A stretch of 64,000 nucleotides of DNA from Ectocarpus siliculosus (lineage: Eukaryota > Sar > Phaeophyceae > Ectocarpales > Ectocarpaceae): NCBI GenBank assembly GCA_000310025.1, contig FN649727.1, positions 7,131,727-7,195,726 of the forward strand, in the 5' to 3' direction. Shown here in pieces: positions 1 through 64,000 of the stretch. The notes beneath the pieces were generated by a model. It saw only the letters and a list, made by a program, of their open reading frames with translations, had not been told where the DNA came from and searched no databases. Made by a program: the position numbers and the translations under genes. Position 1 is the stretch's first letter. Every line of letters starts with the position of its first letter.

Positions 1-50
1 CGGCGATGGCCGCGGCGAGACCCGCGGGCCCCCCCGGGTGGTTGACGGAG
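1..50 (+). CDS. possible exon end of an unidentified gene (partial)
   Basis: The first 50 bases read through an ATG at position 6 as a short open frame (starting MAAARPAGPPGW) that ends at a good donor, GAG followed by GTGAGC at 51-56. This could be the last part of an exon entering from the left edge. A pyrimidine-rich stretch ending in CCCGCAG near 200, followed closely by another donor-like GTAAGA, might be its continuation, but no convincing exon follows. No domain is visible. A chance open frame in GC-rich DNA is equally possible. Confidence 0.2.
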
Positions 51-1150
51 GTGAGCGCCTGCGCTCGTCGTACGGAAAATGGCACGGGTGGGGGTTTGGG
101 GGGTGGGGGGTTCGGGCTGGTGACGAAGCTGCTTGCTGCCCCCGGCGGTCAAGTACCGGTAATTCGGAACGTAGTTGACATGAAGAGGTTTTTCCCGCAG
201 CATGCCTCAAGGTAAGAGACACTGAAAAGGCAGCTACAGAAGGATAATACCCATGTATTCCATAACACCAGTGTACTCGAGCCTACGAGCAAATAGACTG
301 GGGAGGATCCACTGCTTTTCGTGCGTAACTCCATCTATTGCTGAAACCCACAACAAGAGCGAGTATCTCACCATGTGCAGCGTGATGTCAACCACGCACA
401 GGTGCGGCTGCTTGAAGACGAGGGGGTGGTACCGGTGAAGGCCACCTTTCGAGGAGGCGCACTTTGTGTGTAGCGTAACCTTTCCCACCTGTTGGTTTGG
501 TTTCGTCGGAAACGAACGAGCGTGAATTGTTCATGTGAAAGCCGCGGTGGGTGGCTCCGCCGGTTTCTACACTGTCTTGAAACATGGGACAAGCAAACGC
601 GAAACTAGATGGAAACAAGGTTAAAGCGATTGAGAACCAGAGAGGATGTGTTCGTTGGAAACGAACGTGATTGTTCATGCGTTTGGGGATGAAACCCCAA
701 GGAGGTGGATCTCCGGGTTGAGAATCGGCGAGAGATTGCCGTCAAGAGATGGCGACGAACATTGTCGCTGCAATCGGGGCGAAGTCAGAGGGAACCAACC
801 AAGCCATGCGATGACGAACTCACAACGGTGGTGCACACCGTTACATAACTTCACCGCCACATCGCCACGCACATCGCACATCCGGTCAGCAACCCGTGCG
901 GCTCCCCCTTGTTGTTTTCGCTAAACCGCACCAACAAAGGCACCACTGCGTGAAGAAAACAAAAACATGAACAACACAAAAAAGCACGACACACACTGCT
1001 GAAACATCCCCCTGTCTTGCATATACCACATCAACAAGGCGCCGCTGGACGAAAAAAAAAATGAATGACGCCACACGCTGGAACATCCCCAGATACCCGT
1101 ACTACAGAGGAGAAGCGAAGAGAATGGAATTTGTGGAAAGACACAACACT
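51..1150. other. no recognisable gene
   Basis: Short open frames occur on both strands, but none has a domain, consistent codon pattern or credible splice sites. Nothing further can be supported here. Confidence 0.5.
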
Positions 1151-1288
1151 ACTTCTCGAGAGAATCGTAGTCTTGCATCCGTATATAAACGGGGGGCACT
1201 CCAATTGGGGCACCCCCCTACTTCTCGAGAGAATCGTAGTCTTGCATATGTATATAAACGGGGGGCACTCCAACGGGGGCACCCCCCT
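1151..1288 (+). repeat. 69-bp tandem repeat, two units, each with a TATATAAA-like box
   Basis: Two direct copies begin at about 1151 and 1220. Each runs from CTTCTCGAGAGAATCGTAG through TATATAAACGGGGGG to a GGGGCACCCCCCT end. They differ at only a few positions, so the duplication looks recent. The TATATAAACG core resembles a TATA box, but no coding exon starts just downstream; the next thing to the right is a LINE 3' end. Confidence 0.8.
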
Positions 1289-1301
1289 CCCCTCCACCAC
1301 C

Positions 1302-1391
1302 GACCATCGGTCCCGTGGGAATAATGCTCCGTCCTCTCGGTCTAACAACTAAGGCATGCAATTACCATGAGTTGAGTACGCCCCCCCCCCC
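1302..1391 (+). repeat. LINE 3'-end fragment with poly(C) tail
   Basis: The sequence matches, in order and with gaps, the 3' end of the LINE fragment at 47270-47409: an ATCGGTCCCGTGGGAA-like segment, GCTCCGTCCTCTCG, then CTAAGGCATGC, GAGTACG and a run of Cs. It has no coding sequence and is interpreted as a heavily 5'-truncated retrocopy. Confidence 0.7.
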
Positions 1392-1407
1392 ACCACCACC
1401 CCCCTAC

Positions 1408-2929
1408 CTCTTTGAGTGTGATCGGTTTCTTTTCGGGAGTAACGGTGGCCCCCGCGGCGGCGATGACATCCTCCGTAGGGGCGGCGTCGTTCTCCGGCAG
1501 CGGGGTGGTCAGCAGGCGGAACTCGATGGCGATGACGTCGGTCTCCACCCAGTCCGCGTCGATGTGCACCCGAAACAGACAGCCCTCGTTCAGCTGCACT
1601 TCTTCCTGCTCCGTTTCGGTCGTGGTATCATAAATATGAGGAGGCCATCGTCAGTGGCGGGGGATACGTGGGTCGTTACTTGCCTTCGGGAGGTGGGGGG
1701 TTTAGGAGCATACTCGTTTGTTGCATGCTTTCGCGGTGGTGGTGGTGGTGGTGGGGGGGGGGGGGGGCTTCTTGTTGCCCTCGGCGATTGGTTTTATCGT
1801 GCTTCTGCGTGCGCCCGCCCCGCCCCCCGGCACGACTCGACCGAAATTCGGGCCAAAAAATGCGCCCTGTATGCGATCGATCATGTCTTTCCTTTCCGTC
1901 AAGCATTCATGCGGCGGCCATGCGAACTGCTGCCAGGACGAACGAAATCATTGGACCCATCGACCACGCCGGATCTTTCTTCGCAGCGCCTGTGCCAAGT
2001 GCCCCTTGGTGGAAACGCCTGCCTGTACTACGCCGTCCAACAAATCAATCGCTTCGCCGCACAGATCGTCAGATATATTAACCACCTTTGGCAACGAGGG
2101 ACGACGCTTGGATCTGAGGTTCCTCAAAACAAGGAATGCTACAAAACAGCTACAATATAACGACGTAGGAGTACGCAACAGTTTTGTGAAAGCTTGCGTT
2201 TGGTGGATGCGCGGCAATGGCGCATTCAAGTCAAAGCGACTGCTCTTCCTTGTTCCACGATTTAATCTATCCGCCTGAAACGTCACAGCGGGCTCACTCG
2301 CATCGTATCGGGGAGAGGCCGCCTATTGCAAGTGGTTTCATTCACTACATCACCAAACCACAGCAGCGGCGAAATCGACTCGCTAGAGAAGAGTGCTATT
2401 TGACAGAAAAAAAAAAAGTCTCATCACAAAACAACACCCGTGCCAAAGGACGGCATGTCTGGCGGTGTGTTTTTCGCGTAAGGAGTCATTCTTGAACCCT
2501 CCCGCCCCCACCGCCACCTTTGGCAAAGTAGGAAGGAACGATTGGCCATCTGTGATCGGTCCTGTCGGAACATTTCTCCGTCCTCTCGAGTGGCCAATGG
2601 TCTAACCGCTAAGGCATGCAAAATACAAGAGTACGCCCCCCCGTGCCCCCCCCCCTCCCCCCTCCCCCCTCTCATTCTCTTTCCCTCCCACCCTCTCTCT
2701 CTCTTACATTCGTGAACCGTATCGGCAGAAGGCTCGACGTGTACGACGGCAGTCCCGCCGCGCTTATCCCGGACGACCCCCGCTGGTCGACATCCCCCTC
2801 CGCCGGGTTGACCAAAACGCCTCGCGCGGTGGAACGCCTCGCCGAAGGGTCATGGAACGTGCGAACCGGCACTCCGGGGGCGTACGGGTTCGACACCGGG
2901 AACACCACTGCTTCTACGCCGAAGACCCT
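1408..2929 (-). CDS. probable multi-exon gene, product not recognised (exons partly resolved)
   Basis: Several minus-strand open segments look like exons. One at about 2709-2929 follows a CTCCAG acceptor, reads VFGVEAVVFPVSNPYAPG onward for about 74 residues and ends at a GTAAGAG donor. One at about 1780-1935 follows a CTGGCAG acceptor and contains MIDRIQGAFFGPNFGRV. One at about 1408-1640 contains VQLNEGCLFRVHIDADWVE and VIAIEFRLLTTPLPEN, ending CTCAAAGAG before GTAGGG. Phases between the segments were not all reconciled, and the plus strand of 2700-2930 is also open, so strand and exon set are tentative. I do not recognise the family and assign no function. Confidence 0.35.
2513..2642 (+). 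repeat. LINE 3'-end fragment with poly(C) tail
   Basis: It is close to the last 140 bases of the LINE fragment ending at 47409: GCCACCTTTGGCAAAGTAGG, then TTGGCCATCTGTGATCGG, TCTAACCGCTAAGGCATGC and AGAGTACGCCCCCCC. The first part encodes the terminal HLWQSRKERL-like residues of the LINE protein, so this is a truncated copy of the same family in plus orientation. Confidence 0.88.
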
Positions 2930-3030
2930 GGAGATCAAGCGTCACGTCGCACAAAGGCGTGTACGAGCGGGGACGCGATCATTATCACAGCGCATGATTC
3001 GCTCGACAAGTAGGGGGGTGGGGTGAGGTA

Positions 3031-6000
3031 TGCTGGTATCTTGCGGTTGGAAAACTTATGTTAGAAGCGCTTCGAAGCGCGACAATCAGTCGGACAAGGT
3101 ACGAACCCAAGCACTACCGCAGGCCTGGCGCCCCGGTGACCGAGCTGAGTCGATACCATTCCGCCGCGCGCGAGTCAAAAACAGCAACATGCCTGCATAC
3201 TTTTTACTGGCCAATAACATGAAACCTTTGTTCTCCTTTTCGGCGCGGCGCGTTTCTTGTGGGCCCCCCGTCGCAGTCCGAAACGATAACTATTAAAACG
3301 AACACGCCCTTCCTACGTTATAGTAGCAGCCCTGGGGGGGGGGAGGGGGGTTGCTGCAAATTCCAGGTTCCACAAAAACGTGTTTTTCTACAGCGAAAAA
3401 TGGCATGCACGTTGAGGGAAAAGAACAGAAAGGCGAGATATTGTCCAAGGCGCTAGATTCGCATACATCGTGGTATACTCTGTGGATTTTCTAGTCGGCA
3501 GCGTTTCGAAACAAGTCTCAAAGCCCGAGGCCGAGCAGTCGGTTCCGTTTGGAACACACACACAAGTGATTCGAGCTCGAAAAGGACATGTGACCGCCGA
3601 GCTACAGCAGAGAGATAGAGATAGAGAGAGAGAGAGAGAGAGAATTGCCGGCCCACCAAATTGGGCCACGCTCCTGGCGGGACCGCCCAGGGCATTGAAG
3701 GAAGCAAGGAAGAACAACGCACACAGCTGTGGTCCACGTCTTGCGAGTGAGTTTGAAGCCGCACTCCGGTGACAAGAGCGGTCGATTGGGAGACCACGTG
3801 TGTTACCAAGACAATCTCCCCGGTGCGTACACGTGTATTCGTGTCACGCAGCGCCTTTCTGATCTGAGCGGGAAAGCATGCGTAGTCGAAAAAGCTGCCA
3901 GAACAACAGAAATGCGATGCTAGAAGCGAGAAAAAGCCGTCAGTGCCATACCCCATCAACCGATTTCCAAAGCTGGACCACTCCGCAGCAAAAGCGGTGG
4001 AGGTGCCAGAAAATGGCGGCGTGGGAAACAAGTCTCGTCGAATGCTTTCCGAAAACGGATCACTTGACCGTGGCGCGCGTCCTTCGGTTTGGCGCAATCG
4101 GGCTTTGAACATCGGTACAAGGGTGTGTGTGGTTATCTTACGGTAACTCTGCTGCTGCTGCTGCTGCTGCCACCGCGGCGCAAGCCCCTTAGCTCGCTTT
4201 TTAGCCGTTTAATTAACACTTGCCTTGCCAAAATGGAGGTTCTAAACAACACTTTGCCAACGTGGATATTCCACAAACGCTCTTAAGAAGAGGACGGCCA
4301 CAAGGCCCAGAAGCACAACGGCATAAAATATTAATATTCTAGCGATGGCGACAAAAATAAAAAAGGGGCGAGCCTCAACGGGACATTATACCATGGGTAC
4401 AAAACGTCCAAACGACATGCACAATGGTGGGTGTTCAACGAACCTAGCTGACTGATCGACGAACGCGTTCACCCCGCCACGTTTCAAAAAGGCCCCGGGG
4501 TTTACACTGCTGGGGCAACCTTCCGCTCCTGCCAAAGGGGGGCACCAAAACATGCCAAAGCTTTTTCCCCCTCTGCGCTCAACAGAGATGGCATCTACAG
4601 AAATTATGTCTGGAAAAACACCAAGCGCGGAGCTACATACAAACGGACGCGGCACGCGGAGCTCGGAATTCCGTATCCCATGTCGTTTTGACAAGAACAA
4701 CCGCCGCTCAAAGTAGCGTTCGATTCAGCATGGTTGACACGCCGCGGTCGCGTGCCGGACAATCTTTTTTGGCTCGGCGAGCCAACCACGCTGGATCGGG
4801 AGCATATCACTTCTGAGCGGCGCTCTTTCTGTCTCATTGTCTTGCCGCCTCTCGCGCCTCATATGTCCATGTCGGTTGCTCTCTAAACAGAACTCTGCTG
4901 AAGCCACTGCTGCTATTCAGTTTGTAGCGGGAAAGAGTTGATGCATGTTTTGGTGTCATTCTCCCTGGTGCATATTTCATTCTTGAGCAGGAACATAATA
5001 TTGTGAGGCACCGTTCATGGAAGCTAAAGGGGATTTCTGCCGGGAAACTGCCCAATACTGTAGAAGAGTCTCCTTTCAGGACCCAAGGACAAGCCAGGAC
5101 GCATGATTTCCCCACAATCGGCGCAATTCTGAGGGATCGTTGCAGAAGCAAATTCCCGGGCTTTGTTGGGCTTGGCGGCATGAACGTATTCGTGGATCAT
5201 TCAGCTAGGCTCCTTTCACGCTGCGAAGCAGCAGCATGTACCCACCATCGCATGTCGTGCTTGGACCACTATATAATGTTTGCCGTTTTTTTTTCGCAAT
5301 CTATACTGTAAGGCGTACCCACCATCGCATGTCGTGTTTGGACCACTGCATGTCCTGTCGTGTGACGCTTCACATGTATCATGCAATCCTCTCCAATAAA
5401 AACGACCACGACGTGGGAGGACCACATCTCCTCTTGATGCGCTGAGAACAAAAAAAAAACTGACTATGTTTGAGGTTTCCACATCTCTAGCTCCCGGACG
5501 GAAGTGCTATGCGCCGCGATCTACGTACAACCGTCCTTGTTGGGGCGGCAACTTTGGTGTCGAGAGCAGCATCTCAAGAAGAGGGTGAATGTCCACAAAG
5601 GAGATAATAGTACAATATAGACCAGACTTCTTTGTGATTCACCGCACAGCAGTGCACGTCTTCGGCGTTGTTGCCATTGTACGGAAGCCTCGCTTCCAGA
5701 CAGAGAGACGGGAAGACAAGATGCCTCACACCAAAGCGTCCTTGGGTCCTAGCTGTGAATGTATCTCGTGCCACGCAGCAGCCTCACAATGATGCTGCGG
5801 TGTCGCATTGGTAATCAATTTGTTTTTGTGTGCCCCAGCTGGAGAACTCCACAAACCCGAACCAAAAGAAGGAGCTCTCTCGAAACAGACCTCCTCCGTT
5901 CAGAAAGAGGAGGAGAGTCCCGTCCTCGACGTGCGGCGTAACCGCTACGTTCGACGGATGTATGTAGGCGTTTGCTCCGATTTAGCCCGTCGTTTACCAG

Positions 6001-7008
6001 GTGCTAGAACTATCGAATCTGTTGTATCGTCTTCCCCTGGTTTCCACGACTGGCTCGCGATCGGGGGTGTTCGACTACCGTAGATTGCGAGTCATCGCGC
6101 CCCCGTTCAACAATAATCAAGTGTGGCTAACTTTTGATCCGCACAGCGGTACGATTACTCATAACCTAGGGTGGGTTTCTTTCTCCAATAGCACCCATCA
6201 TGCTAACTGGTTGACTGATGTGCGCGCGGAGCCTGCGGCCGCAGCATAACCGAGGCATTCGTATGTAGGCCCGCAAAGATTTATTCGAGCACCGCACATA
6301 CCGGAGTTATCGCACACAGGTGTGGGCGTCAAATATCAACACCAAATGGTTTCTACACGCAGTCTGGAGGAGTCCGAAGCCATCGCACCCCCTCTGCGGT
6401 GGAAATGAAATAGTCAACAAATGTTTCAATAACGATCGCGCGGGGCAGGGGGGGGGTGCTTGCTGCCATGGCTCGCAATCTCACGGCGGGCAAGCAAGAG
6501 CTTTGGATCGAGCTGCTGCGGCGAAACTATCCACCTCCGTCTCAGCGGCAAATCGCGAGTGAGCAAGCGAGACGTGAGAGAGAGAGTGCTACTCATCGTA
6601 CGTCACTGCTGTTGGTTGCTGCTAACTGCTGTGTACTACTGCTGTGTACCGACCACCGCACACGGGTTTGCAGGCACGAGTTCAAGGTGTGCACTATAGT
6701 CTATACCGTGCAGCAGTAAATCGGAACCCCGCCAACCCTCGAAAGAACAGTGGAACTGACGGCTGTTGCATACGGGTCAACTTCGAAGTAGATATCTACT
6801 TGTAGATTAGAATATCTACTTTTCGTCGCCAAACACCACCGTGCTATGTACATAGCAGGAGACTTTGGTCGTCAGCAGTACAATAATAGCTCCCCCCCCC
6901 CGGCTTTCCCCCCCGTAGCGCAACGATGTTTGCCATCGGGGTTGGGTTTTCGTCGCTTGGCAACGACGTTGTAAAACAAGCCAATTCACTTCGTGAGCTC
7001 GGCAACCA
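3031..7008. other. no supported gene; microsatellites and a 32-bp duplication
   Basis: No open frame here shows a recognisable domain. It holds a GA-rich microsatellite (3610-3643), a (CTG)7 tract (4149-4170) and a 32-bp direct duplication beginning TACCCACCATCGCATGTCGTG at about 5239 and 5316. A short plus-strand open segment (about 6001-6249), containing FDYRRLRVIAPPFNNN, reads somewhat like coding sequence but has no family match I recognise. Confidence 0.5.
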
Positions 7009-7039
7009 GGTTACCGCTTTTTTTTTTTTTGCGGTAACC
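7009..7039. repeat. perfect 9-bp inverted repeat with a T13 loop
   Basis: GGTTACCGC (7009-7017) and GCGGTAACC (7031-7039) are perfect inverted arms around 13 Ts. The right arm is also the first part of the LINE 3'-end copy that follows, so the hairpin marks the 5' junction of that insertion. Whether the left arm belongs to the element or arose at insertion is not clear. Confidence 0.85.
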
Positions 7040-7440
7040 ATGAATGGTGGTCGAGTAGATTATGTTGTGCGGGGTCGAGAACCCTCACTCCGCGCAAAGG
7101 GGATAATCGCACGTTGTGTTAAATTGGTCAAGCACCCTCGAGGCGGTTACACAGCGCTTCCAACTGTCTCTGGAAGTGAAAGCACCACAAAATAAATTAA
7201 GTCATACGCAGCTGTCATCTGTAAGCAAGGAAGTAAGCACAAGATGCCGAACACCCTTAGCAGGATGCGGCGCACCCTTCATGCGACTCGCCGAATACCT
7301 CACGGCGCTTCGCGCTTGGTGATGTGAGAGCCTGGTCCGGTGAGAACCCGGCGTGCTCCGTCCCGGCTTTGTAGGGATGCGAGGTCAATGGTCTAAGGAC
7401 TACGGCATGCCCGGATTAAGAGTCCCCCCCCCCCCCCCCG
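7031..7440 (+). mobile_element. solo LINE 3' end (about 410 bp), poly(C)-tailed
   Basis: This segment is the plus-strand counterpart of 37178-37600, which is the 3' UTR of the large LINE. Both carry GCGGTAACCAT, GGTGGTCGAGTAGAT, the stretch AATACCTCACGGCGCTTCGC and CCCGGCTTTGTAGGGATGC, and both end in GGTCAATGGTCTAA, GGCATGC and a long C run. By eye identity is high, with small indels. No coding sequence is kept, so it is a 5'-truncated retrocopy or a short element borrowing the LINE tail. Confidence 0.9.
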
Positions 7441-10400
7441 GCTTTTGAGGACCGAACCATAAAGGGCTCCTCACTCAATAGAAAAGATACTTGCCGGCCG
7501 TTACATGAGTACTGCTACTCTGACGGGGGAGGGGGGGGATCCGCGGACACAATAAAAGCTCCCCGCGCCGTGGCCATTCCTACCGAGTCGGACGTGCGAG
7601 CGATGGTCTGCATACATTGCCTGTAGGTGAAAAGAAAGAGCGAATTAAATGGCGCCCGAGTGGCCCTCAAGAAGGCGTGCCTCCGCTAGCGCACTTCTTG
7701 TCCACTGATAATCAGATGGGTGAACGCGCGCGTGTTGTCCACATAATGCATGCGCATGTGGATGCATGCGTGTATGTATGTGCATGGTGACCCGAATAGA
7801 TACAATTGTCGTAAACAACAACATATTGGCATGAGCATGAAGGTGGCGCCTGCTGTACCCAAGCGCACCAACATGACGACCCCTATGTAGGGGGAGCCTG
7901 TCTGTATGTAACACCTGTTTGCTTGCATGCGGTGTTTCGTGCTTACCAGTTTCTGGCGCAGTTGTGCGTGTGTGTGTGTGTGTGTGTTCGTCCTATTATA
8001 TATATTCTGGCGCCTGTTTACAGGCCCTTTCGTGACGTATCAGGTGGGGTCACACAAAAGGAAGGTCACACGGGAGCTTTCTTCATTCATTTGTTTGTTT
8101 TGTTGTTGTTTTGTTTGCTTTGTTCTGTTATGTTGACCCACTCTGTTCCCCCTGCTGCGGTGGAGGTGCAAAAAAGCGTATAGACATACAGCTAGCTTTT
8201 TCTGACTCTATGAATTCATTGCTAATCTGTCTCTGACTCTTTTCTATCATAGAGATGGATTCGTTGTGTCATGTTAAGAAAAAAAAAAAAGGTGAGTGGG
8301 TGATGTGATGTTTCCGTTGTTTCGGTCCCGCCGGTTGATTGCCTGCCACCGCAAGCATACAACATACAACAGATACGAGAGCGAAGAAGAGAGGTTACTT
8401 GCTGTTCCAGCACGGGCAGATTCCCCGGGGGGATGGATGCTGTCAAAGACCGCGGCCGTCGCTCTTTCCTGCTGGCCGTGACAACGTCTGGTGTGGAACA
8501 CGCGCGCGGCTCAGAGAAAGAGAATCTGCCGGGCCAACGTCTTGTGTTTCGTCGTATGCATACATACAGAAACGTACCGGCATGCAAAGCACTGTGATGT
8601 CTGCATGTAGACTGTATGGGAGCGCTCATTGTTGCGAACTTTTTTCCTGCACGCAAACCCCGCGCGAGGTACATTGTATCCATCTTCGGAACACGCCAGC
8701 AGTTATAGATACATTGTAATCGTCGCCGATGTGCACAGCACGCAGGGGGTGAACTCTGCAATATCGACTCTCTCCACGTCGTGTAGCTGGCGATTAGGCA
8801 CCGTGCGGGGAGCAAATACTCCGAGTTGCAGACGGAGAACTACTGCAGTATCCCAACCACTGGTAGATTGCATTTGAATATGAATATGTACACGAGTGTG
8901 CGTTGTTATCCCTACCGCAGCCCCCCACGTGCTGCTCGCAAACTTGTGTCATGGAGGGAGGCTACCAACCATGTTGCATGCCAGCGCAACGACTCGCACT
9001 CCGGGGCTCATGATTATGCTACTGACGGGTACAAGAAAGGCTTTTGTGGAGAGAGAGAGAGGACACAGCGCCTTGTACGCACACACTCACAGGGCGTGTC
9101 TTAACGCTCTAGACCAAACAGGGAACAGGAACAGGGAACTCGGAATTCCCTCGGTTCCCTGTTCCGTGTCGTTGTGTCTTAACATACACCTCATTTCCAG
9201 GGAACATTAAGGAATAATAAAAGGGAACATGGAAGACTTCAGCGCTCGCGTGCGGTCCGCATGTTCTCAAAGGTAACAGATACAACCATCGGATGCAGAA
9301 AGACGAGTGGGGGGTAGAGGAAGGAGGAGGTAGTGTAGGTTGCGAAAGAACCTGTTGACGAGCGCACATCAAATACATGTGCTAGGTATCGGCAGGAACA
9401 GGCAGTTCTCGTCATGCAATCCGCACCCTCGACAGCAGTGCTCTGGAAGGCTTGCTTTTGAGTTGTGGTCCGTTGCAGCTTGCCGATTCTTTGACACTTT
9501 ATGTTCCCTCATACAACGGCCTCGCGACCATCCGCCGCCGTTTTTTTTCCATGTGAGTCCAAGCGAGACACGTGATGATGGCGGCAATGCTTGTAAACTG
9601 CTTGAACTGGTAGCATGCAGCCTGTGGCAGCCACATGCCCGAGAGTGATCACACACATCCCACCACGTCCTGAATGCCACCGAAGAGCCCGTGTTCCACG
9701 TTCCCTATATGGTCTGTTGGCCAATTTTAATGAACTTATTCCTTACAATTTTTGTGCGGCGTAACTACCACAAATTCGGCTTCTTGAATCTTTCTGCGTA
9801 CCAGATCGTGTTCGGAACAGTTAATTGGCGACCTTCTCTTACTGACATCGTATGCTATTATACGCTGCCACCAACACTGCTAGCCGCAGCAGCAGCAACC
9901 CAACTCAGCAGGAACAAAGCAGCGCACCCTGAACGGGAAACCCCAAAATCGGTTCCTTCCCTCCCGCCGTGGCTCCTCCTTTAGCGGGCTTCTTGTTGCG
10001 CGCGCGGGTGTGTGGTTCTACATTTTTTTCCAACCTTTTTTTTCGGATTTCAAATATACTTTTTTCGTGACCCCGGCCGGCTTCGCTGCGTTTCGGCACA
10101 TTTCTTCGCGGTGGTCAGCCGCCGCGTACTTGATTGAGCCCGAGATTATGACGGGCGAAAATGCTTTGCCATTGCTTTTGGGAAAACACAGCAAAAAAAA
10201 ACGAAAAAAACATGTATTTCAGATTTGAACGGTCGTCGGGCTGGTGAAAAGCGCGGTGGTTGTGTGAGAAAAAGTCAATGGTGTGCCACGTCCAACAACT
10301 CATGCTGCCGCTGCTGTCACGGCGGTAGGATTGGGATGTGGCGGCTCAAGGAGTGCGCGCCCTTACGCATCACTATACAGCAGCACCTCCATAGATGCTT

Positions 10401-10758
10401 CATTTTTACGGAAATCCTTGAGAGATTTAACAGAATGCCGGTATGCCATACAGGGGGGGGAGACTGGACCTCTTGGTCTACAAAGTTTCTTCGTGATAAT
10501 CCCCCCGTCTTGGTGGTGGTATGCCACTGCACCCGCCGGAAGAGAGAGGCAGAAAAACGCACGTGCGGGAACAGAGATGAACCGCCGACAGCAGCGCTCG
10601 GTTTGCCTCGGGGAAAAACACACTCAGAGGCTGGGTGTCGCTAAAAAATCTGCCTGCGCATCATACACACGGAATGTGTGTAGTTCTCCCACCGCGCATC
10701 TCAATCTACACTGGCCTTTTTTTTAGCAAAAAACTGCTGTATACAGCTGCAGCTCCGT
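7441..10758. other. no supported gene; simple repeats
   Basis: I see no domain-bearing open frame on either strand. Features are a (GT)n tract (about 7966-7987), a short segment at 8249-8290 shared in inverted orientation with 29780-29816, and a hairpin at 9128-9165. A lysine/arginine-rich minus-strand open frame at 9905-10099 is noted but unsupported. Confidence 0.5.
9128..9165. repeat. 12-bp inverted repeat around a GAATTC core
   Basis: GGAACAGGGAAC (9128-9139) is mirrored by GTTCCCTGTTCC (9154-9165), with a 14-base spacer that contains the palindrome GAATTC. The single-stranded sequence could form a stable hairpin. No gene ends next to it, so a terminator role is not supported. Confidence 0.75.
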
Positions 10759-11180
10759 ATGTATCATCTCTCACCCTCGAGAACGCAGATCGAGGTTTTT
10801 GAAACCATGGATGTGAAGCAACAGCTCCACCGTGGCTCGAGCCCCCCCCCCATCCATCTCCACGCGGCGCTAGACGACCTCTCCCGACCAAGCTCACTCT
10901 CCCGCCCCTCGCTGCGGATCAACGGCCGTGGTGCTGCTGATGGTGGCACAGCAGGGATGTTGGCAGCAGTCGGAAGCCAGACACAGGGCACAGTCCAGAC
11001 TCCGCCGGCACCCCATAGTTGCACTTTTTCATATATTTCGCGTGCCCCCCTCCGGTTGCCGTTGTTGCCACCAAAGACTATGACTATAATAACCTTGGTT
11101 GCCACACACACACCGCAGCAGTGCAGTGGTATCTCTGCCCTGCTCAGCCATACATCACACCCCCACAACCCTTTCATCAC

Positions 11181-11600
11181 ATGGTGGACACGGCGCCGCA
11201 GGAACTGGACATGCCCGCGGGCGACGATCAGTCCGCGTGTGAGATTTGTGGCGGCAAGGAAGAAGGCGGCGGGTCTGCTGCTGCCGGTGACAGCAGTACT
11301 TCCGCTGACACCCAGCAGCAGCAGCAACGACAGGAGTCGTTTGCACTACGGTGCAACTGCTGCAGGCGCTGGTTCCACCCCTGGTGCATGGGCTACCAGC
11401 TGGACCTGGACCGGTCCTGCTTGATCACGGCGTCCGATGTGGATATCCCCATCGACTCCGTCACCGGCCTCCCCGTGGTGTGCCAGTGGTTCTGCGACTC
11501 ATGTTCCTCGACGGTCACCGGCGTCGTAGCCGCGACGGCCGGCAGGCGGCAGCAGCGGAGGTTGGCCGTTGCTGCTGGGTTGTCGACGCCAAAGAGGTAA
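11181..11600 (+). CDS. PHD-finger protein exon
   Basis: The frame from ATG 11181 (MVDTAPQELDMPAGDD) encodes an atypical PHD zinc finger of the C4HC3 type. The ligands in order are CEIC, then CNCC with the pattern C-x2-C, RRWFHPWC supplying the His and Cys, and WFCDSC at the end. A Gln/Ser-rich insert separates the first Cys pair from the second, and an Asp-rich insert precedes the last. PHD fingers usually read histone H3 tails, so a nuclear chromatin role is likely. The frame stays open upstream to 11019 and upstream exons are possible. At the 3' end the codons run to TAA at 11598-11600, but AAGAG before GTAAAG is a fair donor at 11596, so the protein may continue. Homopolymer G follows directly. 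Confidence 0.65.
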   Translation: MVDTAPQELDMPAGDDQSACEICGGKEEGGGSAAAGDSSTSADTQQQQQRQESFALRCNCCRRWFHPWCMGYQLDLDRSCLITASDVDIPIDSVTGLPVVCQWFCDSCSSTVTGVVAATAGRRQQRRLAVAAGLSTPKR

Positions 11601-14600
11601 AGGGGGGGGGGGGGGGGGGTGCTAAGCTGTTGTCACGGCAGCAGCAATGGCGTCGTGCGGAGTTTGTAGCCTAGATCGGGATCTGTGGTGCCACCCCTTC
11701 ACGTTGTTTGGGATTCGCCGAAAACTTGGATACATGGAAGAAGGAAGGACGCTCTGCGAACAACAATATAGTCCCACGCACTTCGATGGTGTCCTGCTAC
11801 TGCTGCGGTCGTTGTGTTTATTTTTGTTGCCGTGGTATGCATATGTTTTTCGTATAGTGTTTCATCTGTTGATGTAATGAGGGGCGACACGCGCACGTCG
11901 TTACCAGCAAATATTGAATCCGCTTGCTTCAGTCCCCAAATGCCTGAATCCGCGGTCGGACGTCGCACGCACGCAAGCTACAGCAGTAGTATATCTCCCA
12001 CCCGCCGATCTCACCGCACGCACGGCTTTGCCTGCTGCCTTGTGTTCTGCTCTCTTTGCGTGCGTGCAGTAAGAAGGGGAAAAAGGGAAAGCACGCACCC
12101 ACACGGAAGACAGAGCGATGACAACGGCTGGCGGAGAGCGGGGGAGAGGCGACGTTTTGATTTTGTTCTCTCGGCGATGGATCGGGCACATGCGCCGGAC
12201 TGGATTAATCCTCAGCCATGGGCAAGCAGCAGTTGTTTGCTTCACAAACCAAACCGGCCCGTAGGAAACACGAGGGGGGAGGGAGGGGGGGGGGGTCCGT
12301 GTTCTACTGTATCCTTAATTATTGGAGAAAAAAAAACACCGAAGACAAAAGGGGGTAATTCCCCGCTCCTTTTTATCTACGGCTCTCCGTGGCTGGGCGT
12401 TGAGCGGCGGCGAGCAAGACCACGGAAAACAGAACGCGATCGATCGAGAACCGAGGTAAGCGACTTTGTGGACGGCAGCTGCACCCCTGCTGGCCAATAC
12501 ACGTGGCAGAAGCTTACATAACAACGTGCACGTGCAGCGTATTTTGTTGTGAACACCTCCGTCTGCTTGTAGGTTCGGCGTTGGTATATGGACATGATGT
12601 CCTCACGGCAATCAGCTGCCGCTTCGTCATGAGCAACTAGCAACCAGCCGACGTACGAAAAACACCTTTACAAACTGATACATACGACCAGAGGGGATCC
12701 CGAATGTACTGAAGTTGCTGGATGTACTGAAGTATCAGTTTGTGAAGGCGCTTTCCCACCCCGCTGCTCGTGTGCTTTCTTCTCTGCTCTTCCTTCTCTT
12801 CAGTCTCGTTACCACGGAAGGCCGACGCTCACGCCTCGTACCATCAACCCGAGATAGAAAGACGGAGGGTGTCCAGCCGCAGCGGACAGAAAATTTGGTT
12901 ACGCACACGGGGGTCGCCGCATCTCTACCACGTCTCCACCCGCCTACCGCAGCAATGCCGCGTGAGCGCGTAGGCTATGTAGGCCGCGCCTTCCTTCACG
13001 GGTAGACCTTTGCTCACTCGCGCCGCCTATTTTTTTCTTCTCGGGTGTTGCGGAGGATGGCGGGAGCACCCCAGTGTTCCCTCACATCGTCGGGGGTGGT
13101 TGTTCTTTGGGTTCGCTGCATTCAGTGGATATTTGTTGGTAATGAAGTAAGCCTCGGACAAGAGGAGCGTTGTGTTTCAGGTCCTCTAGGTCTCTACTGC
13201 TGGGTGCATGTGGTTCTGTATAACTACGTAAGATACCTGTGTGCTGGGTTCCTCGCACTTATTGGTGTTCAGGTTGGCCGTGATTTGCTCTCGCGCCGGG
13301 GTTTACTCTTGTGAAGGAGACAAACCTGGCGTTGATGCCGCCGCGATGAAAGCGCGTGGCACAAACGCGTGAAAGACATGGGAGGTTGTCGAGGATTACC
13401 AGGTGTAAGCAAGTCCCTCTCCTGCCTTCGTACCGGAAGGAGGATGCTCTCCTCTCCTCGGCGTGTATACTTGTAGGCGTTAAGCCAAGAGTCGAGGTTT
13501 CCCCGGTTCAGGCGTTTCGTTTGGCGGCACTCGCTCTCCTCTCTTGTGCACATAAATAGCAGCGCCAGAAAGACATAAAAGTGCCCGTCCTATTGGCCGA
13601 AACGCCTTGGGTGTGGGGTGCCATCAGCCATGGTGTCTAGACGTGGCATTCTCCGTTGTATAAGGATCCGACCCAGCTTGGTGAAGGTGGTCACCACAAG
13701 AGTATCGAAACTGTACCTTGTCGGGGCGAGTTCGTATTATTAGCCGCTGCCTTTTGTATAACGGCGTGCTGTCGTGGTCATGTTGAGGGGAAGTTGCACG
13801 TATACATAGCCGGTCGTCGGTTGGCCCCGGGCGTGTGCTGTCGTGAGACTCTAGGGCGGGGAGGTCTGTTGCCTCGGTTGTGAAGTGGGCGTAACCTCAG
13901 GGCCTCCTTGACGGCTTCGGCGGGGAACTCGAGTCCCGGAGGAGGGGGGTGTCGGTGTTTCACGCCCAGGCCTCCTGTTGTTGTCAGGGCGCTTGTTCGG
14001 AAGTGCACTCGAAATAGAGAGGAACTGGAGAACCCTTCTGTGTTCAAAAATGAACACCCATGCATGTATATTGCTGAGAAAGTTTCTTCTGCGTGACCTG
14101 CGGATAGAAGCTGACCGGTTGAGGGGCGGCGAGACCGCGGGGTAGGAATAAAGTGCGGGCAATTGACGTGACACAAACATGGCAGCAAATAACACAAAGC
14201 CGGCCTTGCCAATTATGCAACCAGCGCGTGCAGTCCAGAGCCTGGGCGTTGGGATACATGCGCTCTTCCTGCGACCCTTCGGTGCCTTGCTGGTTCTGAA
14301 GCAGAAGCTGATAACTTTTTAGTCTCCGCTTGTTTGGGAGTAAATTTTCAGAGACCGAACAACAAATAGGAGGACATATACGAGATCCTCCGCTAATCGG
14401 TGCCGTGACCAGGCTGTTGGTTGCCAACATGCGTGCCAACATGCGTGTCACCCAGCGCTCCCCGGATGACTGTATGTGGCTGGCACCAACGGTGTATGAA
14501 GGCGTCGTCGACAGTGTATGGATGCGTTCCTCTCCCGAGTGCCACTCGCAGCATCAAAGATGGTCTTTCAATCGCGCTCACCTGTGTATTGAGTGTTGTG

Positions 14601-15597
14601 GGGGTGGACATCTTCCGTGCTGGCTGGTTGGCGGCATACACGCACGCAAGCGCAGAACCAGGCTTTTACGAACGACGCCCCGAAAGCAACTCGAACCCGG
14701 AGCCTAAGCACTTCTGTCTACTCTCCGCCGCCATGCCTTTCCGTGGAGACCCCAGTATCGGGAGGCGTATTTTTCCAACGGGGATCGACAGCCGTGTTCC
14801 TATGATAAGTGAGAGAACCTAGCGCGGGTTCCACGCTAATCGTGTTTTGGCCGTCCCGCATGTACTCGTCAAACTTGTTTATCTACAAGATGGATACGGT
14901 TCTGTCTGAAACAACGCTTGGACGTAAAACACGCTAGAAAATGTAACGCAAAACAATCGGTTCGGGTCATTCGAACGATTTTTGTTTGACACATCAAGTC
15001 CCGATTTCGTGGCGTCGATATCTCCTCCGGAATCGATTCCGCTTTGCCAGTTCAGGGGGGGGTATCGCCACTCAGAGTAGAGTTGGTCTGAGCAAAAGTG
15101 GCTGCACTCCAAGGCTGGAGAATTTCCAATCAATCGGGAAAGCTCCGGCGAGTCAAAAATATGGTGTTGGTTACGTTCTGAAAGAACGCCGCTGGCGCGG
15201 AAATAACAACTTTTTCACTTCTCCTGACTTCGGGAACATGAGAAGCATTGATACTTGTTGCATGCACATGACCGATGAAATACCAATTTTCTGACGATTT
15301 GGAGGGGAGGGGATTCTTGCAAACAATTCCCCGGGGGGCGGTTCTTCCCTCTTTTTTACCACCTGAATCTGGAATACATGAACATCACGATCGCCAACAT
15401 CAACAGTAAGCATACATGCGCACTTCACGCTCCTCAGCAAACGCTCATCATGCATGTTTTTTTACCTTGGGGGCTATCTTTTACCCCTTTCTAAAAGATA
15501 CAAGAAGACTAGACGCACGACTACCCCGGACCCGCCCTACGTACGTGTATCATCATCGCGCGGGCAGCACTACGTTCTTCGAACTGGCTGGTGCATT
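11601..15597. other. no supported gene
   Basis: Many short open frames exist, but none has a recognisable domain. The DNA is non-repetitive apart from homopolymer G/C runs (for example 11601-11618) and direct GTTGCTGGATGTACTGAAG-like duplications near 12710. The left half could hold further exons of the PHD gene. The right end is the downstream region of the ankyrin gene. Confidence 0.45.
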
Positions 15598-18500
15598 TCA
15601 GGCCAAGAGACCGGTGGAGCTGTCCGGCTCCACGTCCGGCATTTCCAGTTCCTCGCCAACGGCGACCGAGCTACCCTGCCTCTGCTTCCGCGCGGCTCGT
15701 AGAGTCTTGCTGATCTGCTTCTTCACCGCCTCTGCCACCGCCTCATCGTACCAACGACCTGCCAAGTAGCGGCGGGAATATTTAGCTGTTGTCGTGAGCA
15801 CGAAACGGGTTGGGGGGCAAGAAGAGCGCTCCTCGAATGGAAAGCAATGCTGTGTTTGTTTCCCGGGTCCTTTCCACATCCTTTAATTTTTCGAGCGTGT
15901 ACCGTTTTGGGATGTTTGGCAACACGCAGGGCGTCCTCGTCAGTTGGACCGGAAAACGGACGTCAGAAGGCACTGAGCTGAGTATTCAGCAACAACAACT
16001 CACCCGCAACGTGGCCGTCATCGTCGATGGCATTCGGGTTGGCACCCATGGCCAGCAGCTTCTCCACCGCCTCCACGTGCCCGAAGTAAGTGGCCAAGGT
16101 TAGAGGAGTATCGCCGGTGCTCGATCTGGTCTCGAGCGGCGCCTAACTCATCACCAAGCAAAGAACAGAAATGGGGAGAGGTGTAGCTACAGCATCCAGC
16201 ACCTAGAACCGTAGCCTAACTGATAGATCATAGATCATGAAGAAGGTAGATTCACATGCTAAAAGCGCGGGCTCGGCACATAATAGCTGCGTTTATCCCC
16301 CCAAAAGATCACGAAGGAGCACCTACCCCGGCCATGAGGAGCATGCGGACCAGGTCGACGTCGCCTCCCTCGGCGGCAAGGTGCAACGCCGACATGCGTC
16401 TGTTCGTCACCGCGCTTAGGTTCGCTCCGTTGGCAATCAGCAGGACCGCCAGGTCAAGCGTGCCGCACTGACAGGCAATCAACAGTGCCGTGTACCCCTG
16501 ACGTGATGGCAGTAGCATTTCGAAGGGGGGGGTGGGGGGCGAAGGGCTCCCTGAGGGCATGATGAGTAACCGTGCGCCCGCCAGATCAATGAAATGGAGC
16601 AGCAATTGGACCTATGGGGGAAACATGTGTGTTGCTGACGCCATACACACCCGTGCGAAGCGTGTTGTAGCTTCTATTGGGGGTTCGCACGGTGATTCCA
16701 GCCCCCCCCCCCCCCTTATCGTGTCGCCTGCAATCACCCGGAAAAAATTGTGGCTGACGGGGGCAGTGAAGGTTACCGTGGCGTTCGGGCGTGCGATCAG
16801 GGATCAGTAGCTTGCCGTCTCCTTCGGCGGCTGGAAACACACACTCGACCCTCTTCTCCGGGAATTGCCACAACGGGATCTGTACGTCACAAGAGTTCGC
16901 ACACAAATCGCTATGATGCAAGCGTCGCACACAATCCAGCCGGGAGGCGATACCGCTCACCTGGTCCGTCCGGGCTTCTACGTTGGCCTTGGTTGCTTTG
17001 GTTAAGAGCTCTTGAACCACCTGCAAATATTCATCGTTGGCTACACGTGATGAGCGAAGACGGAATGGAAAAAAGTGCTTCTCTCGTGCGACTAGGATGC
17101 CGTTTGCAATAGGGTCGTCAAACGGAAGTATGCGTGCTCTTGGTCTGTTGGATACTACCCGGGTCTGGTGAGTTACACTGGCGCACGTACACTGGGGTAC
17201 GCAGCATTTGCACCGCCGCCCTATCCCTGGAGAAGCCGCCGAAACGTACCAATCCCTTGGACAACAACTCTAGTAGTCTCAAACGCTGCGCTCATGCTCG
17301 TCACGAACCTCCCACCATGTGCGACTTCGGTCTGTGCAGAAACATCGCCGAGACAGCTGGGCCTCAACCACACTTGACGGATTATGTCGCGACTCGTTGG
17401 TATCGGGCCCCTGAGATTTTGCTAGGGTCGCCTCGCTACACGAAAGGAGTCGACATGTGGGCGGTTGGGTGCATTCTGGGAGAAATGTTGAGTGGCAGGC
17501 CAACTTTTCCTGGGACTTCCACGATGAATCAGGTGTGACAACGCAGTGCTGCGTAGACAAATAAATATCGATGCTGTGTAGGTTCATGCTGTTGGGCCCC
17601 TCCGGTACGTGCCTCTCTTTTAGTTTCAGCGACTGCCAAGCATGTATTACCAATCGGTGGGTATCGCCTCAAACTTCTAAGCTGACGATAATGTGTTGGG
17701 GGCTCCAATTCAACATGGTCCATTTGGCGCGTCTTGTTTTCTGCTGGCATCAACCGTCCCAGCTGGAAAAAATAATGGAATCTACCGGACGGCCTTCACC
17801 GGAGGATGTCCAGTCCATCAAATCTCCGTTCGCCGGGACCATGCTCGAATCCATCCCACCAACCCGACAAATATCCTTGAACGAGGTTTTTTCTAGCGCG
17901 TCGGCGCAGGCTCTGGACTTGATGTCCCAGTGCCTGCAATTCAACCCCGACAAGGGCGTCCGTGCTGCTGACGCGCTCAAGCACCCGTACGTTGCCGAGT
18001 TTCACAACCCAGACGACGAGCCCGACTACCCACACGGGGCAATTCAGGTAGGGGTTTCTGACGCGGGAACAACGCCTATCAACATATTAGTCGGCACGGA
18101 ACGCCCTGAACCTGTTGACGCCGCGAAATAGTTCATTTGTACTGATATTCGTTCGCGGTCTGTAGACTATTGCTGAGGTTGGGTGTACGCACCTCCGTCA
18201 CTTTCATGGCTCTTTGGCGCTGATAATAAAATTAACGTAACATTTCCCTCGTTCCCTCGCTCCGTGTGCAGATTACTATCGACAAGGGTGTTGTCGACGA
18301 CAACACCAAGTTGTCTGCTGCTGACTATCGAGAAATGCTTTACAAAGACATCAACAACAGGCGAAAGGAGGCTCGTCGCGCGGAACAAGCTCGACAATCA
18401 TCCGGGCGTGCCACGGCCCCTGTTAACGAGAAGACAGCGTGAACACTTATTACGCGAAAGGCTCGTCTAATTTTGAGATTGGTTGCCCCTTTGCACCATG

Positions 18501-20623
18501 TTGTACACAAAAGTTCAACGTTGGAACAAAGGCATTGCATGTTCAGCGTGGAAATGGAAATTGTGATGATTTCGGTCCGTGCAACCTGAGTTCCTGCCAA
18601 CTGCCCGCACAGTCCGGGGTTGCGGAGTGTTGAGGGTGAGGAAGACGGGGGAAATGTGTAGTGGAGCTCCTACTTGACGGAACGATGATGTTTCGTGTGC
18701 CCTGGTTCTAGAAATATCGAATACCTGTATACTCCATGGTGTTAGACGAAAGCAATGGAACAAAAACAAATTGGCGCTCGATGATCATGTCAACAGAACG
18801 ACTTGGAACCTGTGTCCCCCCCGGCTCCCGCCCCGACCCCACCCCCACGGTATCATGCCATCAACCCAGCGCACCACGCTTCTCTCTTCAAACCCCTTCG
18901 CGGCCACGACATGACACACGGAGGAGTTCCACGAGAACTTAACTTTCTCTATCGATCGTGCTCAGTACAACGTAGTCGAGATGAACATATATCCGTGTTG
19001 TATGCACGAACATACCTCTCGGTGTTGGTTCTGGCAAGCGATGAGCAGCGACGTGAACGACCGGTCGTTCTTGGCCTCCACCGCCGCACCCCCCGCACGG
19101 AGCTCCCGAACCGCGTCCAGGTGCCCCCCTTTCGACGCCAGGAGCAGAGGGGTGAAGGCTCTGTCGCTCCGAGCCTCGATATTCGCGCCCCCTTCGAGAA
19201 GCTGACGGGTGGGAGGGGAGTCGTGCGTGCGCAGGAAAAAAAGGGGGGTGGGGGGGTGGGGGGGCGTACTCATGGTTTTGAAAGCCTTAGCGGTTAGAAG
19301 GGGGGGGGGAATCGTTCGTTTTGTAATGAAGGGCCGTGGTCTGAGGATCAAAGACGTCCTCACCCGGAGCAAGGAGGGAGGGGTGGAGATATTATCGTTC
19401 GGAATGTCTGCCGACGGTGCGTATCTTGCATGCTCGAAAGAGACAGTCGGGCGGGATGGGTGCCGGAACGGCGGTGGAGGGGGAATAAGGGCTCCACATC
19501 GTGGTATGCTTGGTTTGCGCTGCTTGCGAGTAGGCTGTTGGCGCTCCGACGAAACATGTCTTTGGTTCTCGGTACACGTGCCCGTCGTCTGGCTTCATGC
19601 GTTGACGTAGGGTAGTAGCCCCCAATTCGATATACTTTGACGGCCCACAACTAAACGTGTCCCGTCATATCTTTCACGTGTTGTTGCGTTTTCAGTCGAG
19701 GAAGGTCTTCCGGCCATGGCTGTTCGTCACGGAATGATAGCATCGTTTTGTATACGGGCTGGTGCTGCAAGAAATGAGCTTCTAGTCACGCACGCAGACC
19801 ACGAGAGTTTCTCCTCACGTACGAAATGTCTCGCCAGCAGGAACGGATCACACCAACTGCTTAATAAGCGACGACGCAACGGCAAAAATGTTCCTTTTCG
19901 TCCGCGTGCTTTCCTTTCTAAAAAAATGGCAGTACTTAGGGTCTTCTGATGTGTGCGTCCATACAACAGCAAAATAAGTTTTTTTCTTCCTGCCAGCCAG
20001 ACTAGTCATCACACACATGACACACACATATACATATGTGGTCTTGCGTGTGCGTCTTTCTCTACGACCGATCGATGTCTTCTAGAGTTGGTCAGCTTGG
20101 TCACAGCTAGCTGCGATCGACAGCGCAACAAAGAAAATTACGTTCTTCACCTCGGCTATGCAGTCCGCGCGGCCGCACTGGGCGGCCAGCAGCAGCGGCG
20201 AGAAGCTCCGCTCGAGGAGCTCTTCCTTGTCTACGCCCGGCCTCGTCAGCAGCTCCCGCACCTCCGACGACGACCCTCGGTGAATCGCCATGTGAAGCGG
20301 ACCCCACGCTTTCGTCGTGGCACCCCCGGACACCACCTGCGAAACAACCTGCGGGGTGGACGATCGCCTGTACCTGGTGGGGTTTCGGGGGAGAGGAGGG
20401 GGGGGAGGGCTGAAGTTCAGTTGCTTGGCCCTGATTGGACCACTGATTCGTTCCGATTTTCGCAGCTCATGAGGCTGTTTAGAGGTGGGGGAAGCAGCAC
20501 ACCCCCTTTTCGAAACAACTTCCCCAAGTAGTTATCCGACCACGCGCCTTGTATTGCATCGCTGCACCATGTGCTCGTCGTTCTGCGCACAATTTCCCTT
20601 TGTCTCAATGTTGGAGATCGGCA

Positions 20624-20656
<33 letters not shown>

Positions 20657-23600
20657 CAAGGACTCGCTGTACACAGAGGCGAGTCTCCCGAGCCGTCGAT
20701 ATCTCTACCTGGTGTCAACAGCCGAGGATCCTGCCGTACGGTCCTCGATAGTCGTAGTGTCCGACGGTTTCGCCTTAGCTCGCTCGAGCTGCTCCGTCGC
20801 TTCCTCTCCCCAAAGCAAGACCTTTTCTCATCGAGGGGATGGAGCGATTGCCCCAAGGGAATAGAACGCGATTGGGTTTGTGTGGCCAGAGGAGTGGACG
20901 GCGAAGGAGGGCCTCGCTTTTAGTTTTGTCGCCCGCCACCCTCGACAACATTAAAGTCTCTTGGCCCCAACATGGTGTATGCGTGTGCAATCAGAGTTAT
21001 ACGTATGTAAGTCAACGAACGATAAGGGAAGAAGGATGGTTGATTCCCTGCTTTGTAGTGGCAGATCAGTGTGGGTCACAACGGTCACGACACTCATGCA
21101 GCGAAACCGAGTCTTTTCTCCTTACATAATACCCCATGAAAATCAATTCCGGGAGAACAGTCTCCCACAAACACCCCCGCCCCCACCACCTGAAGAATAT
21201 TTGGGGGTTACTCGCTATCTGTGACCTGTCGTCATCTAGACCACGTACTCAACTCACCTGGATCTGACGCCGGGTAGCAGGGCCCACCTCCGCTTCGAAC
21301 ACCTCCCCCGGCGCCGATCCCTCGTGGTCGCGGCCCTGCACGTCCGCCCCGCGACGCACCAGCTCCGCCACCGCGCCAGGCCTACCGAAGAACGAGGACA
21401 GGCTCAGCGCCGTGTCGCCGGTCTCTTGCACGGCGTCCAGGTCGGCCCCTGTCCCCGAACCGGATCCGTCGCCGCCGCCGAACCGTTAACGAGAAGATGT
21501 ATCGCAAAAGCGGGGAAGGGAGCAGGATATTGCAAAATTAGCCTCATCCGTCGGTCTACCCCTCCTGATCCTCCCCCTCCTCTTTGATTTCCTCGATTTC
21601 CTCGAAGTTCTTTTCTTTGGGAATATTGGATTCCGCACACAGGCATCTCTAGGCCAACTGGCCGGGCAAGCCTGATGCTGCTCGAGTTGAGACACCCATA
21701 CGTTCAAGTGTGGAGAAGTGAAGTTAGAGAGGAACCGCCCCTTGCGCGGCTCTTCCTGGTAAGCAGTGTCTTTTTTTTTGGGGGGGGGGGTCGATTCGTT
21801 GCCGATTGTTTCGTTGTTAACCATTTTGCGCGCTGGGAGGAAGGGAGCCAGGGGCGGGGCGGGAATACTCGTTTCTTGCTGCCCTACCAGGCGGGACGTT
21901 TTCATCATCATGCACGCCCCCATCCATTCTGGGGGGGGGGAGCACCGAACCGACGCTTCGTTCGTTCACACCGGGCCGCTGGAATTTTGCTTGGGAGCCT
22001 CTTGATAGCTTGCGTGGTGGGTGAGTATACACTACTGCTAGCAGGTTCAAGAAAGCAACTTCTCGCGTGCAGAGAGCAGCATGTAGGAATACATACCCCT
22101 GTCGAGCAAGTCCGTGAGCAGCTCGTGCTGCCCGTACATAGCGGCGAGCATGAGAGGCGTGAAGCCGCGGTTTGTTGCGGTGTTAGTCCGAGACCCGGTC
22201 TTCAAAAGCTCCGCCGCGAGAGCACCGTGCGCGTGCTGTGCAGCCGTCAACAGTGCACTAAATCCGGGTACGTTTCGACATTTCGTTTGGGAGAGAGTAG
22301 ACGGGGGAGGGTTCACAATGCTATTTGGGTTAACGCTATTTGGGTTAGGGATATTTCCTAGTGGTGTTGTGGCCGCAAGCAGCGAGTGGAGAAGAGAGGA
22401 AGGGCGCCTGTTGCAGCAACAAGAGATGTGGAATAGATATTGCAGTATCGAGACCCCTAAAGCACGTAGTACCCGCGTGGTCACCAGAGGAACGGCGAGC
22501 CATGCAACGGTCCAATTACCAAATAACTCTAATAGCGCGACACAACGAAGCGCAGCATTGCAACCCTTCTGCTATCTTGGCGCAACTTTTCCCACAGCCT
22601 CAGAGGAAGCGCGACGTCCGCTCCTAACCCCACTACCTCCTTCACAAGAGTGACATTGATGGTTTCAAAAGAGGCATGTGTTGTCATACGAAAAAAAAAG
22701 CGGCTAAACAAGCGTTTCGAAGGGGCACGGCCATGAAATTGTGCGCAACTCACGTCGCAGCCCTCTCACGCATATACGCAGTGGTACCACACTGCTGTTG
22801 TGGCACGACAACCAAAGACGCCCCCACCTCACTGCCGCTTTACTTCATCCCAACTCTGTACCACTCGCGAGGGGAACAGGTGCACACGCGCACTTTGACC
22901 CGGCGTGTTCGACGTCTTGTCGACTTGCCCCCCCCCTTCTCTCTGGGGGGAAAAATCTCCCCGGAACCAATTAACTCGTCCCATCGATCGACGGGGGGCA
23001 AGGGCAAAGGCGCAATAGCGCATGGTGGTAGTACTCGCCTGAAACCCTGGGCGTTTGACGCCTCGAGGTCGGCTCCTCCGGCGATGATGAGCTTCACCGT
23101 GTCCAGGTGGCCCCGCTCGCACGCGAGGAGCAGAGGCGTGCTCCCGGTGGTTGTTGCGGCGTGGGGGTAGGCGCCTCGATCTAGGAGCATCTGCGCGCGC
23201 GCGCGTGTGCTGTTAATATCAGCATCGACCGCACTAACTGGTTGACCGCAGTTAGTGCCATCGCATGTGTGCGTGATACGTGTCGTCCTTGCATTTGTGT
23301 ACACGCAGACGTGGTGAGTGCAGGCATTTCTTGAGCTATGTACGGTAGACCGGCCGCGCTTGCTTGGTCACCCGCGTTGAAGAAAAGTTAACTTTGTCCT
23401 TCTCCCCCTAAAGCGGGGTCGGGCGTCGTCATGCCGAGTACGTCCAGGATGCGTACGTCAAAAACGAACGGATCACATGCGAGCGCTTCGCGGACAACCG
23501 AAGGCGTGTGTTCTACCTCTAATGTCGATTGAGTGAGCAGACACAGGTTGAACAGACGGAGCAGATGGGACGGGAGAGAAAGGGCGAGGGGCTACGCAGG

Positions 23601-26600
23601 CTCGGTTTGTCTTCACAACCTGGTACATACCACCACACACCGAAATTCGCCGTAGTGTTGCTTGCCGGAACCAACTCCCGATGATTGTGCGCGACGGTTT
23701 CGATTAAATCGTGTCATCAAGCGAAGTTTACGGGGTTTCGAGGCAGGTCCGGCCCGACCCTCCTTTCGCTTCATTTACTTCTACACAGAGTAGATATGTT
23801 TGTTTTGTTACATATGGGTTTGTGGCTTACCTGGTAGGTTGTCGTGTGCCCCCCCTCCGCCGCCCGGAGAAGAGCCGTGAAACCTCTGTCGTTGGCTACG
23901 TTCACGTCAGCCTGTTTGTTTGAGTCAGTGAAAGCCAACCAGATGGCACACAGGTGAAGAGGACGCGAGCATAAGAAACGACAACAGGGCGGGGAGAATA
24001 CCGCGTTAGCCTTGTCGAGTGTTGTCGGCGTGTAGCTTTGCCCTCTCAGGAGGGGCGCGAACGGTTACATGGCGAAGATGCCGGTCTGCACATGTATGGA
24101 ACGACAGTACACGTGTTTCTGTCGTTTTTGCTCAGTCGGTGCGAGCGTGATGTTTGCGTAGCAAGAGCAAAGGCGGTATGCCTGGGGGAGGCGGACAGTG
24201 ACGTACAACAACCTCGTATCGGAGGCATGCCAAGCGTGTTAGAGGTAAAGCACGCGCATAACGATAGAGGCGGGTTACACAGTGCCGGTAAAGGCGGGGC
24301 AAGCGCAACATGCGCACACGGGAAACTTAGGAACCCGGACCGACTGGGCGCGCAACACAGGCAATCACTTCCTGGAAAAAAACAAATCTAGATGCAAGTT
24401 TGACTGGCACCATCTCTTTAGCGCTCGCCGAGTGCGTGCATCGTTAACAACACGCGCTTTGCTGACCACCTCTCCCCGGAAAACAACGGGGGGTGGGAGA
24501 AAACTGGCGTTGACGGAGCTCACCAGCATCCACGGAGTCGCGCCCAACAATAGGGAGTCATGCACTGGTTTACGGCTTGCTTACCCCTGCGTCTAGGAGG
24601 AGAACAGCGACCTCGTCGCGCCCATACTTGGCGGCGAGAGCCACCGCAGACTCTCTCTCGCTGTTCACAACGGCCGCGTCAGCCTTGGCCTGGAGGAGCA
24701 GGGCGACCACATCGCCATGTCCCTTTTGTTTGGCCGGGGGTTGGGGGGCGGAGCGGTCGCGCGCGCGGGGCGGGGGGGGCGGTGATGAGGGTGATACTTA
24801 CCCCCGTCAGGACGCAATGTAAGCCGTTTCCGTGGTATGCATACATGCGCGAGGGTTAAATCGTTTCCCCGCGGTTGTTCCGGGTACAAACCACGACACA
24901 CGGTGTGTTCCGGATACAACCCAATGGATTGCCGTGAAAATCTTCGTGGTATTGGGTTCTCTCGCAACGGAAGGTCCCTGGAATCGAAACGACAACCTTC
25001 GTGCTGTGAAGCCTCTGAAGGAGGGCGTATCCGCCCCGAGCAGCTAGATTTCTTCCCTAACATCCGCCCGTTGTGGGGGAAATCGACCGTGTGCTTCTTG
25101 CCTCGTCGCATCCTCTTGGGTGGGGTGGGGCAAGTCAAGGAGGTGTGTGCCAATCTACGAGAACCCCAAGTTTCCAAGGTTAGGCTCGGTGAGGTAAGGG
25201 TACGTTTGGTTCGCAGTGTGCGGGAAGTCGTACCAAGCGTACCAAAGAGTTTGACAAGGTAAACGCTGGGGATGTGTACCCTCGAAGACGTAGGTACATA
25301 CCGAACCTACCTTGCGAGTTTACTTCTATTTCTCTCGAGAAATCGGAAGAACTCTCTGAGACACTCAATTCTCCAGCATTTTTTTCCACGCTTTTGTGAA
25401 GACCCTCTTCATAAGGGTGCAATCTCCCCTCCTGTGAGAACGTTTTCCTCTTTTTCGCACTTTCCCCGGCAGTTTTATTGCCTCAAATGACACACACACA
25501 GTTGTGCTCACCTCGCGCGAGGCGTGCATGAGCGGAGTGTTCCCGCGGTGGTCCCTCGACTCTATCTCGGCGCCGGCAACCACGAGCATGCCCGCCACGT
25601 GAGCCCTGCCGTAGTCGCTCGCGAGGGCCAGCGGGGTGCAACCTCTGTCGTTACGCGCCTGCAGCAACGGTTTGAGGCGAGTCGGTCGCGCAGAAAGGGC
25701 GCAGCCGACGATGACGACTGAATAATGTGCGGAGGAATACGTGCTGCTTTGTGGAAGACGCTGCTGCTGTGCTTTGCGAACCTGCGCCGCACGCGATGGG
25801 AAGAAGATGTTCTTCAGCAAGAAACGGGGGAATGGATGCCCTTTCCGGGGTAGTGTTTTAGAGAACGTGGTAAAGAGTGCGTGCACCTCGTCATTACATC
25901 GAGGGAGTAGCTGGAAGGCGCAGAAATGAATGGGAGTTTGCTGCCGACACCCCCATGAAAAACGCCTGGTAAAAACCCTTCGCCTGTCGTCCCGTTTTCA
26001 AGTGTGATGGCCAAGGTTCTCCGCTCTCAACCGTTGGTTACCGTATTCTCCGGACACTTCCTCCCGAAGAGAGGGTGGTACTCACTTTCGGCCAATCACC
26101 CATACCCGGCGGGGGGGGCGGGGGCGGTGTATGGTAATTTCTCCGGGGAAGAATGTTCTTGGCGAAGGGAATAGGCAGGAGGTAAAAGGCCAACACGCAC
26201 ACTCACACCCGGATGTTACGTGGCGGTGTTGCGTCTTCGGTTGTTTGCGATGCGGAGGCCGGGTGTAATGTTTGCGGTCGTGCCAGAAGGCCAGCCTTGC
26301 TGCTTGCGCGCTGTTGTCGCCTTCTACGTTAATGGTCGTTCGGTCGCTACGCTGTCAACCTTATGTGTGAAACCTTATGTTTGACAATGATCAACACCGA
26401 GTGATAGTTTTGCCGAAATACCCCGTTGATTTGGTTGGCAAGATGGTCTTCGCATCTTCTGTGTCTATTCTAGTGTGGCGTTCGACTCACACAGTCCTTG
26501 TAGGGAACACGGAACAGAAAAGAAAGGCTAGAGCAGCAGTACATGTAGCCGAGATGGTCGCGGTTGGTACAGCTGATAATTGTGCAAAACCAACAGGACA

Positions 26601-28515
26601 GCAGTGCTGCGACTGCTGTACAGAAGCTTTCGCTGTGAGAACAGCGACAAACAACCACCACACAAACAACAGCGACAGTGTTTCCACTTGTTGTGCCACA
26701 ACTCACTCGCTGCTTGTTCTTTCCGCACGACAACGAACTCGCGGTGCCGTGCAAACGCGGACGGCGTATTTCACCTCGACTAACGCTCTCGATGCGTCCT
26801 GGATGCTCAACTGATTGAGAACGTTCTTTGCGATGAACCAAAGCCGAGGTTGATTAATTACGCAAAAATAAACGTGCGAAAAATTCGAGACAAGGGGGGA
26901 TACGCACTTGTTTTTGCGACGAATTCCCCAAGGAAGGTGTCATGTTTTCTCCCACTCTTGGCCGGGTGATTTTTTGTGGGGAGTGGGGCGGGGCAACCAA
27001 CGGACATTGAGGGGTTCACTCTTGCCTTATACACGCCTTTCGTTTCCAAATACGATGCTCGTCCCGCGTTTGCTTCGTTGGCACTAACTGCATAGACATC
27101 CCACCTCCAAGCTAGCCCCGGCCCTGAGCAGAAGCTGCACCTCGGGTGCTCTTCCCTCGTGCGCGGCTACCATGAGAGGGGAAAGTTTGGTGTTCGTCCT
27201 GGCTTCGATGTTCGCGCCGCTGTGTGGTGGCGGGGTCCGGCGGGCGACGACGGCGAGAAATAAAAGGGATTTTGAATGAGTTCACAACTAAGTACGTGTG
27301 TGACGAGAGAATTGAGGTACTCAAACGTTGTCAAGTCGATAAATCAAAACAACGCTTGACGATACCACGAGGCACATTACGTTTACTCTCGACCCGCCCG
27401 TGTACCAGCCAGGCCCAATCGATTGACTCTCGGAGCTACTATAAGCGGTCTCTCAAACTGGGCATGAACTCCTTTTTTTTGTTCGGTGCCAATAGAACTA
27501 CGCCTCCCGAAGGGGGTGGGTAGTAAGATGCTTCGGGCCTAAACGATACCCGAAACTCTCGGCAGACTACGACACGTGGCTTCCATACGTCTGGTATCTC
27601 GTTGTGGGCCGGCCGAGCACAAACAGTGTACCACACTACAGAGCACGGTTTGACATATCACCCACCGCACGAAGAGAGTTGCGAGCTGAACAACGCGTGT
27701 GAGACCATTTATTGTCACTTGTCGCATGCCCTCTCTGCGACGTATAGAACCAAGCGTGGAATCCAGCTCAGGATGACGTGCGGCAGCGGGGGGGGGGATT
27801 CAATGTGGTCTGTAGAAAGCGCACCTGTCCAGAAGGAACCCCACTATGTCGGCATGTCCTTGCTGCGCGGCAATAGTCAAGGAGGTGTAGCTCTGCTTGT
27901 TCCTGGCTTCCACGTTGGCTCCCGCAGCCACGAGGCACTTGGAGAGGCCGAGCTTGCCGTTGAAGACAGCGATCAGGAGCGGCGTGAACAGCTGGTCGGT
28001 TGTGCTCTCAAGGTTCGCTCCGGCCTTGAGGAGAACGCGGGCCGCCTGCCGTTAGTTGTTCCGTTCGTTTCGCGAAGGGAAATCGGAGAGTGGTCATTGT
28101 TGCTCGCTCTTCCCCGACGAGCTTGGGGATAGGTTGTGTGGTCCTACCGTCATACGATGCCATAGACCGCTCTTCGTAGTGGCATCCCGGCTTAACCCTT
28201 AACGCTCTACCTTGTGAAAGACCGGTTGCCTATACTCACTTTCATGTGTCCGCACTCCTCGAAATGTTCGAGATCCTCGACGTGTTCGTTGGGAACCGAC
28301 CGCAACACCGGGCAGACCATGTTATTGTGACAACCGCAGCTACAGCAGAGGAGGAGAGGGTTATATTGACCCTCCACTTCGCTCTCAAGTTTCGCTCCTG
28401 CGGACACGAGGACCTCGACCACTCGGTTCTGGCCGGCATGACACGCAGTGTGAAGCAGGGTCCACATGGTGTCCTTGTTCCTGGCATCCACGTGCCCTCC
28501 ATTCCGTAAGAATTT
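15598..28515 (-). CDS. large ankyrin-repeat protein, 15 exons resolved (5' end not found)
   Basis: Fifteen minus-strand exons join in phase with GT-AG (one GC-AG) junctions into 803 codons: 28515-28240, 28045-27825, 27219-27105, 25658-25512, 24722-24585, 23911-23831, 23190-23039, 22257-22097, 21448-21258, 20336-20151, 19201-19016, 17020-16961, 16497-16327, 16142-16004 and 15785-15598 (TGA). The product is about 22-24 ankyrin repeats (for example [20 protein letters not shown] and [20 protein letters not shown]), many spanning exon junctions without a gap, which strongly supports the model. It ends in a non-ankyrin tail containing [16 protein letters not shown] and an acidic C-terminus. No membrane segment or signal peptide is seen in this part. 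Ankyrin stacks bind proteins, so an intracellular scaffold role is inferred. The first resolved exon begins in phase 0 after a CAACACAG acceptor, so at least one upstream exon with the start codon is missing. Confidence 0.9.
17317..18442 (+). CDS. ERK7/8 (MAPK15)-like MAP kinase, 5'-truncated, nested in an ankyrin-gene intron
   Basis: Three exons join in phase: 17317-17532, 17763-18047 and 18272-18442 (TGA), giving 223 codons from the first in-frame ATG. They encode CDFGLCRN (the DFG motif), the activation loop with [33 protein letters not shown], then [28 protein letters not shown] and [14 protein letters not shown]. The last exon adds the post-kinase segment with [16 protein letters not shown], which is characteristic of ERK7/8. 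TDY replaces the animal TEY. The N-lobe (glycine loop, VAIK lysine, helix-C Glu) and the HRDxKPxN catalytic loop are absent, and I found no exon for them within the enclosing ankyrin intron (17021-19015) or upstream to 10 kb. The product cannot be an active kinase as annotated; it is probably a partial duplicate or pseudogene whose retained frame is intact. Confidence 0.85.
19252..19302 (-). repeat. LINE 3'-tail fragment, minus orientation
   Basis: Read on the minus strand, this gives CTAACCGCTAAGG, then CATGAGTACGCCCC and more Cs, the same tail module seen at 2513-2642 and 47270-47409. It lies in the ankyrin-gene intron, next to the acceptor of the exon ending at 19201. Only about 50 bases remain. 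Confidence 0.6.
20626..20656 (+). repeat. (CTG)10 microsatellite
   Basis: About ten uninterrupted CTG units lie in the ankyrin-gene intron between the exons at 20151-20336 and 21258-21448. It is a plain trinucleotide tract with no sign of being translated. Confidence 0.9.
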
Positions 28516-31190
28516 CTGTGTTGTTTTTAGGTGGCATACATAGGGTCGGGAAGTGAGGAAATAATTTTGGGTCCCACTGTTCCCATGAGGGACTTATTAT
28601 GTTGATCTGTTTCGACCTTACTTAATGTTTGTGCCGATGACCTCCGGGAACGCTCGTTCATGTCATACACACAATGCACACACAACACTTTCTAGGCGTG
28701 GGCCAAATGATGATGTTTGGAGTGTCGGCGCTTGTCTTTATTATTGTACCGAGCTCGCGGGCCTTTGTCGAGAGCGCCATGCACAGAAGAAGGATGAAGT
28801 GATTCAAGTTCCTGATCATGGTACCAATCTAACGAGTGAGAGACATGGGCGAGGCAAGGAAAGCCTCGCACGTCGTGTCGTCCATCATCATTCCCTAACA
28901 CCCAAGTACTCCCTGGAGATCTCGTAGATCAGTACTTGCTCCACCAAGTAAATTCATTGAAAATACTAAGAGAAAGTAATCTACTCCGTCCGGAGAGTGT
29001 ATGTAGACGAAAACAATGATAGTTGTTCTTCACTTCTTACGTCGTAGTTACATTTTTCTTCTGTCTTTTATCCGGAGAGTATCGCTTAGCCTCACCAATG
29101 ACGCCTTCTCACGGAGCCCCAGATCATAGCCGTAAGAGCATTGTGTGTTTTCAACCGCACTGAGACTGACAAATTTTCCATGCTCAGCCGGTTAGCGCGG
29201 TTGGTGCGAATAGTAAAGACAGAAACACCCTGGATCTACGATTGATGGGACGATTTCGGATATTATTCACCTTGATCGATGCTGATTTCCCCGCAGCAGC
29301 ATCTGGCCACAGCTTGGGCGGTTTATTGCCCGAGCTCCCGGAAGTAAGCTCATGTTCACGCCGGCCTAGCAGCGAGCGACGCCTAGACCAGAATCTCGTC
29401 ATGGAAAGCTGCTCCCGGTTCTTAGCGTACAATACAAGCTGGGCTGTGCGTTTGTTTGTTTGTCGTGCAGGAGAAGGATTCGTCGGTGGTACTGTGAATT
29501 TACTACAGTTTCAACGTGTGTGCGTCGCACAAGCTGGCAGCAGTAATAGAGTCACAACGTCGGGTAGACACGGAGATCACGATGATACCACGGCGTCTTC
29601 CATCCCCTTCACTTCCAGGAAGGTCTGGTTGGGATTTCACGGGGCCTCTCTGTGTGCTCCGCTACAAAAAGAAAGGTACTCCGGAGTACATACAAGCGGC
29701 ATATGCATACTTGTACACGAGTACGACAAGCGGCATATGCATGTAGCTGAACTTTTTTTTTATTATTATTAATGTTTTTTTTTTTTCTCTTAATATGACA
29801 CAACGAATCCATCTCTTTCCTGTTTGCCCGATACGACAATACGACGGTTCGCCGCATGTTGAACCGGCACTTCGCTTCTCTGGCGCCGCGTTGTGGCAGA
29901 AGAGCAAACAAGCACTAGGAAATGGTTGTATTGCGATGAGCGCGTCCATAATGCGTGCCATGAATGATGGATCGCTGTGGTACCTGCGTCCGCAATGTCG
30001 ACAGCCAACACGGCCGGTAATTACGGTCCAATGTCATGGTACAGAGATTGCACTTCTGGCACGACCCGCTGATGGTCAGCTTCGTTCTACACTGAAGAGT
30101 ATATAAGTAGCATACAGCTACGTAGGCGTGGCTCCGACAGAATGGTCCCTTGCAAGAGGGGGCTCCGATAGAAGAGGGTCGAAATCGATTGTCAAGGACT
30201 CGACCCGCAAAAGTTGTTGGGGCCCCGCCATTCCGGTGTAGTAAGCCTCCGATATAAAAGAGGGTCGAGGGCCTTTTCGTCATTCCACCTTGTATTCGGA
30301 ACCACGACTGCAACCTAATCGGTAAAATTAGACCATCCGACTAGTCAGAGATTGTCTAATTTTATCTAATGCAACCCACCAAATTTTTCAGCTGGCGTGG
30401 AAAGCGTTTTCAATCTGGTTTGTGTTCTCGTCCTCGTCTTGACATTGAACAATCCGTTCGGCGGTTCCTGCTCAGCCAGCGGTCTATCTTATGTCCGTTC
30501 CGGTCCAACACACTGATGCATGCGCCTTCCGAGGTCTGACGGTATCACCCAACAAGGGGACTGGATAGTCAAGTGGTTCCAGTAGACCGCAAAGGGTTCA
30601 CCAGTGCTCAACACAAACCAACGGTGCGCAAGGCTCTTGGCGGCATCAGATTTGAGAGTACTTTCTCTCGCCGACCTCTGCGTACGACAACAGAACTTTG
30701 CAACAACGATGCAGTATTTTCCATCCGGCACAACACACCGAATCGAGATCCTATTCAAAAGCATGCCATATGCCCGCAGATCACGACTGAATCGGGAAAA
30801 AAAAATTACTAACCCTAACCCTACAACAACGAACAACAACCAAAATTCTAACCACCTCCGGATCGAACAAGACCGTAGTAAAAAATAACAAGTGACAAGA
30901 GCGGAACAACACAAAAAAGTCTGCAATACGTGTACAAGCACGAATAAACGCAGCCCGAAACTACTCGAGCGTTGCTGTGAAGCCCCCCCCCCCAACCCCG
31001 ACGACCGGTCGACGGAGGAAGGCTCCGAGTCTGGTGTTCGGCGCATTTTTATGCGCCCGCGGCCATCGGGAGTAGTTCATGCACCGCACGACGGTTACGG
31101 TTGTCAATATCAAAATCCATGATCGTTGCAATAGTTTCGCCCGCCCGCCCCTCCATGCAGAGGAGCAACAGCGCGTGGCGGTCTGCCCGT
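28516..31190. other. no resolved gene; likely 5' region of the ankyrin gene
   Basis: The missing first exon(s) and promoter of the ankyrin gene should lie here, but no minus-strand segment satisfies both phase 0 and a donor convincingly. It contains the repeat shared with 8249-8290 (29780-29816), three related CTCCGA motifs (30130-30270), a hairpin (30323-30364), and a short CTAACCCTAACCCTA at 30809-30824. From about 30757 it resembles 52559-52594, marking the start of the duplicated block. Confidence 0.5.
30323..30364. repeat. 11-bp perfect inverted repeat
   Basis: TAAAATTAGAC (30323-30333) and GTCTAATTTTA (30354-30364) are perfect inverted arms with a 20-base spacer holding ACTAGT. It is AT-rich unlike its surroundings. 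It may be a small fold-back or a remnant of a MITE; no target-site duplication is obvious. Confidence 0.7.
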
Positions 31191-34100
31191 TTAGCACGAG
31201 TTGTTAGGGTCAGGTAGCCCCACTTCCTGTCTGTACTCATCGTCGCCGCCCATGTTGCCCCTGGTGGAACACACGTAACACGAGAGATACAGCACAAAAC
31301 AGAAGCAAGTGAAGAAACAGTCAAATAAACATTTTCGCACGCGCAAGCACAAGTAGTTTGGACAACAGGCAACGCCGACTGCCAACAAAAAACGCTTGGG
31401 TCCATTTGCATCTTCTCGCAGTGACTGCTCCGGTATAGTCAATCCTTCAACGCACGTCAATCGACTAGCATGAACGAGAGTGACATGCTCCTGTACAATT
31501 CAATCCGTCCACTGCACTGCAATGCATGCCAGCTAGTTCGACGACAACACAACCGTGTACCGCGACAACAACGCGCGCGAGACAAGATTATATATTCCTC
31601 CGACATGGGTCAGGCAACCCAACACTGAGCTCGCAACTCACGCTGGGTCGTACTGGCACACGAGGAACGTGTAGGGGGTTCCGCCGTTGCTGCACCCCGC
31701 CAAGACGCATCCGACGTTCTTCGTAGACTTCCACAGGATCTGAGTCGCGTGGCCGATGTAATCGGTAACATCGTCGAACTGGACTTCCTCGACGTCTGTG
31801 GCATAGGTTCGGCAAAAGCAGGGGTCAACATGATTAGATGTTAAGACACGATATATTGGCGCTGAGCGTGAGGTACGGAGAAACATGGCAAGGCACTATT
31901 GGAATCCCCATATGGGCACAAAAGGGGGGAGCACTTGTGGTCGACAACGGTTCAGGCGGCACGCCCACTTCATAGTCGCTTGCTGCTCACCCGTCAAGTG
32001 TCTACAGAGTCGTGCTAACGAGGCCGAAGTACTTGTGAACTCGATGTGCGGGACTGCCTCCCAGCGAGCGCACAACGACGCTCGAGAAATAATAGAAACT
32101 TACATAGGTGTTCCATGGCATAATCGTGGTTGTAGCACGTGTCCGTGCCCCAGCACACGAACAGGTTCTCGCCGTAGCCGTAGCGCTGTTCCCGAGTGCT
32201 GTGGAACAGGCTCGAGGTGCATTGGTCCGTGAGCCTCACCGCGTGTTCGGCGGCGGAAGACGTCACCGGGTCGCTCCATCCGAGAGGGTCCGCACTGTGA
32301 ACGCACCTGGACTCAGGCGACGCGGGGAAAAGGGTGTGGAAGTACAAGAGCAAGAGCAAGAGCAAGAGTTTTGTAAATATATAAAAACAGATCGAATTGC
32401 GTTGGTTGTCGATGGATCCTAGCGAAGTCGAGGTGCTGTTTTTTTTTAAGCGCGATTTGTGCAGTGACATCTTTCCCGCAGTACAAACAAGCCTACCACA
32501 ATGGGCAAGCCCTGCTACTGGGAATGACGGGGCAGGTGAAGCCAATCTACTGTACACATATATCATTCATACGTCTCACCTTGCTTCGTTGTGCAAGTCG
32601 AGGAGCCCCGCCATGTCGTCGGGCGAGGGGGAGGGCGAGGGCGAGGGCGGGTTGTCCGCGGAACCTCCAAGCTTGTACAGGTCGAAGGCGTGGTTTCCTC
32701 CGCACGTCTCTCCCTGCACGCGTCGTGCGTTCGATTGTTGTTGGAGTCAGATAGCTTTCCTAACCTTGTATGAAGCATCAGCTGGAAGGCTATATTTTAA
32801 GTGAGTTGCCATTGCCGTGGTGACCTTTTTTGAGGCTTTCCTCTCGTCGCCAAGACCTTTGACGCTTGATTCCTCTCCGCTACGGGACGGCGTAGCCTCT
32901 TATCTCAGGGCTCCGTCTCTTGTCAAACCGTCAAGCCTCATATGTTGCCACAGGTGGTTCGGGTTCCAACATATACCTCGAGGAGGCACTGGTCTAAACA
33001 CTACGCACGCCACCACCAGAAGTCTCGCTGCACGTTTGTTGATGTAATTTACCTCAACACCCGTGCAGCTCATGTCGCACTCTGCGCCCGATCCATGTCG
33101 GTCATACTCGAGGTCCTTATTGTTGGAGCAGAAGCACTCCTGCGCCCACTGGGTCGCCATGTACTCGGCACCCATCTCCATGCAATGTTCGTAGCATTTC
33201 TGAACAATAACACGAGGAGCGTGGCGGCAGCGGTAGGCCGTACACGCAGAGATAAGCGTCAGGCCATGGAAGACGTTCGTTCCTTGATGGGAGCAAAAGA
33301 ATACATACACCATCGTGAAACACGGGGCGAGAAAAGAACAGCAACACACCCTACCCTTTCTAGTGTGGCAACAAGTCCCACGATCAACGCTCATAAACCA
33401 CTCGTGTTTCTTACGAAGTAGGAGGTACCAAGATATACATTTTAGAAAAACATCTATCCCGTTCGAGATATAACCGAAGGTCGAAAGGGAGTATTTTCAG
33501 TGAGTGGAGGGGACCCGGCTGGAAACTGGGCACATTTTTCAGTCTTGTGTTTCAGCGTGTCGCATCCAGCGATCGATCCGCGTTTGTTTACCTCAGTAGA
33601 CATGTCAGTACGCGAGGTGAGCATGTCGTCCAGGATGCGGTCCTCCTGGCTGTCCGTGAAACACCCGATGTATTCGTATTTAGAGGTATCAGAGTCGTAA
33701 AGGTGACGCTGTTGGTAGAGAGACGATTTAAGGGTAACAGAAAGGGACGAGAGGGGGGGGGCGTCAGGGGAAAGGCGAGAGACAAAACAGGGTGACTTTT
33801 ACAAGGAAAAAATATCACCGACTTTCATCATGTAGGAAAAATATTATGTAGGAATGTTTAGATGTTTGGGCACAGCTTCAAACGGCAGTCGTTCGTTGGC
33901 TGGACAGCAGTGCCACACCTCATGATGATCGAACGCGTACAGCAGTGTGTGCTGCTGTGCCACTGCTGTGCCATCATAGTCTGTACGACAAGGAGAACAG
34001 ACTTTTCGTCCTATCCAACAGACTTTTGTTCCCTGCGGAACATTCCCGTTGTCTCAGAGGGCCAGTGTGCTTCCCCGGCAAACAGAAGGGTGTATTGTGT

Positions 34101-34814
34101 GACTTACATTTTCACTATGGTCATGATCGCGGCACTTCGTGCGACAAGTAGCACAGACCCCGTACATGTGTTCGTGGCGAAAATCTGAGGGGGTGTTATC
34201 TACAGTAGTCATCGAATCCGGGCGACAATTCGGCCCTGTTCAAGACCCAAAAGATGACCACGGGATGTGGTGATGATCGTTGGGTGTAATCTTGGGTCGT
34301 ACCGACACCGACGGCGCATACCTTGATAGAGCATCACCACACAACAGAACGACTACGGTGTACATGATGTGTATTGTGAGAGTACGCCCTGCACGCGGAA
34401 GTCCTACTGCTGATATGCATAGTCTAGACTACAGCGTGGGAAAAAAATATATGTATGGGGTATTGTAGTCTATATTTGTAGGGAACATACATACAGCAGT
34501 GGTTGTTCCGTTCTATTATTCTAGACACTACAAGTAGAACAGGGGGATGACGAGGCATATATACTGTGTAGAAGGAAGTACAACGGATCTGGATCTATCT
34601 ATCTGCTGTCCCTACATACATATAATACGCAGCAGCAGCAGTCAAAATGTCCTCGTTCATATGTCGCACTCACGCTCGCATGACTCCTAGTTGGCGGGGA
34701 TGCGCTGGTTGCGTGCTGAACGACCATCTCGTTTTGTCTCAGGTTCGCCGCCCCGACCATCACGCTCCCTGGGGCCAGCGCAAGTAGCGCGACGCCTGAC
34801 TTGCCCATGATCAT
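31191..34814 (-). CDS. secreted WSC-domain / CAP (SCP, PR-1-like) protein, copy 1
   Basis: Seven exons join in phase: 34814-34674, 33708-33592, 33199-33053, 32713-32580, 32306-32104, 31795-31642 and 31260-31191 (TAA), giving 321 aa. It starts with a signal peptide (MIMGKSGVALLALAPG, cleavage probably after VGA). A WSC domain follows at about residues 55-150: YIGCFTDSQEDRIL, CYEHCMEMGAEYMATQW, ECFCSNN, CDMSCTG and ETCGGNHAFDLY. A short Ser/Pro linker leads into a CAP domain (about 165-321) with LLDLHNEAR, YGYGENLF, the signature GHATQILWKSTKNVGC and YTFLVCQYDP. WSC domains bind carbohydrate and CAP proteins are extracellular, so a cell-wall or matrix role is inferred. Every exon boundary and phase of the CAP part matches copy 2 at 53228-57293. 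Confidence 0.92.
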
Positions 34815-34977
34815 CTTCTTCAGCTGTCAGAAGAGTATTTGTGGCATGTACGCGTAGCATTTGTCAGATCACCGTCGTCCTCGTCACTATGCATAGCTTT
34901 GTGCATGCGTGCAGGGATTTATTTACTGAACTGCTGTAACAAGCAATCCGACACACAGGGTTGCACACACAAGAGCC

Positions 34978-35170
34978 TGACCGCAAGTATTTTTTGCATT
35001 TCCAACTGCTGTGTGCTTGAAACTCCGAGCCCCTCAGCAAGCGTAGAGGTCTGCCCACCCGTCGAGGTGGTGAACTTCGATGATAGTGAAACATGTGTGT
35101 GAGCTCCTCTGCACTCTCTTGATTCATTGTTGTTCGCGTGTCTTTGGTGTACAGCAGTCGAAAGAGAGAG
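34978..35170 (+). repeat. left arm of a long inverted repeat around the assembly gap
   Basis: From TGACCGCAAGTATTTTTTGC to GTCGAAAGAGAGAG this 193-base segment is repeated in reverse complement at 35481-35677, with only a few differences. It begins about 160 bases upstream of the start codon of the WSC-CAP gene. Between the arms lie a LINE fragment and 100 Ns. Either a fold-back-type element or an assembly artefact joining two copies is possible. Confidence 0.88.
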
Positions 35171-35179
35171 TGACCATAG

Positions 35180-35319
35180 TGTGGAAGCCGCTGTCCAGGA
35201 TGGTGCCTGCTGTTCGCGGGAGAATCGGAAAGGAACCCATACGGGCGACTCCCGAAAAGATTGATGCTTGGTCGAGCTGGTGGGTGGGGAGGGGGAAACC
35301 AGAGTTAAATGGCGTATGT
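35180..35319 (+). mobile_element. LINE fragment truncated by the gap
   Basis: This matches, in reverse complement, 37990-38140 inside the 3' coding part of the large LINE: GTGTGGAAGCCGCTGTCC, then TTCGCGGGAGAATCGG, GACTCCCGAAAAGATTGATGC and AAATGGCGTATGT. The conceptual product contains AVRGRIGKE and ATPEKIDAW as in the LINE. It is in plus orientation and runs into the Ns. Confidence 0.85.
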
Positions 35320-35419
35320 NNNNNNNNNNNNNNNNNNNNNNNNNNNNNNNNNNNNNNNNNNNNNNNNNNNNNNNNNNNNNNNNNNNNNNNNNNNNNNNNN
35401 NNNNNNNNNNNNNNNNNNN
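35320..35419. other. assembly gap (100 Ns)
   Basis: Exactly 100 unknown bases. The round number suggests a placeholder gap of unknown true size. It interrupts a LINE fragment between inverted-repeat arms, a typical place for an assembler to fail. Confidence 0.99.
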
Positions 35420-35480
35420 ACGTTGGGACAAAGTCGTTGCGGAAGCTCATTTTTTAGTTCTCTTCTTTTCAGGCCCTCTC

Positions 35481-35677
35481 CTCTCTCTTTCGACTGCTGC
35501 TGTAGCACCAAAGACACGCGAACAACAATTAATCAAGAGAGTGCAGAGGAGCTCACACACATGTTTCACTATCATCGAAGTTCACCACCTCGACGGGTGG
35601 GCAGACCTCTACGCTTGCTGAGGGGCTCGGAGTTTCAAGCTCACAGCAGTTGGAAATGCAAAAAATACTTGCGGTCA
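35481..35677 (-). repeat. right arm of the long inverted repeat
   Basis: Reverse complement of 34978-35170, with about 97 percent identity by eye and small indels near the inner end (GTGCTACAGCAGCAG against GTGTACAGCAG). High identity means the duplication is recent or artefactual. Confidence 0.88.
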
Positions 35678-37177
35678 TCAACACAAAAAGTTGGTCGGTC
35701 GTGTAGTATACGTGCCGGCGCGTGTCACCAGACAGATCGTCGCGCCGCTGCCCATCGTTAAAGACTGCTGTATACACGTTGTGGTCGAGAGTTTCCATCG
35801 GGAGGATGAACGATTAATTGAGCGGCAGAGCTAACGTACTGCTGGATGGAGAACACCTCGCAATTCCAAGAGGTGCGACACACACGAAACACGAACACGC
35901 GTCCAGTAAAGTTTTGAATCAACACACTCACAGCCGAGACAGATGTCAGATCCGTCGGACGGGCTCCCGGAAAGGGCTCACCTTGTGCTACACAATACCC
36001 TCTTGATATTCAGTTGCCGGAGTAGAGCAGATGTGTGTGTGTGAGTGGTGTGTGTTGTGTGTGTGTCTGGTGTGGTGAGGAAGGGAGGTTGCGTGCGCAC
36101 GGCGGCAGCTTGCTCGGCGCTAACGGTTGTTTGTTTTCGGAACATGATTTTTTGTAGGCGTTGGGCCGCCACCCAACCAATCACTCTTCACGCACGCGTC
36201 GGTACTTTTCTCTTTGGTGTCAATTTCTTCCATTCGCTCCTTCCTCGTCCCTGAGTCTCTCTTTTTGTCCCCCGTGTCTATGTATTGCCTTTGAAATCAT
36301 CAGGAACAAGATTTCGACTCTGTAGTGCTACGTCGTCCGCCGTGCTCCTGTGTACATTTTTCGTCGAGAGGCGATGTACGGGTCCGATGAGATCCAGTCA
36401 TCATGTGCATGAGGCGCATACAAATATTCCCGCAGATTCTGTAATTCGTTCACCTCGCACCTGGCCCAGGCGAAAGTTCTTGGACCCGAGGATCCGAGGT
36501 AAGATTTCTCATTTATTTGGATCCGTTGTTTGAATGTCGGTGCGATACTATATCTATACTCCGGAGACGTATGTATTATTTGTCTACCAGGTACGTATGG
36601 TACTTTTGTATCGCGGGAGGGACAAGGTGGATATGCGGGGGGAGTACCGGACTCCCCATCTACCGATCTACCGAACCGACGCTCTGTTCCTACCCACCAT
36701 TCATTGTTTTTGTTTGTCGTTTTTCCGTTCCTCTCTACCTTCCCTCTCTACGTTCCTCTGTCCGTACTATGTAGTAGTCAAACATTTGACGCGGTCGATT
36801 CCCCCCCCCCTGGTCACAGGCTAACTTACCCAAAGAAGGTAATCAAAATGGATCCGAGGGTCCGCAAGTCGTCAATAATAGAAATCGACGACACAAGAAG
36901 TGTAGGGCCCTCCGCTTGTCTCTACACGCTATGTATGTATGCGAAAGGTATTCATAGACTGGAAAAAAAGAAAGAACGAGAAAGAAGAGGAAAAAGTAAA
37001 AAAGAGAAAGACCCTGAGAAAAACATACATACATACATAGGCATACGCCATTGACCTCTACCATACATTACATACCGACAGACAAACAAAACAAAACAAC
37101 CCAAGATAAAACAAAACGGGCCACCCGAGACAGCAAAGACACTTCATCGCTCGTGGGGGGTCGGTGCAATGGTGCAG
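35678..37177. other. no supported gene
   Basis: A 174-codon plus-strand frame (36530-37054) is Lys/Glu-rich at its end and has no recognisable domain or splice context. GT-rich and AAAGAAAG-type simple sequence is present. In the tandem-duplication model this is spacer of copy 1. Confidence 0.5.
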
Positions 37178-40100
37178 TGTCGGGGGGCGGGGGGGTACTC
37201 ATAGTCAGTCGTGCATGCCGTAGTCGTTAGACCATTGACCTAGCATCCCTACAAAGCCGGGACGGAGCACGCCGGGTTCTCACCGGACCAGGCTCTCACA
37301 TCACCAAGCGCGAAGCGCCGTGAGGTATTCGGCGAGTCACATGAAGGGTGTCCTGCATCCTGTTAAGGGTGTTAAGAATCTTGTGCTTACTTCCTTCCTT
37401 GCGGATGACAGCTGCGTATGACTTGATTTATTCTGGTGCTTCCACTTCCAGAGACAGTTATAAGCACTGTGTAACTGCCTCGAGGATGCTTGACCATTTT
37501 AACACAACGTGGTGCGATCATCCCCTTTGCGCGGAGTGAGGATTCTCGACCCCACAAAACATATTATCTACTCGACCACCATTTATGGTTACCGCAAATA
37601 TGCAGTGACGGGGGGGGGGCTTAGTCCATCAATCAAGGGGTTCAACCCGGCACAACATTTCGCGCCACTCGGTCACCTCTTCTCGTTTTCTGTCTTCCCT
37701 CGCCGTCTCGTCCGTCTGCTGCGCCCCTCCTGCCCCATTGGGTGTTGCCGTGTCTGTGCTGTTGCCGGACTTGTTGTTTCGTTTGAGCGCTCGTTGTCGG
37801 CTAGCCTGCTCTTCATCATCCTTGTGCCAGGCGGTCATGAACCTCTTAGCTCCCTGCAGTACCCCCGTATGACAAGGTACACCCCGCTCCATCTTCGCTG
37901 CTTCCATGCAAGTTGTTTGCGGGACTCCGAAGAAACATGGCTCGGTGTCCGTGGATCCTTGCTCTACCTCGAACATCTTGAGGTCGTCCTTCAGGCACAT
38001 ACGCCATTTTACTCCGGTTTCCCCCTCCCCCCCCACCAGCTCGCCAAGCATCAATCTTTTCGGGAGTCGCCCGTCTGGCTTCCTTGCCGATTCTCCCGCG
38101 AACAGCAGGCGCCGTGCCGGACAGTGGCTTCCACAATCTGGCACCCTACCCTCTTCAGGCGTAGGAAAGCTGCTGGTAGGTGCCCTTCTTGCGTTGGCAG
38201 CCGATGACACGCAGGAGCAGCCGGTGATGTATCGGCCGCAACACCCGGTAGTGTTCGCGACGTGGGGCCCATGTCATGCAGCCGCACAACAGTGCCTCCA
38301 TCGGGTCGGCCCGGAGCAGGCGAGTCTTGAGTCGGAACGGTGCTCTCGGCCTGTGGAAGAGCTCCCGGCCATATCTCCTGACGCATGCGCACGCTGCTCC
38401 AGTAATTGATCTCCCGAGTGAGGTCGCCATGTTCTAGGTACCGGAATTCAGCCGTCTGGGCGTACCTCTGCCCTGCTGCCTAGATGATCAGCGGTGGTGG
38501 CGGGGGGAGCGGTGGTGTTGGCTGTCTGACGCGCATCAGGAGCGTCTGCGTCTTCTTCTCCGATACCGTCAGCCTGAACTCTCCGAACACCTCCACGATG
38601 ACGGCCATCATTCTCGCCAGCCAGTCCACAGACCTCGATACGGCGCCGGCGTCATCGGCATACAGCATCCCCCATGCCTCCCTCCGCACTCGGTCAAGCG
38701 ATGTCCTCGCCCCCGCTCCCGTTTCCTCCAGGTACACGAGGATCTGCAGAATAACGGCATCCTCGCTGAATCGAATGACAACGACCTCGAGGACCGCGGC
38801 GAAGAAGATGTTGAACAGCAGCGGGGACAGCACAGACCCATCTCGTACGTCTTGTGTGACCCAAAACCAGTCCGAAAGCTTTCCGTCGTCCATGCGCACC
38901 CGGGCTCCCATTCCGTCGTGGAATTAGCGAATGACGGCGATCAATCTTCTCGGGAATCCCGGCCCTGGCCAGCACTTTCCATAACAGCTCTCGGTCCACC
39001 GAGTCATACGTCTTCTTCAGGTCGACGAGGAATATGTAGAGCAGTATTCCCTTTCTCCGCCCCAGCTCCTGGAGTCGGCGCACGACGAACAGCATGTCAA
39101 TGGTGGATCGTCCAGGTCGGAACCCGCACTGTTCCTCCGGGAGGATGTTGTTGGGGCTTCAGAAGGAGCTTAGGCGGTTGGTGATGATCTTGATGGGGAC
39201 CTTGCCTACGTGAGATAGGAGCGAGATCCCCCTGTAGTTGTTACAGTTGGACCGGTTACCTTCTTGCACAGCACTTTGATCGTTGTGTCCTTGCACTCTT
39301 GCGGGATCTCTCCTCCTCTCCACACGTTGTTGAGGATGGCATGGAGGCGCCCCAGTGAGATACGTTCATCGTCATCGATCTTGAGCAACTCGACAGGCAG
39401 GGAGTCATGGTCGGGTGCCTTCCAGTTCTGCAGGGCGTTCGTTGCCCGTTCCAACTCCTCGAGGTCTGGCGCCGCTTCCAACTGTCGAGTGGCACGTGTC
39501 GGCGGTCGCTGCGTCACTTGTTCGATGATGGCTGGGTTCAAGGTGGGGGATTTGGTGCTGAGGAGGGTGCCGAAGAATCTCGCCGATCGCTGTAGGATGT
39601 CGTTCTTACTGCGGAGCAGCACGCCATTCTCGTCCGCAACGGACTGCTGTCCTCCCGCTTGCCTCCCACTGAGCACCATCGATCTCTTGAGGTGTTGGTA
39701 GAGTCCTCTCATATCGCGGTCCTTGTAGATCGCTTCGAGTTCTCGTCACATATCTGTCCAGGTGGGCATAGACGCCCATATCCACTGCTGTAGTCACTCT
39801 CTTACACGCTGCTTTGAAGGCCCTCCATGTTGCTGTGTTCGAATCGCCCTTCATCGCTCGGTGCGCTTCCCGCCTCTTGGTAAGGGCCTCCTTCAACGCG
39901 GCTCTTGTCTCTGGGGTCTCACAACGTTCCTGTGTGCGTCTTCTCCGCGGTTCCTCGGGTAGCATCGCCCTCGCCGCTTCGAGGAGAGCATTGGTGAACT
40001 CGGTCGCCTTCTCCTGGATGGTGGTCGCTCGTTCGCCCTGCCGTTGGTCGAGGTTGAGGAGGAACCGCTCCGTCACTGCCCTTCGCGCTGCTTCGGCCTG

Positions 40101-40424
40101 CAATCCCCGTCGGTTGAACTGCTTCTATTTCGGTTTGGTCCGAACTGCTCGGTTGTGGGCAAGCCTGCCACCGAGGTTGACGGTGGCTATCACCATGTTG
40201 TGGTCTGAGTCCGCCTTGGCTGGGGGTGCCGGTTAGGGGATGACAACAATGTTAGACACTCGGCCGCGGGGTGCCTGCCGCGTTAGGATGTAGTCGGGGC
40301 GCCAGCGGTCGGTCCCCGACAAACCGTTGTACGTGTGCCATGTTCCGCCCTTGCGCGTCTCGTGTTCGTCACCATATTCACAAAAAACATAATGACGAAG
40401 TTGGCAGCCACTTAATAGTTCCAC
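37178..40424 (-). mobile_element. APE-type non-LTR retrotransposon (LINE), 5'-truncated and frameshifted
   Basis: On the minus strand, 5' to 3', there is the end of an AP-endonuclease domain (WRPDYILTRQAPRGR and SDHNMVIA-like, about 40424-40150), a linker, and a reverse transcriptase. The RT has NWKAPDHDSLPVELLK, the domain-A-like FLVDLKKTYDSVDREL, SVLSPLLFNIFF and the catalytic MLYADDAGAV. A C-terminal part follows with LLRVIGCQRKKGTYQQLSYA and RLMLGELVGGEGETGVKW, with a stop near 37629. A 430-base 3' UTR ends in poly(C) (a G run at 37178-37194 on the plus strand). The coding region is spread over at least three frames, so it is non-functional although YADD is kept. The first part of the endonuclease and any ORF1 are missing. 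Confidence 0.92.
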
Positions 40425-43400
40425 GCTCGATCACACCATATACCACCAGTTGATGATGATCGTGGTAGATTGACCTTCCTTACGTATCGTAAAAAAAAAC
40501 GAGGAACAATATTGCACCACATCCATTTATCCATGTGGCTGCGTGCCCTCCTTGTGTTATGGGATTTGAACGTGTAGGAAAGTATCAACGGTAGTAGTGC
40601 GGGCTGATGCCCAGAGGAAAGTGCGGGAGATGCCACTCCCGGTTTGAGTCTTCACCAGGGTCTTGAGGGATTGCTACGCGTGTCTATACCGTTGCACTTG
40701 TGATATAATACTGACTGGTCAAGGATCGAACAACAATGGGGGGGGTAAGCTTGTAGAAGACTTACTTAATGGGGTCGAAACAAAATAATAACGATGTTTA
40801 GCTCAATTTGCCTCGCACAACGACGCCGACGGTGAGTGATTCAGCATGTATTATGTGAAAAAACATTACCTCCTATCTATACTAATATGTTGCAGAGGGG
40901 AATCTGCACTCATACCGTGTCTGCCAATCAATCAAGAGGAGTCTCCAAATAGTTGTGTTGTTCGATAGTCTACGTTGTTGTCTGTATTGATATTTGAGTT
41001 GGGCATTTTTCGTCTCACACACAATATATTCAATGGTCAGTCACCATGTCACCGCCAGAAACCTCGGGATATGTCATGTAACTCCCTTGGGCTCGCCACC
41101 TGGGCGAATTTCTCCTCTTCTCTGCTCAGTACCTGACATCCGCACTGTAGCTTAAAGTAATATGTTCTGGACGGCCGTGTGCACCGGTTCTAAATAGTGC
41201 GATGACGGGAACTTGTGGCGCAAGGCACAAGTGTTCAGAGTACAAGTCCCTATGATGGGCACTGGGACATTACCTACAAGTGCCCGGGTTCCCCGATAGA
41301 TACAAGCGACTGTCGGGTTGATAATGGAACCAGCGGAATAATTGCCATTGGTTCCCATTCCCCGCGCGATGATGAGACGGCTTCTTGGACTGACAGCTTG
41401 CAGCTAGCTGTCAGTGACCAGTGACCGAAGTGTGTGTCCGGAAAGTGAACTCGAAACCTTTGTGAACGAACCTGATCTCAGCGCTATCGAGCTGTAGTCG
41501 CGACTGTGAGTGATGACCACGCATGACTGACCGGATGATGGAGTATCGGAGGAGTTGGAATTGCATGCACGCTTGGCGTACCGCAGCTTTCTCGCTTGTG
41601 CCGTGATCATGGAACACTTGGCATGCCTACAATCGAACTCACAGCGAATAGCTAGTAATCTGTGCAGGTGAGAATGGATAACCTGGTGATGGCATAGATT
41701 AAAGCCTTTCTCTGAAACAAATACGCGGACGCCTTCCGTGCTCACAGGCCAACTACATGCAAGGAAATTATTAGAGAAAGTCATGTCATGATGCATGGGA
41801 CCCAGAAAAGCTCTCTCGTGTTGATGATATAATTGTCGGGCATGGCCGGGAATACACCTACCTGACGCTATTGCTCCCTCCATCATCGACAGTTCACCCG
41901 CACAAACTCTGCTACATTGCGGGCTTCTGCTCCGTTGGGAAACGAATAACATCGCATGATGTTGGTTGACGTTCGGGAACAGAGCCACAGGATGAACGGG
42001 GCCACAGCACTCATCTCGACAGCTCCTCTTGGCGTCTGCAGGCAGGTCAGACCGGCATATGAGTCAAGCGTTTGCTGCATTCAAGCAGAATTTGTCTGAA
42101 GTGGTTAATATTGATTACCCATTTGATTTCGTCTGGGATTGCCCCCGCCGTTGGTCCGCCAACACTTGTGGCTCACCGGTAGCGGTGTCGTCTGGTTACG
42201 GGTGACGGTTGGTGCCTGGTGGGGCTCAATGCCACCATCTTTTTCAACCGTGTATGAGGCAAACCCCAGAACCGACGTTGAGAGTACTGACCACCACCGT
42301 CCCCGGAGGGCCCTTCCGATACGTTCGCCGTCAAAAGGGCGAGCTGGCGATCCTTGTCACGGGGAATCATCAAGGAGCAACGCGCACAGTCCAAGGTCTT
42401 AGCAGACACGGCACGAGTGGCGGCTCTTAGAGAAAGAGATCTATCTGCTCCTCCGCGTTAGGTACGTACGGCAGATAATTTTGAAACCGGCATCCCTACG
42501 AGTTGTGGCGACACAAAGCGGGGCGGTCCTGTGTATCTCGGCGAATTCGGCAATGGATTCGACCTCTCCGAATGACCCCTCTCCTGCAGTGTCAGGAAAA
42601 TTTGCAGTGAAGATTTACTCGTGCTCCTCGCGCTCATCCGTGTTCTTAGGACATCGATTTCGATGCTCCCAGGACTATTGCTACAATTCAGACATAGTCT
42701 TGTTCGAACGCCCCCCTTTTTCGTTCTGCCAAAGCGTTTCCTATTTATGTGCAAGAGCAATTGTCGGTGTAGAAAAGCTCACGCCTTCGGCGTCGGCAAA
42801 ATACTCAAGTGCAGCATGAGAGGTTCGCAATCCGGCCTCCACAAGACGCAAGAACGTGCAGTCCGCAGTTTCGATCAACCTTTATAGGAGCACGAGCGAG
42901 AAAACATCGTGCTGACCGGTTCTTCCGCTAATGTTGTTCAAAACCTCAAGCTTCGCCAACACCTTCTTGGTTTCGGGACAAAGTATTAGCCGAGACCAGT
43001 CCCTCTGACCGTATAAACGGAGCATCGGTCTTCGAGCGGACAATCCGGACGATTGTCATAGGCGTTGGGGGGGGGGGGGGTCCACGCTGCTTCGAGCGTC
43101 GTCCTTGGTCCGCCTGAGCGTGCAGTCTCTTCGACGTGAACATCCAACCGCCTGTTTGGCCGTTTGGGCGTACGCTGTTCCAGATGGTGTCATGCACCAG
43201 TGCCGAAGCAAGATTATGCTATTCTCCGGGCAATATATTGCTAATGCGGGAAGGAAAGGCCGAAGAATCACGTGCATGTGGGCTAAGTAAGAAGCACAGT
43301 TCAACAACAGTGAGTGAGTGGGATCTGCTCTACATCCTACGCGAGCGTTTTCCCAACGTTGAAGAGAGGACACAATACATGAGGCTTACGACCCTGCGGG

Positions 43401-44690
43401 CGGTGTTTCGGTACATGGTACAGAGTGGTTTCCAGGAGATGTGGTGTCCGAAGACTGCCCAGAGTGGTGGAGCAAGCTACAAAGGTGGCGCAATTCTCGA
43501 GGCATCAACTAAATGTGTTTCGTGTTGTTGCGCTCATTGGTTCCACTTTGGTTTAATCTCCTTTTTCTCGTCCCCTTAATTTTTTCTTTTCTATGAGTTG
43601 GTCTCGGGCGTCCCCTAGGCTTCTAAGAGGGACGGAGACCGCGGGCGCGGTAGTCTGGCCGCATCCATTGGGCCTTGGAGATTTCTTCTTGTTGCTGCCT
43701 GTCTTGTCTCTTTCGTGCGTTTTGTGTTGCGCTTTTTATAGCCGAGAATGATGATTTGTTCTCGTGATCGCCGTGGGTTTTGTCACTGTTGGGCAAGAGG
43801 ATGCAGTTCTTGAGCATGATAAGCTTCGGCGCCGGTTGCACGTCATGTGGGGATTACGAGGCAAGAAGCGTCGACCATTGATGCCAGTGTTCGTTGCGGG
43901 TTGAAGATGCTGGGAGGAGAGGTTAGAATTGCCCTTGGTAAACGCTGGTGTTGCCTGCAGCCGCCGCGGAGATGGTGAGAGGTTTGTTCATGAAATTTCT
44001 CACCGCTATCGACGGTAAGATCAGATAATTTTGAGAGGTTATGGGCGTCGTCCGTTTTCTTCGGTCATTTCGTTTCCTCGTGTCGTGTTTTATTTGCTGT
44101 TGGCCGAAGAAAACCTTGGGCAGATGTGTGCCACGTTGGTTCTTTGCATTAGTTTCGTGCTCGTTGTCTATACCCCCCGCCCTGCCTTCATCTGTTCTAA
44201 TTTGGCACTTTTCGCAGGTGATTCTCGAGAGTTGCGGCTATATATATGCTCTGCCTCTCCGGGAGATGTGGCGTTGTCCTTGGGTCCACATCACCCTCCC
44301 CCCCACCCCCCCACCCCCCACCACCACGACGTCCACTACTTCCGGGCCAAGCGCAAAAGGAGCACCCGACAGGGATTTATTCGAGCAGAGAGGGCAGTGT
44401 ACGCGTTTGTGGCCTGGCTAGAAGACAGCTAGTCGTCGTCGGAAGAACAGGGTGGCGACATAGTGAAGACGAAGATTCAACCAAGTAGGACGAGTATGAG
44501 TATGGGGTTTAGGCAAAAATCCCCGCCTTGCTTTCAGCCTCCGTTTTCAGCTAGTAATCACTGGAACGCCGCCAAATTAGTCACGGAGGAGAGGGGTGTT
44601 TTTGATGAAGCCCCCACATTCAATCGAGAAGTTGTGAAGCGGGACATGACATGGAGCTGTTCATTGCCAGAACAGTTGATCGCGTTGCGA
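40425..44690. other. no supported gene
   Basis: Open frames of 130-195 codons exist (41404-41988 minus, 43136-43579 plus, 44031-44432 plus), but none has a recognised domain or clear coding bias. A Lys/Gln-rich minus-strand frame at 43623-43841 reads slightly better than the others. The stretch is probably spacer of copy 1 of the duplicated block, perhaps with decayed elements. Confidence 0.45.
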
Positions 44691-44990
44691 CAATGGTGGT
44701 TCGATCGGAGGGGACGGGTGCCGTGATTTTGGTTCTGTCTGGGATTGCGATAATCATGGCGATAAGGGTTAAACTTCGGTGTGCCGAATCTGCCCGCGTG
44801 TAGCTGGGAACCCTCTAATATATCGGACGCACGGGCCATGACATATGGTGCGGGGGGGCGAGGGATTTCTTGAACAGGGGACGCCGCATAAAACAGTGGT
44901 GGTAGATATACAAAAACAACAACGACACATGTACTCTCATCTCAACCATAGACTACAGCTGCTGGGAATAAATCAGCAACGGTCTACTTT
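44690..44990 (+). repeat. block-duplication segment matching 58860-59230
   Basis: GTTCGATCGGAGGGGACGGG, TTTTGGTTCTGTCTGGGATTGCGATAA and AGTTAAACTTCGG-type words occur here and again, diverged, at 58870-58960. Later words such as CAGGGGACGCC and AAATCAGCAACG also correspond. This non-coding homology shows that the two His-rich genes were copied together with a long upstream flank; copy 1 was later split by the insertions after 45000. Confidence 0.75.
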
Positions 44991-45427
44991 CGAGTAGTTT
45001 CAGAGTTTGTTTATGGGTGCAGACAAAACAAATCCTGGACTGCGCTGTACTGCTGCTGTACAAATGCATACAGAACGGACCCACAATTAAAAAACGAGGC
45101 TCAACAATAAGAAAACAGGGCCAAGAAACTCAGCTCAATCTCGGCCACAACATGAGAAACGTCCCAATTAGAAACATGATCGTGAGATACCCCCCAGATG
45201 TAAGAAACAAGGGATTGATTGGGGAGCTTGTCCAATAAGAAACGTCCCGCTGATGATGCTGCTTGCTGTTACCATGCTAACACCCCCTACCTATAGCTCA
45301 TTTAAATATTTATTGGGCGGGGGGGAGGTTATTTTCGCGGCGCCCCCCGCGCCCCAGTGCCGCCGCGGGCTGCGTATACCCAGCCCCCTGCTGCTGCTGC
45401 TGTACTGACTGACTGGTGTGTGTGTTG

Positions 45428-45465
45428 CACAGGTGGCCAGTGGGCACCGTTACGGAGGGGTTAAA
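45428..45465 (+). repeat. outer inverted-repeat arm (left)
   Basis: CAGGTGGCCAGTGGGCACCGTT followed by ACGGAGGGGTT reappears in reverse complement at about 48592-48632. Both arms are followed inward by TGTAACCCC-type words. Together they could bound a composite element of about 3.2 kb; they could also be two separate copies of one short repeat. Confidence 0.6.
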
Positions 45466-46353
45466 GCGACCTGTAACCCCTAGGCGTTGTGCGACCTGCG
45501 TAACCCCCTCGGGCACACCGTTCTCAACCGTCCAAGGTCAGGCAAGGTTCGGAAACGCCGCCCTAAACCCAGTTAAGGGACATCTGTATCCGTACGAGGT
45601 TACAGGCGAGGTTGTCCAAGTGCGAAGGTGTACCGATTCTGGTAAAAGTCAATCGACGGATACCCTGCGAATCGGGTCCTCCTTAACACTCTCCACCCAC
45701 AGAATTTACCCTCAACTGGGAACCTCTTGTGGCCAGGACGGGTAATTCGATGGAAGTGTCACAAGGTTCTTTATAGGATCGATTCCCAGAGGTGTTCTCA
45801 GGACTGACACATATGGTGTCCATGGGAAAATGTCCAAGTCGCCGTTGTCCACAGAGTACACACACCAATATATTTGACATTCGCGGCAATAAAGAAATAC
45901 CTAAACAGCCACAAAAAAAGTGCCGGCATTGTAAGGCCGATTTTAGTTGACTACACCGTGCAAACATAAGAGTACGCCCCCCCCCCTCCGCACCAGTACT
46001 ATTTCAAAGGAACCCCCTCCTCGCCGCTGATCTGTAACTGCCCACCGGTCAGCCCGCGAGTAGCCCCTCACCCCTTCGTGAGTTCTCATCTTCTTGCAGC
46101 TGCCGCGTTTTGGGGCTCTGTTCTTATCGGTAAGCACATTGTTACACCACGAAGGCGGGTTCTTGTTCTTAACACCACGTCGGGACTGAGCACGTGTTCT
46201 TATGGCCAATTTCTTTGATTTTGATTTTTTTCGAGGCCGCATTTCTTGACCACTAAATTCTTAAGTGCGAGTGTAATCTGTATATTTTTCTCATCATTAT
46301 GTAGTACCAGAAGCAACATAGACATGGACCTACTATTTGATATGATTAGAGTT

Positions 46354-46391
46354 GGGGTTAGGGTTAGGGTTAGGGCTAGGGCTAGGGTTAG
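46354..46391 (+). repeat. interstitial telomere-like TTAGGG array
   Basis: About six units of GGGTTA/GGGCTA lie in a row. TTAGGG is the telomere motif reported for brown algae and many other eukaryotes. The site is internal, between the outer repeat arm and the inner TIR element. It may be a scar of a repaired break or a piece carried by a mobile element. Confidence 0.85.
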
Positions 46392-46574
46392 AAATACGAA
46401 CGGCAACAATCGGGGGAGAAAGAAAAGAGTGCGAAAAAGAGAGAGGCGATGATTACTATACGATGCCTCTGTAAAAGTCAATACGACGACACGTACGTAG
46501 TCTGTCTCCTTAAAAATTACTTCATGTGGCGGTCGAATATATATATATCTGAAAAGAATTGCGCGCCTAGCATA

Positions 46575-48024
46575 ATACCGTAAACGTCGGAGTTTCCCCC
46601 CCCTGGTAGAGTTTTCCCCTCCCCCCACTATGGGAGAGGAGAGGTTGCCGAGAATATGGGAGGCGAAGTGGACAAACAAAAAGAGGGGTAGACAACCCAC
46701 GGAATTGGTCAAGGTTGTAGAGGACGTATGGAAGGGGTTAGACATCGACGGAGATGAAACGCTGGAAACGGAGGGTCTACAGGGGTTCAAGGAGAAGATA
46801 TCTGTTGCTTGTGCCGATAGAGAAGAACAGAATCTAAGGAAAGAAACCAAGGATAAGGAGGGTCTTGAAGCGTACGGAATGTTGAAAGAAGTAATAGGGT
46901 TCAAGGATTACCTACATGGACCAATGGATGCAGGGACAAAACTTAAGGTCAAATTCAGGACCGGGGACATAGGCCTTCGAGAACGTCGACGAAGACATAG
47001 GACGGTAGACGACGAAGACGACAAGTTCAAATGTGAGTGCGGCTTCGAATGCGAAGACCGTGTTCATGTAGTCGCGGAATGTCCGTGGTACGAAGAGGAG
47101 AGGGAAGTGTACATGACTGAGCTGGGAAAAATAGAAGGGACGTACAGGGAGATGTTTGAGGCATGGAATAGAGAGGAGAGGACGTTAGCTGTACTGGGGA
47201 GTAGAAAGTGGTTTGAAAAGGCGGTAAGGGATATCGTTAGGATAGACAGACTAGGGAAGGCATTTTTGAGCCACCTTTGGCAAAGTAGGAAGGAACGATT
47301 GGCCATCGGTGATCGGTCTTGTGGGAACAATGCTCCGTCCTCTCGAGGACGCGTGGTCAATGGTCTAACTAACCGCTAAGGCATGCAAAACATAAGAGTG
47401 CGCCCCCCCACTACCTTTTCGGCCTGGAAGCATGGTTTCTTTGATTTAGCCCCGGGGTAGATCGTTTTCGAACAAAAAAAAAATCCCCCCGGGTATTTCA
47501 ATTTCCCCCCGGGGTACCAGTTTTCCCACGGGTCCCCCCCCGGGGGGATGTATTTCTCTAATTTTCTGAGTCGATTTTGTTGCATCGCGGAGCACGAAAA
47601 GCACGATATAGGACGGAAAATATTGTTGCAGATGTATGTGCGCTTCGAGCGAGATTTTGGTTTGTCACTGGAAGGCGGGCCCTTCCTTTTCGTGAAATTA
47701 CTTGCGGGACGAGACAAACTCCCTCTGCTGCTGTCCTCCTTTCAGTCTTTTTTCTCTTCACCTTCGTTGCCCATACGTTCCTCCTCCCTCTGTTGAACGC
47801 TTGCTCGTAAACCTTATCCATCTCAGTTTCGGCACTCTCTGTGTGTTTGGTGTGTAGACCATCATTATTTTGGACAACTCCCCGAGGGGGGGGTTCCCCT
47901 CGGGGTAGCGTTGGAACAAAAAAAACTAACCCCCCCCGGTACGTCAATTTCCCCCCGGGGGGGTTGGTTTCAGAAAAAAAACGATCCCCTCTCCCCCGGG
48001 GGAAAACTCGGACGTTTACGGTAT
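46575..48024. mobile_element. TIR-bounded non-autonomous DNA element, interrupted by a LINE
   Basis: The ends ATACCGTAAACGTC (46575-46588) and GACGTTTACGGTAT (48011-48024) are perfect inverted copies, and the similarity continues inward through GGAGTTTCCCC against GGGGGAAAACTC. Further inverted C/G-rich segments (GATCGTTTTCGAAC and CCCCCCGGG words near 47460-47530 and 47900-47990) belong to long subterminal repeats. No transposase is present; about 0.65 kb remains without the LINE fragment. The LINE sits between the left tip and the rest of the left repeat, so it inserted later. Confidence 0.75.
46630..47409 (+). mobile_element. LINE 3' fragment with CCHC-like knuckle and poly(C) tail
   Basis: An intact 249-codon frame (46630-47379) encodes only the C-terminal part of a LINE ORF2: RLPRIWEAKW, RGRQP, a Cys/His knuckle (CECGFECEDRVHVVAEC) and a terminal LSHLWQSRKERL. 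It is a different family from the LINE at 37178-40424. The 3' part (from 47270) is nearly the same as 2513-2642 and ends TCTAACTAACCGCTAAGGCATGC, AGAGTGCG and poly(C). The 5' end is truncated just before the ATG, inside C-rich DNA of the host element. Confidence 0.85.
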
Positions 48025-48246
48025 GTTGTTGTTGTGGGACATAAAAACTTACCTGACCAAAAACTTCCCATTAAACGATTGGCAATGGAAGACGACAATA
48101 GTCGGAGTTTCTGCTTTTGGGTGGGGGGGACGGCAAAGTGTGCGCTTATCGGCCGCGTCGTGGGCGGTGTTGTGCCACACAATTTTTTCAGCCCCCCACT
48201 ATGATACATTCATGAGATTTACGCGCATGTCGCACACGCCATGTCA

Positions 48247-48322
48247 CAACACGTAGCGTAGCGGTAGAATGTACACTCTGATATTAGTAAGACGCCAGTT
48301 CGAATCCCCCCCTACTCGTGTT
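48247..48322 (+). repeat. tRNA-like sequence (SINE head or tRNA pseudogene)
   Basis: GTAGCGTAGCGGTAGAATG fits a polymerase III A box with a D arm that can pair (GCGT with ATGT), and CAGTTCGAATCC is a near-consensus B box. The spacing is about two bases short of a normal tRNA, the anticodon stem pairs poorly and the T stem does not close. I therefore read it as a tRNA-derived SINE head or dead tRNA, not a working gene. Confidence 0.5.
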
Positions 48323-48591
48323 TTCTTCCTTGACAAGATTCTGCGCGGTAGTAGACACGGACGGGCGAAGTCTCGCGCACCCCGACCGCAGGGTGGAAGA
48401 AGAAAAAAAGGTGAAAAAAACCTTCACACATTTTTTTTTTCCTCGACCCTTTTTTATCTCCCTCCCCCTCTTCACACCCACCCTCGCATGATGACCGCTT
48501 TCACAACCCGGGCACGTTATGCCGGCTCGGCCTGTAACCCCCCTACGTTATCCCATGTAATAACCACTCGTTGGCCGGAGGTTACTCAACG

Positions 48592-48632
48592 CCCCCGTAC
48601 AACGGTGCCCACTGGCCACCTGTCTGTGTGTG
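48592..48632 (-). repeat. outer inverted-repeat arm (right)
   Basis: The minus strand reads CAGGTGGCCAGTGGGCACCGTT then GTACGGGGGCGTT, the partner of 45428-45465. A CA/GT-rich stretch flanks both arms on the outside. Confidence 0.6.
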
Positions 48633-49225
48633 TGTTGTTTTCTTCGCCAGAAAAAATGAAAAAATAAGAAAATAAGAGAATAATCACAGCAGGATGCGAC
48701 AGCCCAAAGGAATAATATGAAATCCGTTTTAAGAAATCGGGCCGACTTCGGCTGATCGTTCTGCCCAAAAAAATAAATTGAGCCTCGACCCGATCTTGAC
48801 GTTTCTCATCATCTCCGGACCCTTTCTGTAGACTAAATAAAGTAGTTTCTCAAATAAATCTTCGTCTCGCGATGCTTGAAAAACTCGGTTGGTTGCTCAT
48901 CACATGATTCATTCCTGCTCTCCTTTTCGACTTCCGGCGTGTTCGACAAGCCTCAGCTGTGTGGGCTGTCAGACGAAGATAAAGAGGTGAGCACCTCTCC
49001 CAGGACGCGACAGCTCACCGCGGGACGAACGTCTCCAAAATCCAAAAGCAGCAAGCAGAGAGGAGCGAAAATCGAAGTTCGAAAAATAAATGGAAAAATG
49101 TTATCGAAGAACCAAGAACGGTTCCCAGACTCCCAAAGAACCTGCGGAACGGCGATCTTCTCATCTTCTAGAAGAGGTTACGCCGCCTCTGCCACTCGCC
49201 CTCGCCCCCACCTCCTCACACAACT

Positions 49226-49553
49226 ATGGACAGCATCAAGAACAACAACACCAACAACAACACCATGAACAGCAAGGTGACGGAGAACACGAACAATAAC
49301 AAAATCAGCATGACAGAGTGCGTGACGAACAAGCCCAGCTGCAAGCGTGCGGGAGAGCCGAACCCTCTGCTGTACAAGGCTGCAGAGAGGAACCTTTGTG
49401 ACTACCACGGTGTCCCCTCCATGACAGCAGACAACCTGGAGAAGACCATGGTCCTGCTTCAGCTCCGCCCCGGCCGCCTGGTGGCGCAGGGACTTGCCCC
49501 AAAGCATCTCCTCGAGGGCAAATCAGCAGCTGACGACGCTGATGCTGACGCGG

Positions 49554-49594
<41 letters not shown>

Positions 49595-50755
49595 TCCGAA
49601 GTCGAGCCAGAGCAAGCGGACAACAACCAGGTCTCGGACGACTCGAACAGCAACAGCAGCGACGGCAGCGACACCGAGCACGACAACATCGCCACCCAGG
49701 ACAGCACCGGCATCGAGACCGAAGCCAGCAAGCACCCCATCCACGCCGTCTTTATTGCTGCAGGCGTCCAGCTTCGGCCCCGCGAAACCAGGCCGTTGCT
49801 CCGTGCGCTCGGCGTAGGGCCTCACCGCCTAGTCAAGCTCGGGCTTGTTCAGCGCGAAGAGCTTCGGGGTGGTCTTCCTCACCAGCATCCCGGTCGCCCT
49901 GGAGGTCGTGGCCACCACCACCACCGCGGCGGTAGAGGCATGGGTAGGCCTCGCGGCCCCCCTCCGCATGGCCCTCCGCCGCACCGCCATGGCCACGGCC
50001 ACGGCAGGCGTCCTGCCCATGGTGATCACCGCCGCTCGTCGAGCCCTACCCACGGACCGCCCCGCGAACCGTTCGAAGAATACGGTGGACTGCACCTGCA
50101 CCACGGACCCGGCCACCACCAACGCGGACCTGGTCACCACCACCACCACCACCACGGCGGCGAGAGCGAAGGAGAAGAAGAAATGGCGACTATGTATGCC
50201 GGGCCGCGTGGCCCTCCCCACGGAATGCACCCCCCTCCGCACCTACGCGGACAACAAGGCGGCCCTCGTCCCCACGGTATGCCCATGCACGACCGCCAAA
50301 TGCACCCCTTCCACGGAGGTCGCAGCTTGCACGGCGAGGGCGTACACAGCAGCGGGGGTGAAGGAGAGCATGGCGCTGGAATGCACAGGGGCCCAGGTCA
50401 CCGCGCCCACCCTCGTCGCCACCCGGAACACCACGGCATGCACCACCTGGACAGCGACGGAGACGCCGCCGGAATGGACATGGACCATGGCCCCGTTCCT
50501 CACAGGGCAGGACGGCACCCATACCGCAGCCCCGTCGGTCTACACCAGCGACTGCGCGGCCCGCCCCCCGGCCCGCCCGGTATGCGGCGCGGAATGCGGT
50601 GCGAGGACTTCGGTGCTGACTTCCACCCCCGGCAGCAGCACCATCAGCACCGGCAGGACCTGCAGCACGGAAGGATGGGGGCGGGCCCTGCTCGCGTGTA
50701 CCACTGTCACGAGAGCCCCGCTTCCCCACCGATGATGCCGATGCAGGCCTACTGA
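49226..50755 (+). CDS. His/Pro/Gly-rich protein with conserved N-terminal region, copy 1
   Basis: A single-exon frame of 509 codons (TGA at 50753). The second ATG at 49265 aligns with the only start available in copy 2 and may be the true one. The N-terminal 200 residues are ordinary sequence: MTECVTNKPSCKRAGEPNP, then KTMVLLQLRPGRLVAQGLAP, an acidic poly-Ser stretch encoded by an AGC microsatellite (49555-49591), and HPIHAVFIAAGVQLRPRE with LGVGPHRLVKLGLVQ. The rest is low complexity, rich in HGPGHHHH, MHPPPHLR and HGMPMHDRQMH. No signal peptide or membrane segment is seen. The two LRP-RLV-GL blocks faintly resemble RPEL motifs. The His clusters could bind metal, but this is speculation; no function is assigned. 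Confidence 0.75.
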
Positions 50756-53227
50756 GAAGAAGAAGCACCATGATCTACGGTTCAACGGTATGTTGCTGCT
50801 GGACAGAAAGCTACGACGAGGCAACAGCATTGACCTGGAGTAGAAAGTAGTTCTTCCGTGGAACAACGAGAGACGGTTGTGTTCCGCCTGATGTTGGCGT
50901 GCTTTGAATTTGGTTGTTTATTTGCAATTGGGCAGAAGCCTCCCTCGGAAAAACAGATACGAGGGACAAAGGACGTACACCTTACAATACACCTGTGCGT
51001 GGTACGGTACGTTCTAGAAAGCCTCTGCGCTCATGCAGCCGTCGTGTATACGTTTAGTGTGTTTGAAGAGTTTTGCGTTGTGTGGAGATTTCTGTCCCCT
51101 GTCGTGTATGGCTGTCCTCCGTGTAGTTTGCTGTACGGTGGCAACTAACTGTGTCGTCGTCGCAGGTAGCAGGCGTAAATGGTCTCTGTTGTTGAATTCC
51201 TTTTGGTTTAAGCGTCGCGTCGCTAAAATAGGAGTGCACCGAGGAGGAGGGGGGTGCTCGCCACGAGGTGATATATTGCGGTGTTTGTGTGTTGCAGTCC
51301 CATCCCTACGGAAAGAGGTTGTGGCGGGGTGAGCCTCGTTGAGTGTCGGAATGGATATTTTCATTTGTTTTTTGTGTAAGCGGTGTTGTTGTATGTCGTC
51401 GAAGGCCGCTTTCAACAGTAGTAATGGTGGCGTTGCAGGCGGAAGGGTGCACGCGGAAGAAGAGTAGTGCAGTCACAGAAGCGTTGCCAACACTTGTCTT
51501 CGCGGCAAGGCGAACGTGCGTACCGTTGTCTTCATTCCTGCCTGCGTTGTGTAGCTGCAGCGGACAGCACCGAGTCTGTGTAGTCTTTGTGGAGTGCTGC
51601 TGACGGCGACGCACCCGACAAGAAAAAACAAAATACAGTGGCTTCGATTTCGGAGTCCACAAAAAAAAAAAAACGGTGGGTTCTTCCCATCACCCTCTTG
51701 AAAAAGAAAATGCCATAATTCCGACAAGGAATTGCCTTATTATGTTCGCGTATCGTGCTGATCGACACCAGACCAACGGTGTTGCAATGAAGGCAGATCG
51801 AGCTGTCTGGTGACTGCTCTCTGCTCTACCGTGCACGATTGTGTGAAGCGATAGTTGTACTTTATTGACTCTTGAAAAAATTCAGATTCTGTACGAGTTG
51901 CATTGATTGACTCATGATCAACACTGTCGACGAGTAGAACGTCGTATAGTATGTAGTTGCTCTCTATAGTACCATGCCACGTACCCGGTCTACACGTGCG
52001 CGTCGTGTGTACGGTTGGGGTGTTCGGATGTCCGAGAGAACATGAAAATTCTTACACTATTGCTGTAGTGGAATTCATGCGACGCGCTGATATTAATAAT
52101 AGGTGATCTTCACAACAAATCGCTTGACCACCGCACGCGAGTGCTCTCACGCTTTGTTATCTGTGTTCTGCTTCGCAGTAGCGACCGCCAACGGCACTCA
52201 GTACCAGGGGTACAACTCAGTCAGGCGGAACTACTGGAAACGCGCCACAGCTACAAAATACACAGGTCGTTGTTGAAGTGGCTGACTCAATTCCCGAGAT
52301 GTTGACACATATTTCCGGTTAGCGTCACCTCGCAGGCGCGGATTGGTACGACTGTTCATCCCCATTAATTAACCCAGAGAGCTACGGGAGCTACGGTACT
52401 AGGTGGGTTGTTGACACACAGCACCTGCACTTCATGAATCTGTCCATTCCAACATGAACATATCCCACTCGACGGAAGCCCAGTCTAGTTTCTACCACAT
52501 CCTCTCCACAGCAGATCAAGAGTGCCACGTGAAAATCTGAAATCAATCGAGGTTCTGGTCCAAAGCATGCCATACGCCGCAGATAGATCACGATCGATCC
52601 ACCCAGGATGAGGCTACAGTTGTATCCCAAGAAATGTTTTAACGAACGACTTTCTCACCCGGGCAAGCATTAATTCCCCCAGACATGACAAGACAACAAC
52701 ATCTCTTGCAGCGAACAAAACGCGCGGAGACAAACACTTGTATAGCTACGAAAGAACAGATGCGAACAAAACGCGCGAAAGTGGAAACACTTTGGCTACA
52801 AAGAACAATGGTGACGTCTGTACAACAAGTGAGTGTCGGCACGAGAAAACAAGATAAGAGTTAGAACGACGGAACACATACGGAAACAGATTACGGCACA
52901 AAACACAGAACAAGCAATCGTAAACTACGAGGACACCCCAATGAACCAAATACGAAGTAAACAAGAGCACGCGCAAAGAAATAACAAATCCTGCCAAAGG
53001 CTTCCACATGCAGTAACAAGCACAGCACGCAGTACCGCTACAATCTAGAATGAGGCGGGTCGTGGTCCCGCAACTGCAACCCGTCTATTTAGCGTCGACA
53101 ACTGTCGTCGGAGGAAAGTTTCGAGCTGGCTTGTGGCGACCTTCAGCCAATCAACTGCTCGACATCACGGTCAATAACAACTCGGCGCCAGGAGTTGTCC
53201 GGATGAAACACAGGGAAGTGGGTGTGT
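50756..53227. other. 3' flank of copy 1 and junction of the tandem duplication
   Basis: The 3' flank of the His-rich gene to about 52050 corresponds, with divergence and indels, to 61396-62790 (for example AATTGGGCAGAAGCCTCCCTCGG, and GATGTCCGAGAGAACAT against GATGTCTGAGAGAACAT). Near 52559 the sequence again resembles 30757, where copy 2 of the block begins. No coding sequence is supported here; the open frames are short and not conserved between copies. Confidence 0.6.
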
Positions 53228-56200
53228 CTAGCACGACTTCCCGAAGTCAGGAAGGCCCACCTGTTCCTCGTACTGGCCGCCGTAGTTGCCCCTGGTCAAA
53301 CATAACGTAGGGAGAGAGGATGGAACAAACAGAATAACGACGGGAAACCGTCAAGTTCCACATCGCGCGGAAGGTGCAAAGAAAGGTGCTGTACGTGCTG
53401 ACAACAGGTGACGCTGACCGTCCGGAAAACGTCCGTCCAGTCGGTAATGCATTTTCCATCGGCCGGCGAAAACAGGAGCGACATGCTCCCGTACAATCCG
53501 ATCCGTCCATTCTCCTGTACTATAAAGCATCACAGTTCTGAAGACGATACGGCAGAGAGATATATTCACGTGGGACCTATATAGTTCATATAGTTCAAGA
53601 ACACATTATTCCTCCGACAAGGGACAGGCAACAAACACCGACCTCGTCACTTACGGTGGGTCGTACTGGCACACGAGGAACGTGTAGGGGGTTCCGCCGT
53701 TGGTGCACCGCGCCACGACGCATCCGACTTGCTCCGTAGCCTTCCACAGGATCTGGGTCGCGTGACCACCGTACTGGAGAACACTGTCGAACTGGACTTC
53801 GTCGTAGTCTGTTTGCACAGGTTGGGGGGGAGGAGAGAGGGGAGGGAAGGGTCAGGATATTCATCGTTGCACCCAGCAGCTTCGAAGGCGAGATACGGGC
53901 ATACGTGGGGGGATTGTCAGGTCTGCGACACAAAAAAAGGAGGGCGCGCCGCGTGTGGTGAAAAGGATGCCTACTGCATATTTCCTCACTGCTGCCGCTC
54001 ATCGTCAAGCGACAAGGGCCTAGCAAGCGCGCAACACAACACTTACATAGTCCCTCCATCGCCTTCTCGTGCGAGTAGCACGAGTCCGACCCCCAGCACA
54101 TGTACAGGTTCTCGCCGTAGCCGTAGCGCTGTTCCTGAGTGCTGTGGAACAGGCTGGAGGAGCACTGGGCCGTGAGCCTCTCGGCGTGTTCGGCGGCGGA
54201 AGATGCCACCGTGCTGCTCCACGTGAGAGGGTCCGCGTTGTGCACGCACCTGGACGTCGTATATAGGAGGTGGCGGGGTGGGAAGCAAGGGAAAACGTCA
54301 GAACTAATATTATTGCACTTGTTGCCTAAAAGCGCCAGGTAGTGGACAGAGTGGCACTGTCATACCTGGCTGGGAAGCGGGGTAAAGGATCAGCTTCCAA
54401 GCAGATATATCACTGGGCGATATCTGTGCACTTAAGACGTATGTATGCACGCATTAATCTTTGGACAAGAGTCGAGTCATCCTGGCAATGAAACGAAATA
54501 CCTTCACACGTGCATGTGCAACCTTTCCAAATCACACAACAACACAAGTGGTTTTGAGACCAGACCGTCCCCTTCATGTTGTGTTCTGTTCTCACCTTGC
54601 TTCGTTGTGCAGGTCAACGAGTTCTGTCATGTCAGCGGGCGTCGGCGAGCCCGGAGTCGGCGCGGTAGGGGGCGCGACAGGCTCCTTGGTTACGGGGGCG
54701 GGCGTTCGCGGTGCCACGGGCATCGGAGTAGGAAGCATCACGGGCATCGGAGTAGGGGGTGCCACTGGCTTCTCAGTTACGGGGGCGGGCGTTCGCGGTG
54801 CCACGGGCATCGGAGTAGGAGGTGCCACAGGCTCCTCAGTTACGGGGGCGGGCGTTCGCGGTGCCACGGGCATCGGAGTAGGAGGTTCCACGGGCATCGG
54901 AGTACAGGGTGCCACAGGCTCCTCGGTCTCGGGGGCGGGCGTTCGCGGTGCCACGGGCGTCGGAGTACGAGATTCCACCGGCATCGGAGTAGGAGGAGTC
55001 GCGGGCATCCGAGTAGGGGGTGCCACGGGCATGGTCGGGGTGGGTCCCACCAGCATGCTTGGCGACGGTGTCAGCAGCGTCCTCGCAGGTGTCGGGGGGG
55101 CTGTCATGGAGTACCCTCCGTCGTCTGTACCCAACACGTGGACAAAAAGAGTCAAACGCGCACGGCGAACAAAAGGGACAGGGCTTCGTCGAGAGGTGGT
55201 GCACGAAGCGTGGCTTTTTCATCAACGAATGAAGAGTTGCTACTGTTGTAAAGCGCGGCAAAACAACCATAACACACGCACTATCAGGTCGAAATATCAG
55301 CACCGGTGAACAACAAACAACGAGTGATCGTGGGGACCAAGACCCACCGTCCGTCATGGTCATGGTGCTGCTAGTAGGAGACGAAGTGGGCGCTGACGAC
55401 GGTCCCCCCGTCGGGCCCCACGTGAACGATGTCGAGGGCGCGGCCGACAGGATCGGGAAGCCCGTAGGCATCGGGAAGCCGGTCGAGGACGCCGTTGGTG
55501 ACGGCGTCACGGAGGTGGAGCTGTCGTCCCCTCCTCCGAGGGAGTACAGGTCGAAAGCCCACTGTCCACCTGGTGTCGATACGGCGGTACAGCAGTAGCG
55601 CGAAGAGCGGGCACACGGGACGGGGGATGCAATTGATCCAATACACGGTAAGTGAAGTACCAAGATTGAACCAAGGGGGTGTACCTCTTTCTCTCTGGCC
55701 CATGATAGATAGTGACTCCTAGTCTCAGTTAATACCTCGCATAGCGCGCAGAGGAAGTGGAGGATTCCAGAATATCTGTCGTTGATTTCTATTGACTTGC
55801 GGACCCCTCGGGGCCAGTTTATTTGAGTGTACCTTTTTAGGATAAGTTAACCTGTGACCACGGGAATCGACCGCGTCGAGTGTTGGATCAGTACGGACAT
55901 ACGAAGGTACTGGGTAGAGAGAGATCGGAACGGTTTTTAATGTGAAGACAACAACAACAACAACAAGCCCATGGTGTTTTTCTTAGACGGGACATGGGCG
56001 GTGATGCACACTGGCGCGGCGTTCGGTGAGGGATCATCGTACCGGTGATGCGGCATACGGCGGCCGCGGTGTATACACCATTCGTCATGAAAGGGCGGTC
56101 ACGTCGTCAATGGACACGCAAAACCACGAGAATCGGAACCGATTAAAAACCTACTTCTACTCCATACGTGTTCGATCGGACATATTCCCTACAAGCATGA

Positions 56201-57293
56201 TATGGACGGAAAGTGAGGGCGGAGGGCGGGAGGGGGGGCGAGGCTTACCGCAGTTGCCGTCGGGGTCACCATAGCACCCGCACGCGCATTCTCCGGTGCC
56301 GTTCAGCGTGTAGTCTTCTTCTTGCCCAAAGCCGCACGAGCATTGGAAGCCATACTTGATGCCCATGAAAGTCGCGCCCTCGTCGGTGCAGTGCATGTAG
56401 CAACGCTGTTTGCGTGGGCAAGGGATGGGCGGGGATGGACAATGTAGGAGAAAATTCAACAAGGATGGTGACAATACGGCGTTTGTGGGCATGCGGCATA
56501 ATCATCAATGAACGGGAGAAGAGACAACGAGCGTGGTCCTGTGGAGGTATATCATGTATGTCCACGAAGAAGATGACTAACACGAGCGATCAACCAACTT
56601 GTGGACTTATGGAGGAACCCACTCAATCCGCCATTTTCCCCACCACACAATAATCAACAACTGAAAGGACCAAAATCACAAGCATCAAGCAAGGTGTCGG
56701 GGCCCGACACAACAACTTTGCTCTCTCACCTCAATGGTGAAGTCCCCGGAAATAAACCCGAACTCGAGCAGCGGGCTTTGCTCATCATCTTGGAAGCAAC
56801 CGACGTACAACTCGTGGGGGCTGTAGCTGTTGCTCTCCGAATCGCTGCTTGAGTCATCCGAGTAGTGCAGGCGGCGCTGCAGGTAGAGACCAAAAGCGAT
56901 GGGAGAGGGACCGACAGGGGGCACGGGACCGTTGGGATTGTATTCCATTTTTCTTTTCGAGGTGACAAAACGCATACAAGCGCCGAAGACTATTACATAT
57001 GTACAGCAGTATAGTGAGACATGCTAGTTGTCAGCGTTCATACTGAAGTAAGTGGTGATATTATCCAGTTCGGAAGCGAGTGCATCAGTATCAGCCGGGT
57101 CGCAGTATTGATGCTACTTGCTGGAGCGCTCGCTCATACTCACGCTAGCTTGTCTCGTCGGCGGTGCTGCGCTGGTTGCACGTTGGACGATGGCGGGAGA
57201 AGAATCCCCAACGTTTGTGGCCCTGAGGTTCGAAGCGATGACGGCGTGGGCCAGCGCAAGCAACACCACAACCACCGACGAAATCCTCAACAT
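53228..57293 (-). CDS. secreted WSC-domain / CAP protein, copy 2, with long Pro/Thr-repeat linker
   Basis: Eight exons join in phase: 57293-57144, 56876-56730, 56405-56249, 55569-55348, 55124-54596, 54249-54047, 53808-53655 and 53291-53228 (TAG), giving 541 aa. The signal peptide is MLRISSVVVVLLALAHAVIA. The WSC domain (about 70-165) has LYVGCFQDDEQSP, CYMHCTDEGATFMGIKYG, CSCGFG and NCGGQWAFDLYSLG. A Ser/Thr/Pro linker (about 170-395) follows, mostly one exon of PVAPRTPAPVTEEP-type repeats, likely O-glycosylated. The CAP domain has VDLHNEAR, YGYGENLYMCWG, GHATQILWKATEQVGC and YTFLVCQYDPP. Compared with copy 1 it gained the linker, partly as an extra exon. Both copies should be exported to the wall or matrix. 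The plus strand of the linker exon is also open, but is an antisense artefact. Confidence 0.92.
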
Positions 57294-58859
57294 TGTCTGG
57301 GGGGATACAGCAAGAAAGGGAGCAGAGAGGAAATATGTGTTCTATGTTTTTTTCGCGAAGAAAGAGTATACGATAGTACTGTAGTATTGTAGTACTACCC
57401 GCATGCAGTTACACGAAGATTTGGACACAACGTAAGCCTTCCCGTTCGTCAGAACGAAAGCGAACTTTACCATCCGTTCGCAAACTGCGACCGAAAAAGC
57501 AAAACGTACAAAAGATCCTCTGAAGAGCATGGTGGGTATTACAGTTGAAACTACATACTGAGAGGATCCAAGATAATCACCTACAGTATTACTATTATAA
57601 ACGAACAACAATCATTCTGGCGCAACAACGATTTTGAACGTTCCGGTCCTCTCTCTCTCTCTCTCCTCTGCTCCCTACTGGCTCTCTCCTCTGTTCCCTA
57701 CTGGAGCTGGTGACCAAACAAGATTCTGTTCACAGTTGAGCTACCGTGTCATGACAACGAAACAGTCAACCGTCTTCTCCCTGCATCCGACCCACGGAAC
57801 GCCAACGTTGCATTATCAAATGACATTTTCGACCAATATGTATGGAAGGTGGTTGCATGCTTTCCGCGCACCTGAAAATACATGTCATGAAAACAACACA
57901 ACATGATGTAGACCCGATACACGATTCACTATGCGTAGACGAACAACAGCACTCTGCTTGCTGTATGGAAGTCCTGGATGACCAAACTACAGACTATATG
58001 TACCGCCAACCCATAACCTACACCGGATCGATAGGATTACGGGAAAAAGATCCCTCATTCACACCCAAGATCAACACGTATATGGTAGATATACTGCAAA
58101 GGAAGCCCGCTTGCTGAGTCTCTGAACCATGCATGGCTTACCTCTGAAAGCAAGTGCAGACCTCGAGGACACGTTGAGAGTGGGGTAGGTGGTGTCAGTT
58201 TGCTGAGAGGTGGTGGGTGTGTTGTGTGTTGCCGGGGGGCGAGGTAAAGCATGCGGATTGCTGACCGCAGCAACGGAATATTGTACATGTTTCCATTTGA
58301 GGTTGCCGTTGGGAACGTTTAACCTCTGTTTTTCGGAACAACAACGAAGGACACCACCACCGCGTTGTGCAAACAGCCTGTCAGAAATATCTCCAAGATC
58401 CAAGATTTTCCCCGCAGGTGATGTGTTTCGGTTGGGACGCGGATTTACGCGGACAACACAGCAGCGTTGGTTGACGAACCCAAGCACAGGACAGCGTTGT
58501 GTAGTTTTCACTTTGACGTCGCACCCTGCGACCGCCCCCCCTGTTTGTGTAGTGCGTCTACGAGAAGTGAGAGGTCGTTTCCGAGAGCCTGAGAGGCCGT
58601 TTCCACTCATTTCCCCGAACGCGTGAGTTGATTGCCGCAGCGCGCATACCGCGCATCCATATGCATACGTGTACGGAGATTGGGATTAGACCGGACCTCG
58701 TGCTACACATTGTTCCCGTGCAGCACGTCAAAATGTGGGCCCTCTCTTCTTCTCGAGAAACCATGAATCAGTGTGGCATTTCCCTCCACTGAAACTCGAA
58801 ATGAAAGTAGTATTATAGACTATGGTAGCAATTCCAGGTCGTAGGCGGGCTGGCGTTGC
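57294..58859. other. spacer between the WSC-CAP and His-rich genes of copy 2; no gene seen
   Basis: This is the promoter side of the WSC-CAP copy 2 gene and upstream spacer of the His-rich copy 2 gene. It contains a CT-rich microsatellite at 57648-57664. Open frames of up to 180 codons on the minus strand (58071-58610) have no domain. Confidence 0.5.
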
Positions 58860-59230
58860 GAGTGGCGGGAGGTTCGAACGGAGACGGGGCGGTGGCGCGT
58901 TCTTGGTTCTGTCAAAGAGATTGCGATAGATGATCGTGGCGATCAGAGTTAGACTTCGGCGCGCCGGATCGGCCACTCGTGTAATTTAAGGCGCCCTGTT
59001 ATGGACTGCTGTATCGGATGCACGGGGGGGGGGGCGAAATCTACAGCGCAGGGGACGCCCCCACCTGTGTGTCCGAGGTGTCATTTGTACATTTCAGTAG
59101 AAGTACCAGGTGACTCTAGGTTGTGTTTTTCTTTATCTGCATGTACAAGACGCAATACACTTTGTCTCGCGAAGACCATCTACACTATCCACACTGCCGT
59201 GGACAAATCAGCAACGATTTGCGATGGATT
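58860..59230 (+). repeat. block-duplication segment matching 44690-44990
   Basis: Partner of the segment upstream of His-rich copy 1. Here it continues without interruption into the 5' flank of His-rich copy 2, showing the arrangement before the insertions seen in copy 1. Confidence 0.7.
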
Positions 59231-59511
59231 CGTTGGGTTGCAGCAGCATGGTCAAAATGACCAGAAGCGGGTGAAAAGTTCGAGAAACAAGCGGGAACCG
59301 AAGAGCGCGGAAAAAGAAGTTCGAAAAACGTTCCCGAAGAACCAAGAACGGTTCCCAGCCTCCCAAAGAACCTGCGGAGCGGCGATCTTCTCATCTTTCT
59401 TCTAGAAGAGGTTACGCCGCCTCTGCCACTCGCCCTTGCCCTCTCTCGCCCCCACCTCCTCACACAATTAGGAATAGCGTCAAGAACAACAGCAACACCA
59501 ACACCAGCACC

Positions 59512-61395
59512 ATGAACAGCAAGGCGACGGAGAACACGAACAGCAAAAACAACAACATCAGCATGACAGAGTGCGTGACGAACAAGTCCAGCTGCAAGCA
59601 TGCTGGAGAGCCGAACCCTCTGCTGTGCAAGGCTGCGGCGAGGAACCTTCGCGAGTACCACGGTGTCCCCTCCATGACAGCGGGCGGCCTGGAGAAGACC
59701 ATGGTCCTGCTTCAGCTCCGCCCCGGCCGCCTCGTGGCGCAGGGACTTGCCCCAAAGCATCTCCTCGAGGGCAAAAAAGCAGCTGACGACGCTGACGCGG
59801 ACAACACCGACAGCAGCAGCACCACCAGCAGTGGATCCGAAGTCGAGCCAGAGCAAGCGGACAACCAGGTCTCGGACGACTCGAACAGCAACAGCAGCGA
59901 CGGCAGCGACACCGAGCACGACAACATCGCCACCCAGGACAGCATCGGCATCGAGGCCGGAGCCAGCAAGCACCCCATCCACGCGGTCTTTGTCGCCGCA
60001 GGCGTCCAGCTCCGGCCCCGTGAAGCCAGGCCGTTGCTCCGTGCGCTCGGCTTACGCCCTCACCGCCTAGTCAAGCTCGGGCTCGTTCAGTGGGAAGAAC
60101 TTCGGCGGTCCAGGCCTGGAGGCAGGCGGGGTGGTCCTTCTCACCAACAGCCCGGTCGCCTTGGAGGTCGTGGCCACCACCACCACCGCGGCGGTGGAGG
60201 CATGGGTAGGCCTCGCGCCCCCCCTCCGCATGGCCCTCCGCCGCACCGCCATGGCCACGGCTACGGCCACGGTAGGCGTCCTGCCCACGGTGATCACCGC
60301 CGCTCGTCAAGCCCTACCCACGGACCGCCCCGCGGACAGTTCGAAGAATACCGGGGACTGCATCTGCACCACGGACCCGGCCACCACCACCACGGCGGCG
60401 AGAGCGAAGAAGGAGAAGAGGAAATGGCGATGATGCAAGCCGGGCCGCGTGTCCCTCCCCATGGAATGCACCCCCCTCCGCACCTACGCGAACAACACGG
60501 CGGTCCTCGTCCCCACGGGATGCCCATGCACGACCGCCAAATGCACCCCCACCACGGACCTGGTCACCACCACCACCACCACCACGGCGGCGAGAGCGAA
60601 GAAGGAGAAGAAGAAATGGCGATGATACAAGCCGGGCCGCGTGGCCCTCCCCATGGAATGCACCCCCCTCCGCACCTACGCGAACATCACGGCGGTCCTC
60701 GTCCCCACGGGATGCCCATGCACGACCGCCAAATGCACCCCCACCACGGACCCGGCCACCACCACCCCGGCCGCGGAGAGACCGACGGAGAAGAAACGAC
60801 GATTATGCAAGCCGGGCCGCGTGGCCCTTCCCGCGGAAAGCATCCCCCCCAGCACCTACGCGGAAAACAAGGCGGCCCTCGTCCCCACGGGATGCCCATG
60901 CACGACCGCCAAATGCACCCAATCTACGGAGGTCGCAGCTTCCACGGCGAGGGCGTACACAGCAGCGGGAGTGAAGGAGAGCGAGGTGCTGGAATGCACA
61001 TGGGCCCAGGTCACCACGCCCACCCTCGTCGCCACACGGAACACCACCACGGCATGCACCTCCTGGACAGCGACGGAGACGCCGCCGGTATAGACATGGA
61101 CCATGGCCCCTTTCCGCTCAGGGCAGGACGGCACCCATACCGCAGCCCCGTCGGTCTACACCAGCGACTGCACGGCCCGCCCCCCGGCCCGCCCGGCATG
61201 GGGGGCGGAATGCGGTGCGAGGACTTCGGTGACGACTTCCACCCCCGGCAGCAGCACCATCAGCACCATCAGCACCACCAGCACCACCAGCACCACCTGC
61301 AGCAGCACGGAAGTATGGCGGCGGGCCCTGGCCACGTTCACCCCTGTCACGAGAGCCCCCCTTTCCCGCCGATGGTGCCGATGCAGGCCTACTGA
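59512..61395 (+). CDS. His/Pro/Gly-rich protein, copy 2, with an expanded internal repeat
   Basis: A single-exon frame of 627 codons from ATG 59512 to TGA 61393. It aligns end to end with copy 1: MTECVTNKSSCKHAGEPNP, TMVLLQLRPGRLVAQGLAP, an acidic Ser/Asp stretch without the poly-Ser run, HPIHAVFVAAGVQLRPREA, LGLRPHRLVKLGLVQ, and a His-rich C-terminal half ending MVPMQAY. The upstream ATG used in copy 1 is replaced by AGG here. The main difference is a block of three repeats of about 61-64 residues (60373-60930), each running GPGHHHH, GGESEEGEEEMA, MHPPPHLRE and HGMPMHDRQMHP; copy 1 has one complete unit. No transmembrane or export signal is visible. The open frames in other phases of this GC-rich gene are shadows. 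Confidence 0.75.
   Translation: MNSKATENTNSKNNNISMTECVTNKSSCKHAGEPNPLLCKAAARNLREYHGVPSMTAGGLEKTMVLLQLRPGRLVAQGLAPKHLLEGKKAADDADADNTDSSSTTSSGSEVEPEQADNQVSDDSNSNSSDGSDTEHDNIATQDSIGIEAGASKHPIHAVFVAAGVQLRPREARPLLRALGLRPHRLVKLGLVQWEELRRSRPGGRRGGPSHQQPGRLGGRGHHHHRGGGGMGRPRAPPPHGPPPHRHGHGYGHGRRPAHGDHRRSSSPTHGPPRGQFEEYRGLHLHHGPGHHHHGGESEEGEEEMAMMQAGPRVPPHGMHPPPHLREQHGGPRPHGMPMHDRQMHPHHGPGHHHHHHHGGESEEGEEEMAMIQAGPRGPPHGMHPPPHLREHHGGPRPHGMPMHDRQMHPHHGPGHHHPGRGETDGEETTIMQAGPRGPSRGKHPPQHLRGKQGGPRPHGMPMHDRQMHPIYGGRSFHGEGVHSSGSEGERGAGMHMGPGHHAHPRRHTEHHHGMHLLDSDGDAAGIDMDHGPFPLRAGRHPYRSPVGLHQRLHGPPPGPPGMGGGMRCEDFGDDFHPRQQHHQHHQHHQHHQHHLQQHGSMAAGPGHVHPCHESPPFPPMVPMQAY
60373..60930 (+). repeat. three tandem coding repeats of about 183-192 bp
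   Basis: Units start near 60373, 60556 and 60748, each with GGACC(C/T)GG(C/T)CACCACCAC. The first two are the closest; the third has a diverged GRGETDGEE segment. Each length is a multiple of three, so the frame is kept. The corresponding part of copy 1 has one full unit, so expansion followed gene duplication or copy 1 contracted. Confidence 0.85.
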
Positions 61396-63542
61396 GAAGA
61401 ACAAGCACCGTGATCTACGGCTGGTTGAACGATATGTTGCTGCTGAACAGAAAGCTACGACGAGGCAGTAGCATTGACGTGGAGTAGAAAGCAGTTCTTC
61501 GGCGGAACAACGAGAGACGTTCGTGTTTGGCCTGATTTGCTTTGGCGTGCTTTGAATTTGGTTTGTTGCAATTGGGCAGAAGCCTCCCTCGGAAAAACTG
61601 ATATGAGGGACAACGAGAGACGGTAGTGTTTCGCCTGATTTGTTTTGGCGTGCTTTGAATTTGGGTTGTTGCAATTGGGCAGAAGCCTCCCTCGGAAAAA
61701 CAGATACGAGGGACAAAGGACGTGCACCTTACGGTACGATATACACCTGTGCTTGGTACGGTACGTTCTAGAAGGCCTCTGCGCTCATGCAGCCGCAGTG
61801 TAGTACATAATGTGTGTTTGAAGAGTTTTGCATTGTGTGTGCGCGCGACCAGTTGTTAGTGGAGATTTCTGCCCCCTGACGTACGGCTGTGCTACGTGTA
61901 GTTTGCTGGACGTTGGCAACTAACTGCGGTAGACGTGAATGACCTCTGAGGTTGTAGCGGGGTGAGCCGCGTGGCCAAGAGTGGCGGAAAGGACAACTTC
62001 TTTCGTTTTTCGGTTAGCGGTGTTGGTGTCTGGCGGTTTGGTGAGTGACGGTAACCACCTCAGAGCCGTCCGTAGCTATTAGTCGTTCCTCCGTGTTTGC
62101 GTTTCGCGGTTTTGTTGGAGCGTGCGTGTGTGTCGCCGAAGCCACTTTCAACAGTAGCAGTGGCGTGGCAGGCGGAGGGGGGTACACGGAAGAAGAGTTA
62201 GTGTAGTCACAGAAGCGTTGCCAACGCTGGGCTTAGCCTCAGGGCGTACGTGGGTGTCTTTGTCTTCATGTCGGCCTGCGTCGTGTAGTTTGGGTGACAC
62301 CACGGTGTCTTGTCTTTGTGGTACCGTGTGCTGTATGGAGGATAATTTTTTCTCGTATGTATAAGCAGACAGTGTTGCAGGCCGCATGCTTGCAGCACAC
62401 GTCTTGTGCTGCTTGTGATGGAGCACCCGACAAAAGAAAAAAAAATACAAAGTGGCTTCGAACTCGGAGTTCACGAAAAAACAACATCCGGTGGGTTCTT
62501 CCCACCACCCTCTTGAAAAAGAAAATGCCAAATTTCGACAGGAATTGCCTGATGTTTGTTTCTCGTGCTGATCGACACCACCGGTGCCGAAATCGAGGCA
62601 GATCGAGCTGTCTGATGACTGCTCTCTGCTCTGCGGTGCACGATCGTGTAATAGTTGGATTGACTTTAGGTACTTGGAAATGTAAACCGTAGATGGTAAA
62701 TGTTTTCTTTCCTATCACGTACCCCGTGTTGCGTGCCGGTCGTGTGTACGGTATAGGTGTTACGATGTCTGAGAGAACATCAAGACCTTGTAACTGTAGA
62801 CTTTCAATCACGAAAGTCGCACCTAAATCACGCGACATCTGTATCTTGCACACGACTTTGCACGCCTTCAGTCCCCGCACAACGTTCGCTATTGACGACC
62901 TCTTTTTCCGTTCGCTCGACCTATCCATCCACGAGCTCGGCCCCCCATCTCTTCGGTCATGAGCTATTCCCCGATATGTTTGTTTTTCGGGCAAGGAGTG
63001 TACGCCATCTACTCTGTAAAGGGGCTTTCAGCTTTTATTCCCGCTTTTTCTGAAGCCACAAAATGAAAATGAGGCAACCATCTACGCAATCCACTGAGGA
63101 CGCTCTTCTCAATAATAGCATACATCCAACGCTAATACCGCTACCACTACCTGTAGTGTATGTAGGCAAGTAAACAGGACCAGCCGTCCATCAACTCATG
63201 ATACTGAAATTTCGGGCGCAGCGGTAGGAGGAAGAGGAAGATCGACTGGACGAGAACGACAAACACTAAATCACATGACAAAGTCTCTAAACGCCACAGG
63301 TACAATTTGATACAAAAACATCCTCGGCTACCTCAAGAACACAAATGTCCCGGACAGATGTAGGAAGGGTCTTGGGCTCTGGTCATTGCTCAAACGGGGC
63401 TGGAGATCGCCCTCTTCTGTCCCGGCACATGAGGGGTGGACGCATGGATGCCCCAATCACTGAGCCCCCTTCCCTACAGCTTTCACGCCGTCGTCATCTA
63501 CTATTCCTTGTATGCTGTACACCACACGCCCGCCCGTGTGTG
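61396..63542. other. 3' flank of copy 2; no gene seen
   Basis: It corresponds to 50756-52050 up to about 62790. It holds a 104-bp direct duplication (61507-61610 and 61611-61714, both starting CAACGAGAGACG) that is single in copy 1. The remainder to 63542 has no recognisable coding sequence. Confidence 0.6.
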
Positions 63543-63953
63543 TCAGACACACGCGTCGCCATTTGGTGTTGGTCGGGCGATGACATCCATGTCGCTGCTC
63601 CTTCTGTCGCTGCCGCTGCTGTTGTTGAGTTCGTACTCCGCCGAACCTCCATCACCTGCTGCACCAACACCGCCCGGTGTCCCGGCAGTGGACGCCGCCG
63701 CTGTTGCCGACAGGGGTAGCGTCTCGACGCCGCCGCCTTTCGACGACGCGGTCTTGCTTGGGCCACCACGGGCATTGTCATCATCGGGATCATTGTCATC
63801 ATCGGGATCATCGGGGGGCTTCGCGCGGGCGGCGTCGGTACCGTGGGTGGTTGTCGAGGGGGGTAGGGAGGCTAGAATTCTCGCGCCCTTCGGGCCCTTG
63901 CCGTACTCGAGGGACAGCACGTGGAGGAACTCGCGCAGGGCGATTGGGTCCAT
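63543..63953 (-). CDS. probable 5' exon of an acidic low-complexity protein
   Basis: From ATG at 63953 (context ACCATGG) the frame runs 136 codons to TGA at 63543. The first 30 residues (MDPIALREFLHVLSLEYGKG) look like folded or helical sequence. The rest is low complexity, with a PDDDNDPDDDN repeat and Ala/Gly/Ser-rich segments. The protein may end here, or the exon may splice onward to lower coordinates; no firm donor was chosen. No domain is recognised and no function assigned. Confidence 0.45.
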   Translation of the reverse strand: MDPIALREFLHVLSLEYGKGPKGARILASLPPSTTTHGTDAARAKPPDDPDDDNDPDDDNARGGPSKTASSKGGGVETLPLSATAAASTAGTPGGVGAAGDGGSAEYELNNSSGSDRRSSDMDVIARPTPNGDACV

Positions 63954-64000
63954 GGTAGAGCCTTTGAGCGTGGCCTATGGCGACGGGTCGAGAGGGAACA

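Follow-up and report, generated by a model that had tools for sequence, protein, structure and literature searches.

A probable 5'-truncated ERK7/MAPK15 duplicate, antisense in an intron of an ankyrin-repeat gene of Ectocarpus siliculosus

Three exons encoding the end of a MAP kinase lie between two exons of an ankyrin-repeat gene in Ectocarpus siliculosus, on the opposite strand, and the beginning of the kinase domain is missing. The locus therefore raises the question of whether these exons are the end of a complete kinase gene, a functional product in their own right, or a partial copy of a gene located elsewhere. The analysis covered a 64,000-nucleotide stretch of contig FN649727.1, referred to below as the window.

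Kinase exons within the ankyrin-gene intron

The features on which the argument depends are listed below, with the host gene first and the kinase fragment second.

20151-20336, minus strand: host ankyrin exon, further upstream; ends CIAE, and its 5' boundary is a choice among AG sites
19016-19201, minus strand: host ankyrin exon upstream of the intron; LLEGGAN ... QNQHRE
17021-19015, minus strand: intron of the host ankyrin gene, 1995 bp, holding the kinase fragment in the opposite orientation
16961-17020, minus strand: host ankyrin exon downstream of the intron, 60 bases
16327-16497, minus strand: host ankyrin exon, ends LLMAG
15963-16142, minus strand: host ankyrin exon, ending at the stop or at an alternative GTGAGT donor near 16003
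17317-17532, plus strand: kinase fragment exon 1, MCDFGL ... GTSTMNQ, 72 codons, with activation-loop TDY, APE, and DMW motifs and donor GTGTGA (translation, phmmer, splice context)
17533-17762, plus strand: kinase fragment intron 1, GT-AG, 230 bp (splice context)
17763-18047, plus strand: kinase fragment exon 2, LEKIMESTG ... GAIQ, 95 codons, with Gly at the subdomain XI Arg position (NPDKGVRA) (phmmer, alignment, splice context)
18048-18271, plus strand: kinase fragment intron 2, GT-AG, 224 bp (splice context)
18272-18442, plus strand: kinase fragment exon 3, ERK7-type tail, stop codon TGA included (phmmer; tblastn E of 2.9e-5 with the L001 ERK7 described below)

By reading, the minus-strand ankyrin exons 20336-20151, 19201-19016, 17020-16961, 16497-16327, and 16142-15963 join in phase, and the resulting chain of 260 residues contains six Ank stretches (PF00023, E of 2.6e-43). 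The in-phase join from 19016 to 17020, which had been proposed in the first-pass annotation, yields an Ank repeat above the Pfam cutoff (PF00023, 23.4 bits versus 21.1), whereas read-through into the intron gives a single, subthreshold match (Ank_3, 13.7 bits versus a cutoff of 22.3). Leaving out the 60-base exon also gives a well-scoring join (PF00023, 64.1 bits, three stretches), so the placement of this exon relied on its half-repeat and its phase and not on score alone; by reading, skipping it loses the second half of a repeat. Because the ankyrin repeat is restored across the splice and is incomplete otherwise, the segment 17021-19015 is, as far as sequence can show, an intron with the kinase exons antisense within it. 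By this evidence the whole kinase fragment sits within the ankyrin-gene intron, and the exons on either side, at 19 kb and 17 kb, which might have belonged to separate genes, read as one repeat over that intron. More ankyrin exons were seen up to about 28.5 kb.

The three kinase exons join into an open frame of 223 codons followed by TGA, and both introns are of phase 0, in agreement with the exon coordinates and intact frame given earlier for the antisense kinase piece. In a phmmer search of PDB sequences, read over the best 60 of 1064 matched sequences, the two top matches were 6v6a (E of 5.6e-73, query residues 2-204) and 3oz6 (E of 7.2e-59), followed by ERK1/2- and ERK5-type chains (E of 2.1e-44 to 6.1e-43). 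We take 6v6a to be the Toxoplasma ERK7 and 3oz6 to be a Cryptosporidium kinase, both of which are called only mitogen-activated protein kinase in the PDB tables. A search of genome contigs gave 21 pattern matches, of which one was confirmed, an ERK7 gene on contig L001, which we regard as eukaryotic contamination in a Verrucomicrobiaceae MAG. When the L001 ERK7 was used as the tblastn query against the window, the three C-terminal exons were found at E values of 4.7e-33, 1.7e-31, and 2.9e-5. Among viral contigs, a single-protein search found no close relative, and none of 23 pattern matches was confirmed by alignment; phage records contained no match to the fragment. Scans of the window with Rfam at the gathering threshold and for tRNAs returned nothing.

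The fragment carries the TxY activation motif in the form TDY together with MAPK C-lobe motifs, including the APE region and the DMW helix. The ERK7-type C-terminal extension DDNTKxSxxxYR is also present and aligns with 6v6a, 3oz6, and L001, as expected from the ERK7/8-specific tail reported for the piece. Identity was 122 of 197 aligned positions with the L001 ERK7 (62%), 120 of 196 with 6v6a (61%), 110 of 194 with 3oz6, 86 of 189 with human MAPK15, 76 of 156 with ERK2 (49%), and 68 of 161 with MPS1; the human ERK2 and human MAPK15 sequences used for comparison are presumed to represent those proteins. Relative to its relatives in the alignment, exon 3 has a 5-residue insertion. This insertion overlaps a palindrome at 18287-18307 (10-base arms, 1 base between).

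Missing parts of the kinase

The Pfam Pkinase match of the fragment (E of 8.4e-25) covers only profile positions 139 to 263 of 263. Positions 1 to 138 are unmatched in the fragment, so that the HRD catalytic loop and alpha-E are gone, and homology begins abruptly at (M)CDFGL, inside the gene. The bases from 17317 onward are ATG TGC GAC TTC in the window and GTG TGC GAC TTC in L001, and the ATG occupies a position at which relatives carry V, I, or L. The ATG may therefore have been taken over from the parent gene, or have arisen by chance, and not be an evolved start. In the 300 bp upstream of CDFGL, no similarity to a catalytic loop was detected (score 19, against a mean of 23.1 for shuffles that preserve base counts only; 473 of 500 such shuffles scored as high or higher). 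An ERK2 tblastn match that extended upstream of CDFGL was considered as a decayed catalytic loop and was rejected, since it did not rise above the shuffles.

A tblastn search of the 64-kb window did not find the N-lobe (glycine loop, VAIK lysine, and alpha-C glutamate). Among the matches listed, the top N-lobe row with L001 had an E of 0.04, lay on the reverse strand, showed 22% identity, and contained a stop; the top N-lobe row with the full-length human MAPK15 query had an E of 0.082, and the top row with the ERK2 N-lobe had an E of 0.62. The sensitivity of this search was gauged with planting controls: exons of the N-lobe, 22, 73, 43, and 14 residues long, were each planted in 30 trials and counted as recovered at an E of 0.04 or better. 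At 62% identity, recovery was 27/30, 30/30, 30/30, and 5/30, respectively; at 50% identity it was 11/30, 30/30, 28/30, and 0/30; and at 40% identity it was 4/30, 28/30, 25/30, and 0/30. Since these controls would recover them, the two larger N-lobe exons (73 and 43 residues) are very probably absent from the window; a 14-residue upstream exon, or a diverged 22-residue one, could be in hiding. Six-frame Pfam scans of plus-strand regions 10000-17400 and 17400-27300 and minus-strand regions 7000-16400, 15800-25700, and 25000-34900 also showed no upstream kinase exons. Such scans are a weak test for split exons, as one of them detected part of kinase exon 1 and missed exons 2 and 3, and the absence of the N-lobe is therefore based on tblastn. 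The earlier statement that the N-lobe and catalytic loop are missing was thus borne out within the window, where tblastn found no upstream kinase exons that could be spliced to the fragment.

The suggestion that the exons encode a C-lobe with its ERK7/8 tail needs to be narrowed. The tail and the C-lobe motifs are there, but the piece falls short of a full C-lobe. The complete L001 gene has about 57 residues between the hinge and CDFGL, comprising alpha-D, alpha-E, and the catalytic loop, and the fragment has lost their counterpart. Any product would lack the ATP site and the catalytic loop as well as some of the C-lobe core and would be kinase-dead, and because alpha-D, alpha-E, and the catalytic loop are gone, the incomplete core would probably not support a stable fold.

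These observations bear directly on the possibility that the exons belong to a complete ERK7 gene whose upstream exons are distant or were lost by misassembly, with the ankyrin exons lying inside a very long kinase intron. Splice signals and frame that look alive would suit such a gene, as would the bases before TGCGACTTC (CCTCCCACCATG), which resemble the end of an intron with TG replacing AG. Against it, N-lobe exons were found neither in the 17.3 kb upstream nor in the rest of the window, no AG acceptor stands immediately before CDFGL, and the sole run of N in the window is far off, at 35320-35419. We regard a complete gene as quite improbable.

The missing parts also weigh on the idea of a retained and expressed kinase-dead fragment, in which a short protein starting at ATG 17317 competes with full-length ERK7 for partners as a decoy or dominant negative. 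The frame and splice sites are intact, the ATG stands in a CCACC context and is the first in-frame ATG after an upstream stop, and separately expressed partial kinase duplicates are described, such as Drosophila Hun from Ballchen (PMC3449122). The idea is weakened by the loss of alpha-D, alpha-E, and the catalytic loop, with which a folded C-lobe would be unlikely, by the loss of the subdomain XI Arg, and by the position of the ATG at a V/I/L site of relatives. A decoy protein is accordingly judged unlikely. A more elaborate form of it, in which a relic protein beginning at the DFG motif is expressed and selected as a decoy for ERK7 partners in flagellum formation and the antisense position couples its expression to the ankyrin gene, would be highly improbable.

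Origin and state of decay

The reading that we favor, with a probability of roughly three in four, is that the fragment is a 5'-truncated copy, made at the DNA level, of part of an ERK7/MAPK15 gene, namely its 3' half, placed antisense in the ankyrin-gene intron and most likely functionless. A genomic stretch with the last three ERK7/MAPK15 exons and their introns would have been copied or moved into that intron. The fragment, its introns, its orientation, and its host intron can be read from the letters themselves; the duplication event and the parent gene are presumed. Homology to one gene that ends abruptly within that gene is the hallmark of a partial duplicate. A processed retrocopy would have lost its introns, and the two GT-AG introns of the fragment, of 230 and 224 bp, argue against a plain processed retrocopy. 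These introns are likely of parental origin, although neither shares its position with any intron of the complete L001 ERK7 gene. Since the bases before the first codon bear some resemblance to an intron end with TG for AG, the breakpoint may lie inside a parental intron.

Several results speak against a partial duplicate. No full-length ERK7 or longer ancestral copy was found by tblastn within the 64-kb window, a survey of repeats at the intron, which turned up 11 families of short direct repeats and 6 pairs of inverted ones, gave no convincing insertion footprint, and the host intron has no DNA match of at least 60 bp to the rest of the window. The intact frame and splice sites, taken up below, count on the same side. 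Other duplications do occur within the window, for example between 49.1-52.0 kb and 59.3-62.8 kb. The lack of an intact ERK7 copy in the window would also be expected if the fragment were a unitary pseudogene, that is, the relic of the organism's only ERK7, broken by rearrangement and not duplicated; the ankyrin gene would then have had to form around the relic, and we consider this origin extremely improbable.

The state of decay of the fragment was assessed by a leave-one-out comparison of five aligned ERK7s or seven aligned MAPKs. The fragment deviates at 9 of 74 columns that are invariant in the other four ERK7s; the same count is 5/70 for L001, 2/67 for 6v6a, 4/69 for 3oz6, and 22/87 for human MAPK15. 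Over the seven MAPKs, deviations numbered 4/50 for the fragment, 1/47 each for L001, 6v6a, and 3oz6, 4/50 for human MAPK15, 3/49 for ERK2, and 4/50 for MPS1. The subdomain XI Arg, present in all six of the other aligned MAPKs, is Gly in the fragment (R136G). The deviations, including this lost Arg, hint at relaxed constraint; their totals are within the range of working kinases and are not decisive, since among the ERK7s more deviations are seen in human MAPK15, which is a working kinase, and in a comparison that lacks the parent they are inseparable from change in the lineage.

The frame itself gives an indication of age. In a simulation of neutral divergence (uniform substitution, indels at one-tenth of substitutions, and 75% of indels frame-breaking), the probability of an intact frame was 0.47 at 1% divergence, 0.22 at 2%, 0.11 at 3%, and 0.02 at 5%. 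A neutral copy keeps its frame and splice sites only while it is young, so the intact frame and four intact splice sites speak against old neutral decay, implying that the copy either is young or was kept during part of its history. Under partial duplication, the fragment is probably a young or slowly decaying pseudogene piece, its frame surviving through youth or slow mutation, and the host mRNA should stay unaffected, as the fragment would be spliced out with the intron.

The first-pass annotation had offered a partial duplicate in a host intron, which fits the evidence, and also a kinase-dead fragment acting as an antisense regulator, which gained no positive support and whose supposed start codon falls at the V/I/L position. 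As a regulator, transcription of the fragment would interfere with the ankyrin pre-mRNA. Nested genes are described as capable of transcriptional interference (PMC3192792), and the opposite orientation of the fragment within the host intron suits it, nothing else having been found in its favor. A functional antisense RNA would need no intact kinase frame, and regulation of this type seems very improbable.

Significance and comparison with known systems

If the favored reading holds, the locus shows cleanly how a truncated copy of a kinase gene can be sheltered by a host intron, and the copy is unusually intact for a partial one. It also carries a warning for annotation, as gene predictors may label the fragment a MAP kinase even though the ATP site and the catalytic loop are both lacking. 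Were it to prove expressed and constrained, a cilium-linked family would gain a kinase-dead ERK7 fragment of natural origin; PMC10425847 describes the family as a regulator of cilium formation that is universally conserved. Among the papers listed in searches on brown-algal MAPK/ERK7 or nested genes, judged by title or the start of the abstract, this case was not found.

Truncated gene copies are described as frequent in multicellular eukaryotes, making up, for example, 76% of the duplications segregating in 15 Drosophila melanogaster lines (PMC3449122). Like the partial duplicates described there, the fragment would derive from one ancestral gene and stand, truncated, at a new location; it differs in lying antisense in a host intron and in having a parent that is only presumed. 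Hun, in the same source, is a partial copy of the kinase gene Ballchen, as the fragment is of an ERK7 kinase gene, but Hun took in about 33 residues from flanking sequence and is expressed specifically in the testis, whereas no recruited exon is shown for the fragment. Barley HvARM1, which derives by partial duplication from the E3 ligase gene HvPUB15, is likewise a partial copy of an enzyme gene (PMC6092874). HvARM1 is described as having a single domain, armadillo, and its effect on mildew resistance was tested, whereas the fragment keeps no whole kinase domain or lobe. By analogy, function would be possible for the fragment, as a few partial copies, HvARM1 and Hun among them, gained roles or expression; it is not favored, since nothing at this locus points to it.

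The nested arrangement also has counterparts. Intronic genes are estimated to constitute about 6% of D. melanogaster genes, and 2mit, in an intron of Drosophila tim2, is like the fragment a coding sequence in a host intron in the opposite orientation (both from PMC3786989). The two differ in that 2mit is a gene with a reported behavioral role, whereas the fragment is a truncated copy known from sequence. Both partial duplicates and intronic opposite-strand genes are thus already known kinds, to which the E. siliculosus fragment adds another example.

Ankyrin exons and a PHD-finger match

Additional ankyrin exons were found on the minus strand at ~21260-28530, upstream of the exons of the ankyrin gene whose intron holds the kinase fragment, and this arrangement suggests that the two sets may belong to a single ankyrin gene of great length or else make up a tandem array. 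Of these exons, that at ~21260-21450 could be terminal or could end at a GTGAGT donor. On the plus strand, an open frame at 11019-11597 encloses a weak Pfam match to the PHD finger (~11325-11411; 12.7 bits against a cut-off of 24; E, 0.14).

Repeated stretches within the window

Comparison of the window with itself yielded the following pairs:

49081-52046 and 59310-62783, direct duplication at gene scale, pieces 76-91% identical
31593-32633 and 53607-54649, related stretches, pieces 80-84% identical
7028-7438 and 37182-37598, inverted copies, 90% identical over 419 aligned bp
34978-35170 and 35481-35677, inverted copies, 97% identical over 197 aligned bp

Within the direct duplication lie two long open frames rich in His, Pro, and Gly, which measure 527 and 706 codons from stop to stop and have in common the N-terminal stretch MTECVTNK..., VAQGLAPKHLLEGK. 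Both inverted pairs are probably pieces of mobile elements, and the second flanks a 100-N gap at 35320-35419. The related stretches carry CAP/PR-1-like frames on the minus strand; the Pfam scan, which took in the 31593-32633 copy only, returned a CAP match at ~31650-31775 (23.8 bits; cut-off, 21.1). A WSC domain match on the minus strand at ~33056-33205 scored 25.4 bits, slightly under the Pfam cut-off of 27.8.

Kinase exon 3 and the ERK7 comparator

The contig used as comparator for the kinase fragment, JAIYDP010000293.1, carries a complete eukaryotic ERK7 gene of seven exons at 4438-5724 and is filed under a Verrucomicrobiaceae MAG, an apparent case of eukaryotic contamination of the bin. 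Exon 3 of the kinase fragment, probably a 5'-truncated ERK7/MAPK15 copy, contains a perfect inverted repeat at 18287-18307, with 10-base arms and a 1-base spacer. This repeat is overlapped by a 5-residue insertion that is missing in the relatives aligned.
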